From NCBI GenBank assembly GCA_035578905.1, contig JAQJVL010000002.1, forward strand, positions 8,680,717-8,744,716: 64,000 nt of DNA. The letters are read 5' to 3'. Below, piece by piece: positions 1 through 64,000 of this stretch (its first letter is position 1; every line of letters starts with the position of its first letter). This DNA is from Stictocephala bisonia (Eukaryota; Arthropoda; Insecta; Hemiptera; Membracidae). A program made the translations under genes and the position numbers. The notes beneath the pieces are model-generated. The model had not been told where the DNA came from. It worked only from the letters and a program-made list of their open reading frames with translations, and did not search any database.

Positions 1-280
1 AATTCCAGGCATTGAGTGCAATTATCAGCAACAACTAATAACTTAGTTTATACGTGACTTAGCATGTGTAAGGCACAACAAATATTAACTTAGTTGATAT
101 TAATGCAATCCTAATTTTAATGATAGTTTGATTATAATATATATAAAAAATTATATTTCCTAGATTAAAAAGTGTTTTTAAGATAACATTTAAATGTATT
201 TAAATTTGTTAAATACTTACTTGAAAATAGTATCTTCCTGTAAATAAAATATATATAGATGCAAACATAAGTAATATTTA
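1..280. other. AT-rich intergenic DNA
   Basis: I see no gene, repeat or motif that I can name in this stretch before the first foldback repeat. Confidence 0.6.
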
Positions 281-497
281 TATAATTGTTAAACATAACA
301 CAATTTAAAACCAATAAAAACTTTATTAGTGAGGCCTTTCGAAAGCAAGGCGATCATCGTCAGAAACATCACAAATAATAAATTGTTGTATATTTATTAT
401 TTGTGATGTGTCTGACGATGATAGCCTTGCTATCGAAAGGCCTCACTAAAAAAATTTTTATTGGTTTCAAATTGTGTTATTTTTAACAATTATATAC
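281..497. repeat. Foldback (inverted-repeat) element
   Basis: About 100 bp at 281-382 are the reverse complement of 395-497, with few mismatches and a loop of about 12 bases. The arms share the block GTGAGGCCTTTCGA. One strand could fold into a long hairpin. It looks like a small foldback or MITE-type element; no target duplication was resolved. Any reading frame across it is a by-product of the repeat. Confidence 0.8.
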
Positions 498-738
498 AAA
501 AAAACCAATACAGCTCCATCTTCAACATAGAATAAGTAATATTGTTGCCACACGTGGCGCGGATATCGTAGGCAGTATGTTATGTTCTTAGTCCTCTTAT
601 ACCGATATTGCTTCCCATCGGTGTGAGGACTATTAGAGAAGATAATGAGTTGTCTTTTGGATGGTGGCAATGGTTCAGTGATGTACAGGGAAGAGAATGC
701 AAGAAGCCAAGCATTAGGCGAAGCTGAAAAAATCAAAA

Positions 739-840
739 CTACGTGGTTCAGATTCTAAGCTAACCTACAACTTAGTTCCCCGGCTATTGGGCTGTTAATA
801 AATGGCCTTCTGAGCATAAGTCAATTTCAGTTTTTTACCA
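739..840 (+). repeat. SINE-type dispersed repeat, family A (partial)
   Basis: CTACGTGGTTCAGATTCTAA, then a block rich in GGGCTGTTAATAAATGG, resembles the reverse complement of 53590-53760. GTGGTTCAGATTC is similar to a pol III B box. Related pieces lie at 5495-5720, 32555-32700 and 62885-63345. I infer a tRNA-like SINE family. Confidence 0.5.
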
Positions 841-2478
841 GACTACATTTCATTCACATTCATTCTACCCTCATGTAAGAATTCATATTTTCTCTAAAAT
901 ATACTCGAGCTCTGTTGGCGTCTCATATCTTAATAATTCTCTGAATAATAATATTAGGTGCAACAGCCTATATTACATAATGGTATAGCACAGCGTGGGA
1001 TGTAACACAGTATTTATTAAATATAAAATGTATGAACATAGCTACATTTTGTAGTATAATGGTATTTGTTATTATTAAAATCAAATTATTTTAAAACTTA
1101 TTTTACATTTTGATGTCTACACCAACATTGAATTTTGTTAGAATATTTCATTGGTGTATGTTTACACTCCTTTAATTGTCATGTCATATTCAATGGGTAT
1201 CAATCGTAGATCTTCTTTGCTTTTGAATCTTCGTAATTATTTTTAAATAGTTTTAAACCAGGAATTGCAGGCTGTAAATTATTTGACACTTTTGTAACTA
1301 TATTTTTCTTCACTTTTAAATGCATCACAAGATTAAATCACTAAAATTAATGTAAATTAAAACCAACTTCAATGATGACAGACTTTATGCTAATTTGCAA
1401 TTTTTTATTAGTTACGTATTCAACCAGTTTTGTCCCGTGAAGAATTTTTTGCAACACATCTGCTTACTAAAAAATTTTTGTAGGGAATGTCCAGGTTTAT
1501 TTAGATATTGGGCTTAAATTTATACTCTTCTTTGCACGATTGTTAGTTTAGATATGGATAAGTTAACAAATCAGAGCAAAACGCTGTCTTCTCTGTCCTT
1601 CCTAGTTTGGTTGATCCATAAACATTTACGACTTCTTTATAACTTATCATTATTTCCTTCGTGTAATAAATGGTAGATGACAAAACATACGTGATATATA
1701 TATGTATATATTTTTTCTTGAGGAGCGTTCATGTCACTACTCCATATGCAATAAAAAATGAAGTTATGACTTGTAAACTTCGTGAACCCATTTGGTCTGT
1801 AGATGTAAAACATGGTTTATTGAAATCGATCACTAACGTTTTCCTTAATTTCATTCTTTTACTGTTAAAAATGTGTGTTGTGTGACGTTCTCTTGTTTTG
1901 TATCCATATAATGTGTTTTATATGAAATTATCTCTCCATAATTTGATTGTGCAGCTGTAAGTAATGTTGTGGCAGTATCTTATATTTGAGTCATTAATGT
2001 AAACATTGATTTTTTTTAAATGTTGATGCGTTAGTATTTTTAATGTATTTTCCGTAAATTAAAATATTGGGTTTTCTGTCGTTTTGCTTTTAGAATGCCT
2101 TTGTCAAAAGGATTTTTGAATATATATTAGTTATTAAATAATTTGACTGTAGAATATATAATAATACAATCTCAATGTTTTTAGCATGTTCTTGGATATC
2201 CGAGAATATATATCTTTTAGCAAGGAAATAATTGTTCGTCTATTTGTACTGTTTGTGTCAATATATTCTCAATTGACACAACTTTACAACAAACTACACA
2301 AATTACAACATTAACAAAAAAAATGTTATAATTTGTTTTGTTCAATTTTTTTAACAAGTATTTTATTATTAAAGAATAATTATGGTGTACCATAAAATAT
2401 TTAGTAGTTATGCGACAAACTGTCATCGCCTAATATGTTTTCATAACTTGACTGTCGTTTATTAAAAATTTGTAGCAC
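841..2478. other. AT-rich intergenic DNA, nothing recognised
   Basis: Short chance reading frames only (for example 1670-1885), with low-complexity composition and no conserved motif. No repeat family seen elsewhere in the window was recognised here. Confidence 0.6.
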
Positions 2479-3341
2479 TTAAGAGGATTCTCTAGTGAAA
2501 TAAGAGATTTTTTATATCTATACAAGTCTTTTAGATATGTGGGCTTATATTTTGAAATAAAATGGTTTCTAGTATTATTGAGTTTTTGAAAAACGTTACC
2601 TGTGTTTATAGATTTTTTAGAAAATTTTAAGTTAAATTTTGAATTTGGTATAGCTAAAAAATTAACAAAGATATTGTAATGAAGTTTGTATTTTTTTGTA
2701 GCCTAAGCATGTATCTAAAATTTGAGGCATGGATAGATATATATCTGTTATAGTTTTTTCTTCATGTAAAACAATTACCAAATTTTAAAAATGTCTAAAA
2801 TTATTGTTCTTTTGTTTTTTAATAAGAAAATAATAATAATTAATAGCAAGTAAACTACCCTAAAAGTTAAGAATATTATGTAGAAAATTATACAAAAATT
2901 TGAAGTTGTTATCATTATTTATTAGGCCTACTAAGATACATCAACTACTGTGGGACTAAACACTAAAAACTAAACTTTCGGGAAATGGCAGTTGAAGATG
3001 AAAATGCCAAAAACTTTTATTAACAATTTTGATTTTAAAGTTATAAACAGGCACATTTCCTCAAATTAAGCACTAAGCAATTTGTTTTTGATGGAGGATC
3101 TTTTTGAACAATAATAGGGTACTTTATATAGGTTTAACGCATATAAAAAGAGTCTAAAAATAATGGGAAATATCGTGATATGGGAGTCAGGCGGTTAAAA
3201 AAAATATTTTTAGTAAAAAATTAATTATAGCTTACAGTATTATTATATTTTTAAATAATAACGTATCTTATAGCAAATAATAATAAACCTTTTTTGAAAT
3301 TTTGTCATTTTTTAGTAAAACTCACTAGAGAATCCTCTTAA
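2479..3341. mobile_element. TTAA-flanked non-autonomous DNA element
   Basis: The segment 2483-3337 begins GAGGATTCTCTAGTGA and ends with its exact 16-bp reverse complement. Both ends are bounded by TTAA (2479-2482 and 3338-3341). A TTAA target duplication is known for piggyBac and Kolobok transposons. No transposase reading frame lies inside, so this is a MITE-like, non-autonomous copy about 855 bp long. The superfamily is undecided because the terminal bases are not diagnostic. Confidence 0.8.
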
Positions 3342-3787
3342 ACGTTGCCGTTAGAAGTACAGTGTCTATTGATATATTCACGAAAGCAACGCAAATACAG
3401 ACGCCGGCTTAAGCGAGTAAGCGCTGAGAATACTGACGCCTAGGTGAGTAAGGGCTGAGAATCTTTACCTGTTTATCTTTACCTCCATCCTACCCTCACT
3501 GATATATTTTACGACTGATCCCAGATCGTTTGACTGGTATTACATTCTCAACTATCCTTCTGATACTGGTCTTGTGTGTGAGTTTTTTCCCCCCTCAGGT
3601 TAAACGCTCAAAGTCTACTGTACGGTATACAAGAAGAACGACTGAAACAACCGAATGACGTATAGTTTTAATAAATATTTTTCCGGACCGTGCTTGGTAT
3701 GTAAGGCAAGCGTATGGCCCATGCACGTTTATTCGAGCAATGAAATAACGTGTTTACGACTTCAACATCTTTATAGGGGGTCGTATA

Positions 3788-5420
3788 CGGGAGGGTTGTC
3801 CTGGACACTCTCTGATACGCAACTTCAGGCATTGACGACTGCCGTTTCCATGGAAATGTTTATTCAATCTGTGGTAATGTCAACTCGCCAGCAGTAAACA
3901 CACAAGCCGCGTTTCGTTCCTTCTTCTTACATCGTCGAATATAACGATACAGCGAGGTTTATCGTAGCTTACACATCTCAGCTTGCTCAAACACGGGAGG
4001 GTTGTCCTGGCCACTCTGCTACGCAACTTACGGCATTGACGACTGCCGTTTCCATGGAAATGTTTATTCAATCTGTGGTAATGTCAACTCGTCAGCAGTA
4101 AACACACAAGCCGCGTTTCGTTCCTTCTTCTTACATCGTCGAATACAACGATACAGCGAGGTTTATCGTAGCTTACACATCTCAGCTTGCTCAAACACGG
4201 GAGGGTTGTCCTGGGCACTCTCTGCTACGCAACTTACGGCATTGACGACTGCCGTTTCCATGGAAATGTTTATTCAATCTGTGGTAATGTCAACTCGTCA
4301 GCAGTAAACACACAAGCCGCGTCTCGTTCCTTCTTACATCGTCGAATATAACGATACAGCGAGGTTTATCGTATCTTACACCTCTCAGCTTGCTCAAACA
4401 CGGGAGCGTTGTCCTGGGCACTCTCTGCTACGCAACTTACGGCATTCACGACTGCTGTTTCCATGGAAATGTTTATTCAATCTGTGGTAATGTCAACTCG
4501 TCAGCAGTAAACACACAAGCCGCGTTTCGTTCCTTCTTCTTACATCGTCGAATATAACGATACAGCGAGGTTTATCGTATCTTACACCTCTCAGCTTGCT
4601 CAAACACGGGAGCGTTGTCCTGGGCACTCTCTGCTACGCAACTTACGGCATTGGTGACTGCCGTTTCCATGGAAATGTTTATTCAATCTGTGGTAATGTC
4701 AACTCGTCAGCAGTAAACACACAAGCCGCGTCTCGTTCCTTCTTCTTACATCGTCGAATACAACGATACAGCGAGGTTTATCGTGTCTTACACCTCTTAG
4801 CTTGCTCAAACACGGGAGGGTTGTCCTGGGCACTCTGCTACGCAACTTACGGCATTGACGACTGCCGTTTCCATGGAAATGTTTATTCAATCTGTGGTAA
4901 TGTCAACTCGCCAGCAGTAAACACACAAGCCGCGTTTCGTTCCTTCTTACATCGTCGAATATAACGATACAGCGAGGTTTATCGTAGCTTACACATCTCA
5001 GCTTGCTCAAACACGGGGGCGTTGTCCTGGGCACTCTCTGCTACGCAACTTACGGAATTCACGACTGCCGTTTCCATGGAAATGTTTATTCAATCTGTGG
5101 TAATGTCAACTCGCCAGCAGTAAACACACAAGCCGCGTTTCGTTCCTTCTTACATCGTCGAATATAACGATACAGCGAGGTTTATCGTATCTTACACCTC
5201 TCAGCTTGCTCAAACACGGGAGGGTTGTCCTGAGCACTCTCTGCTACGCAACTTACGGCATTCACGACTGCCGTTTCCATGGAAATGTTTATTCAACCTG
5301 TGGTAATGTCAACTCGCCAGCAGTAAACAAGCCGCGTTTCGTTCCTTCTTCTTACTTCGTCGAATATAACGATACAGCGAGGTTTATCGTATCTTACACC
5401 ACTCAGCTTGCTCAAACACG
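3788..5420. repeat. ~205-bp tandem satellite, 8 copies
   Basis: Units begin CGGGAGGGTTGTCCTGG near 3788, 3994, 4198, 4401, 4607, 4813, 5014 and 5217, and the last stops at about 5419. Period is 201-206 bp, with few differences between copies apart from 3-6 bp indels. Each unit holds the palindrome TTTCCATGGAAA. The repeated short reading frames on both strands come from the satellite and are not genes. Copies with and without a TTC insertion are interspersed, which suggests unequal exchange. Confidence 0.92.
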
Positions 5421-5494
5421 GTTTATCGTACTTATATTACTTTATCTCTGCGAGTATTGTAAATATTTAAGGGCTTTCTATATTTTTATTTATT

Positions 5495-5720
5495 TATTCC
5501 TAAGACGCCGATCGTAAAGATATTGGCGAATACGAATGAGTTTGTTGAGTGTACATGAGTGAATGTACATGAGTGAATGTACATGAGTGAATGTACATGA
5601 GTGAATGTAGTCGTTGCTATAAACTAACACCGATTATTCCTCAGAAAGTGTCATTAATTAATAGCCTAATGATAAATAAACAGCCGGTGGTTATCAGCTG
5701 ATCCTTCTCAAAATTTTATT
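5495..5720 (-). repeat. Dispersed repeat family A (3' region)
   Basis: The block AAGACGCCGATCGTAAAGAT and the later TTATCAGCTGATCC recur at 32555-32700, 53590-53760 and 62885-63345. In reverse orientation the family ends in CGATCGGCGTTTT followed by A/T-rich sequence, as a retroposon tail would. Confidence 0.6.
5551..5606. repeat. 14-bp tandem repeat x4
   Basis: GTACATGAGTGAAT is repeated four times without change, inside the copy of repeat family A. It is a local expansion of a motif found once in other copies. Confidence 0.9.
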
Positions 5721-6217
5721 TATCTCTGATTGAGATCGAACTGAGAACCTTTAACTTATCAAGTTTGGTTTTTAATAAACTTTGTAACCGACGAAATAAA
5801 TTTCTTTAAAGGCAGATTTTTATAATTTGTGTTCATATACTCTACTTACGGGACGTTCTATGTAATATGAATAAATGAAATGAAACACTCAATAAATTGA
5901 ATTTCGTTATGACGTTCGTTATTTATTAACAAAATTAGTTGTCATCCCACTTTGTACTGTTGTAATAACAACAACAGCTATGCTCGCATTCATAAAATAG
6001 TTAATTAGTTATTGTTTTACTGCTTGTTACATGTTAACTAACTTTTTTGTTGTAATAACTAACCTTAACTGTTTACTTATTAATTAATTGCTATAACGCC
6101 CGATCCGTGATATAAATCATTATAGCGAAACAATAATGACGTCCACCTTTATTTTATTATTACTTACAAAAATATATATTTTATGCAATAGCAGTATTTG
6201 TACCAGTAATTGTTTAG
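5721..6217. other. AT-rich spacer, nothing recognised
   Basis: No gene or repeat that I can name lies between repeat family A and the repeat family B copy at 6218. Confidence 0.5.
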
Positions 6218-6320
6218 TTAGTGAGGTCTGCCTCTACCGTCGGTTTGAACTATATTACATTTACACGGGACTACACTAGCGCTCCAATACTGGACCTCAA
6301 AACAGGTGATAATTTAGGAC
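6218..6320 (+). repeat. Dispersed repeat family B
   Basis: GTGAGGTCTGCC is followed by GGGACTACACTAGCGCTCC. The same arrangement occurs at 42825-42960 (+) and, inverted, at 30690-30830 (-). GTGAGGCC also occurs in the foldback at 281-497, so a MITE-like family is likely. Confidence 0.65.
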
Positions 6321-6435
6321 GCGTAATTTAGCAATAGATAATAAACACGTGTTTATAAAATAAATAATAGGCGTACTCGTAAAAAATATTACATTCGAAT
6401 TTGTAAGTGATAATGAGTATGTCACTCAGAGAACG

Positions 6436-6900
6436 TTGGGGAGGTTACGATTCCGACAGGTCTGCCGGGCGCTAATTAGGCTTCATCTTGTCAAATCCCT
6501 CGTTCTCTCCATCCTCTGTTATTGATTGCCTGCATTTCGAAACAGCATCATGAAAGAGGATACCGAAAGAATCCAAAGAATGAAAAAAACACTGCATGCA
6601 ACGCGATTTAACTACAATCTCTGTAGGTCTTACCATGTGTCTGACTTTCGTGATTCTGCAAATACCAGGATCATTGATGCCATTTGCAGGATTAAAATTT
6701 GTCTTATCCACCGGGTGCTGACAGCGGGCTAGCCAGAATACCTGGCTGAGAAGCTTGTTCGTCGGGTAGAGGTTGCTCTCCGCGACATTCGACCGTATAA
6801 CCAGCTTTAGTTTCCAAGGGTAAGGCTGTAAATTGGCAAAAGAAGGTTCTAATATTTTGCTCAACAGTTGTATAACGATCTCCTCTCTTGTAAACATTAA
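6436..6900 (+). pseudogene. LINE reverse-transcriptase C-terminal fragment
   Basis: Read on the + strand, the translation has the pattern found after the catalytic palm of non-LTR reverse transcriptases: LHLVKSLVLSILCY, then ERIQRMKKTLHATRFNYNL and YHVSDFRDSAN. It continues past in-frame stops to LRDIRPYNQL and a QQLYNDL tail. At least three stop codons break the frame, so this is a relic. The 156-codon frame on the opposite strand (6472-6942) is its shadow. The clade is not assigned. Confidence 0.75.
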
Positions 6901-7714
6901 ATCTGCAACTGTTAAAAATAAAAAAAAGTAAATTACTGTCAAAAATACCAGTAATAATTAATTAGGCATTCTACAGGCCTATAAAGTTAATTATCAACTG
7001 TGTACAATCATAATTCATAGGGGACAGTGTGACAATGAGTTATTGTGAAAAACGTTGTAAAATTGCAGTCGCTCACAATAAAGACAGTTTTATTAATTTA
7101 TGCTTAAAAGCTGTTTATTATTATGAAAATCGATTATGTTTGATTTCAATTTACAAATTATAATTATTTAGTTTAATAAGTTAAGCAATTTTAATCAGTT
7201 ACAATGACCGGGTAGATGAGCTTGCGCAACACTTCGTATATCTCATGTTGAATCAGCTTTACCATAGAAAAATAAATATGTAAATTAGACTATACTGCTA
7301 TGGACCAACAAAGTCCGAAATAATAAGGCGGCCTCACTTTGTACTTTTACTCGCTCTCACTGATTAACTAAACTGCATTTTCAGATTTATATTACCAGAA
7401 AAACTCTAAACACTTGAAATTAACTACTATTATCTACAGTAAGTAATGTTACGCATCATAATTGATTTAGTGTTCTCACAATTGCTGCCACTGTCCGTGA
7501 ACAGCTATTGTTTAACACGGGCACTTTTACTGCAGGCTGAAAACACACTTCCACTGGACTGATACTGACTGACTGGTCGAATGCGGGGTGCTTTATATAG
7601 ATCGCCGCTGCGAGTCTAGATGTTTCCAGATGTGTTATTCGAGATATTTCCGGAAGATAATAACCGTGTTCCTAACAATACGTACCTTGAGTAGAACAGT
7701 GTCGTATGGTCTCC
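6901..7714. other. AT-rich spacer, nothing recognised
   Basis: No coding signal and no repeat that I can match elsewhere in the window. Confidence 0.5.
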
Positions 7715-8130
7715 TCTTCAGTTATTTTTTAGAGAGATTACGGATAAGCTGCAACGGCGATTCTTAAGACTTGTAAGGTGTGAGACTTGGATTTGAATAT
7801 CGAGAAGAACTTGTGCAAAATGTTCTTTCACTTTTGGACCTTCCTTCCCTTGAATCAAGGCGCTTCAATCAGTATGCTGTTTATATAGAAGCTGGTAAAT
7901 GGAATATCCGACTGCCCTGATCTCCCGGAGAGAATTCACTTCAGAGTACCTTCTAGCACAAGATCTAAAGCCCTCTTTGCAAAACCCTCTGTAACTACCT
8001 CTTACGCCGCAAATAGTTCCATGGTACGAGTTCAGCATCTGGGTAACACACTTCCAGACCACATCGACTTTTTCTACTCATCAACTGCATCTTTTAAATC
8101 CTCACTTCTATCTCTACATCAATAATTTCC
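7715..8130 (+). pseudogene. LINE reverse-transcriptase 3' fragment
   Basis: The + strand encodes, in two frames, the C-terminal region of a non-LTR retrotransposon ORF2. DKLQRRFLRLVRC and LDLPSLESRRFNQYAVYI come first. After a frame change, FRVPSSTRSKALFAKPS, LGNTLPDHIDFF and ASFKSSLLSLHQ follow, then a stop near 8126. Such R-x-P...LP...SFKSxL endings are common in Jockey/CR1-type elements. Frameshifts and stops make it a pseudogene. It may belong to the same insertion as the relic at 6436, but the join is not visible. Confidence 0.7.
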
Positions 8131-11002
8131 CCCTCATAAGTTCTGTGCTGAATTGTGTCCATTTTAGAAATTTCCATTACTATTGTCATACTTGTTTATT
8201 ATATCTGATTTCATTTTTATTTATATTTTCTATCAATGTTATATAACACAATTAGAATATGCATGTTGTACTTTTAATGTTCTTTGTAATTAAATCACGC
8301 AAAAGAAATAAGAAAACATTTATTCCACAATAAAAAAAATCAATAACAATAAAACTATGTATATATTGTAATACGAAAAAAGCTCTTACTATATTAAATG
8401 AATGGAATAGCAGGTACCGTTGTATGGCACATAAGGGAAATTCACACTGGCCTTATCAGTTTTGGCGTGACCAGCCCGTGATCCGACCAACTAATTCCAT
8501 TAGTTATAATTACTTATAGTGGGTCGTCATCCGCTAAATATTCACTAAAAGCACGGACTGTTGAGTTTAAACTACGTAATATGCGACTGAACACGTTTAT
8601 ATATAGTAACATAAGTACAACTGTTTTGCAATGTTTGGTAAACAGTTAGTTGATAATAATTATTTATGTCGTGATTTTATGAATTATATTTATATGAATT
8701 TGTTATTCACGTTCGGACTGCGAATCGGACTCGGAAACTACAGTCCGCCGATGCGTTGACGTTTTTGTGCCTAAACTGGATTTATTCTTTCACAATGAGC
8801 TCTCTTTCACTAGACCACGTTGTTCCGGTTATTTTACCTCTAGGACCAACGTTCCAATGAAATAGTTTTGCCTGTATATGTTCCTATTTGAAATGTCAGT
8901 TTGAACATAGGCCTATTATTTGTTGTTGTTGTTGTTGATATTAAACATTTTTCAAGACACATTGAAGACATAAGTAATAGAGAATTGTAAAGTTAGTTAG
9001 TTTTTGTACTGGGATTACTGTAAATCGCTATCACAGTAAATCGCTGTTTTCACTAGTGTAGACCTCCCACCTCCCGGTTCCAACGTAAGTAAAAATCAAA
9101 ACGAGTTACTGAACAAGGCGAAAATTTATTGAGCCAACATTATTATGTAGAAAGATATATAATTAGTTATAAAACCTCCTAATTACAATTAGAGGTTATA
9201 AAATACATAATATTATAACGTCGCAAAGTTGGAAGAATGCAATATTCCCGTAATTGGAAGTTTTTACGGTGTTTTGGCATGTCACAGACTGTTTAATTAG
9301 AGCCAGTAGTGGACGTGTTTGTTCTGTATTTGTCGGTCTAGTTATCACACCGTCAACCACACCATTGTGAATAAAATCGGAAAATTAATCTCATTTTATT
9401 TGTAGTTGCTTCAAATAAAGTGGTTTTGAAAATTTATTTAGTTAGTGATACTTAACTAAGAAGTTATCTATTTGGGTTGACGATTACCTTTAGTTAAATC
9501 GTCATTGTTGTTGGTTGTTGTGGTTTTTTTCCCTTTTAGAATAAGATTATCTTTGTTAGCATACTGTTTTAGCTATCTTGTTTTCTTATAATTTAAAACG
9601 AGGATTTTTAATTTTTGGGGGGTTTTCGACCTCGATAAATTGATTGGCACCGGTCTCAACCCTGGGAACTAGACTAGACGTCCCGTGTTAACGACTTCTA
9701 GCAGAAAAACAATATGAAACCATTATCGACTTGTAGCAGAAAGTGGGGTATCAAACTATAGTATTTATCTCCTAAATCATATTATACCATTACATTTTGG
9801 AAGAGACAACATTTAAGGCTCTGCACCCCTCCCCCCTCCCAAATGAAGAATATACTCAAATACCACAAATTGGTTAATGTTAAACTAATACACCCAAGTG
9901 GGGTATCAAATTAAAGTTATTCGTTTCTTAATTACTAATATACCATCAGATTTTAGAGAAGTTTATGTTTATAATTAGAAAATACTATGTTTATGAGCTC
10001 TACTGGCCCAAAAATAAAAATTTATGGTCATAACAGAGTGCCTTGGTGAGGCCGCAGACCGTACTTTCCCCCGCGAGGGGCTAAAGGTAAATATGAAATG
10101 GTAGCTACGAAATGTATCAATAAACTACAAGGTAGAGCAACAACGGACGATCCTCAGGATTCTCTGGGAGATATGGACTCTAACTTTTTAGTTTGCAAAA
10201 TTCAACTGAGCGAAGCTCGGTCTCCCGGTACTAATTTATTTAAACTGTATAGTTCGTTAATTTTATTATTTAATAGTAATTTATATATTCTTCTTTAATT
10301 TAATCGGAGTTGACTTAAGTTAATCCTAACTTCACCATTTAATAGTCTTATTTAATTTCATTACACAGACTTTTGAATTGACTCAAACATACAGACGGAA
10401 ATTTTCATACTAAATTTGAAGACATAATTATTCTTTAATCCAACTTTAAAGGTGTTGCAAATGATGGTGGGTTTACCAAAAGGGACAACTGGTTAACTTG
10501 GTCATAAATAATTACAGTTTAGTCGGCGTGTATTCAATGGTTCGGCCATTCAGCACAATTACCGCGCTAACAGAATCAGCACCACACCGCCCCCTATTGG
10601 ACCAGCTGCTGATTCCATAAGTAAAGCAACGTTTATGCCATCGTTAACGATGCCACTTCGTTTTTAATCAATTTGCAATTTTTAATGCCTAATTTAATTG
10701 ATTTTTTAAAATAGTTATTTCCCATATTTGTACTTTAAAATACATAATTGTTATTTTGTATTTTAATATAGAAGTATTATTTTTAGTCTGTTTATGGTAA
10801 AAACATTGTGATTTGAGTGATAAAAGACGTTGGCACAGTAAGGCCCAAACATTTATTTTTTATGGATGTAAAATTTAGAGTTTTTACTTCTCGGGACAGT
10901 GCTAAATTTTAAATGTGATCCTGCAATTTTAGAGGCGTATTTGGGACGAAAATATCTGATAACCTATCGATTTGTCAGACAATATTTCTGACATAGAATC
11001 TG
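8131..11002. other. AT-rich intergenic DNA with degenerate repeats
   Basis: No gene recognised. A degenerate duplication built around GTGGGGTATCAAA lies at about 9740-9815 and 9896-9965. A small block (10040-10240) with GCGAAGCTCGGTCTCCCGGT looks like the end of an old transposon. The reading frame at 10098-10298 is not conserved with anything I know. Confidence 0.5.
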
Positions 11003-11028
11003 TTTTTTTTTTTTTTTTTTTTTTTTTT

Positions 11029-11355
11029 GAAGTTATACTTCTTTGCGCCCGTTAGACACTTTGGGATGGGATGTTGGTCGAGAAACCGCGTCACGCTGAA
11101 AAGTAAGAACAAATTTTTAAGAACTATCGATTAATCGATTGTTAATCGAAGAAATTACTGATAATGATAATATAGGTGTATAATATAATAATGAAGTCAC
11201 GTATAATATATTGAAGATAAATATATTGAATAATATTGAAAAATGTCTTATATTTCATTTATATATCCTGTCTGTTTGTGTGCGTGAGTGGGTGTATGAG
11301 AATGGCCAAAGAAGTATAACTTCCACCGTGTGGTCCGACGCACACCCAATTTTTT
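11029..11355 (+). repeat. TIR-bearing ~326-bp repeat, unit 1
   Basis: The unit follows a run of 26 T. It begins GAAGTTATACTTCTTTG and has the inverted copy CAAAGAAGTATAACTTC near 11307-11323, then about 32 bp of linker. A second unit begins at once at 11356. It is interrupted at 11371 by the giant palindrome and resumes at 29927. The two units are almost identical, so the target was a tandem dimer of this miniature element. Confidence 0.88.
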
Positions 11356-11365
11356 GAAGTTATAC

Positions 11366-11371
11366 TTCTTT
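11366..11371. repeat. Left 6-bp target-site duplication TTCTTT
   Basis: TTCTTT directly precedes the palindrome and is repeated directly after it at 29921-29926. Removing the insertion and one copy restores the start of a repeat unit exactly as in unit 1 (GAAGTTATACTTCTTTGCGC). Confidence 0.9.
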
Positions 11372-11399
11372 AGTAGTATAATATGGGAGTTCTGACTCA

Positions 11400-11580
11400 A
11401 AGTGACGTCACGTCAGACCGCTACCAGGACAGGGTCAAAGGTCACCGCTAATCTGTTATCAGCCACGTGTTGACCTTGAGGTCAAGTTTACTATTGTTTA
11501 CAACTGTTATCAGCCACGTGGTGACCTTGAAGGTCAGTTGGGCTAGGTCAGTGTTGTTTTGGTGTGACGTCACGCCGTTT
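11400..11580. promoter_or_regulatory. Subterminal block dense in binding-site-like motifs
   Basis: Just inside the end lie two CRE-like TGACGTCA sites (11403-11410, 11565-11572). There is also a duplicated module CTGTTATCAGCCACGTG (from 11453 and 11504), each followed by TGACCTTGA, the reverse complement of the nuclear-receptor half-site TCAAGGTCA. The block is more GC-rich than the rest of the arm. It may bind a transposase or carry a promoter; this is inference. A mirror copy lies at about 29712-29892. Confidence 0.45.
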
Positions 11581-11599
11581 TCGCGCGCTAATATCAGCT

Positions 11600-11960
11600 G
11601 ATGCAAAAAATATCTGTTTCTCTGTCGTCTGCTAGTATCAGCTGATGCAAAAAAAATCTGTTTTTTTCTTAAAATGTACTAACTGTGTTTTTTCCACAGT
11701 GTTACCAACTCACACGATGCAGAAAAAAATATCTCAGTGCTGCCAACTCACACGATTTATTACATTATACTATAATAAATACATATACGATTATCAAATT
11801 ATTTCTATATTGCGTTTTTTAGGTGTTACAGTAATATTAATTTAAATTCGTAATCCTTTTACGTTAACTATAATAAATATATATACGATTATTAAATTAT
11901 ACTATATTAAATACAAATGCGTTAGTAAATACGTTAAAATATGTTCGTTAAGTATTAGGA
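11600..11960. repeat. Subterminal short repeats of the left arm
   Basis: TATCAGCTGATGCAAAAAA occurs twice (from about 11590 and 11636), and CCAACTCACACGAT occurs at about 11706 and 11747 with a variant at 12949. The motif ACTATAATAAATA with ATACGATTAT also repeats. Clusters of short subterminal repeats are a usual feature of DNA-transposon ends. Confidence 0.6.
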
Positions 11961-12339
11961 GAACAGAACTTGGCAAGATCTCTGAAGTCGAGCGTTGGCG
12001 CGCTATCATATCGCTTGACCCTAGTGTCAGCCTGGCGCGCGCTTTATCAGCCCGCTGGTGCACGACTTTTCTTGGCTACAATTACGGTTCCTCTTCACTT
12101 CTGCTAGCCTAATACTCTATTTATTTTAAAACCTCTAAAATCGTTCACCTGAGCTAAACAAGGTATAATATGTTTAAATAAAATTAATTGAAGGATTGTT
12201 CTTAACCAGTCAACGTCTTTTTTTCCCTGATTTAATCCTATAAAGAGTATTTACATTATAGTACCTACATCTAGTAGATGATATTCATATAATAATTAAT
12301 ATTTATATTTTTGAAAACTCTATGAAAAAGGTTATGCTT

Positions 12340-12536
12340 TAATTAAAGTGTATTTTTTTCTTGTTACACGGTATACAGTATTAATGTGAATTATAATAGT
12401 AATATTTTGTATTTTATATAGTATTAATTTGTTCTGATAATTAAAGTGTATTTTTTTCTTGTTACACGGTATACAGTATTAATGTGAATTATAATAGTAA
12501 TATTTTGTATTTTATATAGTATTAATTTGTTCTGAC
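12340..12536. repeat. 98-bp tandem duplication in left arm
   Basis: A segment starting AATTAAAGTGTATTTTTTTC and ending TTAATTTGTTCTGA is present twice in tandem, nearly identical. A diverged third copy lies at about 12745-12895. The right arm mirrors it near 28757-28952. Confidence 0.85.
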
Positions 12537-13324
12537 CGTTTAACATATGAACCAGAGGGTTTTTTCTTCTTGTTGTTGTATAGTTTTCATGTATTAAATA
12601 TTTAATTTAGTATTTAAAAATCATAAGGTAAAATACTATTCTATGAATTTAAATAGTACCTACATATAGTATGCGATATTCATATAATAATTAATATTTA
12701 TATTTTCGAAAACTCTATGAAAAAGGACAGGTTGTGCTTCAATTAACTAGTGTATTTTTCTTGTTACACAGTATTCAGTATTAATTTGAATAATAATAGT
12801 AATATTTTGTATTTTATATGATGTATTAATACTATATAAAATGTATTTTTCCAATAATTCTTATTTAATATATTATTAATTTGTTCAAACAAAATCGGTT
12901 TTTCTTTATATTATATCAAATGTACCAACTGTTTTTTCACAGTGTTGCTAACTCACACGATTATTTGCATAATACTATATACCAGTATTTTTTTCTTGTT
13001 GTCAGTGTAGACAACTTATGCTTTCATTCGTAGTATATTATAATAAATCCGTGTACTATAATAAGTGCATCGATATTTATTCTTTGTCACGTTATAATAT
13101 AATAATTGTTATGGCTGTAAATTTAATCAGATTAAAAAGGATTCTGGTTTTTCTGTTTGCATATTTTATTTCAATATTGCATGTATTTATACTATATGAA
13201 GTACATTGTTCATACTAAATCATTATTTTCGTTGTACTATAATAAATGTAATTAATTTTTATATACAAATCAGTTAGAATATCTTTGAAACAGCTTACAC
13301 AGGTAGTTTTAAAGTAATATTCAA

Positions 13325-13760
13325 TAAAAATCTGCAAAGAGCGGCAACTTCATCTGTATCTCAACAACATCCAAAGTTTAATCAATTGGTAAATATTTGT
13401 TAGAATGTTTATTTTTTAATATATGTGGTAGTGAGACAGATATAAAAATTCATATAGTTTAATAAAAATCTGCAAAGAGCGGCAACTTCATCTGTACATG
13501 CATGTTTTTCAACAACAACCAAAGTTTAGGTGACCTGACGACTATTTTTTTCTTTAATCAATTGGTAAATATTTGTAAGAATGGTTATTTTTAATAAATA
13601 CTCTATATGTGGTAGTGAGGCAGATATAAAAATTCATATAATTTAATACAACTCTACAAAGAGATGAAACTTCATTAGTAGACCTATCTGTACATGCATT
13701 TTCCTCAACAACAACCAAAGTTTCTAGTTGGCTCTGGTAACCTAAATGGTGACATTTTTT
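13325..13760. repeat. Degenerate ~140-180-bp tandem repeat, 3 copies
   Basis: Units begin AATAAAAATCTGCAAAGAGC (13325, about 13462, diverged at 13644) and contain CAACAACAACCAAAGTTT and GTGGTAGTGAG. The right arm has four copies at about 27455-27975. This one extra unit accounts for nearly all of the 157-bp length difference between the arms. Confidence 0.8.
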
Positions 13761-14409
13761 CTTTCATAAATGGTTCAATAATACTGTATTTACAGTATTT
13801 ATTCAAATAATAATTTATATTTAATATAGTAATAATTTGTTATGATCATTTAATATTCAAACCAGATGCGTCTTCTGCTAAAGGATAGATGTGTCTGAAA
13901 TTTGTTAGTAAATTTGATATTGGTAATGATTTAAATTATGAGTCAAGTAGTTCAATTATTATTCCCTCACACGTTAGTTAAAACAATCGAATAATATTGA
14001 ATTGCGAGCCATATTTAGACTCTATGTAATATTACAATATGTAGCATTCGCTTTAAGATATCAAATAAAGTCCCTCTATTTACTATACCATTATTTTAAC
14101 CTAATATCACAAATAATTACTTTACAGATGTAAATTGCTGTTATTTATTATAAATTTACTACAAGACTTCAATAAGTTACATTCTACTAATGACAAGGGT
14201 GTCAAAATAAAATTTGATACACATTTCATTTCAGACTTGTTAAAAAAACGTTATTCATCATTTGCATACTTAAGTCTTCTGTTGAGAAATTTTTTTTTTT
14301 TACGTGAGTGTATGAATATAGAATGGAAAAATAACAGTTTATTTTCTCTAATATATTACAATAGGCTATAGATGTAAAATTGTCTATACATTTCATTTCA
14401 GTTATCCAT

Positions 14410-17400
14410 TAGGATCTTACGCACAAGAGCCTTAAGTAAACTTTTAATCTAATATGTTAAACACATTATAGCTTGAAGTTCTGTAAATATTAAATGGATA
14501 AAAATGTTTAATTTCTCCTAGAAAGGATCTTCATACATGTCTAAACTATTATAATATACCACGATTAAATATAAATGGTACTTTAAGTTAAAAATATGTT
14601 TTTTCCTACTTTGTAAAGATAATGAATTGAATAATACTTTCTCTTATTAACGAATTGAGTAAATAAAACAACAATGAATCCATTTATAACTGTATAGTGT
14701 ATTAAGTGTCGTATATTATGTTGATAATTTATATTAATACGAGTCTTTTCTTATAATTTCAACATAAATATTACAAACGCGTATTGAAAAAACCGAACTT
14801 TCAAATAACTTTAAAAAATTTGTGACCGATTCAACACGATTAATTTATTTTAGTAAGGTCAAGATAACTTCATTATTATAGATTTTGGTATTTTTTAAAA
14901 ATAAGATATTATATTAAACGTTTATCGCAATAAAACGTTATACATTGTTACTGATTTACTCATTAAATAAAAACTAAACTCATTGGCTCAATTTGAACGG
15001 GGGAAAAAACAATATATAAATGGAATAATAATACAATATAGATACATTTCATTTCAGATATGCAAATCGTTCTTCTACACTTGTATTCTTAAGTGCATAC
15101 ATATGCCCTATGTTTAAGATGAAACGTTTCTTGTATATGAAAAATCTATCCAAGTTCAATTTTGTCAGTGTCCGTATGTTGTGCAAGGGAGAGAACTAAG
15201 TATCAGGCTTGTCAATTAGTTGAAAATCAGGGCAATAATACGTGTTTTTTATCCAACGTAAAGCTGTATGTTACCTAGTTTTACTGGTTGCTAGACTTGT
15301 TATAATACAGTCAAACTCCGTTAGTAACGAGATTATATGAGTTATTCACACTCATCCTACTTATGTAATCATTCATATTCACCTTAGAATACTTTTCAAC
15401 TTAGAATCTTTTGTTGCCTTCTCATATCTAAGAATAATACTTTATATTGTTTTCTCTTAAAATAAGCCGTGAGAGTAAATACTATAATGGATGTTATGTT
15501 TAAACCGAATATAGAATATATGTAGACAAAATAAGTATATACTTAAACGGTTGATTTGGTATACCCTGTGTTTTACAAATATAGAAATGAAGATGTAATG
15601 AAAATGATAGCAAAATTAATTAAACTTAGCTAAGTAAATTAATTTCGTGTTTTCATAATGATATTTTTATTAGTATTCGCATTACGGATTTCTAAAGAAA
15701 TGGCAAACATTAGAGCTTGCAGTTCTGTATATCTGGATAAATATTAAATGGATACAAATGTTTAATTTCTCAAATAAAGGATCTTCATAGATGTTCAACT
15801 ATTATAATAAACACGAGAGAAACGACAAAATATAAATGACACTTTAAATTAAAAAGTATAAGTTTTTCCTATTTTGTAAAGATAGTTTTTCTTATCAATG
15901 AATTGGGTAAATAAAACAACAATTTTATGAATCCATTAACATTATAGTTTTCTCAATGTCCGTACGTTGTGCAGGGGAGAGAACTGAGTATTACTGTCGG
16001 CTGAGCAGAACGAAGGAAGGATAAACGAAAAAAATAGTTTAATTTCTTATTAGTATAATGCAAATAAATGCAAGTCTTGTTGCATTGATGAAAATAAAAG
16101 AAATATCGATTAACAATTAAGCTGACAATATGATAGCACTCTAGAACTAGAAGTCTAAACTAAATATACCAATTATATTAACTTTTAAACCTAAGTAAAT
16201 TGGACAAAAAGGTCATATATGAGTAACTAAATTAATAAAATATGTATTTTTTAGTTAAATTGATTTTCAATTACGTTCATTCTAATTTTATGTGATTAAA
16301 TTTTAGTTTTTTCCTGAACATTTTCTGCATGATAAACATTGCCAATAAATGACTAAAATGTTTTAATAGTTAACTATTCTGAATTTTTTACATTTGAGTA
16401 AACAAATACTATAATTAGTCGTTTGACACTCAGTGTAAAGTTAGTTTTTTCCTATTTTGTAAAAGATAATTAAACAGATAAAACAATAATTTATAATTCC
16501 GCTAATAACTACATAGTGAATGAATGTTACATAGTATGCTACTAGTTCATAAAATGGTCTTTTTGCTTATGACTGATTTTAAGTTTATAATTTATTTTTT
16601 GGTAAACATGATAAAACAAATACACATGCCAACACTAAGGGGAAAATGTATATTACAAAACAAATACGACCAACTTAATTACATTGAACTGGTGTCAGTC
16701 CATTTATAAATATACACTTATGTAAATGTTTTTTTGTGTGTGATCCTTAATGATCGACTTCTTTTAAATTACAAACTAAAACGACTTAGACTAGAATATA
16801 CAAGCCTTGTAAATATAATACACTTCTGAGATAACCATTATGAGTATGATTGTAACTTGCTTTATAGTGCTTTACATATTATTGTTTAATAGTCTGTATA
16901 TCTGATCAAATATTACATATTTTGAATGGACAAAAACGTTCATATACAACAATTATAAAAGGACAATCATTTTAATACTTCATTTTTTATAAATACATAT
17001 ATTTATTTCAAATAATCTTTTTTACGATACCAGACAATGGTGTATATTAGACTAATGGATCATGAATGATTAGACAATACGCTGCTGTATCCTTTGGTAT
17101 ATCGGTATAAAGGTGTCTTCTCTTGGAAAGTCAGTTTATCGAAACAAGGCTGATCATCACCAACTATGTAGTATGACAATTAAAACCTTGTATACATATA
17201 ATATAAAATTTATTTATTTCCATTGAAACTATCATATGGATAGTACTTGCTGTTCAAGTACAGTTTTAAAATATCTGAGTTACAATAATCCACCTCAATG
17301 ACCTCATAAATGTGAATTAATACAAGTCATCAACATCGCAAAAATGTATGAATCAATCGATTTCTTTTAAATAGCCAACTAAATTAGTTTAGGATAAAAA

Positions 17401-18065
17401 TGAAGGTATTATACAAATGATACACTTCTTATATCACCATTAGGATGTTATACATAAGAGCTTCAAATAAAATGTTAGTCTAAAATGCTTTACATATTAG
17501 AGCTTAGAGTTCTGTAAATATAACTAGACATTAAATGAAGGAAACATTTTTTTATTTCTCAAAGAGGAGATCTTCATACGTATTCAACTACTCTATTAAA
17601 ACTTAGCGAAACGATTTAAATATGAATGACACTATGTTTAAGCAGGTTTTTCCTATTTTGTAAAGATAATCAAACGGATAAAACAATGCTGCTACTAGTT
17701 CATAAAATGGTCTTTTGCTTATGACTGATTTTAAGTGTATAATTTATTTTGGTAAACATGTCAAAACAGATATGACCAACTTCGTTACATAGAACTGGTG
17801 TCAGTCCATTTAGAGATATACACTTATGTAAATTTTTTTTGTATAATCCTTATTGCTTGACTTCTTTTAGATTACAAAATAAAACGACTTAGTCTAGAAT
17901 ATACAAGCCTTGAAAATATTAAATATTTTTTAAATGGACAAAAATGTTCATTTGTCAAATAACGGATATAAATTCATATACAACAATTATATCATACTTG
18001 AGCCAAACTATTAAATTTAAAGTTCATCAACGACTGTAAAGATAATTTATATAGTCAAATATTTG
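14410..18065. repeat. Degenerate ~1-kb subrepeats building the arm
   Basis: A composite block with TTAAATGGATAAAAATGTTT, AGGATCTTCATA, ACTATTATAATA and TTTTTCCTATTTTGTAAAGA recurs in changed form at about 14410-14700, 15690-15960, 17440-17720 and 17930-18080. Partial versions lie between. Much of the arm therefore derives from old amplification of one non-coding unit. The right arm mirrors it. Confidence 0.6.
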
Positions 18066-18168
18066 GGTAAATAAAACATTATACGAGATTGTTCTGTTAA
18101 GAAAAATATTCTTATTCTTTATTCTTTTACAAATTTTTCACATATTTATTTACAAATAATGTCCTTGC

Positions 18169-18609
18169 TCAGAATCTTTGAACTTGTGATTCTTCAACTC
18201 CTTTCAGCTCGGCCATTAGTCTGTTGTAGAGTTCTTCCCCACACTCTTTAGAACCGATGCTTTCAAATAATTTAATAAATGAGTATTCGTGATTTCTAAC
18301 TTTGTTGCAAACGTAACAATCAGGACCACAAGTAGCTGTTTCTGTATGGTCCCTCTTAAATTTTATATTTTCTACATCCTCGACCAGTTCAGCCATTCTT
18401 TGAAGTTTTTCTTCAGCTTCTGGACTCCAGCTAGGTTTTGCAAATCTCAGCTCAAACATGACCATCAGCAAGTTTGTATACATTGTACCTATGTTGTTAC
18501 CCGGAGTGTGATATAGTGTCTGAACAATACCTTTATGTAACCTGAAAACTGTGTTGAAAAAGTGGTGGGTGAATAGTAACAGATTTATATAAAATGTTTT
18601 CAAAATCAA
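18169..18609 (-). CDS. Unrecognised small protein, left-arm copy
   Basis: An open frame of 146 codons whose translation is identical to the right-arm copy (22526-22966). It is read outward from the palindrome centre. The region from the Met at 18481-18483 (104 codons, MYTNLLMVMF...) is the likelier coding part. The features, start choice and splicing argument are given under the right-arm copy. Poly(A) signals AATAAA follow at about 18145-18150 and 18118-18123 on this strand. Confidence 0.55.
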   Translation of the reverse strand: MILKTFYINLLLFTHHFFNTVFRLHKGIVQTLYHTPGNNIGTMYTNLLMVMFELRFAKPSWSPEAEEKLQRMAELVEDVENIKFKRDHTETATCGPDCYVCNKVRNHEYSFIKLFESIGSKECGEELYNRLMAELKGVEESQVQRF

Positions 18610-18803
18610 ACGGTTATGCTTAAATAGGATCCAGAAGTTGTTATTTTATCTTAAAGATACTGTTTCATACAAACAGTTCACTCTTAACAAGTGTGATAAT
18701 ATTTATAAGTCACATATGTTTACTATAGTACAGACAATTTTCAATAAATTAATAATACCGGTTTTTGAAGCTAAAAATACACATACGAATGAAAATAACT
18801 TAC

Positions 18804-18932
18804 GTTAAATTTCAATACCCATAACACATATAAAAAGTCTTGTGATATTTTAGTTATTTTTAGTATAATAAAAATTAAAGAATATGAAACTAAATCAACT
18901 GCCATGATGCTATTAAAACGAATCTCAGCCAT
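18804..18932 (-). other. Possible 5' exon of the arm gene, left copy
   Basis: Mirror of 22203-22331: an ATG-initiated open stretch of 43 codons ending at a consensus donor (GTAAGT on this strand). See the right-arm entry for the phase problem. Confidence 0.25.
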
Positions 18933-20406
18933 TTTACAGTTGTATTATTTTTTGTCTTTAGTTAGCATACATTTTTATTTATTTTTTTCCCAAAAAACTT
19001 GATATGATTTGTTTGTAACGTGGTTACTTTTAGTTGACAGCCATTGTAAAACTATACATTGTGAAGTCCAATAAATGAATTTGAATGTGAAGTGCAGTTG
19101 AACATTCAATACTTTCCCTTTCATCCAAATAATGAACTTTATACTTAAGGTAGCACTAAAAAACCATACACTGTACGAACAAAACTATACTTTGTCTAGC
19201 TATATAAATAATACAAATGTACATAACTAAACTTTATATTCGTATAATACATTTAAGTATGTAGGATTAACATAATGAACTTAGGTATAGGGTATTTATT
19301 TTATTTTACGATACCTATTTACGTTGTATTCATGTTATTTATGCATTTAATGTGGAATGGAAACTGTAATTTAGATAATAATTTATTTCTCAAACACAGT
19401 GAATTATTAGCATTGATATTAAGTAGCACTCAAATAATAATATGGAATGCAAACTATAAATTACTTTCAAAGCTAATTCTCATTCACTTTGTCTGATTAG
19501 AATTGATATTAAGAGGCATTCAAAATAATTCATATGACGTTTGTATAAATAAAACCATATGTCTATTTTAAACTAGCCAGGCCAGATGATTAAGGCAATA
19601 AGGAAAGAACAAAGTAACCCAAATGCCATTCAAAGACAAATAGAGCACACTTATTGTAGTAATGTATTACAAATAAAGTAACCAAAACCACAATTGTTAA
19701 ATGTAATTTTACACTTCATTGTTTTCTCTGAAATATATTTTTCCATGCCAAGGAAAATAACACATATGTTTTAATTGTCTATGTTACAATATAAATGTGT
19801 TGTTGCGTAATATTTAAAATAATTACTAGCAGTTTAAAACGTTCAACTGTTTATTATCCTCCAACTAAATTGTTGTACATTACAAGTTATGTGTTCTGAA
19901 TAAGTAATTTATAGAAAAAGAACATTTATTGAGAAAAGTTTCGTTGAATCACATAAATATTATTAAGTATAATTTAATACTGATACGTTATATGTTTAAG
20001 GCTTGAAGATAAATGAAACATATTACTTATAGTAAAATTTCTTTATTCAAAATATTAATATAGTAAAACACAGTTAGTTTGGATACATACTATCTATTAA
20101 CATAGCTTTATTCATTAAAATTATACGCATATAATACAATTTTAAAATAATCGTTATAAACTCAATTTGTCCTACTTCAAATCTACGTTTAGTTTGAAAT
20201 ATAATACATAATTACATTACGTTTTAAACTTTAATTTTTACTATTTTAATTAAAGAATATCACAAAGACAGATAGAGTAGCTTACGGTAACTTTTTAGTG
20301 CAGCTTCATTGATTTCGAACTGTACACATACACATATAAAGGGGCTTATATTACTAATTGTACTGTATAATTTATAATTTTTATTGTGAATATTTAATGT
20401 TAAACA

Positions 20407-20728
20407 CTAATGTGACATGTTACTTTATGTCTCATGCACTGTCTTATTAGTCAATTCAGAATTTGCAATATTATCCTATAACGTATTAGTTATAGGACAA
20501 CAAAAATATGAAAATTTAATTACGTTTATGTATGTAAATAAAATGTACACAGAAATGAGGCTAACAATATTGTTAATAAAATACGATTTGTTCTAATAAC
20601 CAGTGTGAATGTAAATATAGTTAATCTTAGCACGATGACCCGTACTAATAAGTCAAGATAACTATAGATAAAGTAAGAGGCCAACGCTGAAATTGATTTG
20701 TTGTAGCATGAGTACAAATTAGATTTCC
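20407..20728. other. Central spacer of the palindrome (322 bp)
   Basis: Unique sequence between the arms with no credible gene. It holds a small perfect hairpin, TCCTATAAC...GTTATAGGA at 20474-20497 with a 6-base loop. The spacer is the only unpaired part of the element, and it would be the loop of the large hairpin if one strand folded. Confidence 0.9.
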
Positions 20729-22202
20729 TGTTTAACATTAAATATTCACAATAAAAATTATAAATTATACAGTACAATTAGTAATATAAGCCCCTTTATA
20801 TGTGTATGTGTACAGTTCGAAATCAATGAAGCTGCACTAAAAAGTTACCGTAAGCTACTCTATCTGTCTTTGTGATATTCTTTAATTAAAATAGTAAAAA
20901 TTAAAGTTTAAAACGTAATGTAATTATGTATTATATTTCAAACTAAACGTAGATTTGAAGTAGGACAAATTGAGTTTATAACGATTATTTTAAAATTGTA
21001 TTATATGCGTATAATTTTAATGAATAAAGCTATGTTAATAGATAGTATGTATCCAAACTAACTGTGTTTTACTATATTAATATTTTGAATAAAGAAATTT
21101 TACTATAAGTAATATGTTTCATTTATCTTCAAGCCTTAAACATATAACGTATCAGTATTAAATTATACTTAATAATATTTATGTGATTCAACGAAACTTT
21201 TCTCAATAAATGTTCTTTTTCTATAAATTACTTATTCAGAACACATAACTTGTAATGTACAACAATTTAGTTGGAGGATAATAAACAGTTGAACGTTTTA
21301 AACTGCTAGTAATTATTTTAAATATTACGCAACAACACATTTATATTGTAACATAGACAATTAAAACATATGTGTTATTTTCCTTGGCATGGAAAAATAT
21401 ATTTCAGAGAAAACAATGAAGTGTAAAATTACATTTAACAATTGTGGTTTTGGTTACTTTATTTGTAATACATTACTACAATAAGTGTGCTCTATTTGTC
21501 TTTGAATGGCATTTGGGTTACTTTGTTCTTTCCTTATTGCCTTAATCATCTGGCCTGGCTAGTTTAAAATAGACATATGGTTTTATTTATACAAACGTCA
21601 TATGAATTATTTTGAATGCCTCTTAATATCAATTCTAATCAGACAAAGTGAATGAGAATTAGCTTTGAAAGTAATTTATAGTTTGCATTCCATATTATTA
21701 TTTGAGTGCTACTTAATATCAATGCTAATAATTCACTGTGTTTGAGAAATAAATTATTATCTAAATTACAGTTTCCATTCCACATTAAATGCATAAATAA
21801 CATGAATACAACGTAAATAGGTATCGTAAAATAAAATAAATACCCTATACCTAAGTTCATTATGTTAATCCTACATACTTAAATGTATTATACGAATATA
21901 AAGTTTAGTTATGTACATTTGTATTATTTATATAGCTAGACAAAGTATAGTTTTGTTCGTACAGTGTATGGTTTTTTAGTGCTACCTTAAGTATAAAGTT
22001 CATTATTTGGATGAAAGGGAAAGTATTGAATGTTCAACTGCACTTCACATTCAAATTCATTTATTGGACTTCACAATGTATAGTTTTACAATGGCTGTCA
22101 ACTAAAAGTAACCACGTTACAAACAAATCATATCAAGTTTTTTGGGAAAAAAATAAATAAAAATGTATGCTAACTAAAGACAAAAAATAATACAACTGTA
22201 AA

Positions 22203-22331
22203 ATGGCTGAGATTCGTTTTAATAGCATCATGGCAGTTGATTTAGTTTCATATTCTTTAATTTTTATTATACTAAAAATAACTAAAATATCACAAGACTT
22301 TTTATATGTGTTATGGGTATTGAAATTTAAC
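22203..22331 (+). other. Possible 5' exon of the arm gene, right copy
   Basis: An ATG opens 43 codons (MAEIRFNSIM...) that end exactly at AAC|GTAAGT, a perfect donor. A polypyrimidine-AG acceptor (TTTTCAG) lies 262 bp downstream at 22593. The join is out of frame with the 146-codon frame: the exon ends in phase 0 and the acceptor needs phase 2. So this is either a 5' leader carrying a short upstream frame or a chance match. Confidence 0.28.
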
Positions 22332-22525
22332 GTAAGTTATTTTCATTCGTATGTGTATTTTTAGCTTCAAAAGCCGGTATTATTAATTTATTGAAAATTG
22401 TCTGTACTATAGTAAACATATGTGACTTATAAATATTATCACACTTGTTAAGAGTGAACTGTTTGTATGAAACAGTATCTTTAAGATAAAATAACAACTT
22501 CTGGATCCTATTTAAGCATAACCGT

Positions 22526-22966
22526 TTGATTTTGAAAACATTTTATATAAATCTGTTACTATTCACCCACCACTTTTTCAATACAGTTTTCAGGTTACAT
22601 AAAGGTATTGTTCAGACACTATATCACACTCCGGGTAACAACATAGGTACAATGTATACAAACTTGCTGATGGTCATGTTTGAGCTGAGATTTGCAAAAC
22701 CTAGCTGGAGTCCAGAAGCTGAAGAAAAACTTCAAAGAATGGCTGAACTGGTCGAGGATGTAGAAAATATAAAATTTAAGAGGGACCATACAGAAACAGC
22801 TACTTGTGGTCCTGATTGTTACGTTTGCAACAAAGTTAGAAATCACGAATACTCATTTATTAAATTATTTGAAAGCATCGGTTCTAAAGAGTGTGGGGAA
22901 GAACTCTACAACAGACTAATGGCCGAGCTGAAAGGAGTTGAAGAATCACAAGTTCAAAGATTCTGA
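22526..22966 (+). CDS. Unrecognised small protein, right-arm copy
   Basis: I do not recognise this protein. The full frame is 146 codons, but its first ~22 codons look intronic: a pyrimidine-rich tract runs into TTTTCAG at 22587-22593, a good 3' splice site. The Met at 22652 (104 codons) is therefore the likelier start. From there the protein has a hydrophobic start (LLMVMFELRF) and an acidic, probably helical middle (EAEEKLQRMAELVEDVENIK). A cysteine cluster CGPDCYVCNK sits near residues 60-69 of the 104, and the end is charged (AELKGVEESQVQRF). Translation is identical in both arms although the nucleotides are not wholly identical nearby. Two AATAAA signals follow (22985, 23012), so it looks like the terminal exon of a transcribed gene. 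A captured host gene or an element gene are both possible. Confidence 0.55.
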   Translation: MILKTFYINLLLFTHHFFNTVFRLHKGIVQTLYHTPGNNIGTMYTNLLMVMFELRFAKPSWSPEAEEKLQRMAELVEDVENIKFKRDHTETATCGPDCYVCNKVRNHEYSFIKLFESIGSKECGEELYNRLMAELKGVEESQVQRF

Positions 22967-22984
22967 GCAAGGACATTATTTGTA

Positions 22985-23017
22985 AATAAATATGTGAAAA
23001 ATTTGTAAAAGAATAAA
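22985..23017 (+). promoter_or_regulatory. Polyadenylation signals after the arm gene
   Basis: AATAAA at 22985-22990 and again at 23012-23017, 19 and 46 bases after the stop codon. This is the usual layout for a eukaryotic mRNA end. Confidence 0.5.
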
Positions 23018-26000
23018 GAATAAGAATATTTTTCTTAACAGAACAATCTCGTATAATGTTTTATTTACCCAAATATTTGACTATATAAATTATCTTTACA
23101 GTCGTTGATGAACTTTAAATTTAATAGTTTGGCTCAAGTATGATATAATTGTTGTATATGAATTTATATCCGTTATTTGACAAATGAACATTTTTGTCCA
23201 TTTAAAAAATATTTAATATTTTCAAGGCTTGTATATTCTAGACTAAGTCGTTTTATTTTGTAATCTAAAAGAAGTCAAGCAATAAGGATTATACAAAAAA
23301 AATTTACATAAGTGTATATCTCTAAATGGACTGACACCAGTTCTATGTAACGAAGTTGGTCATATCTGTTTTGACATGTTTACCAAAATAAATTATACAC
23401 TTAAAATCAGTCATAAGCAAAAGACCATTTTATGAACTAGTAGCAGCATTGTTTTATCCGTTTGATTATCTTTACAAAATAGGAAAAACCTGCTTAAACA
23501 TAGTGTCATTCATATTTAAATCGTTTCGCTAAGTTTTAATAGAGTAGTTGAATACGTATGAAGATCTCCTCTTTGAGAAATAAAAAAATGTTTCCTTCAT
23601 TTAATGTCTAGTTATATTTACAGAACTCTAAGCTCTAATATGTAAAGCATTTTAGACTAACATTTTATTTGAAGCTCTTATGTATAACATCCTAATGGTG
23701 ATATAAGAAGTGTATCATTTGTATAATACCTTCATTTTTATCCTAAACTAATTTAGTTGGCTATTTAAAAGAAATCGATTGATTCATACATTTTTGCGAT
23801 GTTGATGACTTGTATTAATTCACATTTATGAGGTCATTGAGGTGGATTATTGTAACTCAGATATTTTAAAACTGTACTTGAACAGCAAGTACTATCCATA
23901 TGATAGTTTCAATGGAAATAAATAAATTTTATATTATATGTATACAAGGTTTTAATTGTCATACTACATAGTTGGTGATGATCAGCCTTGTTTCGATAAA
24001 CTGACTTTCCAAGAGAAGACACCTTTATACCGATATACCAAAGGATACAGCAGCGTATTGTCTAATCATTCATGATCCATTAGTCTAATATACACCATTG
24101 TCTGGTATCGTAAAAAAGATTATTTGAAATAAATATATGTATTTATAAAAAATGAAGTATTAAAATGATTGTCCTTTTATAATTGTTGTATATGAACGTT
24201 TTTGTCCATTCAAAATATGTAATATTTGATCAGATATACAGACTATTAAACAATAATATGTAAAGCACTATAAAGCAAGTTACAATCATACTCATAATGG
24301 TTATCTCAGAAGTGTATTATATTTACAAGGCTTGTATATTCTAGTCTAAGTCGTTTTAGTTTGTAATTTAAAAGAAGTCGATCATTAAGGATCACACACA
24401 AAAAAACATTTACATAAGTGTATATTTATAAATGGACTGACACCAGTTCAATGTAATTAAGTTGGTCGTATTTGTTTTGTAATATACATTTTCCCCTTAG
24501 TGTTGGCATGTGTATTTGTTTTATCATGTTTACCAAAAAATAAATTATAAACTTAAAATCAGTCATAAGCAAAAAGACCATTTTATGAACTAGTAGCATA
24601 CTATGTAACATTCATTCACTATGTAGTTATTAGCGGAATTATAAATTATTGTTTTATCTGTTTAATTATCTTTTACAAAATAGGAAAAAACTAACTTTAC
24701 ACTGAGTGTCAAACGACTAATTATAGTATTTGTTTACTCAAATGTAAAAAATTCAGAATAGTTAACTATTAAAACATTTTAGTCATTTATTGGCAATGTT
24801 TATCATGCAGAAAATGTTCAGGAAAAAACTAAAATTTAATCACATAAAATTAGAATGAACGTAATTGAAAATCAATTTAACTAAAAAATACATATTTTAT
24901 TAATTTAGTTACTCATATATGACCTTTTTGTCCAATTTACTTAGGTTTAAAAGTTAATATAATTGGTATATTTAGTTTAGACTTCTAGTTCTAGAGTGCT
25001 ATCATATTGTCAGCTTAATTGTTAATCGATATTTCTTTTATTTTCATCAATGCAACAAGACTTGCATTTATTTGCATTATACTAATAAGAAATTAAACTA
25101 TTTTTTTCGTTTATCCTTCCTTCGTTCTGCTCAGCCGACAGTAATACTCAGTTCTCTCCCCTGCACAACGTACGGACATTGAGAAAACTATAATGTTAAT
25201 GGATTCATAAAATTGTTGTTTTATTTACCCAATTCATTGATAAGAAAAACTATCTTTACAAAATAGGAAAAACTTATACTTTTTAATTTAAAGTGTCATT
25301 TATATTTTGTCGTTTCTCTCGTGTTTATTATAATAGTTGAACATCTATGAAGATCCTTTATTTGAGAAATTAAACATTTGTATCCATTTAATATTTATCC
25401 AGATATACAGAACTGCAAGCTCTAATGTTTGCCATTTCTTTAGAAATCCGTAATGCGAATACTAATAAAAATATCATTATGAAAACACGAAATTAATTTA
25501 CTTAGCTAAGTTTAATTAATTTTGCTATCATTTTCATTACATCTTCATTTCTATATTTGTAAAACACAGGGTATACCAAATCAACCGTTTAAGTATATAC
25601 TTATTTTGTCTACATATATTCTATATTCGGTTTAAACATAACATCCATTATAGTATTTACTCTCACGGCTTATTTTAAGAGAAAACAATATAAAGTATTA
25701 TTCTTAGATATGAGAAGGCAACAAAAGATTCTAAGTTGAAAAGTATTCTAAGGTGAATATGAATGATTACATAAGTAGGATGAGTGTGAATAACTCATAT
25801 AATCTCGTTACTAACGGAGTTTGACTGTATTATAACAAGTCTAGCAACCAGTAAAACTAGGTAACATACAGCTTTACGTTGGATAAAAAACACGTATTAT
25901 TGCCCTGATTTTCAACTAATTGACAAGCCTGATACTTAGTTCTCTCCCTTGCACAACATACGGACACTGACAAAATTGAACTTGGATAGATTTTTCATAT

Positions 26001-27454
26001 ACAAGAAACGTTTCATCTTAAACATAGGGCATATGTATGCACTTAAGAATACAAGTGTAGAAGAACGATTTGCATATCTGAAATGAAATGTATCTATATT
26101 GTATTATTATTCCATTTATATATTGTTTTTTCCCCCGTTCAAATTGAGCCAATGAGTTTAGTTTTTATTTAATGAGTAAATCAGTAACAATGTATAACGT
26201 TTTATTGCGATAAACGTTTAATATAATATCTTATTTTTAAAAAATACCAAAATCTATAATAATGAAGTTATCTTGACCTTACTAAAATAAATTAATCGTG
26301 TTGAATCGGTCACAAATTTTTTAAAGTTATTTGAAAGTTCGGTTTTTTTAATACGTGTTTGTAATATTTATGTTGAAATTATAAGAAAAGACTCGTATTA
26401 ATATAAATTATCAACATAATATACGACACTTAATACACTATACAGTTATAAATGGATTCATTGTTGTTTTATTTACTCAATTCGTTAATAAGAGAAAGTA
26501 TTATTCAATTCATTATCTTTACAAAGTAGGAAAAAACATATTTTTAACTTAAAGTACCATTTATATTTAATCGTGGTATATTTTAATAGTTTAGACATGT
26601 ATGAAGATCCTTTCTAGGAGAAATTAAACATTTTTATCCATTTAATATTTACAGAACTTCAAGCTATAATGTGTTTAACATATTAGATTAAAAGTTTACT
26701 TAAGGCTCTTGTGCGTAAGATCCTAATGGATAACTGAAATGAAATGTATAGACAATTTTACATCTATAGCCTATTGTAATATATTAGAGAAAATAAACTG
26801 TTATTTTTCCATTCTATGTTCATACACTCACGTAAAAAAAAAATTTCTCAACAGAAGACTTAAGTATGCAAATGATGAATAACGTTTTTTTAACAAGTCT
26901 GAAATGAAATGTGTATCAAATTTTATTTTGACACCCTTGTCATTAGTAGAATGTAACTTATTGAAGTCTTGTAGTAAATTTATAATAAATAACAGCAATT
27001 TACATCTGTAAAGTAATTATTTGTGATATTAGGTTAAAATAATGGTATAGTAAATAGAGGGACTTTATTTGATATCTTAAAGCGAATGCTACATATTGTA
27101 ATATTACATAGAGTCTAAATATGGCTCGCAATTCAATATTATTCGATTGTTTTAACTAACGTGTGAGGGAATAATAATTGAACTACTTGACTCATAATTT
27201 AAATCATTACCAATATCAAATTTACTAACAAATTTCAGACACATCTATCCTTTAGCAGAAGACGCATCTGGTTTGAATATTAAATGATCATAACAAATTA
27301 TTACTATATTAAATATAAATTATTATTTGAATAAATACTGTAAATACAGTATTATTGAACCATTTATGAAAGAAAAAATGTCACCATTTAGGTTACCAGA
27401 GCCAACTAGAAACTTTGGTTGTTGTTGAGGAAAATGCATGTACAGATAGGTCTA

Positions 27455-27975
27455 CTAATGAAGTTTCCTCTCTTTGTAGATTTGTATTAAATTATATGAA
27501 TTTTTATATCTGCCTCACTACCACATATAGAGTATATATTAAAAATAAACATTCTTACAAATATTTACCAATTGATTAAAGAAAAAAATAGTCGTCAGGT
27601 CACCTAAACTTTGGTTGTTGTTGAAAGACATGCATGTACAGATGAAGTTGCCGCTCTTTGCAGATTTTTATTAAACTATATGAATTTTTATATCATCTGT
27701 CTTACTACCACATATAGAGTATATATTAAAAATAAACATTCTTATAAATATTTACCAATTGACTAAACTTTTGGTTGTTGATGAGATACATGCATGTACA
27801 GATGAAGTTGCCGCTCTTTGCAGATATTTATTAAACTATATGAATTTTTATATCTATCTCACTACCACATATATTAAAAAATAAACATTCTTACAAATAT
27901 TTACCAATTGATTAAACTTTGGATGTTGTTGAGATACAGATGAAGTTGCCGCTCTTTGCAGATTTTTATTGAATA
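27455..27975. repeat. Degenerate tandem repeat, right arm (4 copies)
   Basis: The mirror of 13325-13760 with one added unit. The units carry GCCGCTCTTTGCAGAT and TTTGGTTGTTGTTG. Copy-number change here is the main structural difference between the two arms. Confidence 0.8.
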
Positions 27976-29920
27976 TTACTTTAAAACTACCTGTGTAAGC
28001 TGTTTCAAAGATATTCTAACTGATTTGTATATAAAAATTAATTACATTTATTAGAGTACAACGAAAATAATGATTTAGTATGAACAATGTACTTCATATA
28101 GTATAAATACATGCAATATTGAAGTAAAATATGCAAACAGAAAAACCAGAATCCTTTTTAATCTGATTAAATTTACAGCCATAACAATTATTATATTATA
28201 ACGTGACAAAGAATAAATATCGATGCACTTATTATAGTACACGGATTTATTATAATATACTACGAATGAAAGCATAAGTTGTCTACACTGACAACAAGAA
28301 AAAAAATACTGGTATATAGTATTATGCAAATAATCGTGTGAGTTAGCAACACTGTGAAAAAACAGTTGGTACATTTGATATAATATAAAGAAAAACCGAT
28401 TTTGTTTGAACAAATTAATAATATATTAAATAAGAATTATTGGAAAAATACATTTTATATAGTATTAATACATCATATAAAATACAAAATATTACTATTA
28501 TTATTCAAATTAATACTGAATACTGTGTAACAAGAAAAATACACTAGTTAATTGAAGCACAACCTGTCCTTTTTCATAGAGTTTTCGAAAATATAAATAT
28601 TAATTATTATATGAATATCGCATACTATATGTAGGTACTATTTAAATTCATAGAATAGTATTTTACCTTATGATTTTTAAATACTAAATTAAATATTTAA
28701 TACATGAAAACTAAACAACAACAAGAAGAAAAAACCCTCTGGTTCATATGTTAAACGGTCAGAACAAATTAATACTATATAAAATACAAAATATTACTAT
28801 TATAATTCACATTAATACTGTATACCGTGTAACAAGAAAAAAATACACTTTAATTATCAGAACAAATTAATACTATATAAAATACAAAATATTACTATTA
28901 TAATTCACATTAATACTGTATACCGTGTAACAAGAAAAAAATACACTTTAATTAAAGCATAACCTTTTTCATAGAGTTTTCAAAAATATAAATATTAATT
29001 ATTATATGAATATCATCTACTAGATGTAGGTACTATAATGTAAATACTCTTTATAGGATTAAATCAGGGAAAAAAGACGTTGACTGGTTAAGAACAATCC
29101 TTCAATTAATTTTATTTAAACATATTATACCTTGTTTAGCTCAGGTGAACGATTTTAGAGGTTTTAAAATAAATAGAGTATTAGGCTAGCAGAAGTGAAG
29201 AGGAACCGTAATTGTAGCCAAGAAAAGTTGTGCACCAGCGGGCTGATAAAGCGCGCGCCGGCTGACACTAAGGTCAAGCGATATGATAGCGCGCCAACGC
29301 TCGACTTCAGAGATCTTGCCAAGTTCTGTTCTCCTAATACTTAACGAACATTTTTTAACGTATTTATTAACACATTTGTATTTAATATAGTATAATTTAA
29401 TAATCGTATATATATTTATTATAGTTAACGTAAAAGGATTACGAATTTAAATTTATATTACTGTAACACCTAAAAAACGCAATATAGAAATAATTTGATA
29501 ATCGTATATGTATTTATTATAGTATAATGTAATAAATCGTGTGAGTTGGCAGCACTGAGATATTTTTTTCTGCATCGTGTGAGTTGGTAACACTGTGGAA
29601 AAAACACAGTTAGTACATTTTAAGAAAAAAACAGATTTTTTTTGCATCAGCTGATACTAGCAGACGACAGAGAAACAGATATTTTTTGCATCAGCTGATA
29701 TTAGCGCGCGAAAACGGCGTGACGTCACACCAAAACAACACTGACCTAGCCCAACTGACCTTCAAGGTCACCACGTGGCTGATAACAGTTGTAAACAATA
29801 GTAAACTTGACCTCAAGGTCAACACGTGGCTGATAACAGATTAGCGGTGACCTTTGACCCTGTCCTGGTAGCGGTCTGACGTGACGTCACTTTGAGTCAG
29901 AACTCCCATATTATACTACT

Positions 29921-29926
29921 TTCTTT
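29921..29926. repeat. Right 6-bp target-site duplication TTCTTT
   Basis: Direct repeat of 11366-11371, immediately after the terminal ...CCCATATTATACTACT of the palindrome. Confidence 0.9.
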
Positions 29927-30235
29927 GCGCCCGTTAGACACTTTGGGATGGGATGTTGGTCGAGAAACCGCGTCACGCTGAAAAGTAAGAACAAATTTTT
30001 AAGAACTATCGATTAATCGATTGTTAATCGAAGAAATTACTGATAATGATAATATAGGTGTATAATATAATAATGAAGTCACGTATAATATATTGAAGAT
30101 AAATATATTGAATAATATTGAAAAATGTCTTATATTTCATTTATATATCCTGTCTGTTTGTGTGCGTGAGTGGGTGTATGAGAATGGCCAAAGAAGTATA
30201 ACTTCCACCGTGTGGTCCGACGCACACCCAATTTT
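29927..30235 (+). repeat. TIR-bearing repeat, remainder of unit 2
   Basis: Continues with GCGCCCGTTAGACACTTTGG, matching unit 1 from 11045 onward to ACACCCAATTTT. Together with 11356-11371 it makes a complete unit of about 325 bp. A T-rich run follows (30236-30255). Confidence 0.9.
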
Positions 30236-30289
30236 CCTTTTTTTTTTTTTTTTTTGACGTCTTAAAGGACCGCGATAAACAACCATTGT

Positions 30290-31300
30290 AATAAAAACCG
30301 TTTTCCCGCTAGGAGCGCTGAAAGTTTCAAAAATGCTTAGTTTAACACTTTATTAAACTACACAGTTGTTTCATTAGCACGTTTTTGTTATATAGATTTA
30401 ATGTATATATATAAATATATTTGTGAAACTGCAACAGCTTTTTAACATTCAATCAAATACAACTAATGTACTCTGGGTTAATCCTTATTATTTGTAAATG
30501 GTAAAATATGACTGTTTAGTAAATTGTTAAACTAAGAATTTCTGAAACTGTCAGCGCTCCTAGCAGGGAAAACTGTTAAGTAGTCTATATTAAAATAGTA
30601 CAGAGAATACAAAATTCTTAGAATCGCTAGTTAAACATAAATCCATCATAAAAAGTAGGGTTTACTATAAGCATTGATTTTATACACTAATAGATTTCCC
30701 ATCCAGTGTTAAATTTTTGAGTCTCAAAATATCAGCTGATTTTGTGGTCCATTGTGGAGCGCTAGTGTAGTTCCGTGTAAATTTAATGCAGTTTAAACAA
30801 GCTGTGGTTGCGGGCCTCACTAAAAAAATTACTGCCACAAATATTCCTATTAGATGGTTTATTGTAGGTGTATATAATCAAGGCTATACGTCATTTGTAT
30901 AGCTCCAAGTAGCCCGATAATTGTAAAATGGCGACCGAATTTTAATATTTGATCTACGTGATTGTAATATTGTTGTATAAATATGTGTTGAAGAGCTTTT
31001 CAACATTCAATTGAATAAAAATAATGCCTTTTAAATTAAGCTTTATTTTTTTTAATGATAGAACACGCCTCTTTAATAAATTGTTGAAATAAGGATTTTT
31101 TAAATTTTCAGTGCTCCTAGCGGCGAACCGGTTAATTATATCAAAATAATACCAAGACTGCAACATTCTTAGAATTGCTAGTAGTAAAATCTCAATCCAT
31201 AATAAAAAATGGGGTTCTTATAATAAATTTCAAAGTTGACCGCCATAAGGAAAATGGCGACTGAATTTTAAAATTTGGCTTACGTAATTGTAATGAGGAA
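30290..31300. repeat. Diverged ~550-bp tandem duplication
   Basis: Paired blocks recur in order: TTTTTAACATTCAAT (30440, and TTTTCAACATTCAAT at about 30998), AGCGCTCCTAGC (30554, 31112), ATTCTTAGAAT (30615, 31167), and ATGGCGACYGAATTTTAA (30929, 31255). A short inverted pair, GCTAGGAGCGCTGAAA at 30309 against GCGCTCCTAGCAGGGAAA at 30555, suggests an old MITE. No coding signal is convincing. Confidence 0.6.
30690..30830 (-). repeat. Dispersed repeat family B, inverted copy
   Basis: GGAGCGCTAGTGTAGTTCC and the terminal GCGGGCCTCAC are the reverse complement of the copies at 6218-6320 and 42825-42960. Confidence 0.65.
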
Positions 31301-32090
31301 AATTAGGTAAAGTTCCCCATTTCAAGTTTGCTGTAAAATCAATACTTTTTAAGATCCCAATTGTGGCCACCTTGAGTTGATCGCCATGTATATTCTTTTG
31401 TGTGCATTTACTTTTTTAATTACCATCTTCCGTGAATTTTTAAAATTCTTTATCGAATAATTGCTTTTACTATACAAATCCTCTTAAACAATACAAGTTA
31501 CAAAAATACATTCAAATTTTGTTTTGTTGAGGATCCTAGGTTTAAATCTTAAAGGGAGAGGTCGTCCTTAACTAAGAACAGACTCATTTTCGCTATGATA
31601 TATTTTTGGAAAGCCCCATGGAGACTGTCTTGGGCAACGAGTTCAGCAGTCTGATGCTAAGAAACAACCCTTAGCCTTTTTAACGGGGAACAATGTAGGA
31701 TATTAATAAATATTGTAAAAATTATAATAAGAATTAAAATGTACGTAATTATTTATATTTAAAAAGAATAATAATAAAATAAAGTACTATGTATTTTAGC
31801 TTCACTGCATTAATAATTATTTGAAATTCTTAATCAGTTTTAATTTTGTTAAGTGATAACAGCTTAACAATTTTAACAAATCACAGAATTTTCATATATA
31901 TACAGTTTGTAATAAATATCGTAAGTGTTCTATTGTTATTGGTTCAGTATAATTGATCAATACACTTTAGTGTGTGTGTATTCATCAGGACGTTGGATAA
32001 GAGACTTAAATTATCTTGCCAATAAGCTACTGTATCTTATTGGATTCTTGCTATAACATTATATAAATTCAATTAATTTTATTGGTCGTC
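31301..32090. other. AT-rich spacer, nothing recognised
   Basis: No coding signal and no repeat that I can match elsewhere in the window. Confidence 0.5.
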
Positions 32091-32230
32091 ATAATTGCTT
32101 AGTGGTTAGCTTTTCTGCTTCCAATACAGTGGAATTAGATTCCCGTGAGATCCACTTAATAGTTTTCCAAAGGAGTTTGGACCCCAAAAGTCTGCGTAGT
32201 CTCGTATAAAATATAAATAGTGTGGAGAGT
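32090..32230 (+). repeat. tRNA-derived SINE (head region)
   Basis: TTGCTTAGTGGTTAGC (32096-32110) fits a pol III A box. GGAATTAGATTCCCG (32131-32145) fits a B box (GGTTCGATTCC) with changes. The spacing is that of a tRNA. The sequence does not close an acceptor stem, so it is a SINE head and not a tRNA gene. Confidence 0.6.
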
Positions 32231-32554
32231 AAATATTAATAAAAAAAATAAATTAAAAAAATGAACAAGAAAGGGTAGGCCTACTTAAAACAAATGGGAT
32301 TCGCTAAAAAATACCATAACATATATATTTGTTTTCCGTGATGTGATATTGGTAAAACAGTAAGGTGAGGAAGGATATGAATGACACCCAGAGGACTATG
32401 ATCTAGCTCACCTCCAATACAGCGTCAATAAGTCATAAACGAATCAATACCAGTCAAGTGTCCTCGTAGACTGAGAAGATATGTCTTCCGGCTGTATTCA
32501 CTCTTGTAATATTGTTTTTATAATGCAGAAGATAATTGGTAGTTTTTCATTATC
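32231..32554. other. Unassigned sequence with a small dispersed block
   Basis: No gene recognised. AAACGAATCAATACC near 32436 belongs to a block that resembles 35850-35930 (AAAACGAATCAATACTCAGC). Both blocks lie a few hundred bases before a minisatellite locus. Confidence 0.4.
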
Positions 32555-32700
32555 AAAACGCCGATCGTAGAGATATGGGCGAATATGAGTGTAGATGAGC
32601 GAGTGTAATCATTGTTACTGAGATAAACTGTCTCTCAGGTAGTAAAATAGTCCAATAGTTAGGGCAACTAAGGGACCTACAGATTTACGTGAAATATTAA
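32555..32700 (-). repeat. SINE-type dispersed repeat, family A
   Basis: AAACGCCGATCGTAGAGATA and later GGGCAACTAAGGGACCTACA match 53590-53760 (ACGCCGATCGTTAAGATATG, GGGCAACTATGGAACCTACA). Confidence 0.6.
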
Positions 32701-32925
32701 CCAAGTAGTATTGATATGATTGTCAGATAACAAACCTGACACTCAGTTTTGTTCCCTACACAATTTCTGAACCCTGACTACCATCCAACACGGTAACCCA
32801 AACTTCTCTAGTAGTGACCACGTCGACGGTAACCATTGAGCAGACCGAGTATAGATCCTATTGCCTACAATCTCGTCAAAACTTTGTCTCCAAGTATCAG
32901 GGTTACACATTGCTCCACATTCTAA

Positions 32926-33525
32926 TGATATCCACCCACCCACCCACACACGTATAGAGGTGTTGACTTACCCACCCACCCACACACGTACATTGGTATT
33001 GACCTACCCACCTATCCATACACATACAGTGGTATTGACCTACCCAGCACCCATCCATACACGTACATTGGTATTGACCTATACCTATATAGTGGTGTTG
33101 ATCTATCCGCCCATCCATACTAGTACACATTGGTATTGACCTATCTACCCATCCATACACGTACAGTGGTATTGACCTACCCACCCATCCATACACGTAC
33201 AGTAGTATTGACCTATCCACCCATCCATACACGTACATTGGTATTGACCTATACCTATATAGTGGTGTTGATCTATCCGCCCATCCATACTAGTACACAT
33301 TGGTATTGACCTATCTACCCATCCATACACGTACAGTGGTATTGACCTACCCACCCATCCATACACGTACAGTGGTATTGAACTACCTATCCATCCTACA
33401 CGTACAGTGGTATTAACCTACCTATCCATCCATACACGTACAGTGGTATTGATCTACCCACCCATCCATACACGTACAGTGGTATTGACCTACCTACCCA
33501 TCCATACACGTACAGTGGTATTTGA
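32926..33525 (+). repeat. Dispersed minisatellite, locus 1
   Basis: About 16 imperfect units of 30-42 bp of the type CATCCATACACGTACAGTGG followed by TATTGACCTACCCAC. A longer block (about 33065-33235, with a variant TATACCTATATAGTGGTGTT) is itself duplicated, giving a higher-order repeat. The open frames on both strands follow from the lack of stops in the repeat. Confidence 0.92.
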
Positions 33526-33704
33526 TGTGTTGACAAAGAAACGCCACCCACAAATATTTCCTTAATAATACTATCAGCATATAAGCATGTGGATACCACA
33601 ATCATTTTTATTGATTTGTTTTGGTATTGTAATGTTTTAAATTTAGTTCAAGGAGAGCTTTATTTATTTCTTACCCCTTTGAGTCCCGACGTACAATAAG
33701 CTCT

Positions 33705-33960
33705 ACTGAAAAATGTGCGAAAAAAGCCAACATCCGACTACAAGCTCGTAGCAAAAATGTGAAAGAAAAGCCAACATCCGACTACAAGCTCGTAGCAAAA
33801 TCTGAGAGAAAAGGCAACGTCCGACTACAAGCTCGTAGCAAAAATGTGCGAGAAAAGCCAACGTCTGACTACAAGCTCGTAACAAAAATATGAGGGAAAA
33901 GCCAACGTCCGACTACAAGCTCGTAGCAAAAATGTGCGAGAAAAACCAATGTACGACTAG
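33705..33960 (+). repeat. ~44-bp tandem repeat, 6 copies
   Basis: Unit core CCGACTACAAGCTCGTAGCA followed by AAAATGTGCGAGAAAAGCCA, period 43-44 bp, six imperfect copies. The reading frame on the - strand is a by-product. Confidence 0.9.
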
Positions 33961-33969
33961 GAAGTCTTA

Positions 33970-34415
33970 ATTATCTTAGGCAGCCCCCTCTTGATCAGGT
34001 TGAAAGGTGTTCCATATTGATCAATTAACTTATCTAGCCCCCGTGATGAACTTTGGAAGCCCTACTTGATAAATTTGTGTAACCAGCCATTATCATCTTG
34101 GGTAGCCCATGTAATTAATTTGGGTAGCATCACCGTGATCAACTTGTGTAGACACACGTTATCAAGGTAGGTAGCCCTCTGATCAACGTAGGTTGTCCTC
34201 GTGTTCAACTTAGGTTTTCATTTTATTTTGTTTCATTTCATGAGAGGCATCGGGGCGTTGGGGGAACCTTCATTATTAACTTTGGTGGTAGCCTTGATCA
34301 ACTTGGGTAGCATCTGTTATCGTCTTGAGTACTAACCGTGTACAAATTTGATAGCATTCGTGATCAGCTTGGGTTGACAACTGTGATCATCTTGGGTATC
34401 CTTGATGCTTACTGA
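33970..34415 (+). repeat. Degenerate ~30-bp tandem array
   Basis: Repeated, much-diverged units around TGATCAACTTGGGTAGCC recur with spacing of about 28-40 bp. It directly follows the 44-bp array and may be an older satellite. Confidence 0.6.
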
Positions 34416-36089
34416 AAGGGAGTTTGGGGGCGAAGCACCCAACGAGCGAAGCGAGTAGCGTACGATGATTTGTATAGGAGGAATTTTTACTTAGTTATTT
34501 TTTGGATCAAAATGGAAAATTTACAAAAATGTTGTTAGGTAAGTACAATATTTTTGTTAGTAAAAATATTTTATAATTTATATTTTTAGATAAATATTGT
34601 TTCCATGGAAAGGGTCAAATCCCAACAATAAAAATATGTTAGTTTAAAATAAATGTCAAAACTGCTAATTTTGGCCTGGCTCTTCTTGCACACGCGACTG
34701 GAAAAATGTCTGGGACACACTGACATACAAATTATAAATGGCAGTGTTGATTTTCATCAAGTTAGTTTTCTTGAAACCAATAAAACCATAGTACCCTCCT
34801 CCTACCATGGTAGGATAAATTATGGCTAATCTAAAACTACGTTTTGGGCCAAATGACGTTATATGTTATCCAAACGAAATTGCTGCGCAAAAACAGTTCT
34901 AAATCAGGACTGTTCTATTTAGAAGAGTAACTTGTAGTAGGAGAACCAATCACAAGTAGTGGCGGTATTCTCCTGCCAACACCCTCCCTCCCCCTCCCCC
35001 ACAGAGGGTGCCAATCTAACCCCCTCACCTCTAGCCGCTCTCATTGCTTCCACAATTCTTTGATTGTCTACAGACCCTCTGTCTCTTTTTTCCCCACTGA
35101 GCTTTCATCAATCTCCGCTTCCTGTGATTTATGTAGTCATTGGGAGAATGCATATTTCTAGTCTTAAGATTTAGTATTTTTTGTTATTATTTTATTATTA
35201 ACTAGCTAAACCTGGATGCGCTTTGCTTTGGCTTAGTCTATTATTAGTTATTTTTTACTTTAGTTGTTAGAAAAGTGAAGGTTGAATGTTTACTTGAATT
35301 TATTTGAAATAAAGTAACCTACAGGTGATTTCATAAATAAACAATCATCTGATCATAGTAATAAACTTATAGGATATGATTTGGATATAATAAGGGTGGG
35401 TGGGTCACAGTGGCACTTTTTCAGCACTGATATTTATTTTCGTTTGTGAAATGTAGGTAAGTCGGAAAATGCTTGAAATTCCCATTTTCCTTTTACAAAT
35501 TTTAGAATTAAATATATAAAAACCTTTTGTATATAAATACAATGTTGTGTTGAAATTTCAATTGAATTCATCATCTACTTTTCTAGTGTACTTTTAAAGT
35601 TTTTGTTTATGTATTTGTACTCGAAGTCACGCTTCGTGGAGTTAATCAAAATTACTAGTATTATTATATGATTGTATTGTTGTGATAATATATTAGCAAA
35701 ATATAATAATACCTTTGTCTTTAATATGCTTCTGGAGTTTACCTCGGCATTTAGTTTTTACTCATAGTTTATTCAAATTTATCCTCACAAACTAATGTTT
35801 AGTCACAACACTAAAAATGAGTTTGACCTCCCAAGCGACGACGTCGATAAGTCAAAAACGAATCAATACTCAGCGAAGTTCCTCCCCGAGACTTCGTTCC
35901 TACTAGCTTAAATATCTCCTAGGAGATCTCCAGCCAAGTTCATTCCGAAATTTAAATTAACAATGTTGACTTGGTAAATTACTTGACAGTTATTAGCGAG
36001 GTTCCACTCAGCTGTCGGTACATTTAATGAATTACAACTTGATGGCGACCTTCCAATCTCTTACAAACTAGTATTTGTCTAGACTTCAC
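34416..36089. other. Intergenic DNA with transposon-end-like pieces
   Basis: No gene recognised. GGGGGCGAAGCACCCAACGA with AGCGAAGCGAG (34426-34452) and AACTAGCTAAACCTGGATGC (35200-35219) look like ends of old insertions. Pyrimidine runs lie at 34980-35035. A block at 35850-35930 resembles 32430-32480. Confidence 0.45.
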
Positions 36090-36095
36090 TACTCA

Positions 36096-36545
36096 TACAC
36101 TTACAGTGGTGATGACCCACCCACCCACCCACCCGTACACTTACAGTGGTGATGACCCACCCGTACACTTACAGCGGTGATAACCTACCCGCCCACCCAT
36201 ACACTTACAGTGGTGATGACCCACCCACCCAGCCGTACACTTACAGTGGTGATGACCCACCCGTACACTTACAGTGGTGATGACCCACCCGTACACTTAC
36301 AGCGGTGATAAGCTACCCGCCCACCCATACACTTACAGTGGTGATGACCCACCCACCCACCCGTACACTTACAGTGGTGATTTTACTACTGTACGTGTAT
36401 GGGCGGGCGGGTGGGTCAAGGTTACTCTACATGTATGGGCGGGCGGGTGGGTCAATGCCACTGTACGTATGGGCGGGCGGATGGGTCAATGTTACTGTAC
36501 GTGTATGGGCGGGCGGGTGGGTCAATGCCACTGTACGTGTATGGG
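36096..36545. repeat. Dispersed minisatellite, locus 2, with orientation switch
   Basis: Units of the form CACCCGTACACTTACAGTGG + TGATGACC run to about 36380. The array then continues in the opposite orientation (GTGTATGGGCGGGCGGGTGG...) to 36545. The junction near 36380-36395 is a head-to-head inversion, so the locus can fold. Frames on both strands are by-products. Confidence 0.9.
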
Positions 36546-36719
36546 TGGCTCTTTGTGATAGAAAAAAACCTTATTCGATTTATATGAAAACTCCTGTGTC
36601 TCATCTTATTGATCCACACCCATACACCCATTCTTGTATTTGGGGCTTGATACTTTGACAGCACCTTCTTATCAGGGCAAGGAAATAATCTTTTTGTTTT
36701 CGCTAGGATGTAGTCCAGC

Positions 36720-37420
36720 ATACTTCACCTGACCCGTGGATGGCTGGAATGAGCTCTGCAAAGGTGCAGATAAGTGCAGATAGAAGCCAAGGCATCTATG
36801 AAGTCCACGCTGGTTTTAGGACGTTTGGCCTCAAACGAGGGGCTGCAGGCACTTCTGGAGCTGTCGGGGTAGATGCTGACGCTATCCTCCGCCTCGGCGT
36901 TTCTGGTGCTGTGGTCCTCTCCTTGCCCTTCAGTCTGCCTCAATCGGCCAGAGCTACTTTGATGGCCGATAATGGCAATTTAATGGATTTCTCCTGATTT
37001 CCTATTTCTCTGCTACTGCTGCTCCTCTTCATCGAACTAATAAATATCCGATCCAGCCCGAAAGATGTCATCCAGCCGGTTCTGAGACTGCGCTCAGTGG
37101 CCGGATGGGTTGCTGGATCTTACCACGATCCATCTTCTTCTCAGTCGTTATAAGTGTACCCCTCCGCAGCGTACACTATAAAAAAAACTTAGGCCACAGT
37201 TTACCGAGCCGTGGCAAACCTTTCGCAGTGCTGGAAATGTAGTGCGCCCCCCTCCCAGTTTTTTATATTCTGCAATTGTTATCTTCACGTGGAAGAGTGC
37301 CCCCAGGTTCCAGATTTCCGTACCGCTTTCAGGACACGGGTACGCCCCAAGGAGAAATTGTAGAAGCCTAGTTTCTCAGTGGCAGTACCACAGAAAATAA
37401 GTAAACAGAGGTTGCATCCA
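36720..37420. other. GC-richer island of unknown nature
   Basis: Clearly more GC-rich than its surroundings. The + strand has an 85-codon frame (36740-36997). The - strand has an overlapping frame, and a second one rich in Pro, Ala and Ser. At about 37188-37300 the + strand reads VANLSQCWKCSA and HVEECPQVPDF, which loosely recalls the Cys-rich region of LINE ORF1 proteins. Stops interrupt every frame. An old retroelement ORF1 is my best guess, but weak. Confidence 0.3.
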
Positions 37421-38160
37421 ATCGTACGCTGAATGGGTGTCGAGTTCTCCAGTTCGGCGACAGTGCTTCCTCAAACTCTTAAGGGTAATCGTATTAATTA
37501 TTTGTAGAATATATAAAAATGTACATTAGTTGTAATCCAAAAACAGGCGTTCGCTGCGGCAAGACCGTTTTAGTACCCTGAAATGATTCTATGGTGGAGC
37601 CATGGTAGATGGAGCCCCTGTAGATAACAGTTAAGTGTCCTCCCTTCCATGAGCTCACTCATGGGTAGCAGCTGTCACCAGGTAGTCAACCGAAACGAAC
37701 ACAGGAATCCTGGACTTTTTAGATGACGGCTCTTCTTGGCCTTCTTTGGGAGAAAAACGTTTGGAGAGGAAGTAGTGGCTTCCTTGCTGCTGAAGTTACA
37801 GTTACAGAAATAACTCTCTTCCTTGAAGATATAAATTTTCCGAGGGGCTGCTACCTCATTGTCTTGAAAAGATCCGAAGATATCATGCTAATTCCAAAGT
37901 TACAGGTTGAGTGATTAATTGATGGTGGTCAATTGGATTTGAGTTTTTTTTTTAACTATTACTTTACATGCTGTAAATATAAAATGTTGTTCCTATTAAG
38001 TGTAGAGTAACTTTTTCTATATGCGTGTATCTTTTTTAACCGTAATATTTTTAATCTGTTTAAAATAAAAAATTGTTTACAGTATATTCAGATTGAATTT
38101 TTTTAAATTTTACCGTCATGTGACATTTGTCATGTGACCGGCCTGCGGAAATTTAATGGA
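37421..38160. other. Intergenic, nothing recognised
   Basis: The frame at 37723-37914 has no motif I know. The rest is AT-rich. Confidence 0.4.
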
Positions 38161-38164
38161 CAGT

Positions 38165-38535
38165 GTATTACCCCCATACACGTACTGTGGTACTGACCCA
38201 CCCGCCCACCCATACACGTACTGTGATATTAACTCACCCGCCCGCCCATACACGCACAGTGATATTGACCCACCCACCCATACACGTACAGTGATATTGA
38301 CCCACCCGCCCACCCATACACGTACTGTGATATTAACTCACCCGCCCGCCCATACACGCACAGTATTACTGACCCACCCATACACGTACTGTGGTACTGA
38401 CCCACCCGCCCACCCATACACGTACTGTGATATTAACTCACCCGCCCGCCCATACACGCACAGTATTACTGACCCACCCATACACGTACTGTGGTACTGA
38501 CCCACCCGCCCACCCATACACGTACAGTGATATTC
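38165..38535 (+). repeat. Dispersed minisatellite, locus 3
   Basis: About 10-11 units of 32-36 bp: CCATACACGTACTGTGGTAC/TGACCCACCCGCCCA, alternating with GATATTAACTCACCCGCCCG. A three-unit block (about 38315-38400) is repeated at 38400-38490. The same unit as locus 1, in the same orientation. Confidence 0.92.
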
Positions 38536-39285
38536 TTGTCGATGCTACTTTCTGATTATCATATACCGTGCAAATAAATAAAATACGTGTTACGCTCTGT
38601 TTGTATTTCTAATTGCGGGAAATTTTAATACTTAAACATTTTTGCTTTTCGTTTTAATCGTGACGTATAATTAATTATTAAAATGTGTTAATTATAACAA
38701 ACGCACGTACTTATTTTAAATATTCATTGATAGTCTTTCACTTTTAGAAAGGCAACCGAATAAAGAAATCCTATTTTTTTTATCTTTAACTTACTAAACT
38801 TCGTCATTGGACTCATTACGTTTATATTAAATTGATACACTTTATTCAGTATGCGTTGCATGTTCCGTAAATTTTAATTTTTATACCGGCTATTGCAAAA
38901 GAAAAATTTGCGTACATATTTCAAAGAAGACTTTGTATACTTCTGTTTAGCTAGGGAGCTAGCTTTTGTAATGTTATTTTTACTTACACAACATTTACTC
39001 ATTGGAAATGCCGAGATTGCCGGGGTTTTCAAAATAAGTGTTGGCTTTATAATTTTGTATATATTTAGCTTTATGTTTTATGATTTCATGTAGCATCGAT
39101 ATTGACATAAACTCTATCAACTTAACTATTTATCATAATTATAATACAATATTTATATAATTATTGTTTAGCTATTTATAAAATATTTATTAAGTTGTTG
39201 TACATGTATATTAGTTTGATTACTATGTGTAGTCTGATTGGCTTTATAAAATGTTCGCTGGGTTGAAAATGTTTTAGGATTGTGT
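38536..39285. other. AT-rich intergenic, nothing recognised
   Basis: No gene or repeat family that I can name. Confidence 0.5.
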
Positions 39286-39418
39286 GGTTCAGGACAGATG
39301 AACTGTATTTAATAAAATACAAGAAAAACAAAGGTCCCAAATTAGACCCTTGTTGTACTCCTTAACTAATAACAAAGCTTTCTGAATACACACCACCAAA
39401 TCACACTTCACGTTTTTT
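39286..39418 (-). pseudogene. LINE reverse-transcriptase fragment, inverted copy
   Basis: On the - strand this matches the + strand at about 40208-40350: GTGAAGTGTGATTTGGTGGT, then a GVQQGSNLGPLFF-type reading that corresponds to the conserved G-x-PQGS-x-L-x-PLLF region before the catalytic Asp pair of non-LTR reverse transcriptases. It is truncated at both ends. Confidence 0.65.
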
Positions 39419-40207
39419 ATAAGTCGTTTCAATTTTACTATTTAGTGTATTAAAATATTTACTTCAATGTAATTGGGTTTGTATATTTATTTTTACATGA
39501 AACAAAATAAAACAAATGAATAAACTCGAGCACAACATGATGATTCGTTACGTATCCTGTGAACATGAAGTACATCATTACCACTCTCAGCGTGACATTA
39601 GGGGTTTGGCTCTTTGCTCTCTGGGGGTTCTCGGTGGCACGCACGTATTCAATAACCTGACGCTAATTTACTCAACACTTCCAGATACTGGCTTTTGGAG
39701 GGGTAGTCAATTTGTTCCTGTGGAGCTGCGTGGGTTTTAATTATCCCAGGGCCAGGGGAGAGAGTTTTGGCCGTTAGAAATATAACTTCGATCATATTCT
39801 TCCCTCCATTAACAGTGCCATTGCTTTCATCACAATTTTTACCAAGTTTTCGGTCTCCAAGGGTCACGCATAAGCTTGTTTTAGCCCATTTACTCGAATC
39901 GCAATTTATTTCTCTCCAACTCCCGGGGAAGGGAAGTATAAAGAAGACACGCTTGGTAACTTCAAGTGGCGAGACTACATGACATAAGAACTTAATATCT
40001 TAAAGCTATCCAATTTATATGTTCTAATCAATTTGTCAACAGTATATATTACGGTTGTGTTTTGTTCAATTTTAACGAATTTCTAAACAGACTATAGGAA
40101 TTTGAAAACGCCTAATTTATTTGAATACGATTAACCAAATTTCTTAGTATAGTAAGTGATGTTTGCAATCAATACACTACATGGAAAAATGAAAAGACTT
40201 TAAAAAA
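39419..40207. other. Spacer between inverted LINE fragments
   Basis: Two overlapping frames (39516-39740 and 39767-39982) show no recognised motif. No gene is called. Confidence 0.4.
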
Positions 40208-40745
40208 ATGTGAAGTGTGATTTGGTGGTGTGTATTCAGAAAGCTTTCGTGACAGTTCAGGAGTACCACAAGGCTCTAATTTGGAGCCTTTGTTTTTTTT
40301 TTTTTTTTTTTTTTTTTTTGCATTTTATTAAAGACAGTTCATCTGTCCTGAACTGTGAAGTTTAACTATTTACCGATGATATTAAACTATTTCTGTGGAT
40401 TGCTGATACAAGAGTCAATCTGGCTCTTCAGTCGTGTATTGATTGGGCTGTGAGGTAAGCTGAAGACAACCACGTTCCACTGAACCTTCTCAAAACATAG
40501 GTGCTACGTAATCTTCTCTGAACAAGTAAACTGTGTTGTATTAAACTCTTGGAGGAACTTGTGTCTCGTCATGTAGATCGCCAGGTACATTACAATCACG
40601 CTTGTTTTACACTGTACAGGTCCTTGATTCGAAGTCACCTTGAGTATGCCACTGTTATTTGGAATAAGGACCGGTGTACACAAATGCAGTCGTCGAGGCC
40701 GTCTAGAAGAAATTCCGTTCAAGAATGGCGTGAAAGTTTCCGGGG
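40208..40745 (+). pseudogene. LINE reverse-transcriptase fragment with catalytic motif
   Basis: The + strand reads SSGVPQGSNLEPL, then a run of about 28 T (40291-40319). LFTDDIKLF (40366-40392) follows, which is the F-x-DD catalytic block of non-LTR reverse transcriptases. Further on come LALQSCIDWAV and LYRSLIRSHLEYATVIWNK, typical of the region after the palm. Frames change and stops occur, so it is dead. The T run interrupts the conserved segment and may be an insertion scar. Confidence 0.75.
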
Positions 40746-42820
40746 CTAGGTGAAAAAGAAGCGCGTGTGTTTATTTATCATTCTTAATAAATTAATTTAA
40801 TAACGGTCTAGTTATTATGCACAAATTGTGTTTTGAAATTTACGGCTTACTCAAGCTATCAGGAAAAAAATTGTATTTCTCAATAAAATCATATTTTTAC
40901 ATAATAAATATGTTTAGTATCAATATGTAACTAAATGAAATAAAACTATTTTCTGATTCTGACCTTATTAGCTCCTAGTGCTATATTTTTTACCGAGTGC
41001 TTCATGGCTATGGTTCAGTAGAGGCTATTGGTCCAAGAGTTCCAGAATGTCATTTCCCCTCCAAGAGATCGGTTTGTTTGCCCGTGCTGTGGACAATGTG
41101 ATTCAATGGTGCTAAATTAATAACATCACAAACAAACTTCACAACCAAGATTTTTTTGATACAAATTATGGCAGGCATTCAGTGACTAAATTTACACTCA
41201 ACCAGTTTAGCCCCATTTCTCAAGTTACATATTGGGCGTCAAGTCTGTTTTGGACACTCAAGAGGATCGGTGGATAGTATGGGAAATGGAACCCCTTAAA
41301 AATGAAATTAAAATAAAACCTTTACCAGTCGATGAAGTTGTCTCGTTTTGGAAAATAACTTTATAATATATGCGTTCTTTATTAAAATAGTTTCATACTA
41401 GGGCAGGGAATTAAACTAATAAAACCCCAATGTTACGGTCAAGTGAATTTAACAGACTTTACAGATGTTTCATCCTGTATTGGAGGGGAGGATGGAAACT
41501 AGAGCACAAAATGTCAGGAAAAGGACGCGTGTCATTTATGTGGCTTCGCCAAGGGAATTAAATTAATGTTTTTAATCTTTAGTGATCAAAGAAAACCCGT
41601 TTCTTCCTAAAATTGCTCTTTAATAAAGGATAACAAGTGGAACCGTACTTATTGAATATCACGTATAATCAAAGTCACTAATAGCAAAACGAGAAACGGG
41701 AATGAAAACGATAGCTAAGTATTTTGCGTTGTATTTAAAGAGGAGAAAACCAGGTAATTAAAAGTTATGTAACTTAATATAAAAACTGTACGTACCTTGT
41801 ATCATCATTTCAAGTACATCAAATGAAACTACATGAATTGATGATGATTTTGTTGTATACATTTTCTTAATTCAGGTAGCTAAAAAAGAATAAATACATA
41901 AAGTAAATGCATTTTTTATATAGTTTATGTTTTTATTCTCGGATCAGATATAGCTTAGTAAACGACAAATTTTAATTTGTCGAAATTGTATCATTCCAAT
42001 CACCAAGGGTAATGACCCCGCTCCCCTCCCGCCTGTCCAATCGTGTCATCCAATATCGGGTAGAGCCGGAGCAGTTTTGATTATACGATGCCGCGCTCCC
42101 CCGTTTTACCTCCCCGATGCAAATTTTAATTTCATCGTGGTTGGATGGGACGAAAGTAATTACTTCAAGGAGGGGGGGGGGTCGCGTCGAGTCACGTGTT
42201 TTGTCCGCTGCACTTTACTTTACCCTCAGGATCAACAGGTAAACGCACTTTACGTTGAGTGCTCTTTTTAAAGGAATAATATCACCATTGCGGTTGGATT
42301 TAATTTTTTGTAGACATTAACCTTTTGCAAGAAGACTGTTATATATTCGTTTGATATTTTTAGCATAATTTTACCCAAAAAAATATGCTGAGGAAGATGG
42401 ATTTTTAAATCCCAACCAAATTATAGGAAGGAGTTTTCCCTCCTGTCTTCCTCTTTCAAATAAACTTTGGGGTCAGATTTTAACTAACTAAATTGCATTG
42501 AATCGAATTACTAATATGACAAATTGTTGTACATTTATTTAAAAACGCAACTGACTGAAGTGAATGTGATATTTATTTAGGAAATAACTGGAAATAGCCG
42601 TGTTAGAACGCCGATATAACGGTGAACAGGTTTTCGATAGTATAGAGGTTGCCTTAGAGGGCCAAGGTGAGCGAATGAACAAGCAAACAATTTGTCGATT
42701 TATACAATTAAAAATATAATTGCAAGTGAAGCAATTAGATGTTTCGTGCTCTCTATTATAATTTTACTTACAAATAGATATCTCATGTAATAGGAATATT
42801 TGTGCCAGTAATTTGTTTAA
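40746..42820. other. Intergenic, nothing recognised
   Basis: No gene recognised. The frame at 42077-42271 spans a run of ten G and shows no family motif. No tandem array. Confidence 0.5.
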
Positions 42821-42824
42821 TTGA

Positions 42825-42960
42825 TGAGGTCTGCCACTACAGCTGGTTTCAACTGCATTATATTTACATGGGACTACACTAGCGCTCCACTACTGGACCT
42901 CGAAGCAGCTGATAATTTGAGACACAATCTTTAACGCTGGACGGGAAATCGATATGTGTG
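42825..42960 (+). repeat. Dispersed repeat family B
   Basis: GATGAGGTCTGCCACTACAG and GGGACTACACTAGCGCTCCA, the same order as at 6218-6320, then CAGCTGATAATTTGAGAC and GACGGGAAATCGAT, which match the reverse complement of 30690-30740. Confidence 0.65.
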
Positions 42961-43899
42961 TATATACAAGCAATAACTACTTTCTTTTTTAATGGCATTT
43001 TTATATAAGTTATTTACATAAATTAAATAAGTATAAATTTATATTTCGAAGTAAATAATTGAAGAGTTGGTTGACAAATCTATTAATTACTAATCTATTT
43101 AGTTCCAAATGACTACCCTTCATGCAAGTAACTAAGCAGATCAGTTGAAACTAACACTTTTACTAAAATAGTTGTTTGTGCATAAAAAAGCACTTGCAAA
43201 AAAGCTCACGGTCATAAAATATATAATTAGTAAAATTATTCAGTTACCTCTGAGGGCGTGATAGGGAGGATAAAAGTTTTAAAATCGACGAGTATTTGAA
43301 AAGACTCGGTCCAACCCCGACTTAAAAGTTTTAATTTTACGGCGAACTGCTTTAATTTAGATATCAAAGTACTTCTGTGAGTGGCAGTCATGCACATGAC
43401 AGATAAACGGCCACATCTGAAGGGTGAGGGTGGTCTCCCCTCAGGGGGGAGAGGGCTGTCCACTTTATATAACGCATATTCTTGTGTTGAGCACTTCTTG
43501 GGAAATCTTACTGTAGTCACCAAACCTCTTTATTTTCGGTGAAAGGTTTTTTGTGCTGGTAAAAAGAATTTACTGTTATAACCATTATTTTTATAACTAG
43601 GCATAGATAAAATACAGCATTCTACATAAATCAAATTTACAGTCTGGTTAAATATTCATATTAAAAAAAAATTAGATTATAAACAGTTTTTAAACATGAT
43701 GTAAACAAAAGATAACAGCTCTCATTATAATAATAATGGCTTTATTGTACAAAAAGTGTTTCATACAATTTGTGAACTTAGGACTAATAAGTCCTCTCTT
43801 ACAGTTAACCCTTTTATGTTAAAGTAGTAAATATAACAAAGCCCAAAACAAGGAAATACAGAACTAAACTAAAGAAACATATAATATAAATTAAATAAA
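42961..43899. other. Intergenic, nothing recognised
   Basis: The - strand frame at 43236-43523 has no motif I know. The remainder is AT-rich. Confidence 0.4.
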
Positions 43900-44430
43900 C
43901 TGCTAACATATTATCAATTTTACCATTCTCTCATCATACACTCGTCCGACCCTAATCTCAGACTCTATCGCCAGCCAAAATCCGCTCAAAAAAAAGGCTT
44001 TCAATGATGCTGTGAACCGAGGCCGAATGTCATATCTCTTTAAATATGGACAAAGTTTATTCCATTCTCTGCAGGCAGTTACTGAAAAGGAATTAGTGTA
44101 GAATGATGTTCTATGAAGAGGAATACGTAATATTGACGAGGCTGAGCGTGTCTCATTTGCACACATTTTTTAGTTATACTGAAAGTTTTGAGAGAGGTGT
44201 TTAGGATTTCCATCGTTAAGTACTAAAAACAAAATACTCAATATTTTTAATAATCTAAGGTCGGCCAATTTAAGAATGGAATTTTGAATATAGTATTGAG
44301 AGATGTGATCATCATATTTTTAATTAAAAACAAATCTAATACAATAATTTTGACAAACCTGAAGTTTATTAGCCAAAGCCACAGTCATGTCATTGTACAC
44401 AGTGTTGTAATAGATAAAATCTGGAAAGAC
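43900..44430 (-). pseudogene. LINE reverse-transcriptase C-terminal relic
   Basis: Read on the - strand from about 44430: DFIYYNTVYNDMTVALANKL, QVCQNYCIRFVF, stop, then DHISQYYIQNSILKLADLRL. After another stop come LRIPLHRTSFYTNSF, ACREWNKLCPYL and FTASLKAFFL. This order (NKLQ..QN..IRFVF, R.L..L..R, S..S....WN.LP, F...LK..FL) is that of the end of Jockey/CR1-type ORF2 proteins. At least two in-frame stops make it a pseudogene. Confidence 0.8.
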
Positions 44431-44645
44431 GTTATAATATAATTTAATAAATAATGTTAAAACGTATTCTTATTAGCAAACTTATATTTCGTTAGGCAAA
44501 TCGTGTGAAATATATCTTATTAAATGGGATAGTTTATGTCAGTATTGAAAAATAAATATTGAAAGCCAGTGGATGAATTTTCTTAATTTTGCCGTTTCCC
44601 TCCGCGAAAAACATGGGTTTGTATTTCAACGATTCGGTCCGAAAT

Positions 44646-45070
44646 TGGGATGGCAACGATATATCGATACATCAGAAGTATTTATAATTATGTTTCGATA
44701 TATCGATATATTAGTATCGATATTTTCTTTCGATATATCATATTACTATACAATGACGTTATTCCCTCTCCTAAAAATCACCGTTTCGGAAAAAACACAT
44801 TTAAATTGCCTTTATGCGTACTAAACCTACATTGAAATACTCGTAATAAATCGACTTTATTTAGTTTTTTTTCGTGATGTTAACGCACTAAAATGTAATT
44901 TATTGTAGACCAGTGGGTAGAACAGGTAAATGAAGTTGTGTGTTAGTTGGCAACGCTGACTCTAAGATGCTTAATTTGAGTGCCTAGTGAATTCATTTGT
45001 TAAATTTTTAGTGTTTATAAGAAGCCGAAAGTCATTTTTAAATGTGAAAAACAAAAACAACGCTATATTT
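44646..45070 (+). mobile_element. hAT-like miniature element, one-ended copy
   Basis: It starts TGGGATGGCAACGATATATC and follows the order of the intact element at 49663-50449: CGATATATCGATATATTAGT, GACGTTATTCCCTCTCCT, GTTAACGCACTAAAATGTA, TTTAAATGTGAAAAACAAAA. The right end is missing; a SINE begins at about 45090. The overlapping frames come from TCGATA repeats. Confidence 0.7.
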
Positions 45071-45089
45071 TGATCACTTGTCTAGTGGG

Positions 45090-45306
45090 AGAGCCGGTGG
45101 CCGAGCGGTCAAAGGCGTCAGGACTTTGTACCAGAGTAAGAGATAGGGGGCGCAGGTTTGAATCCTAGCGGTGACTGGAAGTTTTTATCAGTAATATTCA
45201 CCTTGTACTGAACTAGTTCTTACCTTATTCTGTCTGATAAGGTCCAAGCACAGAATAATAGTATTTGGGGAATGGGTACAGTAGGGATGAAAAATAAATA
45301 AAACAA
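45090..45306 (+). repeat. tRNA-Ser/Leu-type SINE
   Basis: An A box TGGCCGAGCGG (45098-45108) and a B box GGTTTGAATCC (45155-45165) sit at tRNA-like spacing with a long variable region, as in class II (Ser/Leu) tRNAs. A non-tRNA body follows and ends in an A-rich tail (AAATAAATAAAACAAAT). The acceptor stem does not pair, so it is not a tRNA gene. Confidence 0.72.
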
Positions 45307-45849
45307 ATATTTACTAAATTAGGTTTTAACTATAATGGTTCCTGTTTCACATAAACAATGGGATTTGTTTCCTCACTGCAGGGAACGTCAAACATAGTAC
45401 TCGCCAGATGGCAGCAACATGTTCACTTGAAAGGGAGCGTCAAACAGACAATTAGGTTAGTTTGTACAGTGAACAAAAATCACGGACCGTGTCGTGGAAC
45501 AAATGTGTGCTACCCGGACTATAACCAGCCGGACCGTATATGTAGACGGGCACTGCCAACTAGCTCCCGATTACATATGAGCTTTGTTGTGCTTCCATTT
45601 GTTTAAACTAAATGTCACTTTATTTATGGAGAAAAAAAACTTAATTTAGAACATGGTGCAACAAGTGTAAGTTATTTTATAGAAAACTCCCGTATAGTTT
45701 AAAGTGGAAATCATGTGTTAATAATGAAATTAAAACTAGCTATTTAATTAATGAATAGAATCAATCAATAAATTGATGACATGGGAGGCTTAGATGACGA
45801 TATTTGCTAACTTTATTTTGTTAGGGACTTTAAGATTACAATAAAGCCT
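45307..45849. other. Intergenic, nothing recognised
   Basis: The 82-codon frame at 45358-45606 is Cys-containing but lacks a known motif, repeats or signal. I do not call it a gene. Confidence 0.4.
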
Positions 45850-47325
45850 ACTTTATATTGTAAGGAACTTCGGAGTTGGAATAAGGGTACATTAAGGGTT
45901 TTACTTTATGCAATGAGGGGCTTTGAGGGTACATTATAGACCTACTCAATACTGTGAAGAACGTCGAGGGAACAAAAAGTCACTTTATACTCTCAGGAAC
46001 CTCGAGGCACAAAAGACTCGAGGTGACTTTATTCTGTCAGGGGCTTCAGTCGTACAAAAGGAGTTACATTATACTGTCAGGGACTTTGAGGGTACAAAAG
46101 GAGTTACTTTATACTGTCAGAGACTCCAAGGGTACAAAAGGAGTATTTTTATATTATCAGGGACCTCGAGGGTACAAAAGGGTTACTTTATTCTGTCAGA
46201 GACTTCAATAGTACAAAAGAAGTTACTTTATTCCGTCAGGGACTTTTAGGGTACACAGTGAGTTACTTTATACTGTCAGAAACTTCAAGTGTACAAAACG
46301 AGTAACTATACTGTCAGGGACATCGTTGGTAGAAAAGGAGTTACTTTATCCTATCAGGACTTCAAGGGTACAATGGAGTAACTTTATACTGTGGGGGAAT
46401 TTGAGGTTATATAAGGAGTTACTTTATACTGTCAGGAACTTCGAGGGTACAAAAGGAGTTACTTTATGCTGTTAAAGACCTCAAGGGTACAAAAGGAGTT
46501 ACTTTATACTGTCAAGGACTTCAACGTTACAAAATGAGTTACTTTATGCTTTTAGGAACATCAAGGGTATAAAAGGAGTTAATTTATTCTGTCAGGGATT
46601 TTTAGTGTACACAATGAGTTACTTTATACTGTCAGAATCTTCAAGAGTACAAAGTGAATTACTTATTAATGTTAGGGACTTCCAGAGTACAAAAGGAGTT
46701 ACTATATACTGTAGGGGACTTTGAGGGCACAAAAGGAGTTACTTTATACTGTCAGGGACTTCGAGGATACAAAAGAATACTTTATACTGTCAGGGACTTT
46801 GAGGGTACAAAAGGAGTTACTTTATACTGTCAGGGACTTCGAGGATACAAAAGAAGTTACTTTATACTGTCAGGGACTTTGAGGGTACAAAAGGAGTTAC
46901 TTTATACTGTCAGGGACTTCGAGGATACAAAAGAAGTTACTTTATACTGGCAGGGACTTTGAGGGTACAAAAGGAGTTACTTTATACTGTCAGGGACTTC
47001 GAGGATACAAAAGAAGTTACTTTATACTGTCAAGGACTTCAACGTTACAAAATGAGTTACTTTATGCTTTTAGGAACATCAAGGGTATAAAAGGAGTTAA
47101 TTTACTCTGTCAGGGATTTTTAGTGTACACAATGAGTTACTTTATACTGTCAGAATCTTCAAGAGTACAAAGTGAATTACTTATTAATGTTAGGGACTTC
47201 CAGAGTACAAAAGGAGTTACTATATACTGTAGGGGACTTTGAGGGTACAAAAGGAGTTACTTTATACTGTCAGGGACTTCAACGTTACAAAATGAGTTAC
47301 TTTATGCTGTTAGGGACTTCGAGGA
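45850..47325 (+). repeat. ~42-bp tandem array (about 35 copies) with higher-order repeat
   Basis: The unit is GGTACAAAAGGAGTTACTTT + ATACTGTCAGGGACTTCGAG. Copies are irregular before 46500 and more uniform after 46680, where two unit variants alternate. A block of about 210 bp (46523-46735), including TTTTTAGTGTACACAATGAG, recurs at about 47041-47250. This points to a segmental duplication inside the array. Frames within are by-products. Confidence 0.93.
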
Positions 47326-48309
47326 CATTATTTTGTTTTGTTTAGTACGGAAGAGTCCAAGAATGTTAAACATATATTACAAGGTAATACAAAAAATATA
47401 TTTTCCTTTTTTTAATAAGTCAGTCGATGTTTATAATAAACTCTTATATGTCAGTGTATCTAGCTATTGTTTGTTTTAGTATAATAAATCGTTTCCCAGT
47501 GTTTGGCTTTCGTCATAGATTATAACATTTTACATTTAGGGTAACATTTATTTCCGCATTATTTAACTAAAACATGAATGGAAGCAGTTGTTTACGTTTT
47601 GACGTGCTCTTTGTGAATAAACCAAGTTTTTTTTAATGTAAAACGCTTATTTACTTACATTAAACATTATCTTAGTGGTTCTTAATGGCCGCCATCTTCA
47701 CTCATTAACATTCAACTCTTAAAACCAATGAAATATTAAGACTTGGGCATTTCATCTAGAAATACTTAACCGGGACTTAAACTAGTTAAGATTCACTTCA
47801 AAATGTTCACAGATAATATTTTTAACAATTTGATGTTAGTGTAGGCTATCTACCAAAATACGATTTTGTAACTATACGGAATTTTAAAGATTTAAAATAA
47901 TTATGTAACGAGTTATTATTGTACATTTTACTAAGGAAATCAAGTTTTTAACAAGTTACAAATCGTAGTCTTACAATTATTTCTTGAAGGAAAGTCAGTT
48001 AAAACGCGGTAAACCTCCTTCCTAACCTGTAATTTTCAATATAACCACCTCCACCGAAGTGGGGTGAGTTCCCCCTTAACCCACTTAGCGTGGGTAAACT
48101 AGACGATCTGTTGACTAGTGAAGGAGACCGAGATAGCCGTCCAGAGAGTAATAAATCTCGTAACTCGAGCGATAAACCACTAACCTCTTTAACGTCGCGC
48201 ATTATCTTTTTACAGCAGCTGTCAGCTCACTTTTCACACTAGGCTTTTTAATTGTCTTTTTCAACATTTTCATCCAGGGACAGACCACGTTTGGAGTGTA
48301 GGTTTATCT
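47326..48309. other. Intergenic, nothing recognised
   Basis: AT-rich. The small - strand frame at 47999-48202 is Ser/Leu/Arg-rich without a motif. Confidence 0.4.
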
Positions 48310-48500
48310 CGTGTTTCAAATAAATATTTGTATATAGTTTCCGCCTGGTAAATTGGTTGAGTGCTACTTCAAATAAATAGGTGTATATAGTTTCCGCCTG
48401 GTAAATTGGTTTGAGTGCTACGACAGAGAAAAAAGAAAGGTTTATGTCGTATGTTTTCAAATAAATAGGTGTATATAGTTTCCGCCTGGTAAAGTGGTCA
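48310..48500 (+). repeat. Short tandem repeat x3
   Basis: TATATAGTTTCCGCCTGGTA with flanking CAAATAAATAGGTG occurs three times (from about 48333, 48384 and 48472), at spacings of about 51 and 88 bp. A TTTGAGTGCTACGAC insert separates the last two. Confidence 0.8.
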
Positions 48501-48662
48501 CAGATGAAAAAGAAACAGAGGTCGCTTTTTTATGGCCGAAGCGAACGCGTCTGAGACAGGTATACATTCTAAATTAATGTACATCTTTATATATTTGTTT
48601 TAATAATTACTACGTTTATACTAAGAGTTTGGGGAGAATAAGGGATGATGATAAGTTGCTGG

Positions 48663-49409
48663 TAGGGATGACAAATATTTTCAATATATATCGAATTAAC
48701 AATATATCGCAAACCAAATATAGATATAACGATAATATCGTTAAAAATATCGATATATCGAGAAAACGATATATCGAATTGAAAATGATTTATCTGTTTC
48801 GAACTTTTCACTAACTCTTATGACATGACAAAAATACACATAGCACTATTTAGAATAACCTACTGAATTTAAAAATCAAATACATTTATCTACACGAAAC
48901 AAGTTATGATCTGTGAGGTTGAATGAAAAAATTAAAAATAAGAATAATTTTACCTTTAGTTATTATGTTAATTACAAAGGAATATGTAATAAGATTGTTA
49001 TTTTTGTTTTTCACATTTAAAAATGCCACTTGGCTTCTTATACAGTATACACAAAAAATTAAACAAATTAATTCACTACACTATATTTTAGTACTTTAAC
49101 GTCATGTAAACATAATAAATAAAATAACTTTATTATTTCAATGCATGTTTTGTCAATTTCTACACTCACATCATCATTCATATTCGCCTTAACATACGCA
49201 CTTCGTTGTGTCGGCGTCTCATATGTAAGAAGGTAAATGTGTTTCTTTTCGAATAATTATGGTTTTGAGGAGAGTAAATAACGTCAATATTTAGTGGTAT
49301 GATATATTGGACTAAATTATCGATATGGTCGATATTATAGAAAAAAATATCGATACTAATATATCGAAACATATGTATCGATGTTTCCGATATATCGTTA
49401 CCATCCCTA
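48663..49409 (-). mobile_element. hAT-like miniature element (747 bp), inverted copy
   Basis: Bounded by TAGGGATGACAAATATTTTC and ...CGATATATCGTTACCATCCCTA, with 8-bp flanks GTTGCTGG (48655-48662) and GGTGCTGG (49410-49417), a 7/8 match. 8-bp target duplications and short TAGGGATG-type inverted ends are usual for hAT transposons. No transposase is inside. Its ends match the copy at 49663-50449 in opposite orientation. Confidence 0.82.
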
Positions 49410-49662
49410 GGTGCTGGGCCTGCCATCGCACGGCAAATTGGCGAGGAATACTCGACACACATTTAGCAGTAAGTAGTTACCTCTGTTTTTTCTTCTCTGT
49501 GGTGCTACAAAACACACGGCCGTTCGTTTGTAGATTACGATATTCACTCATTAGACAGTGTAAGAGTTAATTAGTAATTGTTTAAAATCGTTAAAACTCA
49601 ATGAAGTACGTTTTAAAGATCAATGAAGTACGTGAAACTTTATTACGAAGAAGTGTCATAGG

Positions 49663-50449
49663 TAGGGATGGCGACGATAAATCGATTTATCGGAAATATC
49701 AATAAATATGTTTCGATATATCGATATATTAGTATAGATATTTTCTTTCAGTAATATCGGTTATATCGATTTTTTGGTCCGATATAACATATCACTAAAT
49801 ATTGACGTTGTTCTCTCTCCTCTCAAAATAATCACGAAAAAAACCACATTTTAATTATCTCTTATGCATACAAAACATGGAGTAATAGAATAACTTTATT
49901 TAGTATGTTTACGTGACGTTAACGCACTAAAATGTAGTTTAGTGAATTAATTTGTTTAATTTTTAGTGCTTATAAGAAGCCAAGTGGCATTTTTAAATGT
50001 GAAAAACAAAAATAACAATGTTATTACACTACTGTTTTATAATTAAAATAATAATTACAGATAATATTATTCTAATTTTTTTCATTCAACCCCACAGCCC
50101 ATAACTTGTTTCGTGTAGTATTTAATTTCAGTAGGCTATTCTAAATAGTGACAGCAAAACGTGAGTGTATTTTTGGTCATGACATAAGAGTTTGTACATA
50201 ATTTGTGGATCATGCATTATTGGATGTGATTATGTGAAGGTTCACTGACCACCCTAAAATAATTATTGTCTTGGTCCAGAATGCATTTAAAAAATGTAAT
50301 TTTGAACAGATTTAATCATTTACAATTCGTTATATTGGTCACCCGAAGTATCGATATTTTTCTTTCGATTTTAAAGTTAGATCGATATCTGGTTTGCGAT
50401 ACATCGACAATGCGATATATCGATATGTTGAAAATATTTGTAATCCCTA
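49663..50449 (+). mobile_element. hAT-like miniature element (787 bp)
   Basis: Starts TAGGGATGGCGACGATAAAT and ends GAAAATATTTGTAATCCCTA, with perfect 8-bp duplications GTCATAGG at 49655-49662 and 50450-50457. The interior is rich in TCGATATATCGATA and carries GACGTTAACGCACTAAAATG, shared with the other copies. Non-autonomous. Confidence 0.9.
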
Positions 50450-50999
50450 GTCATAGGCCTATCACTGAGTGGCCGAGTACCGCTGCTATCGCAGGTTGTT
50501 ATGTAACCCAGCCGGCCCACCGTGTGTTATATGTACATTGTGATGTGATGACAGTGAAGGCGTGTGTCAGTCTGACAGTGTTGATTCTCTCGCTTGTCAG
50601 TGTTGATGGACGTAACCAATCGCAACCCACGTACGTAAGACCTTTGCCTTCATTTACCACGGTGTTGTCGTTGTTGGGGATTGGTTTGTTTTAATGAACG
50701 TTGTTAGATCATAGTGCTATGAGTAGCACTGTCTATACTTCAGTCGGCACTAGTGGTTCAGTGCTGTAATCCACTTGGGGTTAAAGATCTTGGAGATTGT
50801 TGACGATAAGTTCTATGCTCAGTCCTCTTAATGCCGTCACGGCTTTGCTCAATGGTTGCCATCCAAGTGGACACTATTAGAGAACATTCTGAGGTGTCCA
50901 TGTTAGGTTTGTTTTTACTGTGTATAAAGCTGAGAGTCACTAGATCAGATGACTGCTACGGCATGATTATCTGTAGATTGTTTCAAAAACTAGTATTTT
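50450..50999. other. Intergenic, old dispersed sequence
   Basis: A stretch at about 50785-50900 (AGTCCTCTTAATGCCG, ACTATTAGAGAA) resembles 580-650 (AGTCCTCTTATACCGA, ACTATTAGAGAA). This suggests an old repeat family. The frame at 50266-50694 overlaps the end of the hAT-like element and is not a gene. Confidence 0.4.
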
Positions 51000-51836
51000 A
51001 AATTTTTCTATTACCAAAAAGGAGGGTGACCATGGAATGCATGCTTTAGGAGATTCTTTAATATGCCCTGTAAAATCTCTCAAGTACTTAGGGTTGCTTA
51101 TAGATGATGACTTGCGCTTTAATAGCCATGTAGATAGAGTAGCAAGCTTGGTGAGCTCAGGAATTTTTCACTAAGAGTTCTATCATCGCAGCTTGAGTCT
51201 TGTCATCTCCTGACAGCTTATTATGGGATAGTTTATCCACATCTCTCATATGGAATATCTATTTGGGGCTCTGGAACCTGTAGAACTAAACAACTCTTCA
51301 AACTTCAGAAGAGAGCCGTAAGGATCATCTTCAAACTAAGAAGAACCGATTCATGCAGAGAATGGTTTAAAAACCACAATATTTTAACACTTCCATCCAT
51401 TTATATATATCAAACAGTAAGTTTTGTCATAAATAACCCTGACCTTTTCAGAATGGAACCATCTCAATGCTCCAATAGCTTCAACCTCCGAAGTAAAACA
51501 AATCTACCAATACATAAACACCGGACCTCCTTTTTTAAAAATCATTTATTAATGAATGGTATTAAATTATTTAATTCTCTGCCAGCCCCACTAAAAATTA
51601 AATGGATGCAAAACCTTTTAAAACCAGTCTTCAAGGCTTACTTTTGAGTGAAGCATATTACAATATAAATGAGTTTCTGCAAAGTAATTATTAGTTAATG
51701 TTGTAATTATAATTCTAGGAACATATATTTATATATATATATATATGTATTCTATGTACAGTATTGTTCACTAGAATAATTGACTCATGCCCATGTACTA
51801 ATTGTATTATATGGCAATAAAGTTTGATTGATTGAT
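51000..51836 (+). pseudogene. LINE 3' end with reverse-transcriptase C-terminus
   Basis: The translation SLKYLGLLIDDDLRFNSHVD, then (after a frameshift near 51165) LTAYYGIVYPHLSYGISIWG, LFKLQKRAVRIIFKL and [19 protein letters not shown], is the classic non-LTR reverse-transcriptase end (YLG...D, Y..l.Ygi..WG, QK.a.R.i). GIKLFNSLPAPLK and a stop at about 51647 follow. The 3' untranslated part runs to a GATT microsatellite tail (51822-51836). The - strand LINE at 55390-55985 has the same pattern ([25 protein letters not shown]), so they are the same broad family. Confidence 0.85.
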
Positions 51837-53008
51837 TGAATTTTCTATACCAAAACAGTTCAAAGCGTCATTTGGTTGCCGAGCAACCTACTTTTCAATG
51901 AGAAATCAAGCTTAGATACCATATCTGAAATTATTACTGCTAGACATTTTTTCTCAGCGAGAAATATAAACTTTTTAAGATATGTTCAGTAATATTCATG
52001 TGGTAAATTGCAATTTCATTCCTAACAAAAAATATTTAAGCCTTATAGTGTGCAACAATTCTCCCTGTTATTTTTATCTTACAAAAACTAACTCCCCAAA
52101 ACCTTAAATATATGCTCAGAAAATTCTGTTTCGAGAATTCTTCATTGTAGAAGTACTTAATTCTGAACAGGCAGTCAAGTTCTAGCCTCTGACACTTAAA
52201 GAAATTAAGTTCTAGCATCAAAGTTAAAAGTAAAATAAACATGTTTGCCTGAAAATAGGTCCGCTATACCTGCCTCCCTATTTTAATTTGGTTCTCCTTA
52301 AGGCTAATATTTGTTTCAAATAAAGACTACAGTTCTGCATTATATAACATTTTAAACCTCTTGTTTTAAAGAGAACAGAATTATCTAGAGCTACTTGAGA
52401 TCAATTTTAATTTTATCAGGACTCCTATATTTTTTTGTAATAAACCAAAACCGAATGGAACAAATTTAATATCATGGGCTCTATTCACACTTTTTACTTA
52501 CAAAGCATGTAAACATTTAAATATATATATATATTTTTTAATATAAGCATGACAGGTCTGTAAGTGAAGTAATGTTCAACTGCAAATGCGGGTGTCAGCT
52601 ACTGATAAACACGCTGCCTGGTGGCCAAACGGTGAAGAGGAAGTAAACTGCTAGTGTTGTTCAGCTCACAATGATTTAGGAACAAACAAACAAGTGCCAA
52701 CCAATCTCTAATAGTTGGCGGAGTTAGAAGTAGTTTCGAAGTCAACGCCAGGTAGAGGGTCAATTCCTCAACTGACACAAAACTATTTACTGGAGATAAA
52801 TGTTAAAAATCTCACTCATAAACCTTATTCCTCTTAATTCCTGTTCACATTATTAGCAAGTTATCTAACAGTTAGTAACTTATTCCAGTGACTTGATTTG
52901 AAGCAGCACTGTGAAGTAAATTAGATTACCATTCTATTGTTGTTTTAATATTTCTCACTTGTTAACTAATATCCGAGACAGAATTGTTACATGAGTTCCA
53001 TGTTACAG
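51837..53008. other. Upstream region of the DUS1-like gene
   Basis: AT-rich, without recognised repeats. The promoter and any 5' leader exon of the gene at 53016 should lie here or farther left, but I cannot place a TATA box, initiator or donor with confidence. TGTTACAG at 53001-53008 could be a 3' splice site of a leader intron. Confidence 0.4.
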
Positions 53009-53015
53009 GCGCAGA

Positions 53016-53225
53016 ATGTCCGTGTGGGAACGGCTGGGCAAGCCACGCTTCCTGGTGGCCCCCATGGTGGATGCCAGTGAACTGGCCTGGCGACTGTTGT
53101 GTCGGCGACACGGAGCTCACCTCTGCTACACTCCCATGCTCCATAGTTGTGTGTTTGTCAATAGTCCAAGGTACAGGGAGGCTAACCTGGTCTCTTGTCC
53201 GGAGGATAGGCCTCTCATCGTTCAG
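53016..53225 (+). CDS. DUS1L: DUS1-like exon 1 (70 codons)
   Basis: Starts [20 protein letters not shown]; ends ...PEDRPLIVQ at CAG|GTCAGT (phase 0). This ATG is chosen because it sits a few residues before the conserved FLVAPM segment, as is usual when the N-terminus is short. A longer animal-type N-terminus from an upstream exon cannot be excluded, since an acceptor-like TTACAG lies at 53003-53008. The exon is more GC-rich than its flanks. Confidence 0.93.
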
Positions 53226-56200
53226 GTCAGTTTAGAATAAAATGAACACTAATTCAAATGCAATGTGTTTTGAAGGAATTACAAATCATAAGTTCAACCT
53301 ATATTGTGTAGAAGAATAGTACTATTTACTGTAAGAAATAAATATTTGTTGCTTTGGCCAAGGCCTCAGATTTGGGAGCTAGTGGTCCATATCTCTAACT
53401 GAGCTAACATTCGATACTTTACTCATGGAATAAATTTCACGCATTGGCTTGCAGGCCCTATTTAACTGGTAAGTGAAGTGTTAAAAAAATCTGTGATTAC
53501 GATATAGGTTACCAACAAAGAACTTTAGCAGACCCAAGAACAAATTTGCCACTGGCATAAAATATATTTATTTTATTTATTTATTCTTAAAACGCCGATC
53601 GTTAAGATATGGGCGAATATGGATTTTGAATGAGTGTAGCTGAACAAGTGTAGTCATTGTTACTATCTTAAGTTCGACTTCGCTCAGAAAGGATCATTAA
53701 TAGCCCCAATAGCCAGGGCAACTATGGAACCTACAGCTTTACGTGGAATCCGAACCACGTAAAACATATATTTATGTTTAAATAGGGAATATTGCCTACA
53801 GAATTTGGTGATGTAGAAGGATCAGATTTTCTCATGATTTTGACTTTTTGTCTGTACTTGAGAGACAAGAAAGTAATTAAGAAAGGTTTTTTAACATACT
53901 TTTCCAGTTCATATGGACCTGCAAGCCTGTGTTGAATTTTGTTCATCACGTTAAGTACGATCGTTAGCTCAGTTGAAGATTCGAACCTCTCAGTTGGAAG
54001 CATTAACCACTTAGCCAATACGTCAACTGACCAAAGGAAGCAGTGTAACATTATCCAAAGTATTTACCACTTCTCAAAAGGCTAAATTGGAACTTTGCAG
54101 AGTATCTGCTATTGTGAGGTGCACAACAATACAGATAATAATGACTTTGTTATACAAAAGGCTAAATTGGAACTTTGCAGAGTATCTGCTATTGTGAGGC
54201 GCACAACAATACAGATAATAATGACTTTGTTATACAAAAGGCTAAATTGGAACTTTGCAGAGTATCTGCTATTGTGAGGTGCACAACAATACAGATAATA
54301 ATGACTTTGTTATACAAAAGGCTAAATTGGAACTTTGCAGAGTATCTGCTATTGCGAGGCGCACAACAATACAGATAATAATGACTCTGTTATACAAAAG
54401 GCTAAATTGGAACTTTGCAGAGTATCTGATATTGTGAGGCGCACAACAATACAGATAATAATGACTTTGTTATACAAAAGGCTAAATTGTAACTTTGCAG
54501 AGTATCTGCTATTGTGAGGTGCACAACAATACAGATAATAATGACTTTGTTATACAAAAGGCTAAATTGGAACTTTGCAGAGTATCTGCTATTGTGAGGC
54601 GCACAACAATACAGATAATAATGACTTTGTTATACAATAGTGGTACAAAGTGTTGCCATAGGGCTTTAAAGGTTCGCTCTTAGAATTAACCCTCAATTGT
54701 ACAACGGTAAGTGGTGCTATTCATGTTACAGATTCGAGGAGGTAAAACAAAAAAAGAACGTTTTTCTAAAATTAATTGCTCTCCTGATCTTTACAGGAGT
54801 GCTTTTTTTAGTATTAGTACTTATCAGTACATCTTTAAAATTGAAAAATCTAACGCTGAAATGCTTAATAAGCTGTTATTTTTTGTTAAAAAAATCACCA
54901 TTTTATTTTTGTTTTGTGGTTTTACATAGGTACCTGTAAAAAAGAGTTATTATAGTTACTACAAGATCTTTTAATACATAGTTTTTAGGCCTATGAATAA
55001 TTTTATAAGTATAACAGATCTTAAGAATGCCAAGTTATTTAGTCTGAAGTAAATATAATCATTTTTCAAGTAAAGATAACAATAAAACAAAACTTGTTTT
55101 TTTTTTAAATAGTTTTGTGGGAATGACCCTGCGATAATGTTGGAAGCAGCTAAGATGGCCGAGGCGCATTGTGATGCTATAGACATCAACCTCGGTTGTC
55201 CCCAGGCCATCGCTCGGCGCGGCCGATATGGAGCCTTCCTGCAGGACGACTGGGAACTGCTCTCTGATATCGGTAAGTACTGTTTTCATTCGACCACATT
55301 TCAACTCACAAGAGCCTTAAGTCTCATCCAAATGTTGTATTAGTCACTCCCTGTGAAATGAATATAAATCTCCGTAAGAGGTGCATACCCTATGTTAAAA
55401 ATTCAACCTCGCATAGAGCTGGTTTGATAAGTGGTTGGTAGATGATATTATGTATTACAAGAAAAAATTCATCAACACTGTAAATAGCAGATTTTAACAA
55501 CCAATATTTTATGGTATATTTGAAATTAGACTTGCTCATGATCTTTACTTGCATGGGTAGAGCATTGAAAAGCTTGATACCCTGGTATTGAAAGCTGCAT
55601 TGAGTACTGGTAAAGTTACATCTAGGAGTTATTATGTTATTTCTATTGCGTGTAAAATAATTGTGAACATCTCTTTGGTTGCTAAGACTAGATAAGTTAT
55701 CTTTAACATACAACAAGACATTTAAAACATAGATGGACGGCAGGGTCAAAATATTAAAATTTACAAAAAGAGGTTTACAATGTTCCCTACTATGTACATT
55801 GCCAATTATCCTAATTGCTTTCTTCTGCAGCACAAAAAGTTTATTTGCTAAATGAGAATAGCCCCACAAAGTAACTCCATAGGTTAAAAAACTATTTATG
55901 TATGCATAATAAATACACAGCATGTGATCAGTGGAAATTGCACCATTAAGGTGGAGTGCCATAAGGTCTGATCTTCTTAGAAAGATTTGTATTTGTATTC
56001 ATTGCTGTCAGTATATATATATATATGTTTATGTTGCATCCTTGGGCTACTATAACTAGTCTGTTCATAAACATTCCATTTACTGGATATAATGTTACTA
56101 GGCCATGTATCCTAGTAACATCATATCACACAGATGTTCTTAAGAGTGTTTGTCCGACCGGCCCCTCGTCACAAGTAACATGTGAATGCCTTGCTGTTGG

Positions 56201-59104
56201 CATGGGAGAATAACAGCACTCTTGCTGCACGTTCGGAGCACAACTGGGAATAACTCCCTAATTTATTGTAAACTTTATCAATAAAGATTTTATGTATTAT
56301 TAATCTACTTTTTTGGCCATTGATAATTATATAAATTTCAACTTAAAATTAGTACAGATGTAATTTATAAAATAATAATTGGTTACATTAACAAAAATAT
56401 TCTTTTTGTTATTCGTTTTAATTTACTCTAGGTTAGTATCATTTGTTGACTATATTCTCAAAATTTTAATAAAATATATCACATGGTTTTTTAATTAGTT
56501 AGGAACCAAGAAAGGCCAAATTAGCCACTTTAGGTAGCCATATATCTGTAAATAAATTTTGTTGAATTTTTTCCCTCAACACACTTATTACTTTTTATTC
56601 AACATAAAACAATTTTATTCAAAAACATTCCAAAAATAATTTACGATCGAACACCCTTAATAAACAAGGAGACAAATGGTGATTACCTACCGGCCCACCC
56701 ATACACGCAGTGGTACTAACCCACCTGCCCACCCATACAAGTGTAGTACCACTGTGCGTGTATGGGTGGGCGGGTGGGTTAGTACCACTGTGCGTGTATG
56801 GGTGGGTGGGTAGGTTAGTACCACTGTGCGTGTATGGGTGGGCAGGTGGGTTAAAGTTAAGCATGTTACTATCCCTCGTCAAGAAAGTTTAGGTCTGATT
56901 TTCAGCAAAAGAAAGACCAGATAGAGTTTCTTTTGTGAATCCTTCTGGTGTGAGGAAGGTGAGTGTGGTTCACCGAAATCGATAATAATATTTGTGCATT
57001 TTGTACTTGTATCACATATTGGAAGTGGTGATGACTCATACACTTACAGTGGTGATGATCCACCGACTCTTTCACACATGTACAAAGGTAATAAATTTAA
57101 CTTTCACATACAACTCCTTGTTAAGTTGACTCGGACAATCCTCAAGTTAGAAAAATCATTTTGAAAGTCCTTTGGGTTTCTACAAGCTAGTCTTGGCACT
57201 GACTTCAAACATGTTTCTTCCAACAAGACGCTACACTATGGCTTTCAAGATACTTAGATACAGTATTCCGTCACCGGTGGATTGGAAGACGTGGAGCGAT
57301 TGAATGGCTGGCACGTTTCCCTGACCTAATTTCACTGGACAACTTTTGTATGGGGCTACCTCAAAGACAAAGTTTATGAAACTCTGACTACAGATTTGAT
57401 TGATTTTAGACACAGGATATCACAGGAAGCTGAAGCTATTCCACAAGGATAAAAAAGAGCAATAGCCACCTTTTATAATCAGTTAGCACATTGCTAGATG
57501 GCCAATGGGGAACAATTTAAACACCTACATTTAAAGGAGTACAGTAAGCATTATTGTACATTCCTTCAACTTGTAACTTTCTGTTATTCTTAAGTACAAT
57601 GTATTGAACATTTTTAAAAGTTTGAACAGCAATTTCTTCCGACTGGATCAACCTTTTTAAGTCTGGTGTGCGGCATTGTTTACAGTTTATCTAGACCTTT
57701 AAAATGATATACAAATTAACATAGGCTGCCATTAAAGATTATTTTCTTACTCCTAACGGGCAGTCCCCTGAAGATGACAACTGATCACCATGTATACAGA
57801 AAAGTAGCATACTATTACTAGTAACGGTATGCTAAATTCGGTTGTGATATTTCTTGTCGTTTAAAAGTTATAAAGTCGTCCTAAGACTTAATTGTCACAC
57901 TGTATATATTGAGATTAGTATTGAAAATCTGGCTCTATCAACCAATTGTACAGTTCAATTTTATGAACTTGTTATTATTTAATAACAAACATTCTAATTT
58001 TTTTTGGTTTTTTTTTTTTTTTTTTTTGCTCTATTAACACAATGTTTTCTTGGTTACAGTGAAGTAAAATCAATTATTGAAACACTGTAATACAATCCTT
58101 CTACAACTATATTATGTACCTACTGGAAGAACAATAGTTTAGTTTGACCATCGTGTTTACAGTGCAAACGATGTCACAGGGTCTCAGTGTGCCAGTCACG
58201 TGTAAAGTGCGGGTGTTTGACAGTGTTGAGAGATCCATTGCTTACGCTCAAATGTTAGAGGCTGCTGGCTGCAGTATGCTGACTGTGCACGGTCGCACTC
58301 GAGAGCAGAGGGGACCTCTCACGGGCCTGGCCAGCTGGGCGCACATCAAGGCTGTCAGGTAAGACTTGCGGAAACAGCAAACAAGTGCTCCGGTTGATCT
58401 CCCGTGTTTGTTTAATGATAGTACCTGAAAAACTTGTAAAGCAGATGTATTGATGTCTACTTTAAATATATGCTGCGTATTCTTAGATCTTCAGCTCAAG
58501 TGGCCAACGTCACAACTAGAATCTGTATTTTCTGGTGACAGCTGCGTCAAGGTGCAATCATCCCTATGTACAAGATAACCAAACATTTTGCCCATGCTAT
58601 GGTGTGGCATTTTTGGTGGAGTCTCAGTGATACCACCAAAGATGCCACACCATAGCATGAGTAAAACATCTTATTTTCTTGTAAGTAGTGGAGATAGCAC
58701 CTTGATACGGTTGTCAAAAAAAAAAAAAAAAAATGAAGATTCCAGTTATGATTCTCTTATGTCCAAATTATAAAGCATCCTATCAATTTATGTATTATAT
58801 TTCTTTTATAATTAATTATGCACATCCTTTTTGGAAGTAAGGTTCTGCAAATTATTTTTGTTTTCTAAATAGTGTAGTTAATATTAAAATGTTTGAAAAT
58901 ATAACAATTTTTTATATATAAAAGTTTTACAATGGTTTTAAGATTCCAGCAATCTTTTTCAACTAAATCAGAATTTACTATCAATAAGGCACAATTACAT
59001 GCATTTCATACAGTCGAAAAAGATTACTAAAGTTGTCATCAATAATATATATATATTTTATATATATTATTTTATATATATATATATACAGAATATATTA
59101 TTAT

Positions 59105-59163
<59 letters not shown>

Positions 59164-62100
59164 ATAATATATGTATAACTTTACAAAGTTTCAGCGCTGC
59201 ACTACACGAGTGAATGACGATTAACAAGCAACTGTGCGCATTCAATGTCAATTACTGTAGTACAGACGCTTGACAGTGAAGCTCAGACTAGACAGTGGTA
59301 GGTGCACGGCGCGCCCGTTGTTAATTTTCGTCGTTTCCTGGAAGGCCTGACGTTACGGCGCAGGCACCGAGTCTGGCAGAAGCGGTACGCCGCGCGGGCT
59401 GTGCGCTAACTATAATTTCTTTTTCGTAATAAATTATGCACTATATGTACTGTATACAGTTACTGTAGTATTGTACGTTTATTGAAAAATAAAAAATATT
59501 AAATATAAGTGTTGGAACATAAATTTACAACGTGTATTTTGCGTATATAAAAAAATATTTTTTTCAGGTTTGGTTCGGTTAACTGACGTTTCGGATGACT
59601 GACGTTCGGTAAATCGACGTTCTACTGTAGTTTATATAGGCCAGTGTATAAAAAAAATCTATAAAAGTTATGAAACAGGTTAGTAATCATTAGAGGCACG
59701 GAAAGATATTCAGCAATGAAAAACTAATTACATAATTATTTTAACATTCTTTGAAATAGTAAAAAACATTTTTTAGGGAGATCATACGGAAGTTTCATAT
59801 CCTAAAGCTGGATTTACTTTGTTCAAGTCTGACATAAGGTACATTAATATGGTTTTTAATTATGGTATCACATGTATGTAAGCCAGCACTTGTAAAATGT
59901 GATCTAAGACTCTTAAAATCTTATGTCGTATTATCACAGCATTATTATGTAGATTAAAAGCACACCTGTAGAAAATAACGGCTTACATTATTAGAAAAGG
60001 AAAGAACACTATCTAAACTGATGTCATTTCTAGTTGAAATAACAGGAACATCATAATTTGGCTTTACATGTAATTCCAAATGAAATTTTATATAGAAATA
60101 TAATTTTATCTTAAAATATATTGTATACATCTTTCAAATACTCCATTGACATACTATACATTGACATGATTTTACTCATTACTCAAATTTCAATTGACAT
60201 TGTATGATTGCTCCAGTTTTAACTGACTCATGTTCACTTCAATTTTAACTGATGAGTGTTTACTACTTAGCAAAATCTTAACTGATGTTTTAATCAATAT
60301 TTTAAACTCAATTATTTAGAAAGCCTTCAATTTATCCTTTAAAGATATCATTGATCAGTGTTAAAGGTATGTATGAGGTACGCTAAAGATTTATCTAAAA
60401 AAATTTCAAAATTAAAATTATACTAAATATTAAATAATAATATAATGGAAATGTAAAAAAATTATCAAAAAATCCTGCCGAATCCAATCTTGGCCAATGT
60501 GGAGCTCTTTATAACAAAGTAAAATATAAGCAAAATAGAGTGCTTCTGTAAATTGTGACCACAAATGAATTTTGTTTTATGAAAATTTGTAAAAATGGAT
60601 CTCCTACCTCATATGTAACAAATAAAATTAATGTAGTAATTCATTGTTCATTATCAACAGATCATTAGTAACGATCTAGCAGTAAAGCTGCTTTGATCAA
60701 GGCAAAATGTTATTTGGGGGAGTGGCATAATAATTTTCTGCACCTCTGAGCTATGAGGGGGTGCTTCAGACCACTCAACCACTTCAAGTGTTTTCCTAAT
60801 GATGCTACACTGTTTAGTTCAGTACTCCACTTATTCCGCCCTGTTTCCTTTTAATATGTTCTCTGTCGTTCGACTTCAGGTTTATGATTTCGAGAAACAT
60901 TTTTTCCTTCATTTCTGATTTTAATTAAAACTCATTTTAGAAGGTTTTATTTAAATGATTTATGCTACAATTACAATTATAGATGTAAATTACAATGTTA
61001 TGAGTAATCATGTGTTAGAGTAATACATACATTACTTACTTACTGCTGGAGTGTAACAAATCTAAGTTGATTGGTTGCCTTGTATTCAAGCCTCTTCCAT
61101 GCTTCCCTGTCTTGCCAAATAAACTGTCTCTTAACTAGAATCTACATTTTCCGGTGACAACCGCGTGAAGGTACTATCTACAAGATTTACAAGATAATCA
61201 GACATGATGAAGAGGGTGGAAGCACGACCCACGTGACCTACGGTCATTGGCCTAAGAAAATCTATATGGCTGACTCTTCCATTTTATTTCAATATACTTA
61301 AAATGGGTTCCTATGCCTTTGAAAGCCGTATACTATTATCCTTATTAAAATTATTTCTTCTTTTATATATTTCTATAGCTTCCTTACGAGTCTCGTGTAG
61401 TAGTGCGGGATGTTGGCAAGAACTTTATTTTGTCATATAAAATTCCATGATTAGTTTTTGTGCTATATTCAGCAAATGCAGACTTTTCTGTATCTTCATT
61501 CTTAGTATGTCTTACATGTTCCTTAATCCTTGTGGAAATCAACCTCTTGGTTTCCCCTATGTATACTGACCCACAACTATAAGCTATTTCATATACTCAA
61601 GGCATAGCTAATGGAATTTTATCTTTGACTGGCCTCAGAAAATTCTTCAATTTATTCGGTGGCTTATAAATGGTTTTTATATTTTCTTTTTAATATTCTG
61701 TCAATCTTTTCCATTGTTCCATTTATGTAAGGTAGATATGCCTTTTTTTGAGATATCCTTGTCTTGTATCTATTCTATTTTATATATATAAAAATAATAA
61801 CACTTAGCAATCTTTTTGGTGTTTTTAATTTTCAAGATCGATTTCAGTCTCGTAAGACTATCATCAGTTGAAAAACAGAATATAAATAACAATTATTCTA
61901 TTTTCTTGTTCTTTCCTCTTCGGTTATTTCCAATAGTATTATTTCTCTAACTGAATATCCATTCTGTTTTAATGTTGAATGTAATATTTGCCTTTCTTTC
62001 TTCCAACTATTTGGGTCCAAAATGTTAATGGCACGATTAACTAAAGTGTTTTAAGACTGCATTCTTCTGTGCCGGATGGTGATGGGAAGCAGCATTTAAA

Positions 62101-64000
62101 TATCTATCGGTACGTGTAAATTTCCAGAAAATGTAGATTCTAGTTATGACACCGGCCGCTTAAGCCTAAGTTCTAAAAACTGTCTCTTGTTACTGGGTTA
62201 CATCTTTCAACACTTGGTTTAGCACCATTTAATGTTGGTCTGCTTAAAGGACGTTTTCCTGCAGTACAAACCTCTTTTAGCCTTGTAGCTTTGTCTCTTT
62301 ATAGGACATGACCTAGCCAGCTTATTCTTTTTGCCTTTATTAGTGCTATGGTGTCAGAATCTTGGTAAAAGTTCTACACCATACTCCTTTGTGATTTACT
62401 GGACCAACTATTTTGTACTAAATTTTTTTTGAACACAATATTGAAGCTTTCATTATTTTTTCTTAAGAACCCACATTTTACTATCATGCAGTGAAACCGA
62501 TTTCTTAACAGGGTAGGGGGACTTATATAAATGTACCCTGTACTCTGTACATTCTTGTATTTACTTTGTCTTACGTACTACATGATTTAATAATTATCTT
62601 GTTTTTTTTTTATATTTTGTCTATACCAGCTAGTGGAACTTACTTTTTTACTAGATTAACCACCGTGTGACTCCAAATGGTAAGTAGTACAGTGTTATTG
62701 ACCCACCCGCCCACCCATACACGTAGAGTGTTATTGACCCTCCCGCCCACCCATACACGTACATTGTTATTCTACACTACAGTCAAAATGTTTCTTAGTA
62801 CATTTTGACTGTAGTCTTGATCAGGGAATTTTCTTAAAAGCTCCAAGTCACTTATTGACATTTGCTAACTTAATTTGTTTTTATTTATCTGTAAGATGCC
62901 AATCGTCAAGATAAGTGCGGATAGGGGACGAATGTAGTCATTGTTACAAACTAAAGCCGACTATTCCTTAGAAAGTAGTATATTGGAGAGATAGGACATC
63001 AGCAAACTTATCTTAGAAGACAAGTTCACTAACAACAGAGTAGTAGTAACACACAAAAGAAACACATAATCACACGAATTTTCAGTGCCTCTGGCACTTT
63101 CTTCAGGTGAGTAGAGAGAGAGAGACTGTGCCACCTGAAGAAAGTACCAGTAGCACTGAAAATTCTTATGATTATGTGTTTCTTTTGTCATTAGAACAAA
63201 GGTTGCTGATGTCCTACCTCTCCAATATACTAATCCCTGGCCTAGTGCCCTTTAACCTAACCTATAATATTCCTTAGAAAGTGTAATTAATTAATAGCTC
63301 AATGACAAATGAACAATCAGTGGTTATCAGCTGATCCCTTCTCTACGTCTTTGAGATTTGACCCGTTTATTGTTATTCCGAAATATTTATCCATCTACAA
63401 AACCAGTAGAATATTTAGCAAAATTCAATTTACATTTCTATTGTTGTCATTTTGTTCAAAGTTTATAATAATTTTAGTTTTCTCCTTATTCAGTTCTAAA
63501 CCAAATGTCCTGGATTCTTCTATAAATTAATAAATTTATATGCTAATTTCTATAAAGATGTAACTTACAGCGATGTATAACATTTAATTCGTGTTCAAAA
63601 GATCAAATCAGTTAATTTTTTTGAAACCCCAAATCTAGGACTAACAACCCTTTTTCTATTAAGGTTAGGTGGTAGAGAGGACTGTCCAGTCCTAAATTTG
63701 CCTTATAAAATAAAGACTAAAGACAATTTTCATTCCATTTCATTTCTTAACTTAACTAGCTAAATGATTGGTAGATCATCATCATTTTAGCAGCTCCAGT
63801 TTTCTGGGTGAGCTGAGAAGCCTCCTCAATTTATAGTTTGTTGTTAGCTTTGTATTTTACAAGATCCCAGTTGTGGTACAGTTAAAAAAAACGTATATAC
63901 TCTGTGTTTTGTTTAGAGACAATGTAAAGATACCAGTGATAGCGAACGGCAACATCCAGTGCTTGGCGGATGTAGAACGGTGCCTGCAGGAAGTCGGCTG
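53016..64000 (+). CDS. DUS1L: tRNA-dihydrouridine(16/17) synthase, DUS1-like (5' part)
   Basis: Four coding exons join in frame (53016-53225, 55113-55272, 58163-58358, 63917 to the edge), giving about 217 residues of an FMN-dependent TIM-barrel enzyme. Dus enzymes reduce specific uridines of tRNA D-loops with NAD(P)H; DUS1 acts at positions 16 and 17. The N-terminal [17 protein letters not shown] is the usual flavin-binding start. INLGCPQ carries the active-site Cys expected to protonate the uracil. [26 protein letters not shown] (conserved Lys), LTVHGRT (conserved His) and VIANGNIQ follow in family order. The length to here is consistent with the first half of the catalytic domain; the rest lies beyond the edge. 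Introns of about 1.9, 2.9 and 5.6 kb are filled with repeats. All splice sites are GT-AG. Confidence 0.95.
53590..53760 (-). repeat. SINE-type dispersed repeat, family A (DUS1L intron 1)
   Basis: On the - strand it reads CGTGGTTCGGATTCCACG (a good B-box match), then AAAGCTGTAGGTTCC, and ends CGATCGGCGTTTTAAGAATA before a TAAATAAA-type tail. This copy defines the family orientation best. Confidence 0.65.
53955..54032 (-). repeat. tRNA-like SINE head (DUS1L intron 1)
   Basis: The - strand has TTGGCTAAGTGGTTAATGC (A box, 54000-54017 region) and GAGGTTCGAATCTTC (B box, 53976-53990), with pairing arms CAACTGAG on both sides of the T-loop region. It lacks a closed acceptor stem. It is probably the 5' part of a SINE or a tRNA-derived relic. 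Confidence 0.6.
54075..54634 (+). repeat. 80-bp tandem repeat, 7 copies (DUS1L intron 1)
   Basis: Exactly 80-bp units start CAAAAGGCTAAATTGGAACT at 54075, 54155, 54235, 54315, 54395, 54475 and 54555. Differences are single bases (for example GTGAGGT/GTGAGGC/GCGAGGC). Because 80 is not a multiple of 3, each unit opens a 60-codon frame into the next. These frames are not genes. The low divergence implies a young expansion. Confidence 0.95.
55113..55272 (+). CDS. DUS1L: DUS1-like exon 2 (FCGNDP to LLSDI)
   Basis: Acceptor TTTTTTTTAAATAG|TTTTGTGGG and donor CG|GTAAGT; starts in phase 0 and ends one base into a codon. It encodes [20 protein letters not shown] and the active-site segment [15 protein letters not shown] with YGAFLQDDW. 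An isolated Met at 55137 is internal, not a start. Confidence 0.96.
55390..55985 (-). pseudogene. LINE reverse-transcriptase fragment, antisense in DUS1L intron 2
   Basis: A 190-codon frame open without stops carries the C-terminal part of a non-LTR ORF2: [56 protein letters not shown] and [13 protein letters not shown]. It is 5'-truncated at about 55985, as is usual for LINE insertions. The frame is intact, so it is younger than the other relics. It lies opposite to the host gene. Confidence 0.88.
55986..56689. other. DUS1L intron 2, unassigned
   Basis: AT-rich with a short TA microsatellite at about 56013-56026. No gene recognised. Confidence 0.5.
56690..56856. repeat. Dispersed minisatellite, locus 4, with orientation switch
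   Basis: About two units in the sense CCCACCCATACACGCAGTGG, then at about 56745 a switch to the reverse sense (ACCACTGTGCGTGTATGGGT, GGGCGGGTGGG) for three units. The same head-to-head arrangement as at 36380. It lies in DUS1L intron 2. Confidence 0.88.
57022..57066 (+). repeat. Single minisatellite unit
   Basis: GTGATGACTCATACACTTAC + AGTGGTGATGATCCACC matches the locus 2 variant (36096-36380). It is isolated, 170 bp after locus 4. Confidence 0.6.
57235..57453 (+). pseudogene. Tc1/mariner-superfamily transposase relic (DUS1L intron 2)
   Basis: One frame reads [20 protein letters not shown] and LISLDNF. After a one-base shift it continues [34 protein letters not shown], stop. WxARFPDLxxLDxFxWGYLKxxVY is the last catalytic block of a mariner-related DDE transposase family that is very common in insects. 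The 5' part of the gene is missing, and the frameshift confirms decay. Confidence 0.75.
57454..58140. other. DUS1L intron 2, unassigned
   Basis: AT-rich with a T run at 58008-58027. A CCCCTGAAGATGACAACTGA-type sequence near 57770 resembles Penelope-like terminal regions only loosely. Confidence 0.4.
58163..58358 (+). CDS. DUS1L: DUS1-like exon 3
   Basis: Acceptor TTTACAG|TGCAAACG and donor CAG|GTAAGA. The first two bases complete a Val codon with exon 2, and the last two begin the Arg completed by exon 4. It encodes [40 protein letters not shown] and SWAHIKAVR. These are the Lys- and His-containing strands of the FMN/uracil site. Confidence 0.96.
58514..58755. repeat. Short relative of the Penelope-like termini, with hairpin
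   Basis: AACTAGAATCTGTATTTTCT, then GTGACAGCTGCGTCAAGGT, matches 61133-61165 (AACTAGAATCTACATTTTCC, GTGACAACCGCGTGAAGGT). The far side GAAGATTCCAGTTATGA matches the opposite end at 62128-62147. So this is a short copy with both ends of the 61133-62176 element but no coding core. The hairpin 58593-58659 lies in its middle. Confidence 0.6.
58593..58659. repeat. 27-bp near-perfect hairpin in DUS1L intron 3
   Basis: CATGCTATGGTGTGGCAT + TTTTGGTGG pairs with its reverse complement at 58633-58659 with one mismatch, around a 13-base loop. Size and shape are within the range of a small-RNA precursor, but its position inside a repeat favours a foldback. Confidence 0.7.
59040..59170. repeat. TA microsatellite
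   Basis: Long (TA)n tract with interruptions, 59040-59170, in DUS1L intron 3. Confidence 0.95.
59171..59627 (-). mobile_element. pogo/Tigger-like transposon end
   Basis: The - strand begins TA|CAGTAGAACGTCGATTTACC, then GAACGTCAGTCATCCGAAAC and GTTAACCGAACC. The alternating CGATTTACCGAA / ATCCGAA / TTAACCGAA pattern is the hallmark of Tigger-type inverted repeats, with TA as target. Behind it lies a GC-rich stretch (59300-59410) unlike the AT-rich flanks. The opposite end was not found and there is no transposase, so this is a truncated copy. Confidence 0.6.
59628..61029. other. DUS1L intron 3, AT-rich, unassigned
   Basis: No gene or repeat that I can name. Confidence 0.5.
61030..61120 (-). 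pseudogene. LINE ORF2 extreme C-terminus (split piece 2)
   Basis: The - strand reads [20 protein letters not shown] and FVTLQQ, then a stop. DR.aW...l..A is the usual last motif of LINE ORF2 proteins whose preceding motif is R(L/I).WlGHV. That preceding motif lies at 62189-62480, beyond the Penelope-like insertion. The two pieces are therefore one LINE split by a later insertion. Confidence 0.75.
61121..61132. repeat. 12-bp target duplication, left copy
   Basis: AAACTGTCTCTT occurs here and at 62177-62188, exactly flanking the Penelope-like element and joining the two LINE pieces. Confidence 0.85.
61133..62176 (-). mobile_element. Penelope-like element (1,044-bp degenerate copy)
   Basis: The - strand encodes, in pieces, [17 protein letters not shown] (end of the reverse transcriptase), then [18 protein letters not shown] and [27 protein letters not shown]-type endonuclease follows: [32 protein letters not shown] and [14 protein letters not shown]. 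This order is diagnostic for Penelope-like elements. Stops and frameshifts make it inactive, and most of the reverse transcriptase is missing. AACTAGAATCTACATTTT (61133-61150) and its exact reverse complement at 62128-62145 lie near the two ends. A 12-bp target duplication flanks it. Confidence 0.85.
61782..61893 (-). ncRNA. 112-bp insertion with hammerhead-like core
   Basis: Inserted between RT and GIY-YIG parts of the Penelope-like element and flanked by the 11-bp duplication TATTCTATTTT (61771-61781, 61894-61904). On the - strand it has CTGATGA, a perfect 5-bp stem AGTCT-TACG-AGACT, then GAAA (61842-61867), the conserved core of a hammerhead ribozyme around stem II. One extra U lies between CTGATGA and the stem. 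A stem III of about 7 pairs (CGATCTT with AAGATTG) leading to a possible cleavage triplet CTA can be drawn. I cannot pair stem I convincingly. Penelope-like terminal repeats are known to carry hammerheads, so a terminal-repeat-derived retroposon is plausible. Activity is unproven. Confidence 0.4.
62189..62480 (-). pseudogene. LINE ORF2 C-terminal region (split piece 1)
   Basis: On the - strand: [20 protein letters not shown], then [35 protein letters not shown] and [13 protein letters not shown]. The i.akRi.WlGHv...GKRp..RP pattern is the standard end of RTE-like LINE proteins. It runs straight into the 12-bp duplication and continues at 61120. A stop within (after GHVL) shows decay. Confidence 0.8.
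62690..62772 (+). repeat. Dispersed minisatellite, locus 5
   Basis: Two to three units: TACAGTGTTATTGACCCACC/CGCCCACCCATACACGTAGA, the same unit as locus 3. DUS1L intron 3. Confidence 0.88.
62776..62815. repeat. Perfect 15-bp hairpin
   Basis: ACTACAGTCAAAATG, a 10-base loop, then CATTTTGACTGTAGT. It directly follows minisatellite locus 5. It may be a tiny foldback or the remains of inverted transposon ends. Confidence 0.8.
62885..63345 (-). repeat. Dispersed repeat family A, split by an insertion
   Basis: Left part AAGATGCCAATCGTCAAGAT...ACTATTCCTTAGAAAGT (to 62976), and right part from 63268 TATTCCTTAGAAAGTGTAAT...TTATCAGCTGATCC. Together they match 5505-5705 (GATTATTCCTCAGAAAGTGT, TTATCAGCTGATCC) once the 62977-63267 insertion is removed. 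Confidence 0.75.
62977..63267. mobile_element. 291-bp foldback insertion with 15-bp target duplication
   Basis: TATTCCTTAGAAAGT flanks the insertion exactly (62962-62976 and 63268-63282). The insert starts AGTATATTGGAGAGATAGGA and has the inverted copy TCCTACCTCTCCAATATACT ending at 63231. Inner arms, GAAACACATAATC with CAGTGCC...GGCACTTTCTTCAGGTG and their complements, surround a short GA-rich loop at 63112-63127. About 36 bp follow the outer arm. A long, variable-length duplication suggests retroposition and not a cut-and-paste transposon. The 76-codon - strand frame here is a by-product. Confidence 0.82.
63345..63540 (-). pseudogene. LINE reverse-transcriptase palm fragment
   Basis: The - strand reads [20 protein letters not shown], then, past stops, [18 protein letters not shown].iN..KTk followed by a YLGi.in block is conserved just after the catalytic Asp pair of LINE reverse transcriptases. 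The strand is the same as the split LINE at 61030-62480, so it may be an upstream part of the same copy. Confidence 0.65.
63541..63916. other. End of DUS1L intron 3
   Basis: AT-rich, no repeat recognised; ends in the acceptor TGTTTTGTTTAG at 63916. Confidence 0.6.
63917..64000 (+). CDS. DUS1L: DUS1-like exon 4 (runs off the window)
   Basis: Acceptor TTTTGTTTAG|AGACAATG. The first base completes an Arg codon. It encodes [20 protein letters not shown] and RCLQEVG. The IPVIANGNI strand is the conserved FMN-phosphate contact region of Dus proteins. The exon is open to the window edge, so the gene continues to the right. Confidence 0.95.

Follow-up and report, generated by a model that had tools for sequence, protein, structure and literature searches.

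An 18.5-kb palindrome in the genome of Stictocephala bisonia, probably one copy of a non-autonomous Maverick satellite lineage

When grown in culture, viruses and plasmids with protein-primed replication are known to give rise to palindromic genomes, and the symmetric recombinant genomes of such replicons include adenovirus 12 SYREC and the palindromic derivatives of linear plasmids. SYREC-type genomes are linear palindromes which carry one viral end at both termini, arose in culture and are explained by strand switching. Vertebrate Mavericks, as described in an excerpt of PMC8097293, have (AGT)2//(ACT)2 ends and a length of ~17 kb that varies by roughly 10%. Foldback, Galileo and Tetris elements have been reported to carry long inverted repeats, which in Galileo are internally repetitive, and Galileo has been grouped with P elements (PMC3573991 and PMC4079207). 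Teratorn is a larger element of 41–182 kb with piggyBac-like ends and herpesvirus genes (PMC6431247, in excerpt). Judging by titles and the beginnings of abstracts, no palindromic Maverick family was found among the literature matches listed.

The window, i.e. the whole stretch of 64,000 nt that was analysed, lies on contig JAQJVL010000002.1 of Stictocephala bisonia, the genome of which comprises 1.68 Gb. The first-pass annotation had described in it two arms of ~9 kb facing each other across 322 bp, with matching ends and the 6-bp direct repeat TTCTTT outside, and had seen no core gene, the whole element being inverted repeat. Arms, centre, ends and direct repeat were all recovered as it had placed them, and the palindromic structure of the 18.5-kb element is confirmed; the longest open frame has 158 codons and no Pfam match. 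The element and its insertion site consist of:

11372–29920, no strand: palindromic element, entire, 18,549 bp
11372–20406, plus strand: left arm, 9,035 bp
20407–20728, no strand: central spacer, 322 bp
20729–29920, minus strand: right arm, 9,192 bp, an inverted copy of the left arm
11372–11377, plus strand: AGTAGT terminus
29915–29920, plus strand: ACTACT terminus
11366–11371, no strand: left target-site duplication TTCTTT, identical to 29921–29926
29921–29926, no strand: right target-site duplication TTCTTT, identical to 11366–11371
11023–11353, plus strand: empty-site copy of the target repeat (tandem neighbour), 331 bp, just upstream of the element

Both termini correspond to the (AGT)2//(ACT)2 motif of vertebrate Mavericks (PMC8097293, excerpt), and the 20-nt end, with up to three mismatches allowed, was matched in the window at these two termini only (chance expectation 0.02). 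The inverted repeats are very long and show internal repetition. The two arms differ by 22 substitutions over 9,031 aligned bases, and a 160-bp extra stretch in the right arm is the main source of their difference in length. Joined across the element, the flanks make up 331 bp that are 100% identical to 11023–11353, where TTCTTT occurs once, and this neighbouring tandem repeat copy is a built-in empty site for the insertion. Inverted reads are a recognised class of artefact, and the near-identity of the inner arms would be compatible with one arm having been read twice, through a missed hairpin adapter or an amplification chimera. We nevertheless regard such an assembly artefact as very improbable, given that a perfect 6-bp duplication and the empty site bracket the entire palindrome, that the arms are separated by the 22 substitutions and the 160-bp indel, and that other contigs contain seven more full-length palindromes, six of which have a testable duplication of their own.

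These further copies came from an end search of the same genome, in which the best 40 of 1,054 candidates were scored; 18 of the 40 matches were single, and every inverted pair less than 20 kb apart, the window's own excluded, was fetched (10 end-pairs). Seven proved to be whole-length palindromes of 17.3–18.9 kb (C2341, C163, C425, C323, C5982, C7082 and C671), and the remaining three were a decayed 12-kb palindrome with an inserted Tc5-like transposase (C433), a coding Maverick/adintovirus-like element (C6206) and a coding element with 5.0-kb inverted ends (C85). The eight full-length palindromes, window copy included, measure 17,285–18,882 bp, and the coding elements 19,313 and 17,600 bp. 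Where alignable, the left arms of different copies share 82–94% identity (a difference of ~6–18%). The 6-bp duplications are perfect and mutually different in all nine elements that have both flanks, the window element among them; C6206 and C7082, which run off their contigs, are omitted from this count. Ten extra centres were all palindromic, a result that is not independent, since they were picked because an internal probe already showed an inverted pair; six of the 17 unpaired matches of that probe were also fetched, and two were palindromic, one partly so and three not.

Genes of C6206 encode an rve integrase (with a chromodomain match below cut-off), a DJR capsid protein (E 4e-106), a Pox_A32-like ATPase, a PLA2 and a dUTPase. 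Its 1,227-aa protein has an Endonuclease_7 domain and relatives that include proteins named DNA polymerase (70% to a relative from Homalodisca liturata and 51% to the PolB of a Ladona dragonfly adintovirus). Close PolB relatives occur in the leafhopper genera Macrosteles and Homalodisca. No Pfam PolB profile matched this protein, and solved structures and NCBIfam were uninformative; its assignment as PolB is based on the named relatives together with a motif that we take to support this identity. The first 230 bp of the window element are 95.2% identical to the left end of C6206, and the two elements share the following parts:

11372–12587, plus strand: outer arm, colinear with the C6206 right end (89.9% over the first 1,064 bp; 90.8% over arm positions 1,067–1,216)
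28707–29920, minus strand: mirror of the part shared with the Maverick right end, its start derived from the arm alignment
17003–17290, minus strand: fragment of a Maverick major capsid gene, 3′ part, in two blocks (88.5% and 89.3%)
23845–24132, plus strand: mirrored capsid-gene fragment, placed by means of the arm alignment

Apart from its outer 1.2 kb and the piece of capsid gene, the arm for the most part gave no convincing match to C6206. The fragment, of ~290 bp, was present among the eight full-length palindromes only in the window copy and in C323. In its termini, 6-bp duplication and length, the window element is like a Maverick/Polinton (adintovirus-like), and it shares its ends with a coding Maverick of the same genome, C6206, as a non-autonomous derivative would; unlike a Maverick, it is all inverted repeat, and neither PolB, integrase and ATPase genes (in open frames, with Pfam on the longest frame and by comparison with C6206) nor any capsid or packaging genes beyond the ~290-bp fragment were found in it. 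The first-pass annotation had named two decisive observations, either further full-length copies whose ends agree but whose duplications differ, or a Maverick with PolB and integrase that has these ends too; the seven palindromes and nine of nine distinct duplications supply the first, and C6206 the second.

Foldback, Galileo and Tetris elements have duplication lengths that differ from that of the window element. A foldback- or Galileo-like cut-and-paste transposon without Maverick kinship would account for inverted repeats that are very long and internally repetitive, but it is contradicted by the common ends. The window element carries the Maverick end motif and has 6-bp duplications, and its first 230 bp are 95.2% identical to those of an element that encodes integrase, capsid and PolB. 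Foldback or P-type ends and the appropriate duplication lengths, partly as generally understood for these elements, were not seen in the window element, and we give this explanation practically no credence. Teratorn resembles the window element as a virus-derived mobile element with long inverted repeats and differs in size, ends and gene content (PMC6431247, excerpt).

C85 is the same as C6206 up to a point inside PolB and then continues into the inverted left 5.0 kb, with a 1-bp overlap at the junction and 0 substitutions between its two ends over 4,999 aligned bases. At the sequence level, C85 shows a Maverick end folded back in place, with an inverted copy of the left 5.0 kb at its right end, and offers at base resolution a plausible first step toward a palindrome. 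A strand-switch origin is seen in this element, and for the satellite lineage we infer the same. A non-autonomous Maverick rider, a fold-back derivative and a new element class had been proposed as separate options, and the first two are supported. For the rider, the Maverick-shared ends were found, mobilisation in trans by Mavericks being what we infer from these ends and the duplications; for the fold-back, C85 shows such an event in a separate coding element. Rider and fold-back thus belong to a single account.

Since C85 shows that Maverick-end fold-back occurs, each palindrome might represent a separate fresh fold-back of an asymmetric master, with no palindrome being inherited; three of the 12 spacers fetched (out of 40), which lack two flanking arms, would agree with this, and the other nine lie in palindromes. 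Separate events should, however, produce different centres, as in C85. Used as a probe, the 322-bp window spacer matched at all 40 scored places (40 of 119 candidates), which lie on 40 contigs, window included. A spacer homologous to that of the window was found in six of the seven other full-length palindromes, and its length is exactly 322 bp in the window, C2341, C163 and C323, the left arms of which are just 85–91% alike where alignable. Spacer lengths form several classes, and three examined centres have no spacer; as far as sequence comparison can tell, most of the centres examined are homologous. We hold separate fold-backs to be improbable.

Partner arms share 97.0–99.97% identity by aligned piece. 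Judged by identity, all 16 arms have their own partner as closest relative; judged by total identical bases, 15 of the 16 do, C425_R being the odd one out. Over the first 50 nt, the two ends have 0 differences in nine of ten palindromic-type elements (C85 and C433 included) and four in C7082; in C6206, there are 11. As the copies differ and yet their arms are closest to their partners, and most centres are homologous, the palindrome is an inherited form with arms re-matched and kept matched inside each copy, which the first-pass annotation had not foreseen. The matching is incomplete, because the arms of some copies are only 94.6–97.5% alike (C671, 97.5%; L049, 94.8% and L050, 94.6%, both over ~2 kb) and the differences are patchy. 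C425 has none across its innermost 2.3 kb, C7082 has 34 within its first kb, and of the 22 in the window element 20 lie in the outer 3.4 kb. In the window element, the first 466 bp of the left arm have 0 differences from the right arm, 20 substitutions fall in 11838–14786 and two in 14787–20406; this unevenness was never attained by 20,000 random placements, and the binomial value of 3e-7 applies to a boundary picked after inspection of the data.

Gene conversion between arms is known from sex-chromosome palindromes. Operating in the host after insertion, with replication uninvolved, it might keep arms alike and leave patchy differences such as those listed above, but the clearly diverged arms of C671, L049 and L050 mean that not all integrated arms are kept equal, and partner ends are identical over the first 50 nt in seven of the eight full-length palindromes. 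We consider host conversion an unlikely explanation for the matched arms; it could make an additional contribution.

The reading that we prefer, and consider likely, is that the window element is one copy of a multi-copy non-autonomous Maverick/adintovirus satellite lineage, the genome of which is a whole-length palindrome, mobilised in trans and with arms homogenised during protein-primed replication. A helper Maverick would prime replication at the AGTAGT ends via a terminal protein, the palindrome would be copied by strand displacement, and the helper integrase would insert the product. The displaced single strand could fold as a 9-kb hairpin, one arm of which would be copied from or repaired against the other, so that each new insertion would start with near-identical arms, which would drift apart thereafter. 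A Maverick whose growing strand turned back to copy its own end was probably the origin of the first palindrome; C85 directly displays a junction of this kind. That the palindromes are about as long as the coding elements is a hint that helper capsids may package them. More tentatively, we suggest that the lineage may be a stable palindromic satellite able to restore its entire genome from a single arm: the hairpin formed in each replication round would rewrite arm from arm, molecules that were damaged, arm-less or recombined with the helper would regain symmetry, and capsids and integrase of a helper adintovirus would package and insert them.

As in SYREC-type genomes, the features of which are taken here as generally understood, the same Maverick end is found at both termini in the eight full-length copies; unlike them, this family has many genomic copies and a homologous centre, and wherever this could be tested, its members have separate insertion duplications. 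A family of palindromic genomes that persists in a host genome would differ in kind from culture-derived ones. Here the symmetric form has passed through many insertions while the sequence changed, which makes arm-to-arm copying during replication testable from genome sequence alone, with arm divergence as an internal clock for insertions, and such a satellite family is one way in which very large palindromes enter an insect genome.

The longest open frame of the element is present in both arms:

18169–18645, minus strand: 158-codon open frame, with relatives in all eight full-length palindromes, broken in C671
22490–22966, plus strand: mirror copy of this frame

Searches of Pfam, the protein database and viral contigs gave no match for it, and its structure model was uninformative (mean pLDDT 43). 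A codon comparison of seven of the eight full-length copies (21 pairs; C671 omitted, its frame being broken) gave no indication that the protein is under purifying selection, and we do not claim a working protein, because synonymous excess was absent over the 21 pairs, variable columns were distributed 13/7/3 by codon position and late stops were found in three copies. The frame had at first suggested a captured gene, spliced and followed by a polyadenylation signal; this reading was dropped after the codon comparison. A hairpin in the 322-bp spacer, considered as a common signal, was present in six of the 17 centres searched (loosely in a seventh, L041) and is not general. The terminal 16-mer had a single exact match in each of ten stretches of viral contigs (L001–L010), taken as chance. 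Searched against Rfam, the whole window gave no match above the gathering score and one weak match in the arm (E 0.3) below it. The GC-normalised dinucleotide signal of the arm is inside the range of host windows and does not distinguish host-like from foreign sequence. Finally, the adenovirus pTP/polymerase site ATAATATACC corresponds to positions 8–17 of HAdV-37 (PMC2397415, excerpt), and positions 7–13 of the window element, ATAATAT, resemble it; other copies have ATAGAAT or ATAGTAT there, and we note the resemblance as a lead.

The palindrome in the window (11372-29920, 18,549 bp) is built of two arms that face each other around a 322-bp spacer:

11372-20406, left arm
20729-29920, right arm, inverted relative to the left arm

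Aligning the arms reveals 22 substitutions, four 1-2-base indels and a single 160-bp indel; the termini are AGTAGT and ACTACT, and the 6-bp repeat TTCTTT immediately flanks the element on both sides. According to excerpts of PMC8097293, vertebrate Mavericks most often carry 5'-(AGT)2//(ACT)2-3' at their ends, make 6-bp duplications, have a mean size of ~17 kb and use their end repeats for the jumping-back step of protein-primed replication. By its ends and its insertion, the window element fits a non-autonomous Maverick derivative; its gene content is not that of a Maverick. An open-frame scan of the element found no frame longer than 158 codons. Its anatomy is similar to that of symmetric recombinants found in adenovirus and among linear plasmids. 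No comparable palindromic family was found among the literature matches listed, subscription literature lying outside their scope.

The first-pass annotation had taken the palindrome for a single mobile element, and this reading was borne out by other copies with the same ends and different duplications. A genome-wide search with the element's first 301 bp, in which the best 40 of 1,054 candidates were scored, gave 18 single ends and 11 inverted pairs, one of them that of the window. The halves of the ten further pairs were fetched as separate stretches, and seven pairs proved to be whole-length palindromes (C2341, C163, C425, C323, C5982, C7082 and C671); another, C433, is a decayed palindrome with one arm interrupted by a Tc5-like transposase insertion. 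The 6-bp duplications were perfect and all mutually different in 9/9 elements with both flanks, the window's included; C7082 and the coding element C6206 were left out of this test because both run off their contigs. A related palindrome at G000:C3:6265061-6271216 holds the internal frame three times rather than twice, probably through an extra duplication in one arm.

A link to a Maverick encoding polymerase and integrase, named in that annotation as a deciding test, was found in C6206, which has ends of the same kind: its left end shares 95.2% identity with the window element across the first 230 bp, and its right end aligns colinearly with 1.2 kb at the outside of the window arm (89.9% in the first 1,064 bp). 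C6206 encodes an rve integrase, accompanied by a sub-threshold chromodomain match, together with a double-jelly-roll major capsid protein, a phospholipase A2-like domain, a Pox_A32-like ATPase, a dUTPase and a protein of 1,227 aa carrying an Endonuclease_7 domain. Pfam polymerase models gave no match to the latter, which contains the family-B polymerase motif YIDTDS; among its relatives are proteins annotated as DNA polymerase and the PolB of the Ladona dragonfly adintovirus (51%). The best-named PolB relatives come from Homalodisca and Macrosteles, which makes a leafhopper-type hemipteran the probable host. On the basis of the motif and the named relatives, we read it as a putative family-B polymerase. 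The genome is rich in Mavericks, since all 126 places scored of 2,558 candidates in a capsid-family search exceeded the cut-off.

A further element, C85 (fetched as halves L033/L034), follows C6206 at 99.2-99.8% identity from its left end, past the capsid gene, to a point within PolB; there, at a junction with a single shared base, it switches to an inverted copy of its own left 5.0 kb, which replaces the right end. Its two ends show 0 substitutions in 4,999 aligned bases. C85 thus looks like the product of a strand switch, in which a growing Maverick strand turned onto its own end; as this inverted-end element is framed by ACCAAG, it inserted like any other Maverick.

The palindromic form appears to be inherited from copy to copy. 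A spacer homologous to that of the window sits at the centre of six full-length palindromes besides the window's (three at 322 bp, two at 434-435 bp and one at 531 bp); the seventh, C671, has none. Ten more centres were selected for the inverted pairs that an internal probe had revealed there; all were palindromic, eight with a spacer matching the window's and two without. The spacer probe matched at 40/40 scored places (best 40 of 119 candidates), which include the window's and lie on 40 contigs; among 12 of these that were fetched, two arms accompanied the spacer in nine. The other three (L056, L059 and L063) may be deletion products or asymmetric relatives. Six of 17 unpaired internal-probe matches were fetched, of which two were palindromic, one partly so and three not. 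Read most simply, the palindrome arose once, its spacer was later lost or edited, and some copies decayed.

Between copies, left arms share 82-94% identity in their alignable parts; partner arms differ as follows.

Substitutions between partner arms
window, 22/9,031
C2341, 4/8,316
C163, 20/9,128
C425, 75/8,496
C323, 3/8,557
C5982, 19/9,107
C7082, 55/8,868
C671, 77/8,421

By identity, the closest arm was the own partner in 16/16 arms, and by total identical bases in 15/16, the exception being the right arm of C425, which has more in common with the left arm of C7082. In 9/10 palindromic-type elements the two ends agree throughout the first 50 nt; the tenth, C7082, has 4 mismatches, and C6206 has 11. 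Terminal variants occur in both the helper (C6206) and the riders, C425 beginning with the same 50 nt as the C6206 right end, so that ends were apparently exchanged and then equalised. Arm differences are patchy: C425 lacks them over its inner 2.3 kb, 34 fall in the first kb of C7082 and 56 within a single kb of C671, and the outer 3.4 kb of the window copy account for 20/22. Such a pattern is explained by recombination between elements and subsequent, incomplete matching of the arms; host gene conversion is a rival explanation.

The shared ends, duplications, homologous centre, matched arms and single fold-back junction were observed directly. A mechanism built on them would have the helper polymerase prime replication by terminal protein, the displaced strand fold back on itself, one arm be copied from, or repaired against, the other, and the helper integrase insert the product. 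Palindromes measure 17,285-18,882 bp and the coding elements 17,600 and 19,313 bp; this narrow length range hints at a role for capsid size.

The region of the 158-codon frame (18169-18645 and 22490-22966) is 96-98% conserved across seven copies, with mostly lower values in its flanks; comparison of these copies showed no purifying selection on the protein, and either DNA-level constraint or recent spread could be the source. The outer 300-400 bp of the arm (11372-11780 and its mirror) are higher in GC than most of the arm and contain repeated motifs, including GTGACGTCAC and CTGTTATCAGCCACGTG, each twice, which resemble a cluster of transcription-factor sites.

When the flanks of the window element are joined, they match a neighbouring host-repeat copy over 331 bp with 0 differences, so the pre-insertion site can be read inside the same window:

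11023-11353, target repeat, neighbouring copy
29921-30235 with 11354-11371, target repeat, tandem copy holding the element (100% identical over 331 bp)

The target repeat is MITE-like, its inverted ends being GAAGTTATACTTCTTTG/CAAAGAAGTATAACTTC. Its presence as two tandem copies may stem from a duplication that happened very recently, or from the way in which a heterozygous insertion was assembled. The host flanks also contain direct-repeat arrays:

3787-5421, direct-repeat array
45901-47325, direct-repeat array
54075-54637, direct-repeat array
32934-33522, direct-repeat array
36127-36545, direct-repeat array
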